Below, one piece after another: positions 1 to 64,000 of a DNA stretch of 64,000 nt. The notes under the pieces are model-generated. The model saw nothing but the letters and a program-made list of their open reading frames with translations. It searched no databases and was not told the DNA's origin. The number at the start of each line of letters is the position of its first letter. Position 1 is the stretch's first letter. The stretch comes from Hydrangea macrophylla (Eukaryota > Streptophyta > Magnoliopsida > Cornales > Hydrangeaceae): positions 49,165,162-49,229,161 of the forward strand of contig CM066995.1 of the NCBI GenBank assembly GCA_033977485.1. Direction: 5' to 3'. The translations under genes and the position numbers were made by a program.

Positions 1-181
1 GTTATTTGTTGAGCGACGCTGAGTGGAGTGTGAATTCGTAAAGATAATACTGTTATCAGTGTAGAAATGCTTCATGTTTGCATTTGTTGATGTGTTGGTA
101 AACTGTGCACATTTATATATTGTGGCATGGCATGCATCGTCTTTATGCATCGAACTTAACAGGACGAGTTCTTGAAACATT

Positions 182-798
182 ATGGCTAATCCGGTAAGAG
201 AATTGTCATCGCATTCGCGGAAGGACCAAATAATGAATATGGTGGGAAACTTTATACAAGCTGTAAGTGAAAGAGAGCAGATGAATATTCAGGCTCCACC
301 AGTTGAAGTTCGTTATATTAATGCACTGCCTGTACCGCGACCTCAACGCACCAGCATAGAATGATTCCATAAACGGAAGCCGACCTTGTACCATGGGCAA
401 GTTGATAGAGACTTGGCTGACCATTGGATGATGGACATGGAAAGACGTTTTCGTACTGTGATATCTACCGAGGAGGAAAATATTATGTGCGCATCTGATA
501 CGTTGATGGACGAAGCATTAGATTGGTGGAATAATGTTCTAGAGCAAGGGAAGCCAACTACGTGGGAGGCATTTAAGGATGAATTCAGCAAGCGTTTCTT
601 TCCGCAATCTGCGTATACTCAGAAACGCTAAGAGTTTGCAAGTTTAGTCCAGGGAGACATGACTGTGAGTGAGTATGTATCCCGTTACAATACCTTGTTG
701 CGCTTTGGGAAAACTACCATTCCGATTGATGGGGATAAGGCTCGTAAGTTTGAGGAAGGGCTTAGGGAGAATATCCGTAGCCGTGTGGACATGCTGCA
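182..798 (+). pseudogene. gag N-terminal part of element A
   Basis: The ATG at 182 opens a gypsy gag. It starts MANPVRELSSHSRKDQ, matching the start of element B gag (MDPNREHSPHSRLDQ). The retrotransposon gag core follows, with ADHWMMDMERRF, DWWNNVLEQGKPTTWEAF, FPQSAYTQ and GDMTVSEYVSRYN. The capsid protein would package element RNA in cytoplasmic particles. One frame runs throughout, broken by stops at 362-364 and 629-631. It stops at 798, where element B entered within a SRVDMLH stretch, and continues at 11781. It cannot give a full protein as it stands. Confidence 0.88.
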
Positions 799-2746
799 TG
801 TCACGCCCCGAAACCACTCATTCCTAGGACACGTGGCACGCCACCAAGGCTTAACCCCAATCATTAAAGTTCTAAAATAAGTTTAAAATAACTTAAACCA
901 AATAAGCTCAACAATAATAATAAAAATAAAAAAAAAAACAAAATCCTATCTTTGCAATTAGTCAAAAACCCTATTTTAGCAAATAGTAAATTCACAAATA
1001 ATATTACCAAAATACAATTTGAAATCAATATTAATGCTTTAAACCATTTAGAATAAAATCAAAGTCACGAGCATGAGCTTCCAAGTACAAGCAAGAGTTT
1101 GTAAATAATTTAAGAAAAATACTAAATATAACCATTTACAACCAACCCAATAAATAAAACTCCAAGTTCAAACGTCCCAATCTATTAACATTAGCCATAG
1201 CAACACTACGATAAAACACAATCCCAACTAACATAGTCCAACCATATATTACAGAAGTTAAGTTACAACTATATTGCAAGCTTTAAACTAAAAAAAAGGT
1301 AACTATTAACAAAATTACAACAACTTCCTAACCAAGCCACTTCCCAGCTCACTTCCCCGATTCCTCGCCACGATCACCTACGATGGTTATTCAATAACCA
1401 TTACAATATATAAGCTATATGCTTAGTGAGTAATGCTAATCATGAACATGGATAATAAACACGCTCAATTCAACATATTACAAAGAACTATAGTCTCTGG
1501 CAATTACTAGTTCACTCCCATCACTACCGGCAAGCCCGCGGCTCTACTCCCCAAGCCCACGTGACTAGTCATGACCCACGTCCTCACACGTGCGGTCCCA
1601 TAGGCCTCTGGTGGCCGTGGTCGTCACCACAAAGATTACCTCACGGTGGTATAGAGCTAGCAATTTCCATTGACCCAAATAGGCAACTCAACATGATCAT
1701 TTAATCATTACACCGTGCTTTCACAATCAAATTGGGCCTAATTTAACCACATGAATTTTGCCCAATAATAAACTAAATAAATTAAATTAAACAAATTAGG
1801 CATGCTTTGGCCTCACAATTGAACTCAACATGAAAATCATCCAAATATCAAAATTAACATCACTCACATCTTGGGTTTCGCTCCTAATCACACGATTAGA
1901 GTCCTACTATGAACCAGGTACAAATCCTATACATGAATTACAAGTTATGAGCTAAAACCCCAAAAAGGGTCGCGGAAAAACTGTCACATAACTCAATAAA
2001 ATTAGTATCAACGGGTTAGACTCACCTCTAGGAGTCCAAATATGTAACCTGTTTTAAAAATCGATGTCGTTCGGCGCGTCAGCCGTTGTCGTGAACTTCA
2101 CCGACAACGTTTCTGCAACTCTCGTTTCTTCTCTGTAATGTATATACTAATCTAAAGTAAAGCAAATGAGGATGAGGATTCATCCTCCTATGTGGCTTCA
2201 TTATATTAGTTTTTTCCATTTTATTATGACACCCCCGCTAGTTTACTAGTTTTACAATTACGCCCCTACTATTTGTTAAACTGTATTAAAACTATCCCAA
2301 ACTTAAATGGGTATTTGTCCATGTCTAGCATGGGTCCCATAGGTGGTCCCATATAATTAAATGAAGTTGCTAATTAGCCTACTAATTATGTAACGTGTTC
2401 AATTCGTACTCACAAAGGTACCCCTAATTGACCCCAAAAATGGTCACTACCTAATAACCTGATATTATTAACAATAAAATAATCAATCATTTAAGCCTTA
2501 ATAAACAGTTAAGCACATAAGGTATTTCACATATTATTGTCCCATCTCAACTGGGACTCATCAACACATGTCCCAACTTGGGATTGCCACACTGGCCATA
2601 ACTGGGTTCCCAACTGGACACCCATAAAAAACTTAGTGGGTTAAACCCACTTCCAATATGTGTCACATAATACTATAATTATCATTAACTTATGACTATG
2701 CATGCTAAAGCAATAATAAATATAAACCGCGGGAGTGGGTGTTATA
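799..2746 (-). repeat. 3' LTR of element B
   Basis: This LTR is 1948 bp and pairs with 9812-11775. Read on the minus strand it starts TATAACACCC and ends GGGGCGTGACA, so the 5' end is TA rather than the usual TG. The partner copy shows the same. A TATA-like GTATATAC near 2137-2146 (minus strand) is conserved in both copies. It contains no coding capacity. Confidence 0.93.
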
Positions 2747-2875
2747 TCTCTCCCCTCCTTAGAAAGGAGTTTGTCCCCAAACTCGTAGTACCTCATGTTT
2801 CGAACAAGAATGGATACTTCTCTTTCATTTCATCTTCTCTTTCCCACGTTGCTTCCTCAATAGAGTGATTTCGCC
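2503..2875. repeat. 373-bp direct duplication, copy 1 (flanks a foreign segment)
   Basis: This stretch covers the first 244 bp of the element B LTR, the polypurine tract and the end of the internal region. It reappears at 4840-5212 without indels and with only about two base changes that I could see. The copies bracket the foreign DNA at 2876-4839. Confidence 0.93.
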
Positions 2876-2890
2876 GACAAAATGGGGTGT

Positions 2891-3604
2891 CTACAGTTGG
2901 ATACTTGGGGCCTGCTCATAGAGCCCGAAGGCGGACACTTGGAAGAACTTGTTCTTCCACCCCTTGTTGTTACTCAGGCAGTTGACGATAATCTTCCTCC
3001 CCTGCCAAGCAGCTAGAGAAAAGAACCCGACCTCCCCGTGCACAGAGAATGGTTGGTAGGCCCAAAAGAGCTCTTGGAGGGTGAGTTCGTGTCCAAAAAC
3101 TTGGACCAAAATGAAATGGACCCCATCAGGAACCTCCACCCATTTGAGGCAAGCTATCCGGGAGCAATCCCGAGGTAGATCAGGACGTATCGGATGGAGT
3201 GGAATGCAAAACCCGGCCATGAGGGAGTCCTCATACAAGGTAACAAAGCCCGGGTGATGAAGCTCAGCCCCACCCGCTTGTACAGTCAGGGCACAACTGT
3301 CGGGAATAGCATATCGATCCCTAATCCGGCCAACGTCTTGAGCTCGCAAAATGGAGGGAATGAATTCACTGGCGAATGTTACCTCAGGGTCTAAACCCTC
3401 CGGCATTTCATCACCAGAACCCCGCGAGACGAAGGCCACTGGGGCCTTCTGGTCTGACTCATCCGACACCCGAATTGGGATCCTACACTCACTATGGTGG
3501 TCCGACGCTGTAGCGGAGGGTGGAATCAGGCTCGTGTCCAGAGTCCTGGACCGTGATTGTTCATCTTCCGATCGGGTAGCGGAATCGAAATCGGAGTGCT
3601 GCAT
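2891..3604 (-). CDS. Antisense ORF protein, 'putative gypsy type transposon' domain (PF04195-like)
   Basis: An unbroken ORF of about 237 codons starts at the ATG at 3604 (MQHSDFDSATRSEDEQ). The same frame stays open upstream to 3868 without an ATG. The C-terminal half carries the family signature: IRDRYAIPDSCALTV, FVTLYEDSLMAGFCIPLHP, HELTLQELFWAYQPF, FSLAAWQGRKIIV and KGWKNKFFQV. Many such proteins occur in plant genomes inside or beside gypsy elements, and their function is unknown. The N-terminal part is Ser/Glu/Asp-rich and probably disordered. A TATA box and a leader intron precede it on the same strand, so it looks like an independent antisense transcription unit. The family call is from memory of the domain. 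The stop codon at 2891 overlaps a TGTAGACACC string that resembles an LTR start, probably by chance. Confidence 0.72.
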   Translation of the reverse strand: MQHSDFDSATRSEDEQSRSRTLDTSLIPPSATASDHHSECRIPIRVSDESDQKAPVAFVSRGSGDEMPEGLDPEVTFASEFIPSILRAQDVGRIRDRYAIPDSCALTVQAGGAELHHPGFVTLYEDSLMAGFCIPLHPIRPDLPRDCSRIACLKWVEVPDGVHFILVQVFGHELTLQELFWAYQPFSVHGEVGFFSLAAWQGRKIIVNCLSNNKGWKNKFFQVSAFGLYEQAPSIQL

Positions 3605-3888
3605 CTCTAGGGTTCTTGGGACAGGACGGGGAAACAAATGACTGCCTAGGTAGGGGTCGGTGACTCCGAGTTCGAAGTATAAGGGGAGCAGATCCACCAA
3701 CCTATAGGGTGAGGTGCACAGAGCTCTCAGGGCAAAGAAACACTCGGTCAGCACTAACACGTGGCACCCCGACCGTTTTAACTGCACTATCAATGAGGAA
3801 GGGTTATCTGACCTAAGGAGAAAGATGAACCTAAAGAAGAAGAAATCCCACTCCCGCGCAAGCCTCAAGGGGTTCGTCCTCTCTAGCG

Positions 3889-3960
3889 CTGCCCGGGAAA
3901 GAAAAAAAAAGAAGGGAAGGAAGAAACTAGTGAATTAAACTTGAAGAAGTGAGGACTTAC
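3889..3960 (-). other. Predicted 72-bp leader intron of the antisense gene
   Basis: On the minus strand the donor TTCTTG|GTAAGTCC region begins at 3960 and the acceptor CCCGGGCAG ends at 3889, with a pyrimidine-rich tract before it. The intron lies between the TATA box and the ATG at 3604. The leader intron of the antisense gene in element F is built the same way. Confidence 0.55.
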
Positions 3961-4074
3961 AAGAATTTGAGCAGAAAAGGAGCTCGGGAAGCTTGACCGG
4001 GAACTTTTTGCTCTCAAACTGCTTGGTAATCTCTGTATCAGGGTAGCAGGAATGGCAGAAATGAACAAGTGAAC

Positions 4075-4082
4075 CTTATATA
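4075..4082 (-). promoter_or_regulatory. TATA box of the antisense gene
   Basis: TATATAAG on the minus strand, about 115 bp upstream of the predicted leader intron and with no other gene to serve. It is a good consensus match but its activity is inferred. Confidence 0.55.
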
Positions 4083-4457
4083 GAAAACACAGACGGTCCA
4101 AACCAAATCCAACGGCCAAGACGCATTCCCGCCTAAATTGTCCGACAGCTATCAACTCGGGCACGTGAAGCGACGCCTCAAAAGGCGCGCGCATTAAATG
4201 CGTGATAGGACGGTTCGGTTACAATTCAACTGTTCGGTTACCTTTGCACCAATCTCGCTAGACCCTGACCAGGCCAACCAATAACTGACACATGGCAGAC
4301 GTCGGCCTAGGCCCACAGGGTCATCGCTCAGTCCAGTCCCCGGCTAACCAATGTGATCGGTTATTCCCTAGGTAAAGAGTCCCGACCTCGTTCCCAGACG
4401 GTTTTCATAACAGTACTAATTTTCAATCCTTATTTGATGAAGCATCGCATTAGCTTT

Positions 4458-4473
4458 GAAAATGGGGGGAAGC
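4458..4473 (+). other. Polypurine tract of the captured Tat-lineage 3' end
   Basis: GAAAATGGGGGGAAGC lies directly before TGATAGG, the start of the LTR fragment. Element C has a comparable GGAAATAGGGGG before its 3' LTR. Confidence 0.7.
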
Positions 4474-4839
4474 TGATAGGTATAAAAACATCAAGTCAAT
4501 GTCAAAGTTGCCACCTCAGCAAGGAAACGTCACATCATCTTGAAAGGATACCCACTGCCTAATTTTCCCAAGCTGTCTGCAAAGAACCGCTCAGTCAGAG
4601 GCCACTGCTCGGGTGTACAGTACGGGACAACCCTTCAGTAGGTGCAGTCCAGGCGTACCCCATAGCCTAGAAATCACTAGATCAGCCAGCTTCCTATTAT
4701 GGCTGGAAGACTTCTGGAAGAAGCGAACAGTTTCCTAAACCACTTAAAACTCTCCTAATTTCATATAAATCAATTATAATCAGATTGGGTTTCCAAAATT
4801 TGATAAATTACCTTGTACGGGTGGCCTCTTGCACTTATA
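4474..4839 (+). repeat. Truncated LTR (U3 only) of the captured element
   Basis: These 366 bp begin TGATAGGTATAAAA and end in CACTTATAAA, aligning with the promoter end of the element C LTRs (CATCTATAAAAG). The copy is cut exactly at its TATA box, where the second copy of the 373-bp duplication starts. R and U5 are missing. Confidence 0.68.
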
Positions 4840-5212
4840 AAACAGTTAAGCACATAAGGTATTTCACATATTATTGTCCCATCTCAACTGGGACTCATCA
4901 ACACATGTCCCAACTTGGGATTGCCACACTGGCCATAACTGGGTTCCCAACTGGACACCCATAAAAAACTTAGTGGGTTAAACCCACTTCCAATATGTGT
5001 TACATAATACTATAATTATCATTAACTTATGACTATGCATGCTAAAGCAATAATAAATATAAACCGCGGGAGTGGGTGTTATATCTCTCCCCTCCTTAGA
5101 AAGGAGTTTGTCCCCAAACTCGTAGTACCTCATGTTTCGAACAAGAATGGATACTTCTCTTTCATTTCATCTTCTCTTTCCCACGTGGCTTCCTCAATAG
5201 AGTGATTTCGCC
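4840..5212. repeat. 373-bp direct duplication, copy 2
   Basis: This is the right-hand copy of 2503-2875. It holds a 244-bp element B LTR start (4840-5083), a second polypurine tract and the last coding bases. Only this copy is continuous with the pol gene of element B. Confidence 0.93.
5084..5097 (-). other. Polypurine tract of element B
   Basis: AAGGAGGGGAGAGA on the minus strand, immediately before the LTR start TATAACACC. A duplicate lies at 2747-2760 beside the complete 3' LTR. Confidence 0.75.
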
Positions 5213-7990
5213 ACAACACCATGACTAAAGGAATGGTCTTTGTTCGTAAAACCTGTTCTTTTCTATCAAGAATCTTGACTGGCTGCTCGATATATGTCAA
5301 GTCTTCCCTGACTTCCAACGGCTCTGGACTAATCACTTTCTTCGGATCCGACACACATCTTCTTAACATTGATATATGGAATACATTGTGTACATTAGCC
5401 AATTATGATGGTAACTCCAACCAATAAGCTACTGGTCTAACTCTGCAAATGATCTCAAATGGCCCAACATACCTTGGATTTAACTTTCCTCGTTTTCCAA
5501 ATCTTGTAATCCCGTTTATCGGCGATACCTTTAAGAATACAAACTCCCCAACTTCAAACTCCATCGGTCTTCTTTTCAAGTCCGCATAGCTTTTATATCT
5601 ACTTTGTGCTATTTGAAGTCGTTTTTGTATTATCTTTATCTTTTTCGTAGTCTGCTGAACAATTTCAGGCCCTATCAATCTCCTTTCACCAACCTCGGTC
5701 CAACAAAGCGGAGAACGACACTTACGCCCATATAAAGCCGCAAAAGGCGCCATCCCAATACTGGATTGATAACTATTATTATGAGCAAATTCAGCCAATG
5801 GCAAGTGTTCTTCCTAATCACCTTTAAAATCCAAAACACAAAGTCGAAGCATATCTTCTAGTATCTGAATTACACGTTCTGATTGGCCATCGATTTGAGG
5901 ATGAAAAGTTGTACTGAAACTCAATCTTGTACCCATCGCTCTCTGCATTCCTCGCCAAAATCTTGATGTAAATGCACTATCTCGATCAGAGACTATAGAT
6001 ACTGGAACTCCATGAAGTCTTACAATTTCTTGGACATACAATTCAGCTAACTTGTTTGGATCATTGGTCTTAATAGGTAGAAAATGTGCAGACTTAGTCA
6101 ATCGATCAACGATTACTCATACACTGTCATTTGATTTTCTAGACCTCGGTAAACCTCCCACAAAATCCATTGTGATATTTTCCCATTTCCACTCTAGTAT
6201 AGGTAATGGTTCCAATTTTCCCCCTGGTTTCTGGTGTTCCCTTTACCCTCTGACAAGCCACACATTTTGCCACGTGCTCAGCTACTTCTCGTTTCATTCT
6301 TGACCCCCAATAGATTTTTTGCAAATCACGGTACATCTTAGTACTACTTGAATGGATTGAGTACCTCGTATTGTGTGCCTCTTCCAAAATTACTTCCTTT
6401 ATACCATCTATGTTGGGTACACAAACTCGATTCCTGAATTTCAATATACCATTCTCAAAAGTAAATTCTGGTTGCTTACCCTCAGGTATCTCATCATGAA
6501 TCTTCTTCAATATTGGATCTTGAAGCTGTTTAGCTCGGATTTCATCAATAAGAGACAGCTGTGCAATAATGACTGACATTAGACCACCTCTAGTTTCTGG
6601 AATCACCTCCAACTTTAGCTGCTCCATTTCTCGAATTAACTTTTCTTGTGAAGTCAAAGCATAGGCCAAATTAGTTGTAGACTTTCGACTCAGCGCATCG
6701 GCCACCACATTAGCTTTTCCTCGATGATACTGGATTGTCAAGTCATAATCTTTCATTAACTCTAACCACCTTCTTTGCCTCATATTCAATTCTCGCTGTG
6801 TAAACAGATATTTCAAACTCTTGTGATCAGTGTAAATTTCACATTTTTCCCCGTAGAGATAATGCCTCCAAATCTTCAAAGCAAAGATAATCGCCGCTAA
6901 CTCAAGATTATGAGTCGGATAATTCACTTCGTGTGGCCTTAACTGTCGTGAGGCTTAGGCAATTACCTTGTTGTTTTGCATCAAAACACAACCCAAACCT
7001 CGATATGAAGCATCACTATATATCACAAACCCTACAGTACCTGAAGGAATGGTCAATATTAGTGCTGTCATCAGACGAGTCATTAATTCAGCACAACTTT
7101 CTTCACATTCTGGACTCCAGATAAAATGAACATCTTTTCGCATAAGTTGTGTCATTGGCATTGCAATTTTTGAAAAATTTTCCACGAACCTTCGGTAATA
7201 TCCAGCTAATCCCAAGAAGCTTCGTACTTCTGCCACACTTGTTGGCGACTTCCAATTAGCTACAGCTTCAATCTTTTGTGGATCCATTGATACCCCTTCT
7301 TTTGATATTACGTGTCCCAAGAATGCTATCTCAGTTAACCAAAATTCAGACTTCTTTAACTTCTCAAACAACTTCTTTTCATGGAGTCGTTGTAGGACTA
7401 ACCGTAGATGCCTCTCGTGGTCTTCCACAATATATTAGGATATCATCTATGAAGACAATGGCAAACTCGTCCAGATACTCTTTGAACACTCGATTCATCA
7501 AATCCATAAATGCTGCCGGTGCGTTTGTAACTCCAAAAGGCATAACAAGAAATTCATAATGACCATAACGGGTCCTAAACGCTGTTTTCACCACGCCTTC
7601 CTCTTTGACTTTTAGTTGGTGTTAACCGGATCGCAAATCAATCTTGGAAAAGACTTGGGCTCCTTGAAGTTGATCAAACAAGTCATCAATTCTAGGCAAC
7701 GGATATTTGTTCTTGATAGTTAACTTGTTGAGTTCTCGATAATCGATACACATCCTCATAGTCCCGTCTTTCTTCTTAACAAACAAGACTGGTGCACCCC
7801 ACGGCGATACACTAGGTCGAATGAATCCCTTATCTAGAAGATCTTGCAACTGAATCTTCAGTTCTTTTAACTCCACCGGTGCCATTCTGTACGGTGTTTT
7901 CGATACTGGCTGAAATCCCGATGCTACTTCAATAGTAAATTCAATTTCCCGCTCAACTAGTACATCAGGTAGATCCTCAGGAAAGACATC
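5130..7990 (-). pseudogene. pol of element B: RT, RNase H, integrase and chromodomain
   Basis: In order: RT ([44 protein letters not shown], active site FIDD), RNase H ([34 protein letters not shown]), integrase (zinc-binding [11 protein letters not shown] core with SDRDSAFTSRFW and ERVIQILEDML), GPY/F region (KLNPRYVGPFEI) and a C-terminal chromodomain (VLWRNHSIEEATWEREDEM) ending at 5130. The chromodomain places it in Tekay/Del-type chromoviruses. Breaks: a stop in the RT at 7622-7624, a frame change after FIDDILIY near 7430, stops near 6955 and 5817 (the latter where TGG is expected), and frame changes near 6230 and 5405. It is not functional. Confidence 0.92.
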
Positions 7991-8019
7991 TGGGAATTCC
8001 CGTATAACTGAAATGTCTT

Positions 8020-8799
8020 CTATTTTAGTCCCTGTGACCGTGTGTCAATTATTGAACATAAGAACCCCCGACAACCTTGTTTCAACAACTTGCCTACCCG
8101 TAGTACTGAAACCAAATATGGTGGTGCTACAACACCAGTTCCCTGAAAACTGAACTCCCCCTGTCCCATTGGTCGAAAAGTAACTTTTTTCTGTTCACAA
8201 TTGATAGTTGCTTGGTTCATAGATAACCAGTCCATACCCAAAATCGCATCAAAATAATTAATGGCCAACGGAATTAAATTCACTTTCAAAACTCTATCAT
8301 TTATCCTGATATCACATGCTTTAAATATTGATGAAGTCACCATGGGTTTACTTAAGGGTAACGATATCGACAAATCATACCCTAAAGGTTCTGACATGCT
8401 GTCTAAGTGTCTAACAAATTCATGTGCAACAAAAGAATGTGTCGACCCTGAATCTATTAAGACACATGCCGGGTATGAGCAAATAAGTAATATACCTGAC
8501 ACGACAGAATCAGCAACTGCAGCATCCCCCGGTGTTAGACGGAAATACCTTCCTTGTCTCTGCTTTGGCCCTTTTCCCTTATCCCCACTTGTCCCTGGTT
8601 TTGCCCAAGTTGAAACCACGGAACCTGTCCCTCGCTGCCATCTTGTTGGGAAATCTTTTGCTAGATGTCCAGGCTGCCCACATTCAAAGCATTTTCCCCT
8701 TAGGTCTGGATTTATGCTCCCCGTACTTTGAGTTCGAGCTTGTGAGCAATTTCTCGCTATATGCCCCTTCTGCTTGCAGATATTGCATACTAGCGTCAA
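8020..8799 (-). pseudogene. Zinc knuckles and protease of element B
   Basis: The first knuckle, CNICKQKGHIARNC, is complete (CX2CX4HX4C). The second, CFECGQPGHLAKDF, has lost its last cysteine. A Gly/Lys-rich linker leads to an aspartic protease with active site LIDSGSTHSF and the downstream ILGMDWL motif. This 259-codon stretch is open, but both neighbours are in other frames. The knuckles would bind RNA and the protease would process Gag-Pol. Confidence 0.9.
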
Positions 8800-8955
8800 G
8801 TGGCATACACCCCAATATTGACGATTGCACGTTGGACATAATGGGCGACTCTCCCCAGATAAGGAACTTCCCCTTTGAAATCCTGAGCTAGAACCAGAAC
8901 CTCGCGAGAACAGCTTCTTAAAGAAACCTTGTCCCTTACCCTTCCCTTCGGCTGG

Positions 8956-9626
8956 TCATTTGCTTTGTTGACTTTGCTTGTACTTATCAATATCTCTTTC
9001 TGCGATCAAAGCAACATCTTGTACATCGGCCAACTTTTTGAGTTGATGTGTATCCACTCGGCTTCTAATATAATCTTGTAGTCCTTCCTCAAATTTTCGT
9101 GCCCTATGCACTTCCCTTGGTACTGTTCGATGTGCAAACCGAAGTAGGCTATTATATTTTGTTGCATACTCATTTACGATCATGTCCCCTTGTTGCAGAT
9201 TTGCAAACTCTCGGCCCATCTGGGTCTTAACGGATGGTGGAAAGTACCGCTTATAGAAAATTTTCACAAATCTGTCCCATGTCTCTGGTACCCCTTGATC
9301 AATCACATTTGTCCACCAGTTCAGGCTTCACCTTTCAAAGTATTAGTAGCACACATTATCTTCTCCCCACATGTACATTCCACAGCCCAAAAGATGCGTT
9401 GCATATCCATTACCCAATGATCAGCTAGTGATGGATCTGGGCCTCCATCAAATTGACTCGGCTTTCTTTTATAAAATTGTTCAATGACTCCCCGTTCGGC
9501 CCGTGGTTGTGGGTTTGCAGGTCTATCACCACCCATTCGATCACTTACTGCCCTTACGAAATTGCTTACTACATCTTCTAGTTGGTCCAACCTCGAATGA
9601 GGTGAATGTTCCCGATTTGGATCCAT
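8956..9626 (-). pseudogene. gag N-terminal and core part of element B
   Basis: The ATG at 9626 (MDPNREHSPHSRLDQLEDV) follows the primer site by about 170 bp. Core motifs are ADHWVMDMQRIFWAVECT, ETWDRFVKIFYKRYFPP, NLQQGDMIVNEYATKYNSLLRF and RKFEEGLQDYIRSRVD. A frame change or small deletion after NTLKGEA near 9320 separates the two halves. The C-terminal linker continues in another frame to about 8796 with an SGS-rich stretch. It is homologous to the gag of element A that it interrupts. Confidence 0.87.
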
Positions 9627-9792
9627 TTTCTTACCTGTCAGTCAATTCAAATAAATATATTGCATGCTATGCCAATATGTCATATAACAATATAGCAACA
9701 ATTATTCATATGCATTCATAAAATGCATCTACATGCTCAACATCTACACGTACTCTCAATCGTCGTCTCTCGTACCCAAGGTTCTAAGCCTA

Positions 9793-9806
9793 CCGCTCTG
9801 ATACCA
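9793..9806 (-). other. Primer binding site of element B (initiator-Met tRNA)
   Basis: TGGTATCAGAGCGG on the minus strand, five bases inside the 5' LTR end. The TGGTATCAGAGC core is the standard site for initiator methionine tRNA in many plant gypsy elements. Confidence 0.9.
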
Positions 9807-9811
9807 CTAAA

Positions 9812-11775
9812 TGTCACGCCCCGGAACCACTCAGATGATCCTAGGACACGTGGCATGCCACCAAGGCTTAACCCCAATCGTTAAAGTTCTAAAATAAGTT
9901 TAAAATAACTTAAACCAAAGAAGCTCAACAATAATAATAAAAAATAAAAAATAAACAAAATCTTGTTTTTGCAATTAGTCAAAAACCCTATTTTAGCAAA
10001 TAGTAAATTCACAAATAATATTACCAAAACACAATTTGAAATCAACATTAATGCTTTAAACCATTTAGAATAAAATCAAAGTCATGAGCATGAGCTTCCA
10101 AGTACAAGCAAGAGTTTGTAAATAATTTAAGAAAAATTCTAAATATAACCATTTACAACCAACCCAATAAATAAAACTCCAAGTTCAAACGTCCCAATCT
10201 AATAACATTAGCCATAGCAACACTACGATAAAACACAATCCCAACTAACACAGTCCAACCATATATTATAGAAGTTAAGTTACAACTATAGTGCAAGCTT
10301 TAAAATAAAAAAAAAAAAGGTAACTATTAACAAAATTACAACAACTTCCCAAACCCTAACCAAGCCACTTCCCAGCTCACTTCCCCGATTCCTCGCCACG
10401 ATCACCTACGATGGTTATTCAATAACCATTACAATACATAAGCTATATGCTTAGTGAGTAATGCCAATCATGAACATGGATACTAAACACGCTCAATTCA
10501 ACATATTACAAAGAACTATAGTCTCTGGCAATTACTAGTTCACTTCCACCACTACCGGCTAACCCACGGCTCCACTCCCCAAGCCCACGTGACTAGTCAT
10601 GACCCACGTCCTCACACGTGCAGTCCCATAGGCCTCTGGCGGCCGTGGTCGTCACCACAAATATTACCTCATGGTGGAATAGAACTAGCAATTTCCATGG
10701 ACCCTAATAAGCAACTCAACATGCTCATTTAATCATTACACCGTGCTTTCACAATCAAATTGGGCCTAATTTAACCACATGAATTTTGCCCAATAATAAA
10801 CTAAATAAATTAAATTAAACAAATTAGGCATACTTTGGCATCACAATTGAACTCAACATGAAAATCATCCAAATATCAAAATTAACATCACTCACCTCTT
10901 GAGTTTCGCTCCTAATCACACGATTAGAGTCCTACTATGAACCAGGTACGAATCCTATACATGAATTACAAGTTATGAGCTAAAACCCCAAAAAAGGTCG
11001 CAAAAAAACTATCACAGAACTCATTAAAATTAGTACCAACGGGTTAGACTCACCTCTAGGAGTCCAAATATGTAACCTGTTTTAAAAACTGATGTCGTTC
11101 GGCGCGTCAACCGTTGTCGTGAACGTCACCGTCAACGTTTCCGCAACTCTCGTTTCTTCTTTGTAATGTATATACTAATCTAAAGTAAAACAAATGAGGA
11201 TGAGGAGTCATCCTCCTATGTGGCTTCATTATATAAGTTTTTTTCCATTTTATTATGACACCCCCGCTAGTTTACTAGTTTTACAATTACGCCCCTACTA
11301 TTTGTTAAACTATATTAAAACTATCCCAAACTTAAATGGGTATTTGTCTATCACTTGCATGGGTCCCATAGGTGGTCCCATATAACTAAATGAAGTTGCT
11401 AATTAGCCTACTAATTATGTAACGTGTTCAATTCGTACTCACAAAGGTACCCCTAATTGACCCCAAAAGTGGTCACTACCTAATAACATGATATTATTAA
11501 CAATAAAATAATAAATCATTTAAGCCTTAATAAACAGTTAATCACATAAGGTATTTCACATATTACTGTCCCATCTCAACTGGGACTCATCAACACATGT
11601 CCCAACTTGGGATTGCCACACTGGCCATAACTGGGTTCCCAACTGGTCACCCATAAACAACTTAGTGGGTTAAACCCACTTCCAATATGTGTCACATAAT
11701 ACTATAATTATCATTAAGTTATGACTATGCATGCTAAAGCAATAATAAATATAAATCGCGGGAGCGGGTGTTATA
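9812..11775 (-). repeat. 5' LTR of element B
   Basis: This 1964-bp LTR pairs with 799-2746 over its full length with scattered substitutions and small indels. It starts TATAACACCC and ends GGGGCGTGACA on the minus strand. The target duplication CTGCA follows at 11776-11780. Confidence 0.93.
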
Positions 11776-11780
11776 CTGCA

Positions 11781-12660
11781 ACACCCGATCGTGTCTTTAG
11801 TTGAGGAAGCTGCCCGTATTGCTGAGAAAGTGTCGATCGCTATCGACAAGGACAACAAGGAAAGAGAGAAAACGACAATAGGGGTAAGAGTCAAGGAAAT
11901 GTGAAGAAACCGTTTACACAAAGGTTTGGGATCGAACATGGGTAATCAAGGAGGGAGTACGTTCACGGGAGACTCAAGACCGTTGTGCCCAACATGTAAT
12001 CTATGACACAGAGGGACTTGCTACCAATTGAGCACGTGTTACCTTTGCAAGCAACTGGGACACATATCCCGTAACTGTCCTATCAATATAAACGTGACTA
12101 CACCGAACACAACCTCGAATACTAAGAGCTACAACCTAGAGATAAGGGGAAAATATTTTGAGTGTGGACAACCAGGACATATAGCGAAGAATTTCCCGAG
12201 TAAGAGACAACCGGGAATGAGTATTGGGGCATCGAGTATGCCGAGTGGACTAAAGACAGGATAATGGGTGGATAAAGGAAAGGGAGTCAAACAACAAGGA
12301 CAATACTTCCAGCTCAGGCAGGGGAATACGGATGATACAGTCGTATCAGGTATTCTTCCTATTTGTTTGTATCCTGCATGCATACTTATGGATACTGGTT
12401 CAACGCATTCATTTGTATCACGTGACTTTGTTAACCATTTAACTATTAAGTTTGAACTGCTAGGATATGATTTGTCAGTATCATTGCCTAGTAGTGAACC
12501 GTTAGTAACTTCTTTGGTATTCAAGTCATGTGAGATCAAGATAGGTGATAAGGTCTTGAGTATTGATTTGATTCCATTGGTAGTGAATAACTTTGATGTT
12601 ATCTTGGGCATGGATTGGTTGTTAGTCAATCAAGCTAAGATCGATTGTGAGCAAAAATGA
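11781..12660 (+). pseudogene. gag C-terminus, zinc knuckles and protease of element A
   Basis: Gag resumes after the element B target duplication, heavily mutated up to about 12027. Knuckle 1, CYLCKQLGHISRNC, is intact. Knuckle 2, YFECGQPGHIAKNF, has lost two cysteines. The protease has the active site LMDTGSTHSF and the motif VILGMDWL. Stops at 12262-12264 (a Gln codon is expected) and 12658-12660 break it. It aligns along its length with 8020-8799 of element B. Confidence 0.87.
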
Positions 12661-12951
12661 GTTAGTTTATATCTGTCAGGTCAAGAGGAGTTTACTTTTC
12701 AGGGTAAGGGTATGACCATACCGTCGTACTTGATATCTATGATTCAAGCAAGAGAGGATGTTCGGGTTTCTTATGTTCGATTGTTGACACACGAGTTCTT
12801 GGACCACTAGTAGAAGACATTCCAGTAGTTTGATAATTCCTAGATGTTTTTCCAGATGAGTTAACCAATGTATTGATTGAAAGAGAGCTTGAGTTCACGA
12901 TAGATGTATTACTAGGGTCACAACCAGTATCCAAAGCACCGTACTGAATGG

Positions 12952-14800
12952 CACTGGTAAAATTGAAAGAATTAAAAATTCAATTACAAGAACTGTTGGA
13001 GAAGGGTTTTATCCGACCGAGTGTTTTTCCATGGGGAGCTCCAGTCTTGTTTGTGAAGAAGAAGGATGGGACAATGCGTATGTGCATTGACCATAGAGAG
13101 TTGAATAAGTTCCGCAAATAGATGACTTATTTGATCAGTTGCAAGGGGCCCAGGTATTTTCAAAGATTGATTTGAGATCTGGTTACCATCAGTTGAAAGT
13201 CAAAAAAGAAGATGTTGAGAAGACAGCTTTCAGAACTAGATATGGTCACTTTAAATTTCTGGTTGTGCCGTTTGGAGTGACTAATGCACCAGCTGCTTTC
13301 ATGGACTTGATGAATCGTGTTTTCAAGGACTATTGGATGAGTTTGTTATTGTGTTCAGAGATGACATCCTAATCTACTCCAAGAGTGTTGACGATCACGA
13401 GTATCATTTGCGATTAGCCTTACAACGCTTACATGAGAAGAGATTATTTGGAAAATTGAAGAAGTGTGAGTTTTCGTTGACAGAGATTGCTTTTCTTGGA
13501 CATATAGTATCAGCGAAGGGAATTTCAGTAGATCCTCAGAAGATAAAATCAGTTATTAATTGGTTGAGACCTACGAATGTGACAGATATCCGAAGTTTCC
13601 TAGGATTAGCTGGTTATTATAGGAGGTTTGTAAAATACTTTTCGTGTATTGCAATGCCGATGACACAGTTGATGAGGAAAGATGTTGCTTTTGTATAGAG
13701 TTCAGAATGTGAAGAAAGTTTTCAAGAGTTGAAAGGTCGAGTAGTGAAGGCACCAATATTAGCCGTTCCGACGGGGACTGAAGGGTTTATCATTTATAGT
13801 GATGCTTCATATAGAGGTTTAGGTTGCGTTCTTATGCAAGGTGATAAGGTTATTGCATATGCGTTGAGATAACTTAGACCGCATGAGAAGAACTATCCAA
13901 CACATGATCTAGAATTGGCCGCTGTAATTTTTGCATTAAAGATTTGGCATCATTACCTATACGGAGAGAAATATGAGATCTATACAGACCATAAGAGTTT
14001 GAAATACTTGTTTACACAATGAGATTTGAACATGAGGCAAAGGAGATGGCTAGAGTTGATGAAGGACTATGATTTATCAATTTAGTATCATCCGGGCAAA
14101 GCGAATGTAGTTGCTGATGCTCTTAGTCTTAAAGCACCAACCAATGCCGCATCAAATTTGACTTCTCAAAAAGAATTGATTCGAGATATGGAGAATTTGG
14201 AGCTTGAGGTGATTCCGAGGATTGAAATTGGCTTAATGTCAATGATTGTGGCTTAACCACTCTTGATTCACGAGATCACAGAGAAATAACTACAAGTTAT
14301 GGCTTTGAAGAAGATTTGTGATGAGATTTCGATGGGCAACCAATCGGGATTTACTTTTGAAAACAATGTTTTGAGATTGAGGGGTAGAATTTGTGTACCT
14401 AACGAGAAAGAATTGAAACCAAATATCCTAGAGGAAGCACACAATACAAAGTATACCATTCATCTAGGAAGCACCAAGATGTACAGAGACTTGAGACATG
14501 TTTATTGGTGGTCGAGAATGAAGAGATAAATAGCATGCTACGTTTCACATTGTACGAGTTATCAACAAGTGAAAGCCAAACGCTAAGTACCTTCGGGATT
14601 GTACAACCGTTACCGATAGCCAAGTGGAAATGGGAACACATTACAATGGACTTTGTAAGTGGGTTTCGAGATCTAAGAGTTCTAATACTATCATTTGGGT
14701 GATTGTTGACCATTTAACGAAGTCTTCGCACTTCCTACCACTTTGAACAACTAAACCGATGACGTTAGCTAAGATGTACATCCGTGAGATTGTAAGACTA
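12952..14800 (+). pseudogene. RT, RNase H and N-terminal integrase of element A
   Basis: RT motifs [15 protein letters not shown] and [17 protein letters not shown] are recognisable. About 10 residues are missing where element B has [11 protein letters not shown], a short deletion near 13110. The RT active site reads FRDD instead of FIDD, and there is a frame change near 13330. RNase H shows [20 protein letters not shown] and [12 protein letters not shown]. The integrase N-terminus reaches TKSSHFLPL and YIREIVRLHG, where element C is inserted. Stops near 13697, 13870, 14020, 14084, 14254 and 14287 mostly replace Gln, Arg or Trp codons of the element B sequence. Confidence 0.9.
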
Positions 14801-14805
14801 CATGG

Positions 14806-15429
14806 TGATACACCCAAAATCAGCCCATGCCCGAGCGGTTCTATTCTGCAACAACTGACAAGCATCATCCCGAGTGGTTTGATCCACCTGATGCCTTCTG
14901 AGTGGTTCATCCACGACCTGGCCAACAGGTCGAGAAGACCGCACAGGCACATCCTACCGCAGGAACAGCTTATCCAGGCCCACAAGCATGATCCTGAGCA
15001 TTCTGGGCAGTTTCCTACTCGAACTACAAGACTAATGGAAAGTGCAAACTATTTCCTAATCCAATTAGGAAACCCCTACAATTAATGCCAATCTATATCA
15101 ATTGGATTATGCTTCCTTTTCCTTGTACAAGTAGGTCTCTTACATCTATAAAAGAGACCTCTCACCCCCCATTGAAGGGGCCAACTTTTCAGTCTACACA
15201 GCACCTCTATAGCATTCATCAACATGCCCGGCCGGCCTACGGTAGCTCTAGAATTGTTGGTTCACCACAGGCCCTCGTCTTTTTTACAGTATAGTGAACC
15301 TGCTCAGACACACATGTGGACATAGGTACCTTCATTAACAGGGCTGAACCACATACAAAAACTTATCTCTCACTTTCTCTCTCTCCTTAAACTGGTCTAA
15401 TTAATCTTAACCAAATTTTGGCATCATCA
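14806..15429 (+). repeat. 5' LTR of element C
   Basis: It starts TGATACACCC and ends GGCATCATCA. A promoter-like CATCTATAAAAGAGACC lies at about 15144-15160. The LTR pairs with 17898-18521 with no net length difference. Confidence 0.92.
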
Positions 15430-15432
15430 GCT

Positions 15433-15449
15433 TGGCGCCGTCTGTGGGA
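15433..15449 (+). other. Primer binding site of element C
   Basis: TGGCGCCGTCTGTGGGA, three bases after the 5' LTR. TGGCGCCG-type sites are common in Tat and Athila elements. The exact tRNA cannot be settled by eye. Confidence 0.75.
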
Positions 15450-16094
15450 AATGACAAGTTCCTCATCAACAAATCTCTTGGCTGATAGTCATGCCTCCGA
15501 AGAAGGGTGAGAAGAATGCACACCACGCCAACTGGGGTGTTCCGTTGGCCCCAGCGCCGGCTACGGCAGTCATGACATCTGAACAGATTACCGTGCCCCT
15601 CGCGCAATTCTTGGAGGGTCAGCGTCAAATCTAGCAACAGATCGAAGCCCTGCTGGCCTAGCAAAGAAGTCCTCCAGTGGCCGGGAAATGACCCGGGAAC
15701 GCTGCGTACGGTCGAGAACCGATCTTGACTAGACAACGTGCCCGAGCCAACCCGTCCCGCATTAAGGATCCTAGAGATATCAACAGTAGGCATGCTGCCC
15801 GAGAGGAAAGGCAGGAGCATATGGCCCTGGAATCAGTCTAGCGTTATTCGATCAAGAGCTGAGGTGTTCCTAGGCACACGATGAACCAGAGTTATAGCCA
15901 AGCCCGATCCCAGAGGACAGCACACCACCATGAAAAAGAAGCCTCTTCCACCGACCCGACCAACCCCTCGGATACCAGTCGGGAAGGACTGGAAGCTTGT
16001 ATCCAGGACTTGTAGAAACCGATTGACGGAGTGGCCAAAAAGCTAGGTCATAACCCTACTTAGAATCATGCCAATACCGAGGCAGAGTCACCGT

Positions 16095-16642
16095 TCTCCA
16101 GCCAGATCACAAGATTCTCCATCCCGCGCAAATTCAAGCGGCCTCGCCTGGATTCATACAATGGCTCGGGGAGCCCGGTCGACCATATCTGGACCTATAG
16201 GGCTCGGATGATCCTGGCCATCTAAGCCGACGAGCTATACTGCCTGGCCTTTCCTAGAAATTTGAAAGGCCTGGCCGCCCAATGGTTCTACTCCTTGAAA
16301 CCTCGATCGGTCTGCAATTTCAAGCAACTTAGCAAGCAGTTCATCAACCAGTTCGCCGGTATGCATGAACAACCAAAGCCTGACATAAATCTACTGACGG
16401 TCATACAAAGGAATAATGAGACCCTCAAGAAATTTACCGACCAGTTTAATCAAGAGAAGTTTGGCATCTATGATCTTGATGAAACCTCTGCTATTATAGC
16501 CTTCTGCTCAGGAGTTCAACACACCAAGTGTGCCACATCGTTTCACAGAAACCGACCGATAACCTTGGTTGAACTCGCAGAGAGGGTTGGAAAATACATT
16601 GACACTGAAGAATTTCTAAAGATCAAAGACCCGGGCATGTAA
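16095..16642 (+). pseudogene. Tat-like gag remnant of element C
   Basis: The open part from 16262 reads LKGLAAQWFYSLKPRSV, then FKQLSKQFINQFAGM, TLKKFTDQFNQEKFGIYD, ATSFHRNRPITLVELAERV and KYIDTEEFLKIKDP. This is the capsid domain of plant Tat-type gag. Upstream the same domain (FSIPRKFK; YNGSGSPVDHIWTYRARM) continues with an apparent frame change near 16140 and a TAA at 16223. Downstream the sequence becomes Ser-rich. No zinc knuckle is recognisable. Confidence 0.8.
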
Positions 16643-16957
16643 GCTACGAGTCTTCCAAAAATAAGCAAAAGCAAGATCAGCCCGGGAATTCTAACAGTTC
16701 TTCCAGTTCACAGTGGTCTGAGTCTGGCAGTCGCGACCTGACCTCCAGCTTACAACAGGCTAGGTCCTGCAGTCCCGACCTGACCTCCAGTTCACATTGG
16801 TCAGGATCAAGCAGTTTTGACTTTGCCTCCAGCACAAAAAAATTAGGAGCCCGACAATCCTAATCCGACCCCCTATCTTCATCGGTCTAGATGAGCCCGA
16901 CTACAGTGGTACTTGCCTATTCACCACATGAGGCTCCACCGATTGTCAGAGAGCCCT

Positions 16958-17107
16958 TACAAAGACCTCGAGCCTAACCCTGAGGCATACAAAGACCTCG
17001 AGCCTAACCCCGAGGCATACAAAGACCTCAGGCCTAACTCCGAGGCATACAAAGACCTCGGGCCTAACCCCGAGGCATCCAAAGACCTCGGGCCTAACCC
17101 CGAGGCA
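16958..17107 (+). repeat. Five tandem 30-bp repeats (10-residue coding-like units)
   Basis: Five adjoining units encode YKDLEPNPEA-like decapeptides in one frame, with E/R/G, P/S and Y/S differences. The unit is a multiple of three and the frame is open from 16913 to 17152, as in a repeated linker of a Gag protein. The reverse strand is also open here, so coding use is not proven. Confidence 0.85.
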
Positions 17108-17881
17108 CAAGCTTCGCTTAGGTCCAACCGACAATGGGGACAAACCCCCTAGGTAGCTGATGATGGAAAGCTTCAAAAGAGCCTACAACCACCATGTTCC
17201 AGGTCGATTACCTACAGTCCTAGCCTCTAAAAGGCCCTCGTCTTAGCGAAAGCTTGGGGGGCAGAAAGGCAGTGAACTAAACAGGCAATCACACCGGGTA
17301 TCTACAGGCCTCGCGGATAACCAAGGAAAAATCTTAGACAACCCGAGCACCTACAGTACTCAGAGGCATTAACTCTACTTAGGTCCAAACCGACGATAGA
17401 GGTAACTAAAATCTCTTAGGTTGGCCCACGATAGAGGTGCAAAAAGGACCCTATAGCCACACGCTCTAGGTTGGCTCCACTAACATGGTCAAGCTCTTCT
17501 CCCAACAGTCTTGACGAAGGCTGGCTAGGCAGAAGACAACCATCCTGGGAAGTTAACATAAAAGGACCCTAAAGCAATACGCTTTAGGTCGGCTTTTCCA
17601 ACATGGTCAAATTCTTCTACCCACAACCTTGACAAAGGTTCACGGGCAGAAGATAACCATCCTGGAAGCTAACTCAAGCAAAAGGACTCCGAATTAGGCC
17701 GGGTCTCAACTCCTGGTCAGTTCCCGAGCACTTAAAGGTTCCGAGCTAGGCTGGGTCTTAACTCTCAGCCAGTTCTTGAGGACTCACCAGGCTCAGAAAC
17801 CCCGAGGCAGCTTCCCCGAACACTCAGACTGGTATCAGGAAGATTTCCAAACTTGCCACGATATAGCATCCAGCCAACCTT
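17108..17881 (+). other. Non-coding 3' region of element C with direct repeats
   Basis: No gene is visible. A block of about 120 bp occurs twice in tandem (about 17440-17560 and 17562-17685), sharing AAAAGGACCCTA, ACATGGTCAA and CAGAAGA.AACCATCCTGG. A shorter pair around 17690-17790 shares CCGA.TTAGGCCGGGTCT-like words. Confidence 0.65.
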
Positions 17882-17897
17882 GGAAATAGGGGGCAAC
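17882..17897 (+). other. Polypurine tract of element C
   Basis: GGAAATAGGGGGCAAC lies immediately upstream of the 3' LTR. Confidence 0.75.
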
Positions 17898-18521
17898 TAA
17901 TACACCTAAAATTAGCCCATGCCCGAGGGGTTCTATTCTGGAACTACTGACAAGCATCATCAAGAGAAGTTTGGTCCACCTGATGCCTCCCAAGCGGTTC
18001 ATCCACAACCCGGCCAACAGGTCGGGAAAACTGCACAGGCATATCCCACCACGGGAATAGCTTATCCGGGCCCACATGCATGATCCCGAGCATTCCGGAT
18101 AGTTTTCTACTCGAGCTACAAGACTAATGGAAAGTGAAGACTATTTCCTAATCCAATTAGGAAACCCCTATAATTAATTCCAATCTATATCAATTGGATT
18201 ATGCTTCCTTTTCCTTGTACAAGTAGGTCTCTTACATCTATAAAATAGACCTCTCACCCCCCATTAAAGGGGCCAACTTTTCAGTCTACACGGCACCTCT
18301 ATAGCATTCATCAACATGCCTGGCCGGCATACGGTAGCTCCAGACTTGTTGGTTCACCATAGGCCCCCAGCTTTTTTACAATATAGTGAACGTGCTCAGA
18401 TACACACGTGGACGTAGGTACCTTCATTAACAGGGCTGAACCACATACAAAAACCTATCTCTCACTCTCTCTCTCTCCTTAAACTACTCTAATTCATCTT
18501 AACCAAATTTCGGTATCATCA
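17898..18521 (+). repeat. 3' LTR of element C
   Basis: Partner of 14806-15429. It starts TAATACACC, so the terminal TG of the partner has become TA here. It ends GGTATCATCA and is followed by the target duplication CATGG. Confidence 0.92.
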
Positions 18522-18526
18522 CATGG

Positions 18527-19409
18527 TATTCCAGTGTCTATTATTTTAGATAGAGATAGTAGTTTTACATCGAAGTTTTGGAGAGCCTTACAAGAAGCAA
18601 TGGGTACCAAATTGCATTTCAGTACTGCTTTTCATCCTCAGATCAATGATCAATCGGAGAAAGTAATCCAGATTTTGGAGGACATGCTTCATTTATGTGT
18701 ACTTAATTTTTAGGGTGATTGGGAAGACCATTTACCGTTGATTGAGTTTGCATATAATAACAGTTTTCAGTCGAGTATTGGGATGGCTCCTTATGAAGCT
18801 TTGTATAGTCGTGCTTGTCGTTCACCGATTAGTTGGACAAAACTCAGAGAAAGAATGAATGAAGGGCCAAAAATTGTACAAGAGACGACGGAAAAGATAA
18901 AGGTAATACGACAACGATTACTGACAGCTCAGAGTAGGTATAAGAGTTATGCTGACAAGTGTAGGTGACCGTTGGAATTTGATGTGGGAGATTTGGTTTA
19001 CTTGAAGGTGTCACCTTCAAAGGGTATCACTAGATTTGGGAGATACAGGATACTCAACCCGAGATGTGTAGGACCTTTTGAGATCATTGGGAGAGTTGGA
19101 CCCGCAGCGTATCGTTTGAACTTGCCGAATGAGTATGCCCAAGTTTATAATGTATTCTATGTATCATTGTTAAAAAAACATTTAACAGACGATAGAGATC
19201 AAGTAATGACTCCGACACCGAATGTGATTCAGAATGATTTAACGCATGCTGCGTATCTGGTAGAGATATTGGATCAGAAGGATCAAGTGTTGCAAAATAA
19301 GGTAATATCAAAAGTGAAAGTGTTATGGCGTAGCCATACGATAGAAGAGATGACATGGGAAATAGAAGATGAGATGCCTACTCAGTATCCGCACCTTTTC
19401 GATACTTGA
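18527..19409 (+). pseudogene. Integrase core, GPY/F region and chromodomain of element A
   Basis: The integrase resumes after element C with IPVSIILDRDSSFTSKFW and EKVIQILEDML (DDE core). It continues through DHLPLIEFAYNNSFQSSIGM, YEALYSRACRSPISW, the GPY/F-type [19 protein letters not shown], and ends in a chromodomain ([31 protein letters not shown]). The chromodomain would bind histone tails and steer insertion. In-frame stops lie near 18713 and 18968. The terminal stop at 19407-19409 leads into the polypurine tract 30 bp further on. Confidence 0.9.
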
Positions 19410-19437
19410 GGAACAAGTTTGGGGACAAACTTCTTTT

Positions 19438-19451
19438 AAGGAGGAGAGTAT
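19438..19451 (+). other. Polypurine tract of element A
   Basis: AAGGAGGAGAGTAT precedes the LTR start TATAACAC and is closely similar to the tract of element B. Confidence 0.75.
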
Positions 19452-19982
19452 TATAACACTCGCATATGTGTTATTGCATTGTATTACATTGTCATGCATG
19501 ATAATGTGATGTGTTGTGCTTTTTGGCAAACGTTTAACTGAGTTTTGACTCACAAGTCGATTTGGGTATCTGTATTAGAGAACTCATTGAGATGGTATTG
19601 AATAAGAGTTTGGATGTTGTGAAGTCTCTCCGAGTATGAGACGTTCACTGTGGAATACTTAAATGGTTATCTGAAAATAAATGTTTACCTGTGTATTTCA
19701 ATATCTGTATTATTTCTAGTTTAGAATATAATTCTGTTGCTAGTTTTAGTATCCTAGTGAGGACGAATTAACACGCTGTTAATTTGGTAGGCTAATTAGC
19801 AAATTCGAAAAAGTCATATAAGAATTTGCATATTAGCAATCAAACGGAACTTAGTCGGAAACTTTTATCATTTTGAGGTTTCACTTATAAAGCTATGAAT
19901 TAGCTGTGTAGGAAGTTTCAGAGACTCGTTAGGAGTTTTCAAAACTCGTGGGTAGGTAAACACAATTTCCAGAAGTGTTGCC

Positions 19983-19990
19983 TATATATA
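19983..19990 (+). promoter_or_regulatory. LTR promoter TATA box of element A
   Basis: TATATATA within TTGCCTATATATAGATAG, about 530 bp into the LTR. Activity is inferred from position and consensus. Confidence 0.5.
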
Positions 19991-21141
19991 GATAGAGATG
20001 ACTTTGGATATTTTATAAGTTCAACCTAAAATTTCAATAGGAGGCCAAAAGGGTGATTTATTTGCTTAAAGCTTCTCGACGCCAAACGACACCCGTTCGT
20101 TCACTGGTTTTTCACCAAATTTTGTATTCGAACTCCTTAAGGTAAGGCCGTCATTTTGATACCTATTAGGCCATGTTTGGCTAGGTTTTCCAAAAAGTCT
20201 TTTTCTAGAATTTTTCATAAAAGTTTATAATCGGACTTTTGATCCATAGGGATTGTACTAGACGGACTTCTGCACGTTCTTTGTGCACGAGTTTTCTTTG
20301 GAACAAACTTTAGGAGCGTTATTCGAAGGTGAGTGATTTAACTATGTTTTGGGAATGATTTCTTGACATGTATTCATGTTTTGTGTGAATAGCATGTATT
20401 AATTCATATAGATATATTGGGCAGTTCATAATGGGCAATCATATTGTTAAGTAAGCCCAATAGTACGGTGACATGTTTTGTTTTCTGCGAGTATGGTGAT
20501 ATGCATTTGAGCATGTTGAGTTGCTTATTTCGGGCAAAGGACCACGTGGTTACTGAGCCATCTTGTGAGCCGATATAGGCATTAAAATCGCACGATTGAA
20601 GAGAAGAATCGTAGGTCTTACCCTTTCGCGTGGACTTATTGGCGAGGTGTCGCAGATTGGGAGTATAGGACATACACGTGAGGCTCCGGAGACTAGTATG
20701 AATTATAGAGAAGTGAATGCGGACATGTTTCTTACTTATGTGATTATGTTATTTTATTCACTAAGTGTTAGCTTAAACAAATTGAATATGTGTGGTTATT
20801 CAAATAACCATTTCAGGTGTTAATGCTGGCGAGGAATCGCAGAAGTGAGTACATGGGTTTGGGAGCTCACTTAACAGGCGACATGTCATGTTTATTTCGT
20901 AGTTACGTAAATGGAAGTGTTGTAATAAGAATTTGTATAACTTTTAGTTATGTCTAACTCCATATGTTAGTATGGATTTACAATGTTGTAATTGGTAGTA
21001 ATCGTTTGTAATTATGTTTTAGAATGTTTTAATCCACTTAAGATCATTTTGGTATGAAATCGGAATGTGTGTTTAGTCCCTTGAGATTTTCAAAAAGCTT
21101 TAAAACTTGGAAATTCTGCAAAATGTGATGCTGCCATAAAT

Positions 21142-21389
21142 CAGTCGACTGGTTTGTAGAACAGTCGACTGGACCCTCTTTTTCAGCAACTCACTGTATC
21201 TTTATATAGAGGATCAGTCGACTGGGTCATGTTTTAAATTCATATATTTTTGTCTAGGCTGGACTTCTGTCGACCGGATAGTACCAGTCGACACAAAATT
21301 TGAAGCCCCAATCGACTGGATTATGTTTAAAAAACCAGACTTTCTGCTGGACTAGCATCAATTGACTGGACCTAAGGTGCAGTCGACTG
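21142..21389. repeat. Cluster of eight CAGTCGACTG-like palindromes
   Basis: Perfect CAGTCGACTG occurs at 21142, 21162, 21215 and 21380. Variants are at 21267 (CTGTCGACCG), 21285 (CAGTCGACAC), 21309 (CAATCGACTG) and 21359 (CAATTGACTG). Most are followed by GGA or GGT. Spacing is irregular (18 to 53 bp), so this is not a simple tandem repeat. Confidence 0.9.
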
Positions 21390-21531
21390 GACTGCTGCTT
21401 TTCAAAATGTTTTATTTTTATTCCACTACTTGTGTTCTTAAAACTAATTTTTGGAAACGTTAGTGAATTGGTTTAACCTCGGTAGCGTGCCACGGGCTCC
21501 GGTTCTGCTATTGTGGGACTGGGCTGTGACA

Positions 21532-23327
21532 CTTGTGATGCCATTTAGGTTAACCAATGCCTATGTAATGTTCATGGATTTAATGAATAGGGTATTCAGG
21601 CCCTACTTGGATCTGTTTATCATTGTCTTTATCGATGATATTTTGATCTATTCCAACTCTAAAGAAGAACAAGAGAAGCATGTGCGAATCGTGCTACAGA
21701 TGCTCAGAGATAATCGCTTGTATGTGAAGTTCAGCAAGTGCGAGTTTTGGCTCGAGGAAGTCAAGTTTTTGGGACATGCTGTCTCTCGAGAAGGAATTTC
21801 TGTGGATACTTCAAAGATCAACGCAGTTCTAGATTGGAAAAGGCTGAGTAATGCCTCATAAAATTGGAGCTTTCTTGGTTTGGTTGGCTATTACCGAAAA
21901 TTCATAGAAGGTTTTTCAAAAATTGCAACCCCATTAACTGGACTTATGAAGAAGAACCTGAAGTTTGAATTAGAAGATAAGCATGAACACGCGTTGTAGG
22001 AGTTAAAAGAGAGATTAACTTCAGCGCCAGCGCTTGCTATTCCGAAGAGCGGCGAGAGATACACCATCTACAGTGATGCATCGCACCAAGGATTAGGGTG
22101 TGTTCTAATGCAAGACAGAAGGGTTATGGCATATAGATCCAAATAGCTAAAGCCTCATGAGATAACCTATCCTAAGCATGATCTTAAGTTAGCCGCAATC
22201 GTTTATGCCCTGAAGATCTGGAGACATTAACTCTTTGTAGAGCAGTTCAATTTATTTTCGGAGCATAAGAGCTTGAGGTATTTGTTTTCACTGAATAAAC
22301 TCAAATTGAGACAGAGAAGGTGGATGGAGCTATTGAAAGACTATGACTTTACTTTGCAGTATCATCCTAGTAAGGCAAATGTAGTCGCAGATGCGTTAAG
22401 CCAGAAACCTCGCGGGATAGTTGCTTCCCTTATGATGCGAGAATGGAAAGCATTATAGACCATAGCATAATTTGATCTTCAACCCGCACAGCCAGGAGAG
22501 GGACGACACTTTGGGAGTCTTGTGGTACAGCCAACACTCATTGGTCATGTTTTGGAAGCTCAACAGAAGGATGAAGAATTGAAGAAGTGGTTCGCCAAAG
22601 TTTCAGCAAAAGAACCTGAGGAATGGAGTGTCGGGTTAGACAGAGGATTCAGATGCAGAGGTCGACTTGTGGTACCCAATGTGGAGGAGCTGAGAACAGA
22701 CATATTGGTTAAAGCACATAAGTCTATACTGGCCATTCACCCAGATGGTACGAAGATGTAGAAGGTCTTGAAAAGGAACTTCTGGTGGGAAGGCATGAAA
22801 AGAGAAGTCGCTGAGCACATATCCAAGTGTTTCACGTTTCAGTAAGTTAAGGCAAAGCATTAGAAATTGTCGAGACTTCTACAACCACTGCCGATTCCAA
22901 AATATAAGTAGGAGCATATTACCATGGACTTCATGGTCGGATTACCAAGGTTGCAACAAGGCCACGAAGCCATTTGGGTGATAGTAGATCGATTGATGAA
23001 GTTTTCTCATTTCATTGCCTATAGTATGACTTACCCAGTAGAGAAGTTAAATTAGTTGTACATTCAGCAGGTAGTTTGATTTCATGGTGTTCCAGTCTCA
23101 GTAATGTAAGATCGTGACTCGAGGTTCACCTCAAGATTTTGGGAAAGTCTGCAAGTAGCATTGGGAACTTTTTTGAGATTGAGTTCCGCTTTCAATCCAC
23201 AAACTGATGGACAAACCGATTAGACGAATCAAGTTATGGAAGATATGCTCAGAGCTTTTGTGATTGACTTTAAGAGTTCGTGGGAGACTCACTTGCCCTT
23301 AATCGAGTTTTTGTATAACAATAGTTA
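21532..23327 (+). pseudogene. Element D: decayed gypsy pol (RT to integrase), 5' part off-window
   Basis: It begins mid-RT directly after element [20 protein letters not shown], active site [17 protein letters not shown]. RNase H ([44 protein letters not shown]) and integrase ([58 protein letters not shown]) follow. More than ten stops are present. It is chromovirus-like but a different family from A and B. It ends within the integrase C-terminal region near 23327 and no chromodomain is seen. The RT part upstream of LVMPF should lie left of the window, beyond the 5' LTR of element A. Confidence 0.88.
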
Positions 23328-23378
23328 ATTTCGTACATGCAAGTGAACTTTAACTTAGAAACTATTTTCTGCATAAAC

Positions 23379-23440
23379 CCGAGCGCTTGAGCTCCGAGTG
23401 CTCGAGCTTCGAGCGATCGAGCTTCTTGAGTGCTCGAGCC
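23379..23440. repeat. Cluster of GAGCGCTCGAGC-like words
   Basis: Four variants of a GAG(C/T)G(C/A)TCGAGC word occur in about 60 bp. Each carries a GCTCGAGC, ATCGAGC or CTTGAGC palindrome core. The surrounding DNA is AT-rich. Confidence 0.75.
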
Positions 23441-23918
23441 CACCAATTTTAGTTATGTTCTAATTTTGTTATGAGTTCCTGAGATTGTTGTTATATAATG
23501 GTGATGACTTCAACTCTAAATTCTGCAAGTTAACTTGGACACTCTCATGCACTCTAGATAATTGCTGAATTGTTAACTACGCTTACATGTTGACTTGAGT
23601 AGTAATTTGAACTGTGAATCAACCGCATTTTTCTGCGATGCGACAACTCTGATAATAGGAATAATTGACGCATAACAAGACCAAAACTTATAAATAACAT
23701 TACATCACTTTCATGGTGCTATGCACATGATTCTTTGGTCAACTACCTTGACTTTGGTTTAATCGTTCGTTGTGAGTCCTCAAAATATCCTTCATATCAT
23801 GGGAATCCCGTTGGATGTTGGTGTCGGTATCAAATGTCAGTTTGGGGGATTGCTGGGTGGATATGGTAAGAATGATGGTTGATGATTATGGGACTGGTAC
23901 CTGAAAATGAATATCTCT

Positions 23919-24140
23919 TGGTTGAGTGGGTTGTTAAAGCACTTTCACTACGCTCTTCGGGTGTTAAGGTACTGTAGTTTACTCACCAAGCGGCCGTTAA
24001 GGCACTTTCATATTCATTTGTGTGGATAGGTCATGGACCTTGGATATCTTGGTTGAGTCGGTTGTTAGAGTACTATCATTATGCTCTTCGGCCATTAAGG
24101 CACTGAAGTTTACTCACCAAGGGGCTGTTAAAGCACTATC
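23919..24140. repeat. 131-bp tandem repeat, about 1.7 copies
   Basis: TTGGTTGAGT.GGTTGTTA begins at 23919 and again at 24050. Each copy continues through GCTCTTCGG, TTAAGG.ACTG.AGTTTACTCACCAAG and GTTAA.GCACT. The sub-phrase GTTAAAGCACTTTCA also repeats inside each unit. Confidence 0.8.
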
Positions 24141-24852
24141 ATCCTAAACCAACTGCTTGTGCCAGAATTATGGAAGGAAGTGGAGCAGATGAACTTGGGT
24201 TTTGAAGAATTGGTTAACGAATGGTCTTTTCGATTTTAAGGCGTGAAATGTCTTGAGTTACGGTTTTCATTTCATGGTCCAGTTTGTCATAATTCTTCGT
24301 TAACTTATAAGACATTAACAAGCCAATTAAGGATAATGAACCTGAGTATTTTCGTAACTTTTTCTAACGGTGCTTTGTAAGAATTTATGCTTACTCAGCT
24401 TGTATTCAAGCTGACGGCATTTTATGCCGCTGGACCTTCCACGTCCAGGGATGCCAGGTTTAGCAGGTGAGGCTCAGCCCAGAGGCACCAACGGAGATGG
24501 CGGGATTTCGAATGAAGGCCACTTTGATGATGGGTACTCGGGAGAGGACTACTATGGGGACCTCTATGGGTTTGCTAGTTGAAGATGGATTTCGTAACAC
24601 AAGGTGTCACGAGACTATTTCTATTTTATTTTCATTTGGTTTATTCAAGGTCTGTAATATAAATATTATCTTAAGATTGTTAATGTGTAATATTATTATG
24701 CTGTGTTTGAATCATATACTTTTCCAATATTATTATGATTCTTATTAATATTCTGTTATGGACAATCAGGAGCATTACCTACCAGTCGCGTTTCCACGGG
24801 TCCAAAGCTAGGAAATTTATTTTTCCCTACTTTGCCACTCTGGGGCGTGACA

Positions 24853-25408
24853 ATGTCAAATGGTCGCATATTTCATAATGCAATTATTGTATAAATACTT
24901 CCTAACTAGTGATATTTTGTTAGTTTTATACTGACTCGACTTTCACAAGCTGACAGTGTTTATGCAGTTGGATATTCCTACTTCTAGCTCTAGATGTCTG
25001 ATTTTATAGGGAAGCTTCTGTTGCAAGGGAACGCTATACCCACTGGGATGGCCACACCAAATATGGGACTGAAAGGGAGGATCAGCAAGTAGATGATGAC
25101 ATCTATGTTAGTTGAAGATTAGGGCTAGATCATTGTTTTCTTTTTTTTTATATTTTGGATGATGATACTTTCGTTAGTTGGCGAGTGTGCCATAGGTTGG
25201 GAATTTGGTTCTACTACTGTTGGTGTTGTAATAAGATCTCTTAAGCTTAAGTTTATTCATTCATGCTTAACGTTTCAATTACTGCATTTATATCTCTGTT
25301 GTTTAGATTCATGTGTTGTGGACAATCATGTGATATTCACCGGTCATGACTTACGAACCCAAAAAGGAATTTAATTTTCTCCATTTTTTATGCTCCGGGG
25401 TGTGAAAG
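24853..25408 (+). mobile_element. Second decayed LTR end in tandem
   Basis: This stretch parallels 24300-24852: CAAGCTGAC.G, then a TGCCGCTGGA/TGCAGTTGGA stretch, GATGATGGGTACTCGG versus GATGATGACATCTATG, and CTAGTTGAAGAT. It ends GCTCCGGGGTGTGAAA, a degraded form of the GGGGCGTGACA terminus. There is no gene. Confidence 0.5.
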
Positions 25409-27689
25409 TACCAAGCTCCCAATCTTCGCCCACTTCTCTCCGGTGAGCTTTTGATTGAGGTAGTGGCCAGATTGTGGACACGCAACCTCTGGGGTCTACC
25501 CCCATTCTGGGTGTCGGAATTGATTTTCCTTTAAAATTTTTGAAAAAAAGAAGGGCACCGGCCCTTCATAACCAAAGAACTTGGCTCAGGGTTTTGGTAC
25601 GAGAGGGAAAGGAGCCTTTGTCACGACTAAAACACCCTCAACTCGCCCCGTCTCTCGACATGCCTCAATTATCATCCAAAAAAGCATCTTGTACTACGTT
25701 TGGTTCAACAATTAATATTATGATAATATATTACATTTCACAAGAATTTTGAAATGGAATATCAAAAGATAAGATCTCATTCACAAGATTTAAGTCAAGT
25801 ATCACACAATGTAAAGTGAAAGATCACACAAAACAAACTTAGGAAAATTCGTCTAATCACATATCAAGTAATCAAGTTTTCTTAATCTAAAGGGGACATG
25901 AATTGTTCTTGAAAACAAATAATCAAAGGAAAATGGGATATGCTTAGCAAACTTGAATGGTGCATGTTAATTTTTGAAAAAGAAGACTTCTCAATCCCTG
26001 GGACGGATGAGAAAGGAAGATTGGATCGAGGGGAAGCATGAGCGTGTGATCGGTTCCTTCTAATCTTCTTGGATTAGGAGTCACGAAAACTCCAAATCTT
26101 GCATGAATGCAATATGTGATCTTAGAATGTGTAAAGTAGTAGTGTGTTTGTGATCATGGGATTTTCTAAAGTGATTTGGAAGTCTAGAATATGCATGAAT
26201 GCATGAACAATTTTATTGTAGCATATGTACAAAAGTGGTTTGAACAACTTCCTAAGATATCAACTAATTTAGAATGCATATGAACATCTAATCAAGAAGT
26301 AGAAATCAAAACTTGGATGCTGTGAAAAGTGGACAGAACAGTGAACTGATTTTATAAAAATGGAAACGTGAGGTTAGGAATGTTTTGAATTCATGAAAAT
26401 TTATGAAAATGTTTTTAGAACAGATATCAAAAAGCCAAATCAAGATTGAAGTTATAGATTCAAGAAAATCATATGAACAAGAGAGGTTACTCAGAAACAG
26501 AATCCATACTATCGACTGAAATGTAGAAAAATCTTAGTAAATGAAAAAAAAACATTTGGAGGCCCATATTATACAGAGAGTTCCCTACAACACCGAAGGT
26601 CAAGGAAAAAATGATTTGGAGCCACTCTTTGTGTAAAGTTTTCTAGAAAATAAGTTGGAAGTCAACCAAAGCTGCAGTGATAGAAAAATAGAATGTCTGA
26701 AAGGAATGTTTGGGTCAAGATGGAACCCTTCCAAATGTTTTAAAAATCATTCAAAAATCATGGACATTCCCTAATGAGTTAGGAAGACTTTCCAAGTGTC
26801 CTTGCAATCATCCATTGAGTATTGAACTCAGAATGACATTTTAAAGTTGAACAACTCACTGTTTTGAAGATTTTTTAGAAAACAAGTGTTTTATTTCTTG
26901 GATTCAAAATGAGGGGTTTAAGAGGGGTATTGAAATGGAGGTTTTGGGAGTATATTTCCAGTACTAAATGGAGATTATAACCACTTGGAATATCAATGTC
27001 AAACTCACCTCAAGAACTTCCAAAATCATTGGTAAGACTTTGTTTTATTTTTAATATTACTTCAAGAATACTTGAGAAGTATTGAAGTTAGAATCATCAT
27101 CTATCAAACATGTTTTGAGGTCAAGAGCTACTATCCATAAGGATTCACTCACCTCAAACACCATGCCATCATCTAGATGATGATAAACAAGTAAAATAAG
27201 AAAAATCAAAAAGAAATATGATAAGAAGATATGAACATTAATGTAAACAAGCAAGTATTAGTAATCAAAGCATGATAATTATTGAGATATTGGACTTGTA
27301 GCTTGGTGTTTCACTCATATACATTGACATTTGGACATGAAAGTAGATTCCTAGTTCATGAATACTTAAGAATGGTGATTGGAAGGTATTTGAATGTAAG
27401 AAATGAAGAGTAGTAATGGAAAAACTTGAGTTTAGAACTCACTTTCTATAGCAATATAGTAGTTAAAGCTCACATTCTCACTTCTAACTCTATCTATATC
27501 TTTCTTTCTCTCAACAACATTCTTAGGCTTTGCACTTGCCCGCCCTCCCCCCACCCAAATGAAGAGCAAATGGGGGTTTATATAGGCCAATTTGGGGTGG
27601 TTTTGGGATTTAAAAAGTGCTCCCATTGGTCCCAAACATCCGTGAACAAGAAACTACGTCATTTTGGCTTTTAATTATTCAATTTGGCC
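25409..27689. other. Non-coding, AT-rich region, no gene recognised
   Basis: Open frames are short and lack known motifs. A minus-strand TATATAAACCC at about 27576-27586, followed by an AG-rich leader-like stretch, could be an LTR promoter. A CT-rich run occurs on the plus strand. The area is probably old transposon debris on the minus strand. Confidence 0.4.
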
Positions 27690-28682
27690 AAAGCAGCATA
27701 TATATATAGGATACGATATGGACCACAAGAAGTCAATAAGGAATAGGCTTCCTTATGGAATTAGGAAACCCTAATTTGAACTGAATCAGACTCCTATTTC
27801 CATAAATTATAATTCATAACACTAAAGAATTATAATTGCACTCCTACCCTTATCTCAAAAATATATTTTGAGCTCCATGTTATTAAATGCTTATTATCTC
27901 CCCATGTTAAGATTATAGATATCCATTAATTAAATATAATTACTGCCAATCTTATTTAATTAATCTCTTAAAATTCCTTGAGATCCTCTGCTTAACTTAT
28001 CTGCTATGTCGGATACAAAATCCACCTGTAGGTTTGACATAATCAAAACTTATAAGCTTTCTCAAGGGGATATCATCAATCCCAAAATTGAGACATGGAT
28101 TCCATCATTAATTAATATTCACCACACTATTAATATTGTCACCCAATTCAATGAGATATTGACCCATTTAAAGATCTCACCCTTTTAGGGATCAAAGTGT
28201 AAATATCAAATGTACGTGTTTATAAATTAACTTGGGATTTAGAGCATAAGCACTCATAATAGTCACGAGGTATTAATTATCTTATAAGTCAATATAAAGA
28301 TAATTACTCCAAGTCGGTCCCGTTTAATACACAAAGTGTACCAGCATGGTGAGTTAAAACTATACCATTTCCCATAGTCAAGACAAACCTACTACAACAC
28401 CATGCTGTAGTCCTACCGATGGTGTGTCCAATCCATCTAAGACTGTAAACCAAAATCTTACATTCTACAAGATCCGATGGTCTGATCTTCAGTGTGTAAG
28501 CCGAACTCTACACACCAAACCACCTACTATGTAAAATGAAACACACACATGCATAATATTAAATAAGCAATATAACACAAATATTGCCCACACAGATTCT
28601 CATAAAAATGGATTAACTGATTTTATTAAATGAATAATAAATCAACTACATAAAGCATGGCTTTTAGTATATACCCCTAACA
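27690..28682 (-). mobile_element. LTR-like sequence starting TGTTAGGGGTATATAC
   Basis: Read on the minus strand from 28682 it starts TGTTAGGGGTATATACTAAA and goes on with AAGCCATGC and TTTAATAAAATCAG. This style is seen at the start of many plant LTRs of large non-autonomous or copia-type elements. Its far end and partner LTR were not found. It has no coding capacity. Confidence 0.4.
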
Positions 28683-29196
28683 CCCATTACATAAAAATAA
28701 TTCGGAGATAGGTCACTTTGAAAAGTTTTGCAGTATTAGTGATAAAAGTCGATTTAATCACCTTTTTCACCTTCGAAAATTCATGATAAATCCGTTTTAA
28801 ATCCAGAAATTATGGTGCTCTGGTATCCATAAAAAAATGTTTGAAAAATGATATGGTGCTCCGGTCTCCGAGTCAACTTTTAGGTCAAACCGGTTAAACC
28901 ACGGACCTCCAGGAAGTTCTTGGAACCTCTAGGAGCTCCTAGAAGCTGACATTTTCATCTAATTTTCTTTTAAAACTCATTTTATTACTTTTCTTTCGAT
29001 GTAGTGTGTTTTCAAAACTTTTGGTCTAAATTTGGGAGCGTTTGGGCTTTTAAGGGCATTTTAGTCATTTTTTAGCATTCTGAGAGATAGAGCTAACTTC
29101 CATGCTTCCTTTTCGAGTCTTTCTTCAATCATCGTCAACCATCAAGCTATAGGTCTCCTAAGTCTGATAGTTGACAAAATGGGCTGTCTACAACAA
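28683..29196 (-). mobile_element. LTR-like fragment starting TGTAGACAGCCCATTTTG
   Basis: On the minus strand from about 29196 the sequence starts TGTAGACAGCCCATTTTG. This resembles the LTR starts of element F (TGTAGACATCCCAATTTTG) and suggests a Tat-like LTR fragment. It contains two TATGGTGCTC.GGT phrases (28811 and 28853). No partner was found. Confidence 0.4.
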
Positions 29197-29553
29197 ACAG
29201 TACCAAAATTGAATCCTACTAGTCTCGAGACCCCTCACTACTTGGTTTGATGCATTATAAGTCATGTTTGGCTCCAAATTGCAAAATGCTCCTTCGGCAT
29301 TGTCGACAGTCAAGTCTATGAGTTGTAGTTCTAATTTAAAACAAAACTCAAGGCCATATTCGGTCAAAATTCAACTAATGTCCAATAATTTGGTCTCACT
29401 TTAATAACAATCAGTCTTCGAACAAGTTGTTTCTAGCCGCATGGTCGAAGGTCAGGTTCGAATAGGTTTAGAGGCTCAGCTTGGCTCAAACATTATAATT
29501 CTCCAGTCGATTAAGTCTTTGTTTGTCACTGTCAGGTTCAGGTTTTGTGCTAT
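29197..29553. other. Unassigned spacer, no gene seen
   Basis: No open frame with recognisable motifs and no terminal repeats. It is the pre-existing DNA left of the solo LTR target duplication. Confidence 0.5.
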
Positions 29554-29558
29554 CAAAT

Positions 29559-31504
29559 TTTAACAACCCAAAAATTTTAAAGTGTGTGAATAATATTTTA
29601 ATTATTATTTTTAGTTAGCAATATTATACGAGTGTGCCTAGTTAAGACACGTGTTTAAAAATTTTAACTTTGGAGGACACATAAATTAAATCATTAGTGT
29701 GCCCGTTTAGTTTTATGTATTACATTCATTAATTTATATTTGTTAACAAAATTGAAGAGTTGAGGTGTATGTTTTTTTTAAATACTATTTATAGGCCCGC
29801 GAATGTGTCAAATAGTGTGTCTGGTATGAAAATTAAGTACCCCGGGTGTGAGTACCATTTAGGTTAGCTATTTTAGTGGTTTGTGTTACATTTTGGGCTC
29901 ATATGAGTCTCTTTTGTGAGCCTACAAGTAGAAAAACGAGATTCTTGTGTAGTCAAGAGTTAGTAGCTTTATAAAACTAATTAGGAGAGTCTGAGATCCA
30001 CATATCATTAACCCAGCCACCCACACAAAATAGAGAAAGATAGAGACAAAGAGAGATAAGAAGGAAGAAATAAGGAGAAGAAGAAGAGAGGAATGTCGTC
30101 GTTCGTTTGGTTTGTCGAGATCGTTTGGGTCGGTGAGTAAATGTGTGTTTATGTTTATTTATGTACAATTTTGATTTGTGATTGTGATTACATGTGTTAG
30201 AGTTCATGATTATCGTATGTTTTGTAATCATTCGGGTACAGGATTTTAAACTTAATCGTTCATGTGAAGGATGTGAGGAAATCATGTGTCATTAGATGGG
30301 TATAACCATGGTTGATTGTTCTTTTTGAATAGAATGCCGAATGCTTGATGGATGAACTAATTGGTGAAGTTGAATTTTCTTGAAAATAGAGAAATAATAC
30401 ATCTGGTTCAAAGAAAAATCATTCATAAATCATTCAAACCCATGTAAAATGCGATTCCGGTCAACTTTTGTGTAATTGAGATTTTCCCAATTCTACACCA
30501 TTTGGGCAGAAAATACACTTTTACAGCAGCTGGAAATGTAAATATGAATTTGTACAATAGTTGTTATGAACTATTTGAGTTTTTTTGTATTTTCTTCGAA
30601 AAAGAACTATTGAGAGATTTTGGGCATGGTATTAGTTGTTACAGATCTTGGAACCTCGTGTTTTTAAATAAAAAAATAATGATTATTGGTTGATTATTTT
30701 GGGGTGGTTTGGAATAACATTGTGAACCCATTTAACATGAATAAATCGGGTAAATTAATTTCCGTTAGAACTTGTGTGGTATTTTAGGTTGTGTGTCATA
30801 ATTGAATTGTTTGTTAAATTATGGATTATGCGTCGAAATGGATTAAGTATTCGCATAAATGACATAAACGGTTTAATAATCTTTCTTTAGTGTTCAACTT
30901 GCATCCCATTGTATTTTTTTGGTAGCACAAGTTGCTAAGTCTTTTGCTAGTGGCTATGTGATCAAGCTGACCTGAGCCTTATGCCCAGCTTATTTGTTAG
31001 ACGTCTAGACATATTGAACGGTCTTCCATTGTGTATACCTGGTTTGGTTGATACCCCAACCAAACTGGCATCAGACTGGAATACTGGATGTTGGTATTAT
31101 GTCCGGGTACACATGGGATATATATGTGGTCGTACCATAGAGGGTGGTCAATGTGGTAAATTGTTCATAAAAAGTAAGACTGTGGTTGTAAATAAATTCT
31201 CAAAGAGTTCAATGTACTAATAAATTTACTTCCTCGATTGCTATTATTTTTAAACTAGCTTTGGACTTGTAGCTTATGATTAAGATGATCAATCTCGCCA
31301 TATTATAGTACAATGTTGTTCCACATATTTTCGTGGTATTTGTTGTTATTAACTTTTGTATTTGTAGGATGGTAGGCACACTAACATTTGTGCAGGTTTG
31401 GCCTACCATGCATCGGATGGTAAGTATGAATAAAGTATGTGTTATTTTGGATATCGAGAAAGAAACTATATGTCGTCACATTAAGGGAAGCTACTATTTG
31501 ATGT
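29559..31504 (+). repeat. Solo LTR, left part (split by elements E and F)
   Basis: It starts TTTAACAACCCAAAAATT, probably TGTAACAACCC with a changed second base, directly after CAAAT (29554-29558). The same CAAAT follows the far end at 59703-59707. A TATA box (TTATAAAAC, 29969-29976) is followed by an AG-rich leader-like stretch. No internal retrotransposon domain occurs between the two parts other than the nested elements. That indicates a solo LTR of about 2.6 kb formed before element E arrived. Confidence 0.75.
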
Positions 31505-32843
31505 TGTCAATATCAAGATATAAAAAGTGCACTTTACTTTTATAAAGATTTGTAGTAGTGAAAGTAAAGGTCGAACCCACAGAGATTGAATTACTACATC
31601 TTTTAATTTTAAAACTTAAATCTAATTAATTATGAAAACGGAAGTTGATTTGAATTTTAATTAAACTAATAAGACTAATGAAAATAAATCTAAACTATGA
31701 AAGTGATTTAAAATTGTTTTTATAAATATGTTTAGGGAACCTAGGATTGCAAATCCACCACTACCTTCATAATAAGGGTATTTATGAATTCAATTAGCTT
31801 ATTAAGTTGGATGATAATGGAGAATTGTAGCTACAAACCCAATTCCTCCGTCAAGCAAATAACCATGGTTCAAGCATCAACATAATCCATCTTCGATTAG
31901 CACGAATTATCCCGTACTAAACTAGGGTTGTGGTATAATCTGTCTAACCTAGGCATGGACTATTCGGATACTTGATAGCACGATTCAATTAAGTACCATT
32001 ACATGTAAATAATCTATACAAGCACAGCAAATATAGACCATTGAGCGCATCACAGTCAAAATAGATCTAAGACAAGAATAGATTTTGAAAGTAATGATTT
32101 AATTAATAGAAGCACGATTTATTATAAAAAAAAAATCCTCTAAACATGTAATCATCATCCATACATAATAAAAATAAAATAAAAACATAAATAACTCCTT
32201 ATTACTTGGCTAGGGTTTCATTGAAACCCTAGATCTAGGTTTAGTTGGCCATGGAATTGATGAATGGCAAGAGGTTGATGGAGGAAGCCATGGGAATCTT
32301 TGGTCTTCTTCTTCTTCTCCTTGCTTTCCTCTCTTCAATGGCCGTGTATATTGTTGTATATGGCTGTATGTATATGTGTATAATATAGTCTCCCTAAAAA
32401 TTAAATAAAAACAAAGTATATATAGAGTTTGGAACAAGTTTTGGAAGCTTTCCTAACCCGAAACGCACTAAAACTGCTATATTTTACAGTTTAAACATAA
32501 TTGGGCAGTTTCGTTTGCACAGGAGTCTTCAGTATAGTGAAATACGCAACTTTGATTTTTACACAGGTCGCGCGAGCGGGTTGCGTGAGCGCGATGATGG
32601 GAAGTCGCGCGAGCGGGTTACTCGAGCGAGGTTCAAGTCTTGCGCGCGAGCGGGCCTCGCGCGCGATAGGCCTTTTTTAGCTTCTTTTCTTCTAGTTTTT
32701 CACCCTGTCTAGTCTGAACTACTTGTTTTCTTCCAAAACCTGTCAGAAAATAGAAAATGAAGTAAAAATACACAAAAACAGGATAAAAAGTACAAACAAA
32801 TGCGCGTTAAGGCGTATAATTAGGATTTGTTATCTCCCGATCA
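31505..32843 (-). repeat. 3' LTR of element E
   Basis: This LTR is 1339 bp. It starts TGATCGGGAGATAAC (at 32843, minus strand) and ends TGATATTGACA. The inner 770 bp match 57884-58652 with a few percent difference. GC-rich words occur at 32567-32669. The flanking plus-strand bases GATGT (31500-31504) are the expected target duplication, whose partner was deleted. Confidence 0.9.
32567..32669. repeat. Cluster of CGCGCGAGCGGG words in the Athila LTR
   Basis: GTCGCGCGAGCGGGTT occurs twice, with variants TGCGTGAGCGCG, TACTCGAGCGAGG, CTTGCGCGCGAGCGGGCC and CCTCGCGCGCGA. It is strongly CG-rich inside AT-rich DNA. Related clusters occur at 54278-54552 in the internal part of the same element. Confidence 0.85.
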
Positions 32844-32857
32844 CACCCCCAGACCTA
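32844..32857 (-). other. Polypurine tract of element E
   Basis: GTAGGTCTGGGGGTG-like on the minus strand, directly before the LTR start TGATCGGG. A GGGGGTG tract in this position is typical of Athila elements. Confidence 0.7.
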
Positions 32858-34336
32858 CATTTTGCTAGTCCTCGAGCAAAACTAAAAATTAAACTAAACT
32901 ACTAATAAAATAATACTCCATTGTCGCATGAGTCGCGATTGCATTTAGCGTATGCAACAAGCCTTTTAAACCCCTAGGTGTCCCTAGTCGGACGAGTGAA
33001 GTCTCGTGAGGGTTCTCATTAACAAGTCACCCACAACCATCTTTATTAATTTGTAAATTTAAAAAGTTTTATTAAAAATGAAAAACTAATAGTCAATACT
33101 CCTTATCATACAATAATGATATGAAATAGAATAACGAACAAGAAGAAACAGAATCAAACGTTCACCTTCATCATGAAAAAAATCTCAAGCACATGCATCG
33201 TATAAATCAATAGAGTTTCTCATAAAATTGCACGTGTGTGATGTGGTAGTCAAATGAACACACGTTTGTCATGAACTTGGAATATAATTCGTATAACCAT
33301 CCAACTATGCTTTGACTACAAATCTCACAATGTTAATTACACTCTCAAATAAAACATTCAGAACATATATAGGTAATCTCTCTAATATATGTGAGCAAAG
33401 GAACTACGTTTTGAAAATGAGAAATGTTCACATATGACTCGAAAAAGAGGCATGACACGAAAGAAGAGTAGTCTCATGGATAGGATGCCAACAGTCAAGA
33501 AAAATTAATCGTTACCATATTTTAATCCCTCTCCCATCGTTTACATATCCAAACCATGTTTCCTAGGATCAAATAGGACTTTTCAAAGGTTGTAACTTGA
33601 CTCAGGCAATGAAAAAGTATAGAACGGATTCATTAGGTAGTTTTCGAATGGCATTGTAAGGCATGTTCGGTTTCTTTCATTCATATCTTCTACCAACTTT
33701 CATCTTTGCATTCTCTTCTTTTCATTTTTTTTCCTCTTTTTTCTTTCTTTTTCTTTTCAACCTTTTTCTCTTTTTCTTATTCTTTTCCTTTTCTTTGCTT
33801 TCTGAACAATCAATCAATAAATAACAAGGCAACCACCCCCAGACATCCTCTTATTTTCTTCTTCTTCTTAAACGACACTTCGCCTTACCACCACTAAAAG
33901 TTGATCAAGCTTTCAGTGATGAACTCCAAGTTGGCCAAATTGGAGCAAAAGATAATGGTAATTAAAAAAAAGGGCATTTTACGGCTCAAAGGGGCAAACT
34001 AAGGAAATTTTATCATTTTTGAGTCGGTGGTAAACAAAGAGGGCCTACCATCATTTCCTATGGTCATCTGGTTTTTCAATGTTTAGAACGGAAGATTATT
34101 TAGCATGGTAGCAAATATTTTAACTTGACTATCAACCAAAACAAGAATAATGAAACTAAACAACGAGTTAATGCGTTATTTCAATGAAATTTGATAAACA
34201 AAAAGTATTTATAACCCTCTAAAAAGAAAAGATAGGCTCAAAAGCTCACCGGGTTTAGTCTCCACCATGTGTTATCTAGAAATCTGAATTATATTATAGT
34301 TCACATCCAACATGTATTTAAGAGACTACGTGCAGT
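32858..34336 (-). other. 3' non-coding region of element E
   Basis: No domain is recognisable. It is AT-rich, with a long CT/T-rich stretch at 33700-33800 (AG-rich on the element's own strand). It ends at the element F target duplication GCAGT (34332-34336). Confidence 0.6.
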
Positions 34337-34607
34337 TGTAGGCACCCCGATTTTGACCAAACGTCGAATTAAGGAGAGTGTCACCTCCATATCCGATGAT
34401 GACAAGGACCGAAAGATTCGAAGTGTTCCAAGCTCTTCAGAAAGTTCTCCAAACGCAGTAAAATTTTCATAGAATGAAATACCAGGTGTTTAGGAGAATT
34501 TAGGTATAAAACATCACTTTTGGAAAAGATCTTCGAAAATAAGTTTTTTTAAGAAAAAGGAGAAAAGAAAAGACCTAAAAAGGGGAAGTTCAACAGAAAC
34601 TGGCACA

Positions 34608-34930
34608 CGGCAGTTGTTTGCGGCACTCAGTGAGTGCCGAACGGCAGTCACAGAATGCCGGACCGGCATTTACTGAGTGCCGCCGACAATTTCTGACTGT
34701 CATTTGCTTTAACAGTCCATATTTTGTGGTACAATACTTATATATATATGTGGATAAAAACAAAAAACTGATAAAGTAAGGTTGACAAAAATGCGGCAAT
34801 TAATAATTTGGCGCGGCACTTACTGAGAGCCGCGCGACAGTCATGGAATGCCGCCGCGGCTTTCACGGAGTGCCGCAGCGGCATCTACTGACTGCCGCAA
34901 AGGATTTTTGACTGCCGCCTTCTGCAGCAG
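34608..34930. repeat. GTGCCG/CGGCAGTC word clusters upstream of the LTR promoter
   Basis: Two blocks (34608-34690 and 34812-34921) contain about 12 variants of GCGGCACT, GAGTGCCG, CGGCAGTC and GACTGCCG. These are inverted versions of one another and are often paired around TCAGTGAGTGCC-like centres. They lie 100-420 bp upstream of the TATA box. The 3' LTR carries the same blocks (50925-51240). Confidence 0.88.
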
Positions 34931-35027
34931 TCTGTCTATTTTCAAGAAGTACGTATTGTACCACCAAATAAGACATTTACACATGTCTTTTACTCCGAAT
35001 TCACTGAGAAAATTTGGTATTTTTGTC

Positions 35028-35034
35028 TATAAAA
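35028..35034 (+). promoter_or_regulatory. LTR promoter TATA box of element F
   Basis: CTATAAAAG in both LTRs (35028 here, about 51338 in the 3' LTR), followed by an AG-rich leader. It is the best TATA match in the LTR. Confidence 0.6.
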
Positions 35035-37342
35035 GAAGGGGGATCTTCCTTGGGAGGATACACAAGAAGTAGCTACCACTACACTCACACTCACATATTT
35101 GAGAGAAAAAAGAGAGAGTTTAAAAAAAAGCTAGTGAGAAGAGCTTGGAAGATCTTCAAAAGGGAGAAGCTTTGAGGATAGTTTGGAGGTGATCCTCTAA
35201 CCATAAGTTGTTTTTCTTCATTTTTTTGAACTTCTAAACACTACTTGGTCCTTTGATTAACCCCTTTTAGAAGTATTATTAGGAAACTTGCAAACTTTAA
35301 TTGCCTTTTCTTTTAGTTCCTTCTTTTCTTCCTCTTTGTTTATACTTCTCTCTTTGGGATTCTTAGAAGTCTTCCATACTTCACTTGAATCTAATGAGTT
35401 GAATCCCTTGATTCCATGAGAGCTTGTGCTCCCCCATGAGAGTCAAGGTTGATCATCCTTTATATAAGAGCAAGTAAATGAATCTAAACCCCTACAATGG
35501 TTTAGGATTCTCTAACTTAAGGTTTCATGGAATCCCCTTCCATATTCCTTGAAAACCTATGAGTATTAGCTATGTTTCTTTGTACTTCTCTCTTAAGATT
35601 CTTGAAGGCTCATGAGTATTAGTCATGTCTTCATCTCCAATGACCATCAAATGGTAGGAGAACGTAGTTTGAGTCTAAGCCCATCTCCATGGTTTAAATT
35701 CATTATCTTGAGATTTCATGAAGTCTATTCATACTTCATTTGAAATCTACAAATATAAAGGTCTTTAGCCTCCAATGACCATCAAATGGTAGGAGAAAAT
35801 GGTTTAGTTTAAGTCCAACTTCATGGTTTAATAGTTGGGGTTAACAAATAAAAGTTGAACTTGACAATGAAATAGTGGATTCATAAACCATTTTTAATCA
35901 AAGATTTTTGGTTCGAAATCTAACCGTTGGAATCAAGTGAAACCAATGGAAAAATGTCACTAACTCAAAGTTCTACCACTGTAATTTTTGTTTTAAGGAG
36001 ATTTCATGTTTAAAGAGGTTTGGTCATGAGTTTTGTGAAGTCACTACAATTTGTCCAGAGTTTCAGAACAGTAACACTCTTTTGAAATAAGTAAATCAGA
36101 ACCTTAATAAAGTATTTGTGACCCAAAATAATTTTTTCTAAGTATATTAATGTGTTAGAAGTCACCCTAAAAAGAACAAAGCATTTTTGATCTTTTTGCT
36201 ATTTTTAGAAAATCACGCAAGGACTCTGGACAAAAGGTTGTAGAATGCTGAGTGATGTCTGGTTTTTGTCCAATTCCCGGAGATCCAACCATTGAAACTT
36301 TGATTTCTTTTTTGGGTTAAAAACTAGACACACAGAGGCATCTTGTGTCCAAAATTCATCAAGATCAAGCCACGGGAACCATGCTTTTTAATTCTTTAAA
36401 GTTATGATCTGCTCTCAGCAATTCCCAAAATTCTGCAAGTTTTAATCAATCTTATGAGTAATGACTTAGATGATATTTTCATGAGTTAAAGTTCAAACCA
36501 TGTCCCAATAATGATTAGTTAAGCTTGAACTCAAAGTTTAAGTGATCTCAATCATCGAGTGTTTCACAATTTATTCTTGTTCATGTACATATTCATCCAT
36601 ATGGCTTGACACTTATAATTAGGACTTGGTTGCTTTAGATTTAATTATATTTGATAGATTTAAGCTAGAAATTCAGGGTTGTTATTTCTAACTTCGTATC
36701 ATGTATAGCATGTGGACTAACCCTTTGTTTTGCAGCGCTATTAAGGTATGATTTCTTGAACTCCTATTAATTTATTTTAATTTCTTGATTTTATCGATTT
36801 TCTTGACCTTTATGCGCGACACATTAGAATTAAGGTTTTGCCTTAAATGTATATATGTGGATTATAGACTCTTTTCCTAGGTTTTATTTAATCGCATGCA
36901 TTGCATGTTTAATATTCGCGGATGGATCCCAGGTAAGTTCTCTTGTTCTTTATTGCATATCATATTGCTTGCTACTTGAATTACGTGGCTTTTGAATGAT
37001 ATTTTGTAAATTAGTAATTTTACACCATTTTGACATGTTTGTGTAATGTATACGTATATCTATGTATTAGTTCAGGGCATGCTTAGATTAAAAGGATGTT
37101 AAGTAGAGGCCTATCGTGAGATAGGATGAGAAGGGGTGTTTTAGTCCGATAGGCTCCTTCCCTTCTCATTCCATAATCCCCGGACCTAGTTAATCTTTGG
37201 TTTCGCAAAAGATCAGTTGCTTTAAAATGGTTTCTTAATTTTCCTTTTAAAAATTAAGTGGCGACTCATTTGTTTTGAATTTGAAATTTAAAAGAACTTT
37301 AAAAGAAAACCTGTGAGTAAGAAAATTGTGATATCCACAATC

Positions 37343-37370
37343 TGACGACTCTGCTGGGGATCGAACCCAG
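37343..37370 (+). other. Primer binding site of element F (long tRNA complementarity)
   Basis: Three bases after the 5' LTR, the strand reads TGACGACTCTGCTGGGG and on through ATCGAACCCAG. Reverse-complemented, this looks like a tRNA T-arm (TTCGATC loop between GGG and CCC) followed by an acceptor strand and a mutated CCA. The match therefore seems to extend well beyond the usual 12-18 bases. A tRNA-Arg primer has been reported for Ogre; the exact tRNA is not identified here. Confidence 0.65.
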
Positions 37371-38598
37371 AATCTCTGGTTTCGCAGACCAAGATTCTGA
37401 TTTTGGGTTCACTCGAGGATTAGACTTAAAAAATATCCTTTTAATCGAATTAATTAATCTTTGTGTGCCTGTTGCATTTCACTTGCATGTCCAGCCACTC
37501 GATTGCACGGAATTATGACCTTGGAGGCTCGGGGCAACCCGGTCGGTCAAGTTATCATGGGACTGTGTGATCACCCTTGATCTCGTATCATGATTTGGTA
37601 TATTAAGCATCCTATCGGGTGTGTGTCAAGGGTCCCTTATTTGACCAAAACCCAGCTTTTGCATAGTAGTTTCTATAGAACCTTTCAATCTTAGGAAATC
37701 AACTCTTGATTAGGATTATGTGCTAGGGAGTTTTGTATGCCCGGAAGGGATTACTTGAGATGATGACGATACTTACTTGATACGAGACATGTAAACTCCT
37801 ATTTGGCTTTTGAGCAATTCCTCTTCATTTGGGAATATGCTAGACTCTGATTATGAGATTACATCTCTTATATCATGTTTAGCTAAGCATCATTGACCTT
37901 GTATGTATCCGAATTCATGGAAAGTACGGTGATAATCCGATCATGTGGTCCTCTTACCCAAAGAGTTTTAAGTCCATCTTTGAAAGCAAACAGACTTTAC
38001 TATCTTTTCTCCAAGGTTTTCGATCGCCCTTTCAAAAAAATCTTTTTCTCCTTTCAATTAAAATTCCCAAACTAACCTTTGTTAAGGCATATTTCACTTG
38101 ATTATCTTCAAAAGAAAAAAATTCAAAAATCCTTGAAATTTTTGTAGAAGAATGTTCTCAAAAAGCACTCTCAAGCATTGTTTTCAAAATCTTTTTACCA
38201 TCCAAGGAAAGCTTTTCAAATGAATTTTGAAAAATTTTGAATATCCAACCTCTGGGAGGGTAGTGAGATCACAAAGGAGAAATCAGCGCACTTGACATGG
38301 GTGAGGATCTTATGTGCTTATATGCTTATGTGTCAGGATTAGGATTTTTCTTTTTCCTTGGCATATAGAATAGGCACACACACACACATGCATTGCATCC
38401 GTGTGACATATAAAAAGGGTTTTTACTAAATGTCTTTTAAAAATGTGTCTTTGTGTGACAAAAGAAAGTGGGCAAAAAAAATAAAGTTTTAAAGATAAAA
38501 TTTCAAAATTTATTGTAGGAGCAAAAATAGCATCAACGTCAAATCAAGCGTGGTTTAGGGATCCCACGGCAAGGCTGGTAAGAAGAGAATACGCTGAC
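37371..38598 (+). other. Leader of element F, no ORF1 recognised
   Basis: 1.2 kb without a credible gene. Ogre elements usually carry an extra ORF upstream of gag, and none longer than 60 codons is present here. A short (CA)n run lies at about 38372-38384. Confidence 0.6.
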
Positions 38599-39682
38599 AT
38601 GGTCGAAGAAAAAAACAACGAAGAAATAGCCGGGTTAAGGACACTGGTAGAACAACAAGCGGAGCAAATGAGGCGACAGGCCGAAAACATGAACCGCATG
38701 ATGGGGATGATAGAAGAGCTGAATCACCGACCACCACATGTAATTCCGCCTATTATGGACCCACCTTTGGGAGGAGGGGAAGGAGATTGGTTCGATGATC
38801 AAGAGGCACAATGGACTGATGCACTACGGGACAACAGAGACAGAGAGAAAGTTGAGAAGGAGAAGCTACTGACCGAGAAAATAGAGAAGTTGGAAAGGGT
38901 GATGCGCAAAGCTCAGGGAGTTTATACCTATTTGATGGAGTTGGAAGGTCTGTACGACGAGGTCCACGAGACGCTGCCTGCCGGGTTTAAGATGCCGATT
39001 TTTGACAAGTTTGACGGGACTGGGAATCCTCGCAGCCATATAAGGATGTGTCTTAGAGCTTTTCAACCAAGTGGGCTGAGCACAACCATGATGGCAGTCC
39101 TATTCCAACAGACTCTGACTGGGGCTGCTTTATCATGGTATCTTACTCTCCAACCAAGCAAGACCAAGGTGTGGGAGGAAGTGATCAAAGCATTTTGTGG
39201 CACAGTACGAGTACAACCAAGATTTAGATGTCACTGTCCGAGATTTGGAGACCACTAGGCAAGGCAACAAAGAATCATTCGCCGAATACCTGAGCAGATG
39301 GAGGGGAAAGGCAGCTAAAATGGTACAAAGGCCGTCTAAGAAGGACCAGATCCGAATGCTAATGAAGAACCTACAGCCAGTGTACCAAGAAAAGATGAGA
39401 TTCCAGTCAATCAACACCTTTGTTGAGATTTTCGATGTCGGGACGAGGATAGAAGATGCAATCCAAGAGGGGGTAATCAAGAGAGAGGAACAACCAAACC
39501 GGTACAGGAGGCCAAACTACGGGTCCAACGGAGGACAAACGGGGGGTCACTCCAGCCCCACCGATGTTAATGCACTAAATGGGCCAGAAAGGAAATTCGA
39601 CATAACACCGAGGAGAGGAGGGGACAAAGCACCAAGGAAGTTCTCAGATTTGGGAATGTCACTATCAACTGCCCCTAGATAG
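38599..39682 (+). pseudogene. gag of element F
   Basis: The ATG at 38599 (MVEEKNNEEIAGLRTLVEQQ) opens a coiled-coil-rich N-terminus. The Tat/Ogre gag core follows: FKMPIFDKFDGTGNPRSHI, LFQQTLTGAALSWYLTL, YEYNQDLDVTVRDLE, ESFAEYLSRWRGKAAKM and FVEIFDVGTRIEDAIQEG. One frame change near 39195 splits the core. Another near 39660 ends the frame just before a zinc-binding-like FCKFHQQKGHSTDRC, which is read in the next frame from about 39770. Expected length is about 400 residues. Otherwise it is well preserved. Confidence 0.88.
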
Positions 39683-39710
39683 ACTATTAGCGAAGGGGCA
39701 TCTCCGTCAG

Positions 39711-42647
39711 TTGGAACCTCGACCTCTGCCAAGTCCACTTCTGCCAAATTTCCAAGGGGACGTCTTCTGTAAATTTCATCAGCAGAAGGGTCACTCAACG
39801 GATCGATGTATGAGATTAAGGCAAGAAATCCAGAACCTCATTGATAACAAAGTAATTTCAGAACCACCTACCAAAGCTCCAAATGTTATTAGAAATCCGC
39901 TTCCGAATCATCAAGCTGTGCCACCACCGCAGGGCCTTTATCTCTTGGGCATGGAAGAAGCAACCTTCGATCCATCTAGGCTAATCACTAAGGCCGGGAC
40001 ACCAAGAAAGTCATACCAGCTACCTAAGGATTCGACAATCTGTGCTTTGGAGGATCATCCGGTCAAGAGTAAAATGGGACAGTCAGACTGGTGGATTCAA
40101 GGGAGTGACGGTCGAGACGTGAGCCAGGTAGAAGACGATCTTTGGTATGAGAGCGACAAAGAAACAGAGATGGGGGAGGGTACTTTGAAAGTTGATTCAG
40201 AAGTTGATAATCTGTGGGCAAGAGAAGTCAGTCATTTAACTCGGTCGGGCAGACACTTTAAACCGCATGAGCTAGAAGAAGATCATCTAGGGAGAGAGTT
40301 GGACAAGGGAAAAGGGAAGATGAACGAAGAAGAGGAAGAAGACAGGGTTCTAAAGCAGATGAAGAAAACTCAGGCCAATATCACCATTTGGGGGTTACTG
40401 ATAGCATCAAAATGCCATAGGCAGGCAGTGTTGGACGCCCTAAATCAATCTGATGTTCCCATCAACACAGCACCGGAAGATATCGTAGGAATGATTGGCA
40501 GGATTCCAACCTTGGCTATTACCTTTTCTTCAAATGACATGCCCCCCAGAGGACCCATGCTCAACAATCCGTTGTATGTCACTGTTGAATGTTTGGGGAA
40601 CACCGTGCCCGCTTGTCTCGTTGACAACGGGTCCGCTCTGAATGTATGCCCCTTCCGAACAGCCAAATGGATGGGTTTAGATGAATCATCCTTTGTGTCG
40701 TCACAACAAAAGGTTAGGGCATATGACAACACTCAGAGAGCAGTCATGGGTATCATCTCTCTTAACCTTGTCATCGAACCAGTGGATAAACAAGCCGAAT
40801 TTCAAATCATTGACATCCCCGCCTCTTTTAATTTATTGCTAGGGAGGCCATGGTTGGATAGCTTGGGTGCCATACCGTCCACCATTCATCAAAAGGTCAA
40901 ATGTGTTTGGAAGGATAAGGTCTGCGACATTCTCGGGGACAGCTGGGTTGGTTCGTCCGAAGCATCATCAAGCGCACCGATTCTAGAATTACAACTGCAA
41001 GAAGAAGAAGCAAAAATGGGAGGGTTCGAGTTCGTCGGCATGATTGAAGAAGAAAAGCCAAAAGAATTCCTGCCTCTTTACTTTGACCAGTACGCAAGCC
41101 CATTGGTCGTAGGAATCATGAAGAAAATGGGTTTCTCTCCAGGATTAGGGTTGGGAAAGAACCACCAAGGCATGCCGGAGTTCTCAAAAATCCCTACTCA
41201 GACTCACACTCATGGTCTGGGGTACCAACCATCCAAGAAAGGGGAGAAGGAAAAGAAGAAGGTCATCGATGCACCACTAGACCTTTACCTAAAGACGCTC
41301 AATGGATATTTTATGAAGGAAGGAGAAGATTTCCCATTTTGCGGCTTCCCAGAGCCATGGGTGGACCAGAAAGATAAATGTTTAAAGCCAGGGTTCGAGA
41401 TCTTTTTTCCCCACGAGTTTACTGCATATGAAGACCCATACTTGCAGCTGCCTATCAAATCGGTCACTGCCGAGGATTGGATTGGTGCACTCAACGGTTC
41501 TGTCATGAAAAATATGTTGGGCGAAGGGAGCACAGAAGTTATAAAAGTGGATCATGGAAAGGCCAAGGGTGAACACGTTGAAGGTCTGGTGGAGGAGGCA
41601 GTCGGGAGTGAGGAAGATGGAGAAGATCAGAGGGAGACTGACAAAGGAAGGCCCGAGAAAGAAGAGATGGAGGAAATTACCAAGACGGGGGATCTGGAAG
41701 AATGCTTCATCGCCGATTTGGGAGGAGTGAACAAGAGAGAGTGGGTTTTTGAGTCTAGTGATAGGTTTCCCCCACACCCAGAGTCTGTAATGGCCCAAAT
41801 GAGGCGTCTTTCAATTTCTATGTCTGTTGTAATCACTCCAAAAAAAATCAATGAGAACATGACTGATTCTGCCTACTCGAATGCGCTTAATGAATGTGAT
41901 GAATGTGAAATACCCGATGAATTAAAAAAATTAATTAAAAAAGAAAAAGAATCTGCATGTAAAATCATTGAGGACACTCTAACAATTAATCTAGGAAATG
42001 AAAAAAATCCTCAAAATGTCTTTATCGGCTCTACGCTTGGCAAAGAAGAAACCGAAGAATTAATCAAGCTATTAAATGAATTCAAAGATGTTTTCGCATG
42101 GTCTTATAATGATATGCCAGGCATTGATCCAGAGATAGTCCAACACCACATCCCCATTTTCCCAAATTCAAAACCGGTAAAACAAAAGTTGAGGCGAATG
42201 AGGCCTGAATGGGCACTCAAAGTTAAAGAGGAAGTTGAGAAGCAGTTAAGAGCCAGATTCTTAATGGTCACCGAGTATCCAGAATGGATCGCCAACATAG
42301 TACCCATCCCTAAAAAGGATGGTCGTGTTAGGGTTTGCGTTGATTTTCGAGACCTAAACAAAGCAAGCCCTAAAGACGATTTCCCTTTACCGCATATCGA
42401 CATCCTCGTTGATAACACTGCCGGACATGAGCTTCTGTCCTTTTTGGATGGATTCTCCGGCTATAGCCAGATCTTGATGGCACCAGAAGATAGAGATAAA
42501 ACTGTTTTTATCACGCCATGGGGAACGTACTGCTATAGGGTAGTGCCATTTGGGCTCAAGAATGCAGGAGCAACATATCAGTGGGCCACTACCACGTTAT
42601 TACACGACATGATCCATAAGAGGTGGAAGTGTATGTGGATGATATGA
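39711..42647 (+). pseudogene. Gag C-terminus, protease, G-patch and N-terminal RT of element F
   Basis: One frame of 978 codons. In order: CX2HX4HX4C-like knuckle (residues about 23-36), acidic linker, aspartic protease (LVDNGSALNVCPF near residue 305; LLLGRPWLDSLGAIPS), G-patch (MKKMGFSPGLGLGKNHQGM near residue 470), acidic Glu-rich linker, then RT (FAWSYNDMPGIDP, IANIVPIPKKDGRVRVCVDF, DLNKASPKDDFPLPHID, VVPFGLKNAGATYQ). A one-base loss near 42618 throws the frame just before the YVDD active site. AT content rises at 41810-42110 between G-patch and RT, where Ogre elements have an intron, but here the frame stays open. Confidence 0.92.
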
Positions 42648-45232
42648 TTGTGAAATCTAAGGAGAGGAGAGGTCACTTGGAGGCTCTGAAGAAATTCTTC
42701 GGGAGGTTAAGAGAGCTTAGGATGAGATTAAATCCACAGAAATGTACCTTCGGAGTCACCACGGGAAAATTATTAGGGTTCCTTATTACTCAGAGGGGAA
42801 TCGAAGTAGACCCGACTAAGATAAAAGCCATAGTCAAGGTGCAACCACCCAAAAATGAAAAAGAGCTGAGGGGGTTCCTGGGTAGAATACAATTCATAAG
42901 CCGTTTTATCTCAAAGCTCACCATGACCTGCGACCCGCTATTTAAATTGATCAGAAAAGGAGAAAAGTTCGAGTGGGATACCTTGTGCCAGAAAGCCTTC
43001 GATAAGATTAAAACTTACCTCCAAAACCCACCCGTCCTATCACCACCTTCACCCGGGAAGCCATTGCTGCTATACCTTTCTGTGACCGAAGATTCAATGG
43101 GATGCATGTTGGCCCAAGAAGGAGAAGAAGGACACGTAGAAAAGGCCATTTATTACTTGAGCAAAAGGATGACCGGATACGAGTTGAAGTACTCACCCTT
43201 AGAGAAAGCATGTTGGGCCTTACTTTGGTGTACCCGTCGCCTTAGGCATTATATGTTAGCCTTCCCCGTGATCTTAATCTCCCGAATGGATCCGCTCAAA
43301 TACATGTTTGAAAAACCCGCCTTGACAAGTAGGATTTTCCGATGGACCATGATGCTAGCCGAGTTTGATATCAGGTATGTCACCTCCAAATCTATCAAGG
43401 GGAGAGCCATCGCCGAGTACCTAGCTGACTTTGCCGTGGAAACTGGGGAGAAAGGAGAATTCAAGTTCCCTGATGAAGAAGTGATGGAGGTAAGGGAGGA
43501 TTTGTGGAAGATGTATTTTGATGGGGCCGCCAATCAATTAGGCTATGGAGTCGGGGTTATCCTTGTAGCACCTGATGGAACCCCTACCCCATTGGCCGTC
43601 AAGCTTAAGTACAACTTAACCAATAACACAGCAGAGTACGAAGCATGCATAGTAGGAATGGAGGCGGCGCTGGCCTTAAAGGTCGAAAAAGTTGATGTGT
43701 TCGGAGATTCCAATTTGATCATATCCCAAGTGCGAGGAGATTGGAGGGTGAAACACGAAAAGCTGAGGCCATACCATGACTATTTGGAGAGTTTGAAAGA
43801 ACAATTTAAGAAGATATCATTCTACTACCTTCCCCGGGAGGAAAACCAATTGGCCGATTCCTAGGCAACCCTGGCATCAATGATACAGATCCCCTCCGGG
43901 GTCACGATGGTCCCATTATCCATAGAGGTCCGAAATGAACCCTCATTTGAGACAGTCGCGGCCATAGAAGACGAGGGGAAAATACCATGGTATGTGGATG
44001 TGTGGAATTTCATTAAAAAAGGAGACTACCCCAAAGGAGCCTCAGAAAAGGACAGAAAAGCGATTCGATGATTCGTCGCTCAATTTGTGATTTATGCAGA
44101 TAAGCTATGGAAGAAATCCTACACCGGGTATAATCTGGAGTGCCTATATAGAAAAGAAGCTAAGAGAATGATGGAGAAAATACATGAGGGATTATGTGGA
44201 CCCCACATGAATGGGCACATGCTGGCAAAGAAGATCATCCGACAGGGGTATTATTGGACGACCTTGGACAAAGACTATTGTGAATATGTTAGAAGGTGTC
44301 ACAAGTGCCAGATTTATGCAAATCTAATGCACACCCCGCTGTCACAGCTCTATAGCATGACCACCCCTTGGCCATTTTCCGTATGGGGGATTGATATCAT
44401 TGGTGAGATAGTTCCGAAGGCTTCCAATGGGCACCGATACATAATCGTGGCAATCGATTACTTTACCAAATGGATAGAGGCAGCCTCGTATGCGACTTTG
44501 AAGGCCAAAGACGTAGTGAGTTTCATCGACAAAAACATAATCTGCAAGTATGGGGTCCCGAATGAATTTATCTCCGATCATGGCAGTCATTTCCAAGGAG
44601 AGGTTATCCCGCTCTTAGAAAAGTATAAGATCATTCGCCATCAGTCTTCCCTGTATAGACCTCAGACGAATGGAGCAGTAGAAGCGGCGAATAAGAATGT
44701 TAAAGCGATCTTGGGAAAAATGACGGATACGTACAAGGATTGGCATGAGAACCTGCCATTTTCTTTGTGGGGATACAGAACCTCGGTGAGAACTTCAACG
44801 GGTGCTACGCCATATTCGTTAGTGTACGGGATGGAGGCGGTCCTTCCGATTGAGGTAGAAATACCCTCTCTCAGGGTCTTGGCAGAATGCAAAGTAACCG
44901 AGCTAGAATGGATGAGGGGGAGGTATGAGGAGTTGATGTTGCTCGATGAGAAGAGATTGGCCGCAATAAACCATACTCGTGGATATCAGAAGAGAATAGC
45001 TCATGCTTTCAACAAAAAGGTCCGCCCAAGGAAGGTTGCTGAGGGTGACCTAGTCCTCAAAGAACTGAAAGTGCCCGTTTATGACCCCAGAGGAAAATTC
45101 AAACCCAACTGGGTCGGGCCATACATCATAAAGACTCTCCTCTCTGGAGGGGCGGCCTATCTGATGGACCTGGATGGGGTTGAATTTAAGAAACCAATTA
45201 ACCTCGATCGCCTCAAGAAATACTTTGCTTGA
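42619..45232 (+). pseudogene. RT active site, RNase H, second RNase H and integrase of element F
   Basis: It resumes after the frame loss with VEVYVDDMIVKSKERRGH, LGFLITQRGIEVDPTKI and FLGRIQFISRF. The connection RNase H (YLSVTEDSMGCMLAQE; YYLSKRMTGYELKYSPLEK) and a second, archaeal-type RNase H (MYFDGAANQLGYGVGVILV; NNTAEYEACIVGMEAAL; VFGDSNLIISQV) follow. Integrase shows CHKCQ zinc binding, WGIDIIGEI, ISDHGSHFQGE and NGAVEAANKNVKAIL. Two stops break it: TAG at 43861-43863 (Leu expected) and TGA at 44069-44071 (Arg expected, CGA to TGA). Integrase from 44087 on is one open frame of 381 codons. Confidence 0.94.
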
Positions 45233-45430
45233 AACCGTTTCTTTCAAAGCCTCCTACCTTGATGAACTACGCTTGACCTGATTCCTGTTAGGGGATACGT
45301 AGGCAACCTACTCGGTTCGGTCAGTAAATAATTGCCTGATTGGCATTTTTCTTTACAGCCTTAAACCGAACTACTTGGGACCTGACACCCACTTGGGGAT
45401 AAGTAGGCGGGCTCTCCAAAGCCTTCGGTC

Positions 45431-45468
<38 letters not shown>
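45233..45468 (+). other. Spacer after pol with conserved GGATACGTAGGCA motif and poly-A run
   Basis: GGATACGTAGGCA occurs at 45293-45305 after CTGATTCCTG-type bases. A degraded copy GGATAAGTAGGCG is at about 45398-45410. The same motif, preceded by TGATTCCTAATG, recurs at 50464-50476 before the polypurine tract. An uninterrupted run of about 35 A occurs at 45434-45468, on the minus strand the tail side of the antisense remnant. Confidence 0.7.
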
Positions 45469-45471
<3 letters not shown>

Positions 45472-45756
45472 ACTCTGGAGGGAGACTGACAAAGGAACAG
45501 TCAGATCCACGGAAGGGTCAGTATGAAGGATAGCACTGAACTCTTCAAACAAAGGACAAATCTCTTGATGACTGAAACGGAAGACGTGGAGCGAAGGATC
45601 CCAACATCGGGCAGCGGCTTGAAGTAAACTTTCATTTAGAATCATTCGCCGGAAGGAGAAGAGGTCATTTAGCCTGAAACACTCGAAGTTGAGCTTATCG
45701 ATACCAGAGAGGGTATCCATCCATGGGAAAAGGATTTGAGAGCTAACAGGGGCCAT
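45469..45756 (-). pseudogene. Second antisense plant-mobile-domain remnant
   Basis: The ATG at 45756 starts MAPVSSQILFPWMDTLSG. The body, SLLQAAARCWDPSLHVFRFSH and CPLFEEFSAIL, matches the N-terminal part of plant mobile domain proteins (PF10536-like: a WDP..F.F..GE.TP..EE.. pattern). It runs into the T-run (plus-strand poly-A) after about 90 residues, so only a first-exon-sized fragment remains. A TATA-like box (TTTATACCC, 45812-45820) and a GTGCCG word cluster (45876-45985) lie upstream. Confidence 0.55.
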
Positions 45757-45875
45757 TTGAGAGAGGGGATAATGAAAGAAGGTAGTGTTTTACGGAGTTT
45801 TGAAGAAAAGAGGGTATAAATGGAGGTAGATCTGCCTGGAGTCAGGGCAGCATTCAGTAAAGTAGAACAGCACTC

Positions 45876-45985
45876 GACGAAGTGCCACACGGCAGTCCGT
45901 GAGTGCCGTTGCGGCATTTTCTGACTGCCGCTGCGGTACTCACCGAGTGCCGCTGAGACCTCACCGAGTGCCGTTCTGAGTTTTT
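45876..45985. repeat. GTGCCG/CGGCAGTC cluster upstream of the second antisense remnant
   Basis: AAGTGCCACACGGCAGTC, GTGAGTGCCG, GCGGCATT, GACTGCCG, GCGGTACTCACCGAGTGCCG and CACCGAGTGCCG follow each other. They are the same word family as in the LTRs of element F. They lie about 60-170 bp beyond the TATA-like box of the minus-strand remnant. Confidence 0.85.
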
Positions 45986-46428
45986 TGTTGGCCAGGGACC
46001 ATTTGTAACAGTTTCAGCCCACCTGCAAACAGAAAACTAAATAAAGAACGATAAAACGTGCGCATCATGCAGCGGGTACAACAAAACCAAGCCGTGGCCG
46101 CATACATTCACCCATTCATTCATTCATTTGTTCATTTCAAAATAAATAAAAGAGATAGAAGCATTCAAAGCTCAAATAAAAGGGGGACCAAGCTATGGTC
46201 CCACATACGGAAGGTAAGAGAAAATGTAAAAGAGGGTTTAGCATAATAAGAGGACCAAGCTATGTTCACACATACGGTGAATGAGCATAATGAAAAGCAG
46301 AAAATATAAAGGACACCCGAATGCCTATCCTACTGGCTGCTCTAAAGCTGCCATCAAAATAAAGTGCATGTGTATATACAATCATCTGAATAAAGTATAT
46401 ATCCTCCTGGAACACTCAAAAAAAATAT
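45986..46428. other. Spacer between the antisense genes, no gene seen
   Basis: AT-rich, with CATTCATTCATT repeats at about 46105-46130 and a CAAGCTATG(G/T)TC.CACATACGG phrase occurring twice (about 46188 and 46258). It is probably the 3' UTR side of the antisense gene at 46429. Confidence 0.55.
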
Positions 46429-48982
46429 TTAATAAAGAGTAGGGAAGAAAGCGAGATCAGCTCGACCCCGGCCTCGAGCCTGGCGGGTTACACGCCTGAG
46501 AGGCTCCCCCTCTGACTTTGTCCCGCTCCCGCCACCCCTGCCTCTACCTCCGTCGCTACCTCCGCCGCTGCCTCCACCGCTACCGCCGCCTCGCCCCACG
46601 CCTCGTCCGGCATTGCCGTCTCCAGGAGTGTCGCTGAGGGGAATGCCGAACTGCTGGAGCCGCTGCTGAAGCTCCCCCACCTGCTGGGACAGGACTCTGA
46701 TCTCCTCCGCCTGAAATGTGAGGGAATGAATCCGGAAAGTGTTGAAAGGACAAATGAAACACTGAGAATAAAAGGTGAAGATAATACCTGAGCCCTCAGC
46801 TGAGCCGCGGCAGTCGTTCGAGCTCCCTCAGCCTAAGACCGGCAACCAGGAAGCAAGAGTAAGAGTTGATAAAAATAACCCAAGTTAAAGTTAAAAAAAA
46901 AAAAAAAAAACTGGAATGAGTTTCTTACCATCCACTCTAGTCCAAGGACCCACTGTCGCACACTGTAGGCGTACGCCAAGCCTTCTTCCGTATAAGCACG
47001 AGGGACGACGTCGTAATGAAGAGGAATAGTGGGGACCCCCTGGGAGAGTCGAGGAATCATCGTCAAAAATGGCTCGCCGAACGAGACGGTAGACATGGTC
47101 CAATCCCACTCGGGTAAGGCGGGAGGACGAGTAGCGGCAGGGACGGGCTGCAAACAAGATATAAGCATAAATAAAGAGTAAAAGGAAACTCATGAAAGAT
47201 TGAAGGAATCTTGTACTCACCCGAGTCACTTCCATCAGAGGGAAGTTCGGCATCAGCTTAGCAGCACGGAAAGCTGCGTATCCTATGGGAGGCTCCAAGA
47301 AACCATGAATACCCGAGCCAGCCAGAGCAGCCGTGAGCTCGCTACCCTGAAGCGTATCCGTGTTTCTCATAGAAACTGGAAGAGGGTGTGGCACAAAAAA
47401 CCCCGGAGCCGCCTGTGACTGCCTAGTCACCCTCTCTCCCAAATACCACGCCTGGGCCTCCGGCCCATCAATAAGCCACCTCATCGGATCCCATCCGCCC
47501 GATACCTGAATCCTCGCAGAAGCCTCGGGAAGCACCCTGAGCTATAACTGCCAGCGAACATACTCCTCCCTCAGGTTCATCAGGAAGTTCCTGAACGAAA
47601 TAAAATCATGTGCCCCAATCTTCCGTCCGACCCTATCCTTCGCCCATTTCAGCCCCTGGGGCATGACGAGGGCGTCGGCATCGCGTGTCTTGGGGGACAT
47701 CATGCGGAAGTACTCGTGGGACCAAATCTTCAATGAATAAAAAAAGAAAGAGGTCATGAGTCTCACAGTTTAAATAATCATCCGAAAGCATAATAAATAT
47801 TGAAATGGAAATAAAAGAAAGGACGTACCTCCCACACCCTCCAAAAATCGCCAGTAGAAGTCGGCCTGTCCCGGAAGATCTCTCCCATGTGCTTGTATAG
47901 GATGGCTAATCCTACACCAGCCTAGTCATACTCATGTATCTGGTCCATGCGCTCCAAAGAAGATACCTCGGTGACGGAGAACCGATCGCCCTTGGTGCTC
48001 CACAGGAAGCACCCTAGCATATTATACATCATGAAGCCCCGAGCCATCTGCTCATCGGTAAAGTTTGGTTTGCCCTGGAATGTGTCCATGAACCACTTGG
48101 CCGTGACCAAGGGCTCCTCCGGAACCGCTCCAAGCAACGCCTCCACCTGGTCCTAGTCTCTGGTCGCATCCAAGTACCGTAAGGGTTCTCCCCCGAATGG
48201 AATCCCTATAATCATACTGAAGCCAGGGGAGTCATCGTCATCTCCCCAAAATCAAAGTGGAAGGTATTGGTGGTATCCCACCACCTCTCCGCCAGCGCAT
48301 GGATCTGTCGTAGGTCGTTGGAGCTCTTCATCAAAAGTTTGACGAAGTCCCCAAAACCTGCATCACTGACGAACCCCTGTATGGTCTCGCTGAGCTCCCC
48401 GTACCACTCATACCCGTGAGCGAGGCTGCCATGCCCCTTTAGCACGACGACATTCAAAAGTCCTTGAGAAAAGTCGAAAGAAAAATAAGGGAATTGATAC
48501 AGGTGGAACTCCCGAAAGTTCAACAAACGTGAGGAATAATAATAAATTATGATTCGTCGGGCATAATATTCATAAAGTTCATGGGAAGTAAAATAGAAAT
48601 CTTGAATAAAGTATGCATGAAAACGCTACAAGCATGGTATTGGCAATCAAAATGAGACATTCAAAGTTATGATTCATTATACATTCCATTCATAAAGTTC
48701 TAAAATAAGAAAATTAAAAAGAAAAGGGGGAGCGTTTACCTCGCGCTTGAACGCGCGGGCAGATAAGTGATCATCAGGGTCCCGGAGCAAGAGTGTGGCG
48801 TCGGTATGATGAGTGGTCGTCGGGATGATGAGTTGCCGTATACTTGGCCTTCTTCTTTCTCCCCGAACTGTTCGCCATAGTCTGTCAAAGAGAAAGAGAG
48901 ATTCGCGCGTTAAATTCATAAAAAATTCAGAAAAACAATGAAATGAAAGCGATTAACTGAGTTTTGATCGAGTAGAACTAAC
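46429..48982 (-). pseudogene. Antisense multi-exon plant mobile domain gene of element F
   Basis: The minus-strand gene lies between pol and the 3' LTR. A leader intron (48982-48882, GTTAGT...GACAG) is followed by ATG at 48878 (MANSSGRKKKAKY). Exons with canonical GT/AG ends: 48881-48740, about 48462-47829, 47727-47221, 47147-46929, 46832-46788 and 46710-46429. The last four exons all join in phase 0. Exon 2 holds the domain core (RQIHALAERWWDTTNTFHFDFGE; WFMDTFQGKPNFTDEQ; LGCFLWSTKGDRF), like the plant mobile domain (PF10536). Exon 6 is a short coiled coil followed by a GGSGGGSGGGSDGGRG-type tail. Breaks: stops near 48154, 47922 (both where Trp is expected) and 47542 (Gln expected), and frame changes in exons 1 and 2. 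Confidence 0.75.
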
Positions 48983-49099
48983 CTGAGAGCCCCGGTAGAT
49001 CAATCCAAGCAAGAAAAGAGAAGAGGAAAATTTTCTCCAGAGAGATTTCGGGTTAGAGGGAGTTGAGAGAATGAAACGAAATGTAATGAACTCGGCGGT

Positions 49100-49260
49100 T
49101 TTAGCCACTGCCGCTCAACTGCAGCACTTGATTTTCGTGCCCGGCAGTCGGTGAACTACCGAGCGGCACTCGCTGACTGCCGCAATGGCACTACTCCGTG
49201 AGTGCCGCATGGCAGTCACTGACTACCGTGAAAAGTCACGTGTGCCGCGGTTAAGTCGGT
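49100..49260. repeat. GTGCCG/CGGCAGTC cluster upstream of the antisense gene
   Basis: CACTGCCGCTCAACTGC, CCGGCAGTCGGTG, GAGCGGCACTCG, GACTGCCG, GTGAGTGCCGC, GGCAGTCACTGAC and GTGTGCCGCGG lie 120-280 bp upstream of the leader intron of the minus-strand gene. They are the same words as in the LTRs of element F. Confidence 0.87.
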
Positions 49261-49413
49261 TCAAAGACCCTTCATTTTCCCCCAAGAATTCAAATCAGGT
49301 CCTGAAAATTGAACTTAAGCCCCCCAAAATTTGCCCTCATTGTACTTTTGGCCCCCGGGGTCGTTTTTAGGTTTAAATTGACTAAAAATTTTAAAAAAAA
49401 TTAGAATAAATTT

Positions 49414-49566
49414 GAGCCCGCGGGCTCCAAATTTTGAAAATTAAGATAAACTTGAACCTGTGGGTTCTAGATTTTGAAAATAAAGATGAAATTAAGCCCG
49501 CAGGCTCTAAATTTTGAAAAAAAAAAACAAAACAAAAAACTAGAATAGATTTGAGCCCGTGGGCTC
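49414..49566. repeat. Four GAGCCCGCGGGCTC-type palindromes in a degenerate tandem repeat
   Basis: Palindromes: GAGCCCGCGGGCTC (49414), GAACCTGTGGGTTC (49454), AGCCCGCAGGCT (49495) and GAGCCCGTGGGCTC (49553), each embedded in an AT-rich unit with ATTTTGAAAA. The second palindrome has A and T where the first has G and C, at paired positions. Confidence 0.85.
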
Positions 49567-49589
49567 TGAAGTTTTGATCACCTCATTCT

Positions 49590-50187
49590 GGGAATATAAC
49601 AAATTTATATTCCCGATCCTCGTAACAAATTTACGTCAATCCTTTGTCTTGAGAATGTAACGAATTTACATTCTCGGTCCTCGCAACCAATTTGCATTAA
49701 CCCCTGCTCTGAGAATATAACAAATTTATATTCTCGATCCTCGTAACAAATTTTTATCGATCCTTTGTCTTGAGAATGTAACGAATTTACATTCTCGGTT
49801 CTCGTAACCAATTTGCGTTAACCCCCGTTCTGAGAATATAACAAATTTATATCCTCCATCCTCGTAACAAATTTACGTTGATCCTTTATCTTGAAAATGT
49901 AACGAATTTACATTCTCGGTTCTCGCAACCAATTTGTGTTAACCCCCATTTTGAGATATAACAAATTTATATCCTCGATCCTCATAACAAATTTACGTCG
50001 ATCCTTTATCTTGAAAATGTAACGAATTTACATTCTCGATTCTCGCAACGAATTTGCGTTAACCCCCGCGCGTTCTGAGAATATAACAAATTTATATCCT
50101 CGATCCTCGTAACAAATTTACGTCGATCCTTTATCTTGAGAATGTAACGAATTTACATTCTCGGTTCTCGTAATGAATTTGCGTTAA
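49590..50187. repeat. Array of five ~121-bp units, each with four hairpins (20 hairpins)
   Basis: Each unit has four inverted repeats in fixed order: GAGAATATAA/TTATATTCTC, CGTAA/TTACG, GAGAATGTAA/TTACATTCTC and CGCAA/TTGCG. Each surrounds a 5-base loop of the form CNAAT. Units start at 49590, 49711, 49832, about 49953 and about 50077. In the first unit the outer arms are GGG and CCC instead of GAG and CTC. Linkers are GATCCT, TCGATCCTTTGTCTT, GGTTCT and TTAACCCCCGTTCT. There is no open frame. Confidence 0.93.
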
Positions 50188-50635
50188 CCCCAAAATTGAA
50201 TCAAAAGCATCTTCATGACCCCCATAACAAATTTTGCATCAGTCAAGAATCAGGTAATCTTCTCTGACTAACGCATCACGTAATGTGCGTCATACGTAGA
50301 GAAGACATGATAAGCATGACGCTTGCATAACCAGGTCTATTCAGGAATCACCATTACATGGCATGCACATCACGATAGGATAGGTGCATCCATCTGTGTG
50401 ACTACCTGCGTTTGTGTGTGGTTGACCCCGTGCCCGAACAACGCTTTGGTCTGATTCCTAATGGGATACGTAGGCAGCTCATCATGGAGCACGACCAATT
50501 AGAATTCCTCTGCGTGCTCACTTCCTTTTGCAACGCATTTTGTTTTTCCCTTTAATCCAACAGTTTGGTCATAGGCCTGTCTTCACACAGGCTTCGGCGT
50601 TCGCTTGCGGTTCGCGTTGCCCCACAAGCTCCGTC
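50188..50635 (+). other. 3' non-coding end of element F
   Basis: No gene. It carries the conserved GGATACGTAGGCA motif (50464-50476) with upstream ACAACGCTTTGGTCTGATTC, which parallels the copy after pol at 45270-45305. It leads to the polypurine tract. Confidence 0.65.
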
Positions 50636-50649
50636 GAAGAGGGGCAAAC
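50636..50649 (+). other. Polypurine tract of element F
   Basis: GAAGAGGGGCAAAC lies directly before the 3' LTR start TGTAGACATCCC. Confidence 0.8.
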
Positions 50650-53608
50650 TGTAGACATCCCAATTTTGACCAAACGTCGAATTAAGGAGAGTGTCACCTC
50701 CATATCCGATGATGACAAGGACCGAAAGATTCAAAGTGTTCCAAGCTCTTCAGAAAGTTCTCCAAACGCAGTAAAATTTTCACAGAATGAAATACCAGGT
50801 GTTTAGGAGAATGCGGGTATAAAACATCACTTTTGGAAAAGATCTTCGAAATTAAGTTTTTTTAAGAAAAAGGAGAAAAGAAAAGACCTAAAAAGGGGAA
50901 GTTCAACAGAAACCGGCACACGGCAGTTGTTTGCGGCACTCAGTGAGTGCCGAACGGCAGTCACAGAATGCCGGACTGGCATTTACTGAGTGCCGTCGAC
51001 AATTTTTGACTGTCGTTTGCTTTAACAGTCCGTATTTTATGGTACAATACGTATATGTATGCGGATAAAAACAAAAAACTGATAAAGTAAGGTTGACAAA
51101 AATGGGGCAATCAATAATTTGGCGCGACACTTACTGAGAGCCGCGCGGCAGTCATGGAATGCCGCCGCGGCTTTCACGGAGTGCCGCAGCGGCATCCACT
51201 GACTACCGCAAAGGATTTTTGACTGTCGCCTTCTGCAGTAGTCTGTCTATTTTCAGGAAGTACGTATTGTACCACCAAATGAGACATTTATACCAGTCTT
51301 TTACTCCGAATTCACTGAGAAAACTTGGTATTTTTGTCTATAAAAGAAGGAGGATCTTCCTTGGGAGAATACACAAGAAGTAGCTTCCACTACACTCACA
51401 CATATTTGAGAGAAAAAGAGAAAAAAAAAGCTAGAGGGAAGAGCTTGGAAGATCTTCAAAAGGAAGAAGCTTTGAGGATAGTTTGGAGGTGATCCTCTAA
51501 CCATAAGTTGTTTTTCTTCATTCTTTTGAACTTCTTAACACTACTTGGTCTTTTGATTAACCCCTTTTAGAAGTATTATTAGGGAACTTGCAAACTTTAA
51601 TTGCCTTTTCTTTTAGTTCCTTCTTTTCTTCCATACTTCACTTGAATCTAATGAGTTGGATCCCTTGATTCCATGAGAGCTTGTGCTCCCCCATAAGAGT
51701 CAAGGTTGATCATCCTTTATATAAGAGCAAGTAAATGAATCTAAACTCCTACCATGGTTTAGGATTCTCTAACTTACGGTTTCATGGAATCCCCTTCCAT
51801 ATTTCTTGAAAACCTATGAGTATTAGCTATGTTTGTTTGTACTTTCTCTCTTGAGATTCTTGAAGGCTCATGAGTATTAGTCATGTCTTCATCTCCAATG
51901 ACCATCAAATGGTAGGAGAAAATAGTTTGAGTCTAAGCCCATCTCTATGGTTTAGATTCATTATCTTAAGATTTCATGAAGTCTATTCATACTTCATTTG
52001 AAATCTACAAATATAAAGGTCTTTAGCCTCCAATGACCATCAAATGGTAGGAGAAAATGGTTTAGTTTAAGTCCAACTTCATGGTTTAATAGTTGGGGTT
52101 AACAAATAAAAGTTGAACTTGACAATGAAACAGTGGATTCATAAACCAATTTTAATCAAAGATTTTTGGTTCGAAATCTAACCGTTGGAATCAAGTGAAA
52201 CCAACGGGAAAATGTCACTAACTCAAAGTTCTACCACTGTAATTTTTTTTAAGGAGATTTCATGTTTAAAGTGGTTTGGTCATGAGTTTTGTGAAGTCAC
52301 TACAATCTGTCCAGAGTTTCAGAACAGTAACACTCTTTTAAAATAAGTAAATCAGAACCTTAATAAAGTATTTGTGACCCAAAATAATTTTTTCTAAGTA
52401 GATTAATGTATTAGGACGTCAGCCTAAAAAGAACAAAGCATTTCTGATCTTTTTGCTATTTTTAGAAAATCGCACAACAAATCTGGACAGAAGGTTGTAG
52501 AATGCTGAGTGATGTCTAGTTTTTGTCCAATTCCCGGAGATCCAACCGTTGAAACTCTGATTTCTTTTTTAGGTTAAAAACTAGACACACTGAGGCATCT
52601 TGTGTCCAAAATTCATCAAGTTCAAGCCACGGAAACCATGCTTTTTATTTCTTTAAAGTTATGATCTGCTCTCAGCAATTCCCAAAATTCTGCAAGTTTT
52701 AATCAATCTTATGAGTAATGGCTTAGATGATATTTTCATGAGTTAAAGTTCAAACCATGTCCCAATAATGATTAGTTAAGCTTGAACTCAAAGTTTAAGT
52801 GATCTCAATCATCGAGTATTTCACAATTTATTCTTGTTCATGTACATATTCATCCATATGGCTTGACACTTATAATTAGGAATTGGTTGTTTTAGATTTA
52901 ATTGCATTTGATAGATTTAAGCTAGAAATTCAGGGTTGTTATTTCTAACTTCGTATCTTGTATAGCATGTGGACCAACCCTTTGTTTTGCAGCGCTGTTA
53001 AGGTATGATTTCTTGAACTCCTCTTAATTTATTTTAATTTCTTGATTTTATCGATTTTCTTGACCTTTATGCGCGACACATCAGAATTAAGGGTTTTCCT
53101 TAAATGTATATATGTGGATTAGAGACTCTTTTCCTAGGTTTTATTTAATCGCATGCATTGCACGTTTAATATTCGCGGCTGGATCCCGGGTATGTTCTTT
53201 TGTTCTTTATTGCATATCATATTGCTTGCTACTTGAATTACGTGGCTTTTGAATGATATTTTGTAAATTGGTAATTTTACACCATTTTGACATGTTTGTG
53301 TAATGTATACGTATATCTATGTATTAGTTCAGGGCATTCTTAGATTAGTAACTCAATTAAAAGGATGTTAAGTAGAGGCCAATCGCGAGATAGGATGAGA
53401 AGGGGTGTTTTAGTCCGATGGGCTCCTTCCCTTCTCATTCCATAATCCCCGGACCTAGTTAATCTTTGGTTTCGCAAAAGATAAGTTGCTTTAAAATGGT
53501 TTCTTAATTTTCATTTTAAAAATTAAGTGGCGACTCATTTGTTTTGTATTTGAAATTTAAAAGAACTTTAAAAGAAAAGTTGTGGGTAAGAAAATTGCGA
53601 TATCCACA
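50650..53608 (+). repeat. 3' LTR of element F
   Basis: It is 2959 bp, starts TGTAGACATCCCAATTTTG, ends GATATCCACA and is followed by the target duplication GCAGT. It carries the same word clusters (50925-51240) and TATA box (about 51338) as the 5' copy. The two copies differ by scattered substitutions and one deletion of about 40 bp. Confidence 0.94.
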
Positions 53609-53613
53609 GCAGT

Positions 53614-54759
53614 GCATAAGTTTGTGTGCAAATCTAAAATATAAAATTATGATTAGAACGATACATAACCTAAAACGTATTATCATAACTTCAACAAATG
53701 TTTAGCAACATCCTCCCTTGCTTATCATTCTATAACAATCCAAGTTATCTAACAAGAAGTATCGAATCAAGATTGCAAAAACGTCGGTAACATCGTTTAT
53801 TTAAGTACAATCGAAATTTTTTTGAAAAAAATCAGTCATAATAATAAATGTGCATGTGAATGGATATCCCCAAACCTAAACCTTTCATTGTCCCCAATGA
53901 AACAATAAACTGAAAGAAAGGAGAGTACGTAAGTAACGAACGATAATATCTCGATCTCGACAATCACAAACAGGTGAACGTATAATAATACAGAATGAAT
54001 GTGCGAATGTTTCACCTGTCAATACTTGAGAACAAAAAATTACAAAAGAAAAAGAAATGGATATACATATATGTTTTATTTTTTTATTTTTTTAACAGAA
54101 ACTAAACGATAAGTAAAAAATGCAAAGAAAATAATTAAAACAAGCATAAACGTACTATGAAAACAAAGAACTCGATCTAAAAGGAATCTAAGTAAACAAA
54201 CATAAAATATAAATAGTTGACCAGGTTCGGGAGAAAAGGAGTAAGAAAACAAAGAGAAAAATCCAGAAAAAAACCCCCTCGCACGAGCGGACCGCGCGAG
54301 CAAGCTTCGCGCGCACAAGCTCCTCCGCGAGGGAATGCAGAGGCATATTTTATAAAACTTAAAAGAAAATCTCTAAGTCCAAGAATCGTGCGAGCAGGCC
54401 GCACGAACGAATCCCTCGTACGCGCGATTCTATGCACGAGATGATACTGAGGCAATATATAAAAAACGTTAAAAATTTTACTCTAAGGGGCAAACTCGTG
54501 CGAGCGGGCCGCGCGAGCGACGCATCGCGCGAACAGGTCGCACACGCGATATGCTGTTTTTCTCTTTTTTCACTTATTTTATGTAAATAACTTTAAAATA
54601 ACTTAATCCCGACCCCCAAACCTGACCAAAATGACCAAATCTGACTCAAAACTGACCCAAAATGAACAAAAATAAGAGAAATGGACGAAGTAAAGCTTGG
54701 GTTGCCTCCCAAGAACCGTTTTCTTTTACATTTTAAGCTAGACCATTCTAGCTCAAGAC
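53614..54759 (-). other. Non-coding tail of element E with GC-rich word clusters
   Basis: Element E resumes after element F. Three blocks (54278-54340, 54387-54440 and 54495-54552) contain CG-rich words such as CGCACGAGCGGACCGCGCGAGC, GTGCGAGCAGGCCGCACG and CGTGCGAGCGGGCCGCGCGAGC (each shortened or varied). These are the same style as in the LTR at 32567. No RT or integrase motif is present. Confidence 0.7.
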
Positions 54760-55542
54760 TCAAGGAGGTCGTAAATCAGAGTTTGTACCCTTTAGGGCAT
54801 TAGGTAGATTCCGGTGGAAAGCTGAAACCAGGTCGCTATGAGTTAAATCATTCGACGGTTCTCCTTTATTATGTTCAAATCGATTTCTCACCTTTCGAGT
54901 GAACTCGTCATTAGGGTCCTGATTATTCAAATTCATCCGCTCATTTTCCACTATATTATTCTCCTCACTCACCTTTATTACGTTATTAGGTTCAATCATT
55001 CGCCTTACCTCACTCTCCGCCTTACATAGGTAATCGTCATCCTTGGGAGGTTGATCAATAGCATTAAAGACATTTAGTTTTAAGTTCATGTTCCCAAATG
55101 ACACTTTCATTACCCCCGTTCAACAGTTGACACGAGCGTTAGCCGTAGCTAAGAATGGAAGACCTAGGATGACATGAGTGTATTTCCTAGCATCTAACAC
55201 GGGTTCGGTGTCAAGAACCATGAAATCGACAGGATTGTAACATTTATCAACTTTAACCAAAACGTCCTCGACGATTCCTCTAGGAATTTTAATAGAACGA
55301 TCCGCTAATTGTATAGTAGCGGCCGTAGGTTTAAGTTTACCTAAACCTAGTTGTTTATAGATGGAGTAAGGTAAAAGATTCACACTCGTCCCTAAGTCAA
55401 GGAGCGCCCAATGAATGACAGTGTCACCTATGACACAGGAAATCGTAGGTGTACCAGGATCCTTATACTTTGGAGGAGCATGTTGGAAAATCAAACTTAC
55501 TTTTTCTGTGAGGAATACCTTTTTCGAAATGTGACTACGCAA
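54760..55542 (-). pseudogene. Protease region of element E
   Basis: Two successive frames. The first (55542-55120) has FQHAPPKYKDPGTPTISCVI, the active site ALLDLGTSVNLLPYS (DLG in place of DSG/DTG, usual in Athila), QLADRSIKIPRGIVEDVLVK, and VILGLPFLATANA. It stops at 55120. The second (55110-54760) holds the linker toward RT (MKVSFGNMNLKLNVFNA) and ends without reaching any RT motif. Confidence 0.87.
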
Positions 55543-57381
55543 CTTGCGCTTTTGCGTGCATAGGTTTTTTTAGACATTTAGCATAAGCGGGAATTTGTTT
55601 TATCGCATCGAGGAATGGAATATTTATTTTCACTTGTTTAAACACCTCAAGTATATCCTCTATTTTTGACCATTTTCTTAGAAAAATGTGACGGTTCGTC
55701 GACGTTTGGTGGAAAGGGCATTTTCGGAATGTAGCTGGTTGGGATTGGTTCACTTTCTTTCCGAATTTTACTCGTATCCTCACCCTTTTCTTTATTCGAG
55801 TTAATGTGTACCTCTTTTTCTCTCGCATTTGAAATTTTAACAATTTCCTCCTCACAAATAGTCGTCCTAGTTGACACAGCGTTCACTTGCTCATTTGTAC
55901 CACCCACCTCATATTGTCCCTTAGGTTGTTGAATAGGTTGATTTGGTAACTTACTCTCGGTCAAACAATTTAGTGTATTAGCTATTTGTCCCACTTGGGA
56001 TTTCAGCTTTGCAATGGACTGTGTGTAAGAGTGTACTAATTGAATCACTAACCCAAAATTTTCAAGTGAGGCCAACACTTTCTCCTCAAATGCATTATTG
56101 CGTGGACGTGGAGGAGGTAGAGGGTTGGGTTGTATATATCCATATTGTTGAAATTGGGGTCGGTACATATTAGGAAAAATTATTCGGCATAGGATTATAA
56201 TTATTTTGTGAGAATTGTTGAATAGAGTTTATGTGTTGCTCTACGAATTCCAGAAATTGAGACGCGCAAGGACATGCAAGTATATTATGAGAAGGTTCGG
56301 AACATAATGCACATACTTCGTAAGAGGGTGCACTAGTCGTTTGGTTCATTGTCATAAGTCGGTCAAGTTTTTTAGATAGTTCTTGTATTTCAATTGACTG
56401 ACTCGACTCAAAACGCTCCTCTCGCTTGGGTTTAGGTGGAAGATATTCCTCAGGCCGGACCGATACAGCTTGGTGCATCGAATTCTCTCTTAATGTTTCA
56501 AAAATCTTCCATGCCTCGTCGGCGCTTTTGTGTAGGTAGGTACCCGCACAAACGACATCAACGGTATTACGAACGGAGGGAATAAGCCCTTTGTAGAAAA
56601 CCTGTACCAACTACCACTTAGGAACCTAATGATGTGGGCAAGATCGTAGTAATTCTTTAAATTTCTCCCAAGTGTCATAAAGTGTTTCCCCATCTTGCAT
56701 TACAAAGTTAGTTATTGATTTTCTTATCTGATTCGTACGCATAATAAGGAAAAACTTTTGTAAAAATGTGGTGTGTAAGGCTTCCCATGTTCTAATTGTG
56801 TTTGGCTCCAAAGATTGGAGCCAATATTTAGCTTTATCTTTTAAAGAGAATGGGAAGAGCCGCAATTTTAATTCATCATCAGTGAGATTTTGAATTTTTA
56901 AAGTAAAGCATATATCTTGAAAATCTCCCAAGTGTTGATAAGGGTCTTCGTTAACACAGCCGTGGAAAGAAGGAAGTAGCAAGATGGTAGATGACTTTAT
57001 CTCAAAGTGAGATGCCGACACCTCCGGTAAGTCAATACATGTTTGTGGCGTGTAAGTCGTCAGAATAAAGTAATCTCTAAGTGAAGGAGGCGGGGTTATA
57101 TTAGGACTTTTTACATTATTTCGGTTATTTCCGTTGTTTCCGTTGTTTCCTATGCCGGCCATTGGAATCGGTTCTATGTTAATGACACGTGATTTCTTTA
57201 GTCTTTTTAGGGTACTACGTATTTCGGATTCAAATAATGACGATAGTTTCGGTGTCGAATCGTCGTCTTGCATCAACTGAGCTCTAGAAGCTTGAGTTGA
57301 AGACTTAAGGACTCTAAGACTACGTTCAAGTTCAAGATTAAGCGGATGTAATTTAGGTTTACTTGAACGTGTACCAAACAT
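55543..57381 (-). pseudogene. Athila-type gag of element E
   Basis: The ATG at 57381 (MFGTRSSKPKLHPLNLELER) opens the frame. Core motifs are FSLKDKAKYWLQSLEPNTIR, TWEALHTTFLQKFF, GETLYDTWEKFKELLRSCPH, VQVFYKGLIPSVRNTVD and a zinc knuckle CALCSEPSHNILAC. A Gln/Pro-rich region (YRPQFQQYGYIQPNPLPPP) and IEDILEVFKQVKINIPFLDA, the Athila signature before protease, follow. Stops near 56626 and 56610, and frame changes near 56169 and 55650, break it. Confidence 0.9.
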
Positions 57382-57854
57382 AAACTAAAAGAAAATAGAC
57401 TAAAACAACAACTGACTCAACGATTACGAAAAACAACCACGCAAGTAATCAAGCACACAAGAACACAGTACTACTATGATGCATGTAATTATCCTTATGC
57501 AGTGATTCGTGTCAAAGCTCAACGCCCCGGGTTTCCTAGCTAATGCAATGCTCACTCCACACCTAACCTAATGCAAGTAATTGCGTCTCAGCACCCTGAC
57601 TTACAGTGATTTGATGCGAAATTTAAAGGAAGCAATGTATATTTATTTTATTTTATTTTCATTGCGCAAGCTCCTTTGGTGTGCTAAGCTTTTCCACTCC
57701 GACACGCTAGAATTTGATTACTTGAGAAACTACAAAACAAAAATAAAATTTAGTAACTCAAAATAAAAACGAAAAATAAGAAAAATAAAAACTAATATAA
57801 TATTTACAAATTAACTAAACTAAGATTCTAAAACTAAAGGTAGTGAATTGCAAT

Positions 57855-57872
57855 CCCCCGGCAATGGCGCCA
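57855..57872 (-). other. Primer binding site of element E
   Basis: TGGCGCCATTGCCGGGGG on the minus strand, 11 bases inside the 5' LTR end. It is the characteristic Athila site, complementary to a tRNA 3' end. Confidence 0.88.
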
Positions 57873-57883
57873 AAAATTAATAT

Positions 57884-58652
57884 TGTCAATATCAAGATAT
57901 AAAAAGTGTACTTTACTTTTATAAAGATTTGTAGTAGTGAAAGTAAAGGTCGAACCCACAGAGATTGAATTACTACAGCTTTTAATTTTAAAACCTAAAT
58001 CTAATTAATTATGAAAACGGAAGTTGATTTGAATTTTAATTAAACTAATAAGACTAATAAAAATAAATCTAAATTATGAAAGTGATTTAAAATTGTTTTT
58101 ATAAATATGTTTAGGGAACCTAGGATTGCAAATCCACCACTACCTTCATAATAAGGGTATTTATGAATTCAATTAGCTTATTAAGTTGGATGATAATGGA
58201 GAATTATAGCTACAAGCTCAATTCCTTCGTCAAGAAAATAACCATGGTTCAAGCACCAACATAATCCATCTTCGATTAGCACGAATTATCCCACACTAAA
58301 CTAGGGTTGTGGCATAATCTGTCTAACCTAGGCATGGACTATTCGGATACTTGATAGCACAATTCAATTAAGTAACATTACATGTAAATAATCTATACAA
58401 GCACAACAAATATAGACCATTGAGCACATCACAGTCAAAATTGATCTAAGACAAGAATAGATTTTGAAAGTAATGATTTAATCAATAGAAGCACGATTTA
58501 TTATAAAAAAATCCTCTAAACATGTAATCATCATCCATACATAATAAAACTAAAATAAAAACATAAATAACTCCTTATTACTTGGCTAGGGTTTCATTGA
58601 AACCCTAGATCCAGGTTTAGTTGGCCATGGAATTGATGAACGGCAAGAGGTT
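57884..58652 (-). repeat. 5' LTR of element E, truncated
   Basis: It matches 31505-32276 of the 3' LTR (TGTCAATATC start in plus orientation) and then breaks off. The outer part of about 570 bp, with the GC-rich words and LTR start, is missing. CACTA-type sequence follows at once. Confidence 0.9.
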
Positions 58653-59029
58653 TAGTATTTGTGACGGAATTTGGTCCGACACAAATATTAGTGTCATATA
58701 TGCTAATTATTTGTGTCGACCCGAAATCGTCACAAATAGTATTTGTGACGGATTTTATTTGAAGATTCCGTCACAAATAGTATTTGTGACGGAGTTTGGT
58801 TATAAATTCCGTCCCAAATATCATTTGTGTCGGATTTTGTTTGAAGATTTCTGTCACAAATAGTCACCAACAATTATTTTTTTTTATCACAATAAATTAT
58901 AATAAACTAATTTTTAACGACAAAAACCACATACAATTTAAAAGCATATTAATTAGACAAAACGAGATACAGTAAAACTTTTTTGTGACAGATTTATAAC
59001 CGTAACAAAAAGCCTGTTTTCTTGTAGTG
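58653..59029 (+). mobile_element. CACTA-type DNA transposon end fragment
   Basis: The right terminus is CCTGTTTTCTTGTAGTG, the inverse of CACTACAAGAAAACAGG, a typical CACTA terminal repeat. Inside are many subterminal repeats, TTTGTGACGGA and its inverse TCCGTCACAAA, some back to back around ATAGTAT. The left terminus is absent, so the copy is truncated where it meets the Athila LTR. No transposase is present. Confidence 0.82.
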
Positions 59030-59702
59030 TTCTCCCTATGTTGTTTGAATGTGTTGTAGTCTATGGGATAGTTAGCGTTTGTTCCCCAAGGCTGAGTTTA
59101 TGATTTTTACTCATACCAGTCATGTGGCTAACCCGTTGAGTTTATATCAGGGGTGCGTTCTTGTTGGAGCGTAGCCGATTGAGATTTGCAGAGCTAGTAG
59201 GGTGTTGGCGGCATCCGGCAGTAGGGGGCATGTGAAATTATCGTTGCTGTTTATCTTTATTTGTTTTTATTCATGTAGAGAGCTCAGTATTTTATTTTCT
59301 GGCATTGTGGTCCATGATTTGAGATATTGTATAGTTGTATTGTACTTATGTTGTACTTGATCTTGAGGCCGTTTAGGAGGCTCTGGACTTTCCTTTCAAT
59401 GGTAAAAGAGGTTTTGTAATTCGTAATTGTACAAAGGCAGTCAGTATATTCAATTGTTCCATGTAAGTTTGAATTTCTTTTAGTTATTGTAAACTTTAAT
59501 TGAAACTTTTGATAATGTGTATGTTGAATTTAAACGGTTTTTCTCATTTAATCTTTTAATATTTTTAAAGAGAATTCGTAATCATTTTTAGTAAATTTAC
59601 TTTTTGAAATGGATTGGTGTTTTTACTCTCGGGTTTTGGACGGTTGAATACCGATTCAGTTTTTTACTGCATATTTGATTGTCCAAAAATCGGGGTGTGA
59701 CA
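59030..59702 (+). repeat. Solo LTR, right part
   Basis: This non-coding stretch ends AAAAATCGGGGTGTGACA at 59702, a chromovirus-type LTR terminus, and is followed by CAAAT (59703-59707), which matches the target duplication at 29554-29558. Together with 29559-31504 it makes one LTR. Confidence 0.72.
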
Positions 59703-59707
59703 CAAAT

Positions 59708-60615
59708 GATGTCATGCAATGCGCAAACCAAAGAAATAGGGGAAAAAATAAATAAGGGGTCATGATTGGAATTTCAAATTAGAGCCAAACAATGCTCTAG
59801 TGTATAATTCTTCTCCCAGTAATATACAATCTCCTTGCAAAGCTGTAAATAACTAGTACATATATTCCTACTAGGGTACTACTCGTATTACATAGAGATC
59901 AGTTCTTTCACTATTGGGAATAAACTCAATATCTCAAACCCCTTGTTTACCCACTCTCAATATCCAGAGTGCCGTCACTCTCCCATCCTAGATCATGCAC
60001 CTCTATGAGCCGAGACCCATCAACTTGGCATACTAATAGTATCCTAAATTCCTATATACTATCATTTTATAGAATTTATAACTCATTACTTGTTGGACAA
60101 ATAATATCACATTATAAAATATAAATAAATAAAAACAAATTAAAATAAAAATCTAATTAAATCAACCATTCCTAGGTCAGAATTATCCCATATGTGGATA
60201 GAATCCCAACACCCTAGGTCGTAGGGTGAACTCATTACATATTCTAGATGTGCTCAGTTGATTGAATAATGAACAATGCGCGTTGCAAACGAGTAGGATA
60301 GTCTATGGAACTGAAGATTATCAGACATGAATGTAAACAAATTATTGACTTTCGTATAGAACTTGACACGCTTGTCAATTCATGTTGCAACTGGCGTCTT
60401 ATGATTCGGTTTTCCTTTTCTATTTTATGGGAAAAACTAATACTATCTCATAGTCGTTGGCATTTATTCGAGGAAGGTTCAAAATATTTTCATAACAATA
60501 TGAGTGCATGAAGTCCCATAAAAATAGGGATACAATGTAGGAGTTGTCATTATTTAATGGGTAGATAAAGTTTTAAACAAAAAAATCTATCTCATATAAC
60601 TGTCATATCTTATTA
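59708..60615. other. Intergenic DNA left of the WRKY gene, no gene seen
   Basis: AT-rich and without a convincing ORF. A TTGACT W-box core occurs at about 60344. The phrase GCACCTCTATGAGCCGAGAC with CACTCTCAATATCC resembles old LTR debris but cannot be assigned. Confidence 0.5.
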
Positions 60616-61195
60616 GAGCATCCACAGTGGGTTGATTATACAACAAACTTAAGCATAGTTTGGATGTAGGACACTTGTAATGGGTCGATGGTATGACAGC
60701 GTACAACACTGAAACTTAAGAAAACTTAAGTTTAATGTACAACTAAGTTCAGCTATTGTACAAGGCTGACGGCACAATCAGAACCGTGAGGAGCCAAACG
60801 GCACACATTGTGCCGTGTGATGTTCAAGCGGCACTATATGAGCCGTGTGATATCACACGGCATAATGTGTGCCGTGTAAAGTTGTGTCCAAAAAGGCTAT
60901 TGAAAATAAAATAATAAATTTGAAAATAAATAAGAGTAAATAGAGTATAAAGAAATAAGAGTAATAAGAGTATACAGTTGTGTCCAGGCTATTCAAACGG
61001 CACATGTGAAGCCGTGTGATATCACGCGGCACACATTGTGCTGCCTAGTCCCACACGGCACAATGTGTGCTGTTTGATATCACACACGGCTCTTCCTTTG
61101 GCGTTTAAACAAATACCCATTGCGAGTGTATTTCATCTGTACACTAAACTTACTAAACATGAGCCTTAAGTTTACTATACCTGCTGTGGATGCTC
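60616..61195. mobile_element. PIF/Harbinger-like MITE, 580 bp, TSD TTA
   Basis: Terminal inverted repeats GAGCATCCACAG (60616) and CTGTGGATGCTC (ending 61195) are flanked by TTA on both sides (60613-60615 and 61196-61198). TTA duplications and GAGCATC-type ends fit Tourist/Harbinger MITEs. It has no transposase. Its interior carries CACACGGCACA/TGTGCCGTGTGA word clusters. Confidence 0.82.
60771..61090. repeat. ACGGCACA/TGTGCCGT word clusters inside the MITE
   Basis: Two blocks (60771-60885 and 60995-61090) hold about ten variants: ACGGCACACATTGTGCCGTG, AGCGGCACTATATGAGCCGT, GTGATATCACACGGC, ATAATGTGTGCCGTG, GTGATATCACGCGGC and CACACGGCACAATGTGTGC. Several are near-perfect palindromes. Confidence 0.85.
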
Positions 61196-61639
61196 TTAGG
61201 ACTTTCCCCGTAATTCGAGTATTTCATAATTAGTTTCATATAAATCTTACAGTAATATAAAGATTACACGTCACATAGAAAAAATTCTCGTTCAAATCAG
61301 TAGGTAATATTTGTAAGATGGGAAAGGGTAGAAAAGTAGTCAGATGCCAATATGCCTCTTGAAAGTCGTCCAGATAATTTTCAGGTCAATGTGAAGTTTT
61401 TTGTTCAAAATATCAATGTGTTCCACCAATTCTTTTTTACTGGTGGGGCCCAATTATGTTGACATATTATTGAATTTGGAGAACTGGCTCCCTCTCTCTC
61501 TCTCTCTTGAATATAGATGCCTTGAGAGTGCCGATTCAAATTTGATTAATGGACCTCTATTTCGTGCCACTTTCCATATGTGCCAAAAATTCATAGACCA
61601 AGACTCTGGAGTCTGGACTTCTCCTCTCTTTCTCTCCCT

Positions 61640-61648
61640 CTATATATA
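61640..61648 (+). promoter_or_regulatory. TATA box of the WRKY gene
   Basis: CTATATATA follows a CT-rich stretch, 122 bp upstream of the start codon. This predicts a 5' UTR of about 95 bases. It is the only strong TATA match near the gene. Confidence 0.65.
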
Positions 61649-61714
61649 CACATACATACATATCTCGATTACCCTATTAAGTATTTCTCCATTCTCCCTC
61701 TTCCTCTCATTCCC

Positions 61715-61720
61715 TTGACC
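61715..61720 (+). promoter_or_regulatory. W-box core in the WRKY leader
   Basis: TTGACC, the W-box core bound by WRKY proteins, lies between the TATA box and the ATG. Another TTGACA-type core is at about 61457. Feedback by WRKY factors is common for this subgroup, but a hexamer alone is weak evidence. Confidence 0.35.
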
Positions 61721-61769
61721 AACAAACACCACTTGAACAGTTGCTTAGGCTTTGGAATATTGAGTTTCA

Positions 61770-63475
61770 ATGGATCCAACTTTCGTGGACACATCTCTCA
61801 GCATTAATCTCAAAGTCAATACATTACCTAAGATTGACAAAAATCCAGTGAGATTAATAAGCTTTTTTTTTTTTTTTAATGTTTGTTGTGCCCTTATTTA
61901 CAAAGTAACGATATTTTCCATTTCTTTATGAAATCAGAAGAGAGAGTTTGAAGTTCAAGACTTGGCGAGAGAAAGCTCACAATCAGTGAAAGAGGAGGTT
62001 AGTTTAATGTACAAATTCATGGTGCTTAAATTTTGGTAAAACTACACATATGATACAATTAGACATAGGTAGTGTCAACCAAACTCATATAATTATTGTT
62101 CATAAACATAATATATATATATATATATATAGAGTCCAGCTCCAGTGCGTACTGGATAAGTGCACTGGGTGAACACACTGGGTTTTTAAACCTAAAAAAA
62201 TCGCGGGTCAGCGGATTGCAAGACTAGATGCGGGTCAGTGGGGCATCCCACGATTTTTTTAAGCTTACAAACTCAATACGTTCACCCAGTGTGCTTACCC
62301 AGTGCGCACTGAAGCCTGACTCTATATATATATTTATGTAAATATATATAATACATTTTTCTTGGGCTTCTCTCCCCCTTTCTCTCCTGGTCTTATTGTT
62401 TTCCACAACATTTCCGCATTATTGCTTTCATTTTTCCTTATAACTAATCTACTTACTATAACCTAAATTCCCTAGGCATTAGGAAAAGAACAGTATATGG
62501 TGACTTTCAAATTTCGTAAATTTTTAATGTAGCTTTTTTTTTTTATTATTATAAATCTCTCTTTTATTCTATTACTTTTCCTCGAAAAATATTTTACAAA
62601 TTCTGAGAAAAAAGCACCGAGCAAAATACTTTTCTTTGTTCGGCTAACTGTGAAAGCATTTATAAAAAGAGAAAGCAGATGAAAATAAATCAATAAATTA
62701 TTTTGATTATTTCAATCACATCCCTTTCTCTTTTCTTGACCTGCTGTTATATTTTGAAACTTTTAATTTCTTCTATACGGCAAGCATGGAGTAAAACCTT
62801 ATGGAATTAGTTTCCTTTTTTTTTTTTTTGTACTTTTTCTTTTTTCCTTTTCTAAGGCCCTGTTCCTTTGTGGATTTAGCAAGGGACATAAGAAATTAGT
62901 TTTTTTTTATGCTTAAAAAATAATAGGAATTCCGATTTATATAGAAATATAATTAATAGTAAATCAAGAAAGGAGGAAGGAAATTAACTCAAAAAATTCA
63001 CAAATCTTAATTTTATTTTTAATCAATTTTCTTTTCCCTCATATGCTCCTCATTGATTTTCTCAGCAACCTTTCTTTCTTTTTCGCTCGCGAATTCTATA
63101 AACCAAACACAGCCATACTACTTTATTGCCAACAACTAAATCAATCTAATTTCTCATAATTGAAAGCAGCCAGAAGTTTTGGTGGAAGAATTAAATCGAG
63201 TAACTACCGAGAACAAGAAGCTGACTGAAATGCTAACCATGGTTTGTGAGAATTACCATTCTTTGCAAAGCCAATTAAATGATTTGAAGCAAAAGAACTC
63301 CGAAAGTGAAGTCTCAAATGCAAGGAAGAGAAAGGCGGAGCGTGAAATTTATGGCAATATGATTGAAAATGATGGAAATGATCATACAGATGGAGGTTCA
63401 TGTAAGAGGCCAAAAGAAATCAGGACGCACAATTCAAGAGTTCTTATACGCACCCATCCATCTGACATGAGTCTG
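61770..63475 (+). CDS. WRKY transcription factor, group IIa (WRKY18/40/60-like), exons 1-3, 3' part off-window
   Basis: Exons 61770-61847 (26 codons), 61938-61997 (20 codons) and 63170-63475 (102 codons) join in phase 0 with GT/AG introns of 90 and 1172 bp. The protein starts MDPTFVDTSLSINLKVNT, the usual start of this subgroup. Exon 3 gives the leucine zipper (VEELNRVTTENKKLTEML then VCENYHSLQSQLNDL), through which these factors form homo- and heterodimers. A nuclear localisation stretch (NARKRKAERE) and the conserved ISRV.VRT-like SRVLIRTHPSDMSL just before the WRKY domain follow. The WRKYGQK domain exon is not in the window. The family acts in pathogen, wound and abscisic-acid responses in the nucleus. 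No stop or frameshift is seen. Confidence 0.9.
62131..62323. mobile_element. Fold-back MITE in WRKY intron 2
   Basis: The left arm AGAGTCCAGCTCCAGTGCG with TGCACTGGGTGAACACACTGGG mirrors the right arm (CACCCAGTGTGCTTACCCAGTGCGCACTG then GACTCT, shortened). The arms are about 70 bp of imperfect inverted repeat, flanked by (TA)n on both sides. It has no coding capacity. The superfamily is uncertain, and a TA target is possible. Confidence 0.72.
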
Positions 63476-64000
63476 GTAAATTTCTGTTTGGTAACCGATT
63501 ATTTGAGATAGTTAGAATAGATTGGGTCTATATTTTGGTAACCTGCTTTTTTCAACTTTAGCAACAAATTGAAGTTTTTTGAATAAACTGAAAAAAAAAA
63601 AAATTATATTAATTTTCACGGAAACAGCTAAACCGCCTTTAAGAAATCTCTTATTCCCGCATAGATCACAAATGGACTCTCAACCTCTAAAACATTTGGA
63701 TTTATAAAATCCTGAGTGTGTGTGACAACCTCCTACTATATATACCATAGATTAGAGTTTGACTATTGCAAAACACACTGGTCACATTGATTTTCCTATC
63801 ACTATGAGCCTCAAATTAAACGAAAAAAAAAAAAGTTTAAAAAAAAAAAAAACCCTCAAATCATATGGCTAATTAACTCGGCATTTTAAAGCACATTAAT
63901 TTCTTGTTCGGCATACATAGATGAGAAGTATTCTGTGTAAGAATCACATCGTGTGACTGTAGTTATGATTTCTCTATCACTGTAGAACCGTCATACTCCA
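63476..64000 (+). other. WRKY intron 3 (start), no further exon found
   Basis: A GTAAATTTC donor follows exon 3. No WRKY domain codons appear before the end of the window. A-rich runs occur at 63588-63603 and 63822-63852. Confidence 0.6.

Follow-up and report, generated by a model that had tools for sequence, protein, structure and literature searches.

The window, a stretch of 64,000 nucleotides of Hydrangea macrophylla, holds a Tat/Ogre-like Ty3-gypsy retrotransposon with a tandem array of hairpin pairs in its 3′ part, between the integrase and antisense ORFs and the polypurine tract. Such arrays occur in many places of the genome, and their stems carry ancient changes on both sides of the helix. 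We give about an even chance to the reading that the array represents the hypervariable 3′ repeat region of Ogre elements in a structured variant, whose hairpins would have been kept in the sense RNA while the element was active. A first-pass annotation had described the hairpins and interpreted them as a product of selection on folding; the observation was partly confirmed and the interpretation partly supported.

Organisation and folding of the array

The array was delimited by TRF at positions 49587–50191 (period 121, 5.0 copies, 90% matches), with a half-period of 61 bp inside the 121-bp unit. Together with the sequence itself this confirmed the five units of about 121 bp with four hairpins each that had been annotated. 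The order within a unit is A1-B1-linker-A2-B2-linker. Hairpin A consists of a 10-bp stem and a 5-nt loop. Hairpin B abuts hairpin A directly. Its 5-bp inner helix closes on a loop like that of A and is separated by a 2x2 pyrimidine mismatch from an outer helix of 4 bp, which was seen in RNA folds and is GATC/GATC in B1 and GGTT/AACC in B2. In unit 1 the hairpins (unstranded features, like the array) are A1 at 49590–49614 (10-bp stem GGGAATATAA/TTATATTCCC, loop CAAAT), B1 at 49615–49641 (GATC outer helix weakened here, 2x2 mismatch, CGTAA/TTACG, loop CAAAT), A2 at 49651–49675 (10-bp stem GAGAATGTAA/TTACATTCTC, loop CGAAT) and B2 at 49676–49702 (outer GGTC/AACC with one mismatch here, CGCAA/TTGCA, loop CCAAT).

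The window's copy of the array is partly decayed. Five of its 10 A hairpins are perfect, four have one mismatch and a deletion, judged by eye, has shortened the remaining one; among the 10 B inner stems, all inspected by eye, four are perfect, three contain G-U and three are mismatched or disrupted. The four hairpins per unit were thus found as annotated, but not as exact stems, and B gained a second helix beyond the 2x2 mismatch. Similarly, the CNAAT form given for all loops was present, but the last B loop of the array departs from it (TGAAT). In both A and B hardly any change is seen at the loop head (C, two free bases, A, T) or at the two A-T pairs that close it, while the outer stems drift, a pattern expected from a candidate loop-recognising RNA-binding protein.

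In line with the annotated inverted repeats, both strands of the array folded far better than shuffled sequences, with z −15.7 on the plus (sense) strand and z −9.5 on the minus (antisense) strand, none of 20 shuffles being as low in either case. Hairpins with a stem of at least 9 and at most one mismatch numbered 9, against a mean of 0.58 and a maximum of 3 in 50 shuffles. Good folding of both strands would suit a precursor of double-stranded small RNAs, one of the roles first suggested for the array. We consider this role highly improbable: stems of 5–10 bp are short for Dicer substrates, which makes single hairpins unlikely precursors, and the sole Rfam match in 48900–51000 is a sub-threshold miRNA (16.6 bits vs 113, E 0.83), at chance level and outside the array. 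No match in that region exceeded the gathering score, and a tRNA scan of 30000–56000 found no tRNA.

Downstream of the array, at 50217–50244, lies an unstranded single-copy sequence with the related core RTAACARATTTTGC (44 of 50 loci aligned, L022 in part), a possible seed of the array. We rejected this core as a conserved hairpin, its pairing being poor by eye in most rows. Just 5′ of the main array TRF placed a 40-bp array of inverted repeats of the GAGCCCGCGGGCTC type (49397–49520, unstranded). The doubly changed form GAACCTGTGGGTTC of this repeat of about 40 bp was seen in 23 of 50 loci, and 41-bp repeats precede several divergent A/B arrays (L063, L064, L065 and L077).

The host element

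The element is bounded by a 5′ LTR of 3003 bp (34337–37339) and a 3′ LTR of 2959 bp (50650–53608), both on the plus strand and 96.2% identical (K2P 0.040), with a 5-bp target-site duplication, GCAGT, on both outer sides. The polypurine tract region, which ends in GAAGAGGGGCAAAC, occupies 50626–50649 on the same strand, directly 5′ of the 3′ LTR. Domain matches on the plus strand placed a G-patch and the start of RT in the frame 39606–42647 and the end of RT, RNase H and a second RNase H (RVT_3-type, aRH-like) in the frame 42620–43864; integrase was assigned to the frame 44072–45232, also on the plus strand, by a domain match and a protein search. On the minus strand an ORF at 48212–48625 contains the start of a plant mobile domain (PMD; PF10536, profile positions 4–44 of 347, E 6.3e-8, 32.6 bits, just under the curated cut-off of 34.9), and further antisense ORFs lie between the integrase frame and the array.

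The second RNase H (RVT_3, PF13456, E 3.5e-20) follows RT_RNaseH in the frame preceding the integrase frame, and so occupies the place between RNase H and integrase that defines the aRH of the Tat clade. The LTRs are long and the non-coding region is expanded and contains tandem repeats (49397–49520 and 49587–50191), as in Ogre elements; as in Ogre 3′ arrays, the repeats are located between pol and the polypurine tract, vary in unit number and have other monomers in relatives. The Retand marker Transposase_28 (PF04195) was found neither in the antisense stretch 46891–47535 (E≤0.001) nor in seven antisense pieces (E≤1), a scan that took in part of the element's antisense ORFs. In the sections of PMC6317226 considered here, the RNase H-aRH-integrase order holds for both Ogre and Retand, and a PMD extra ORF is present in 57% of Ogre elements. 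On these criteria, because of the RNase H-aRH-integrase order and the PMD ORFs, we file the element in the Tat clade, most likely in the Ogre lineage. The integrase search returned 2,252 proteins at E≤1e-20, the best among the matches listed being 70% identical; among the 120 of 2,252 listed, the relatives are mostly flowering plants by name and two have bacterial names.

A 779-bp direct repeat was observed on both sides of the element (31498–32276 and 57877–58652), which is therefore probably nested inside another element. Other repeats were noted in passing. Both LTRs contain 22-bp repeats with palindromic cores such as CGGCACTCACTGAGTGCCG (34621–34682, 34841–34899, 50934–50995 and 51140–51210), and a similar-looking repeat of the 22-bp type lies within the antisense region (45901–45973). 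Outside the element, tandem repeats with 41- and 29-bp units and palindromic cores (58728–58864, 60795–60877 and 60993–61085) may, by resemblance, be subterminal repeats of a DNA transposon.

The neighbourhood of the array raises a DNA-level alternative, in which the hairpins would be dyad-symmetric transcription-factor sites that activate the antisense ORFs or the LTR. Read in antisense, the array starts 962 bp upstream of position 48625, the 5′ boundary of the PMD-start ORF, and palindromic cores are visible by eye in other tandem repeats of the LTRs and beside the array. Its near-invariant AAC at the loop also resembles MYB cores. The RM boxes of Sireviruses, which are palindromic, have been proposed to act in this regulatory way; in the portion of PMC2829016 used here, they occur within LTRs and in certain elements also 5′ of ENV. 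Like the A/B array, RM boxes are numerous dyad-symmetric boxes in non-coding retrotransposon parts, some of them 5′ of an extra gene; unlike it, they belong to Ty1/copia, lie mostly in the LTR and mostly have a CGG-CCG core (same portion of PMC2829016). Membership of the array among the RM boxes was rejected, since RT-RNase H precedes integrase as in Ty3-gypsy and the motif is devoid of the CGG-CCG core. A term search of that portion of PMC2829016 gave 0 occurrences of ‘covaria’ and ‘hairpin’.

Abundance and close copies

We searched the genome (2.22 Gb, 19 contigs) with the array as DNA query. Scoring of 40 of the 4,125 candidates gave 74 matches, which were merged by hand to 40 places including the window. 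All 40 close copies carry the array, with 5–15 units each; the upstream flank is common to 40/40 and the downstream flank, at least in part, to 39/40. A loose three-loop pattern produced 18,298 genome matches (overlapping, several per array) against 49 for the reversed control, and a stricter version with Y before TAA produced 0. Among the first of the 18,298 matches, those listed formed 12 clusters on contig C1, 10 of which were fetched. The other two (C1:16995834 and C1:34509868–34510116) had no hairpin-like stems and were set aside by eye; some three-loop matches are therefore not of the A/B array type.

Pairing in the close copies reached 93.6% of cells (262 units, 40 copies), compared with 30–47% when slid. 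No covariation was detected in them (16 both-changed cells vs 18.0 expected), and a tree dominated by close copies gave 7 same-branch co-changes against 5.1 expected, a value reached by 816 of 2000 random pairings. Substitution rates in their arrays were similar to those of the flanks and LTR, with C/G transitions dominating. The close copies mainly show decay after insertion, without visible constraint, and are therefore hardly a test of selection; we rejected them as a covariation test.

The annotation had also taken a GGG/CCC stem in the first unit as a change made on both sides. First units of the close copies have G on the 5′ side in 34 of 40 cases, 33 of these 34 with T opposite (G-U). 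Only the window has C opposite that G, so the change is private to this copy, and we discarded it as covariation evidence. One-sided disruption had become common, since the unit pair 7-25 is an A-C mismatch in 180 of 260 units.

The want of co-change in close copies is compatible with a by-product of replication, in which a quasi-palindrome arisen by chance would have been multiplied into the array through RT slippage and strand transfer, its arms being matched by templated (fold-back) synthesis, with no selection on the hairpins. The related single-copy core just downstream of the array agrees with such an origin, as does abnormal strand transfer, a published hypothesis for Ogre 3′ repeats (PMC7004042, in the section considered).

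Paired changes between half-units of divergent arrays

For older divergence we used 10 arrays fetched from contig C1 and 20 loci adjoining a conserved motif that precedes the polypurine tract. This motif, GATTCCTNNTGGGATACGTAGGCAG at 50453–50477, has 981 sites in the genome and 0 in the reversed control and provided a handle for sampling the element group. The 20 motif loci were picked by hand from the listed part of the 981 sites to include rarer motif variants, and represent array types, not frequencies. Diverged A/B arrays were present in nine of them (L058, L063, L064, L065, L067, L068, L069, L074 and L077). The divergent set comprised 20 arrays including the window and 229 half-units, picked by an A-B spacing filter; one false half-unit (L049, 1/229) is contained in the tree, pair-type and mismatch counts and was left out of the strand-by-locus and per-site rank tests. 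An alignment, A1, was made of 40 representative half-units from the 20 divergent arrays, with another L049 unit in place of the false one.

In these 40 half-units 95.4% of cells were paired, against 30–48% when slid. Eight of 19 pairs had changed on both sides (3.8 in shuffles, 8 being reached by 1 of 500), and the covariation score of 0.280 was reached by none of 500 shuffles (0.191 ± 0.009). Further pair types showed no excess (20 vs 18.8 in shuffles, 102 of 500 reaching it). The two half-unit types differ at four stem pairs, 7-19, 27-51, 29-49 and 34-44 in A1, and all four differences are double and complementary; under a simple placement model that ignores base composition, the probability that 8 changes among 38 stem sites make up 4 full pairs is 8e-5. 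Most of the paired-change signal is one ancient split between two half-unit types. Of the annotated paired divergence among the stems of a unit, the difference between the half-units was borne out. The plain number of pairs with two Watson-Crick types among the 229 half-units was 5, and proves nothing alone, because slid versions (3–5) and random re-pairings (mean 4.0, 357 of 1000 reaching 5) come close.

We then considered the mismatch of hairpin B. It stays unpaired, its outer position being paired in 1% and its inner position in 13% of the 229 half-units, and both helices flanking it have changed in pairs. This argues against simple palindrome correction and so against fold-back synthesis as the source of matched arms, because most of the mismatch was left uncorrected while the helices on both sides changed. 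The same observations bear on transcription-factor sites: independent half-sites do not require changes on both sides of four pairs, and a non-palindromic 5-nt loop and the 2x2 mismatch have been kept. We regard regulatory boxes in DNA as quite unlikely.

In a separate observation by eye, several units of L054 and L056 have A1 with GAG/CCC and A2 with GGG/CTC. These would pair between A1 and A2 and not inside each hairpin, a candidate alternative pairing.

Rates of change and strand preference

Rates were examined on a tree that FastTree built for the divergent half-units from the 52 letters also used for the counts, with old branches defined by at least five tips on each side. Old branches carried 37 arm and 50 unpaired changes and terminal branches 246 and 108, respectively (OR 0.32, Fisher p 5e-6). 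Per site this corresponds to 0.97 in arms vs 3.57 at unpaired positions on old branches, and to 6.47 vs 7.71 on terminal ones. A per-site rank test was significant for old branches (p 0.018) and not for the ratio between old and terminal change (p 0.12). For the close copies neither per-site rank test was significant and the branch contrast was weaker (p 0.07). The tree of all 624 half-units pointed in the same direction, with 1.68 old-branch changes per site in arms, 3.10 in loops and 4.75 in the internal loop.

The lower rate of change in arms than at unpaired sites on old branches, with a much weaker contrast on terminal branches, again speaks against an array produced without selection on its hairpins. 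The annotation had set as its own counter-test that arm changes be as frequent as elsewhere: by this rule the close copies count against structure and the older divergence counts for it. Selection on folding accordingly stood in part, as pairing was kept between old half-units and subfamilies, but close copies showed no covariation and one-sided mismatches had become established in them.

We also compared the two strands. Established non-Watson-Crick pairs in the divergent arrays, read on the sense strand, comprise 45 G-U vs 19 A-C in locus-level counts; 14 divergent loci favour G-U, 1 favours A-C and 5 tie. Private ones are balanced (52 G-U vs 51 A-C). On the tree of divergent units the preference was not significant (G-U:A-C 35:25 internal, 68:64 terminal), as sites acting in DNA would also allow. 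In close copies A-C is favoured (31:55 internal, p 0.013; 13:58 established, in 30 of 40 loci), mainly owing to a single shared mismatch event. These counts are a lean towards sense RNA, no more: they are no proof because the loci are related by descent, the count on the tree lacks significance and the close copies point the opposite way. Strand preference was for the latter two reasons dropped as proof of sense RNA.

Sister elements at the same position

Folding of the arrays at the 20 motif loci was evaluated on one strand with 40 shuffles per 150-nt piece. Hairpin arrays of another type, GTGAG-CTTY-CTCAC, with fold z as low as −6.5, occupy the same place in the element in L059, L071 and part of L072. 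Their two-hairpin pattern has 13,562 matches in the genome and 0 in the reversed control. They share the position of the A/B array and are unrelated to it in sequence; their stem is near-constant, with no clear paired changes by eye. Tandem arrays without excess folding were found in four of the 20 sister loci (L060, L062, L066 and L070) and in another part of L072. L061 is intermediate in folding; in L073 and L076 the repeats are short palindromic ones only, and L075 has no tandem array. In L076, in the element's sense orientation, 19-bp repeats with TCGATCGATCGA cores were seen at 288–338 and 392–442.

Because four sister arrays show no excess folding, elements of this kind do not all need the structure. 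Hairpin arrays at this position are thus frequent but not required. That unrelated and sometimes unstructured arrays fill the same place also favours a by-product of slippage and strand transfer; with the kept B mismatch and the slower arms of old branches on the other side, we hold that origin to be possible, if on the unlikely side.

Relation to known repeats and a model for the array

In 2009 Macas reportedly described the hypervariable tandem repeats in the 3′ part of Tat/Ogre and Retand LTR retrotransposons. The A/B array resembles Ogre/Retand 3′ repeats in its clade, its position between pol and the 3′ LTR, its tandem monomers, its family-specific sequence, its variable unit number and the extra antisense ORF, and differs from those described in that the monomer is a hairpin pair with arms changed in pairs. 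In the parts considered of Vicient 2025 (PMC11963269), Neumann 2019 (PMC6317226) and Vondrak 2020 (PMC7004042), tandem repeats between pol and the 3′ LTR are well described in Ogre/Retand, and the first calls their origin and function unknown. A term search for the word ‘hairpin’ in the main text of these three sources, within the same parts, gave 0 occurrences, and no report of hairpin monomers in Ogre 3′ repeats was recognised by title or abstract start in the open-licence literature. The annotation could name no element already reported to have an array of this type. Tandem repeats at this site are in fact well known, but the hairpin shape that was kept seems undescribed, as far as these titles and abstract openings extend.

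For the structured variant of the Ogre 3′ region, our preferred reading, the following course may be envisaged. Across this group of families a hairpin module (A + B) makes up the repeat unit; it was duplicated to give the 121-bp double unit, which was then amplified in tandem. Unit number may have shifted via strand transfer during reverse transcription, the process hypothesised in the cited section of PMC7004042. During activity of the element the hairpins would have been held as structure in its sense RNA, where repeated stem-loops with the near-constant YAAC-NN-AT-TTR head may have been recognised by a putative nucleic-acid-binding protein, Gag or a host factor. After insertion the arrays decay, with no constraint visible. 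In this scheme position, structure, copy number and the ancient paired changes were observed, and what the hairpins do in the element is inferred.

A further-reaching version would make of the array a modular 3′ untranslated RNA platform open to amplification, with at least 20 stem-loops sharing one conserved loop head on drifting, covarying stems and bound in several copies by Gag or a host factor, in which packaging, export or stability would depend on the length of the array; an unrelated second hairpin array would have arisen at the same place in sisters. We consider this version doubtful. A family whose monomers are hairpin pairs with paired changes, next to unstructured sisters built on one scaffold, provides a natural comparison to judge whether these arrays act as RNA.
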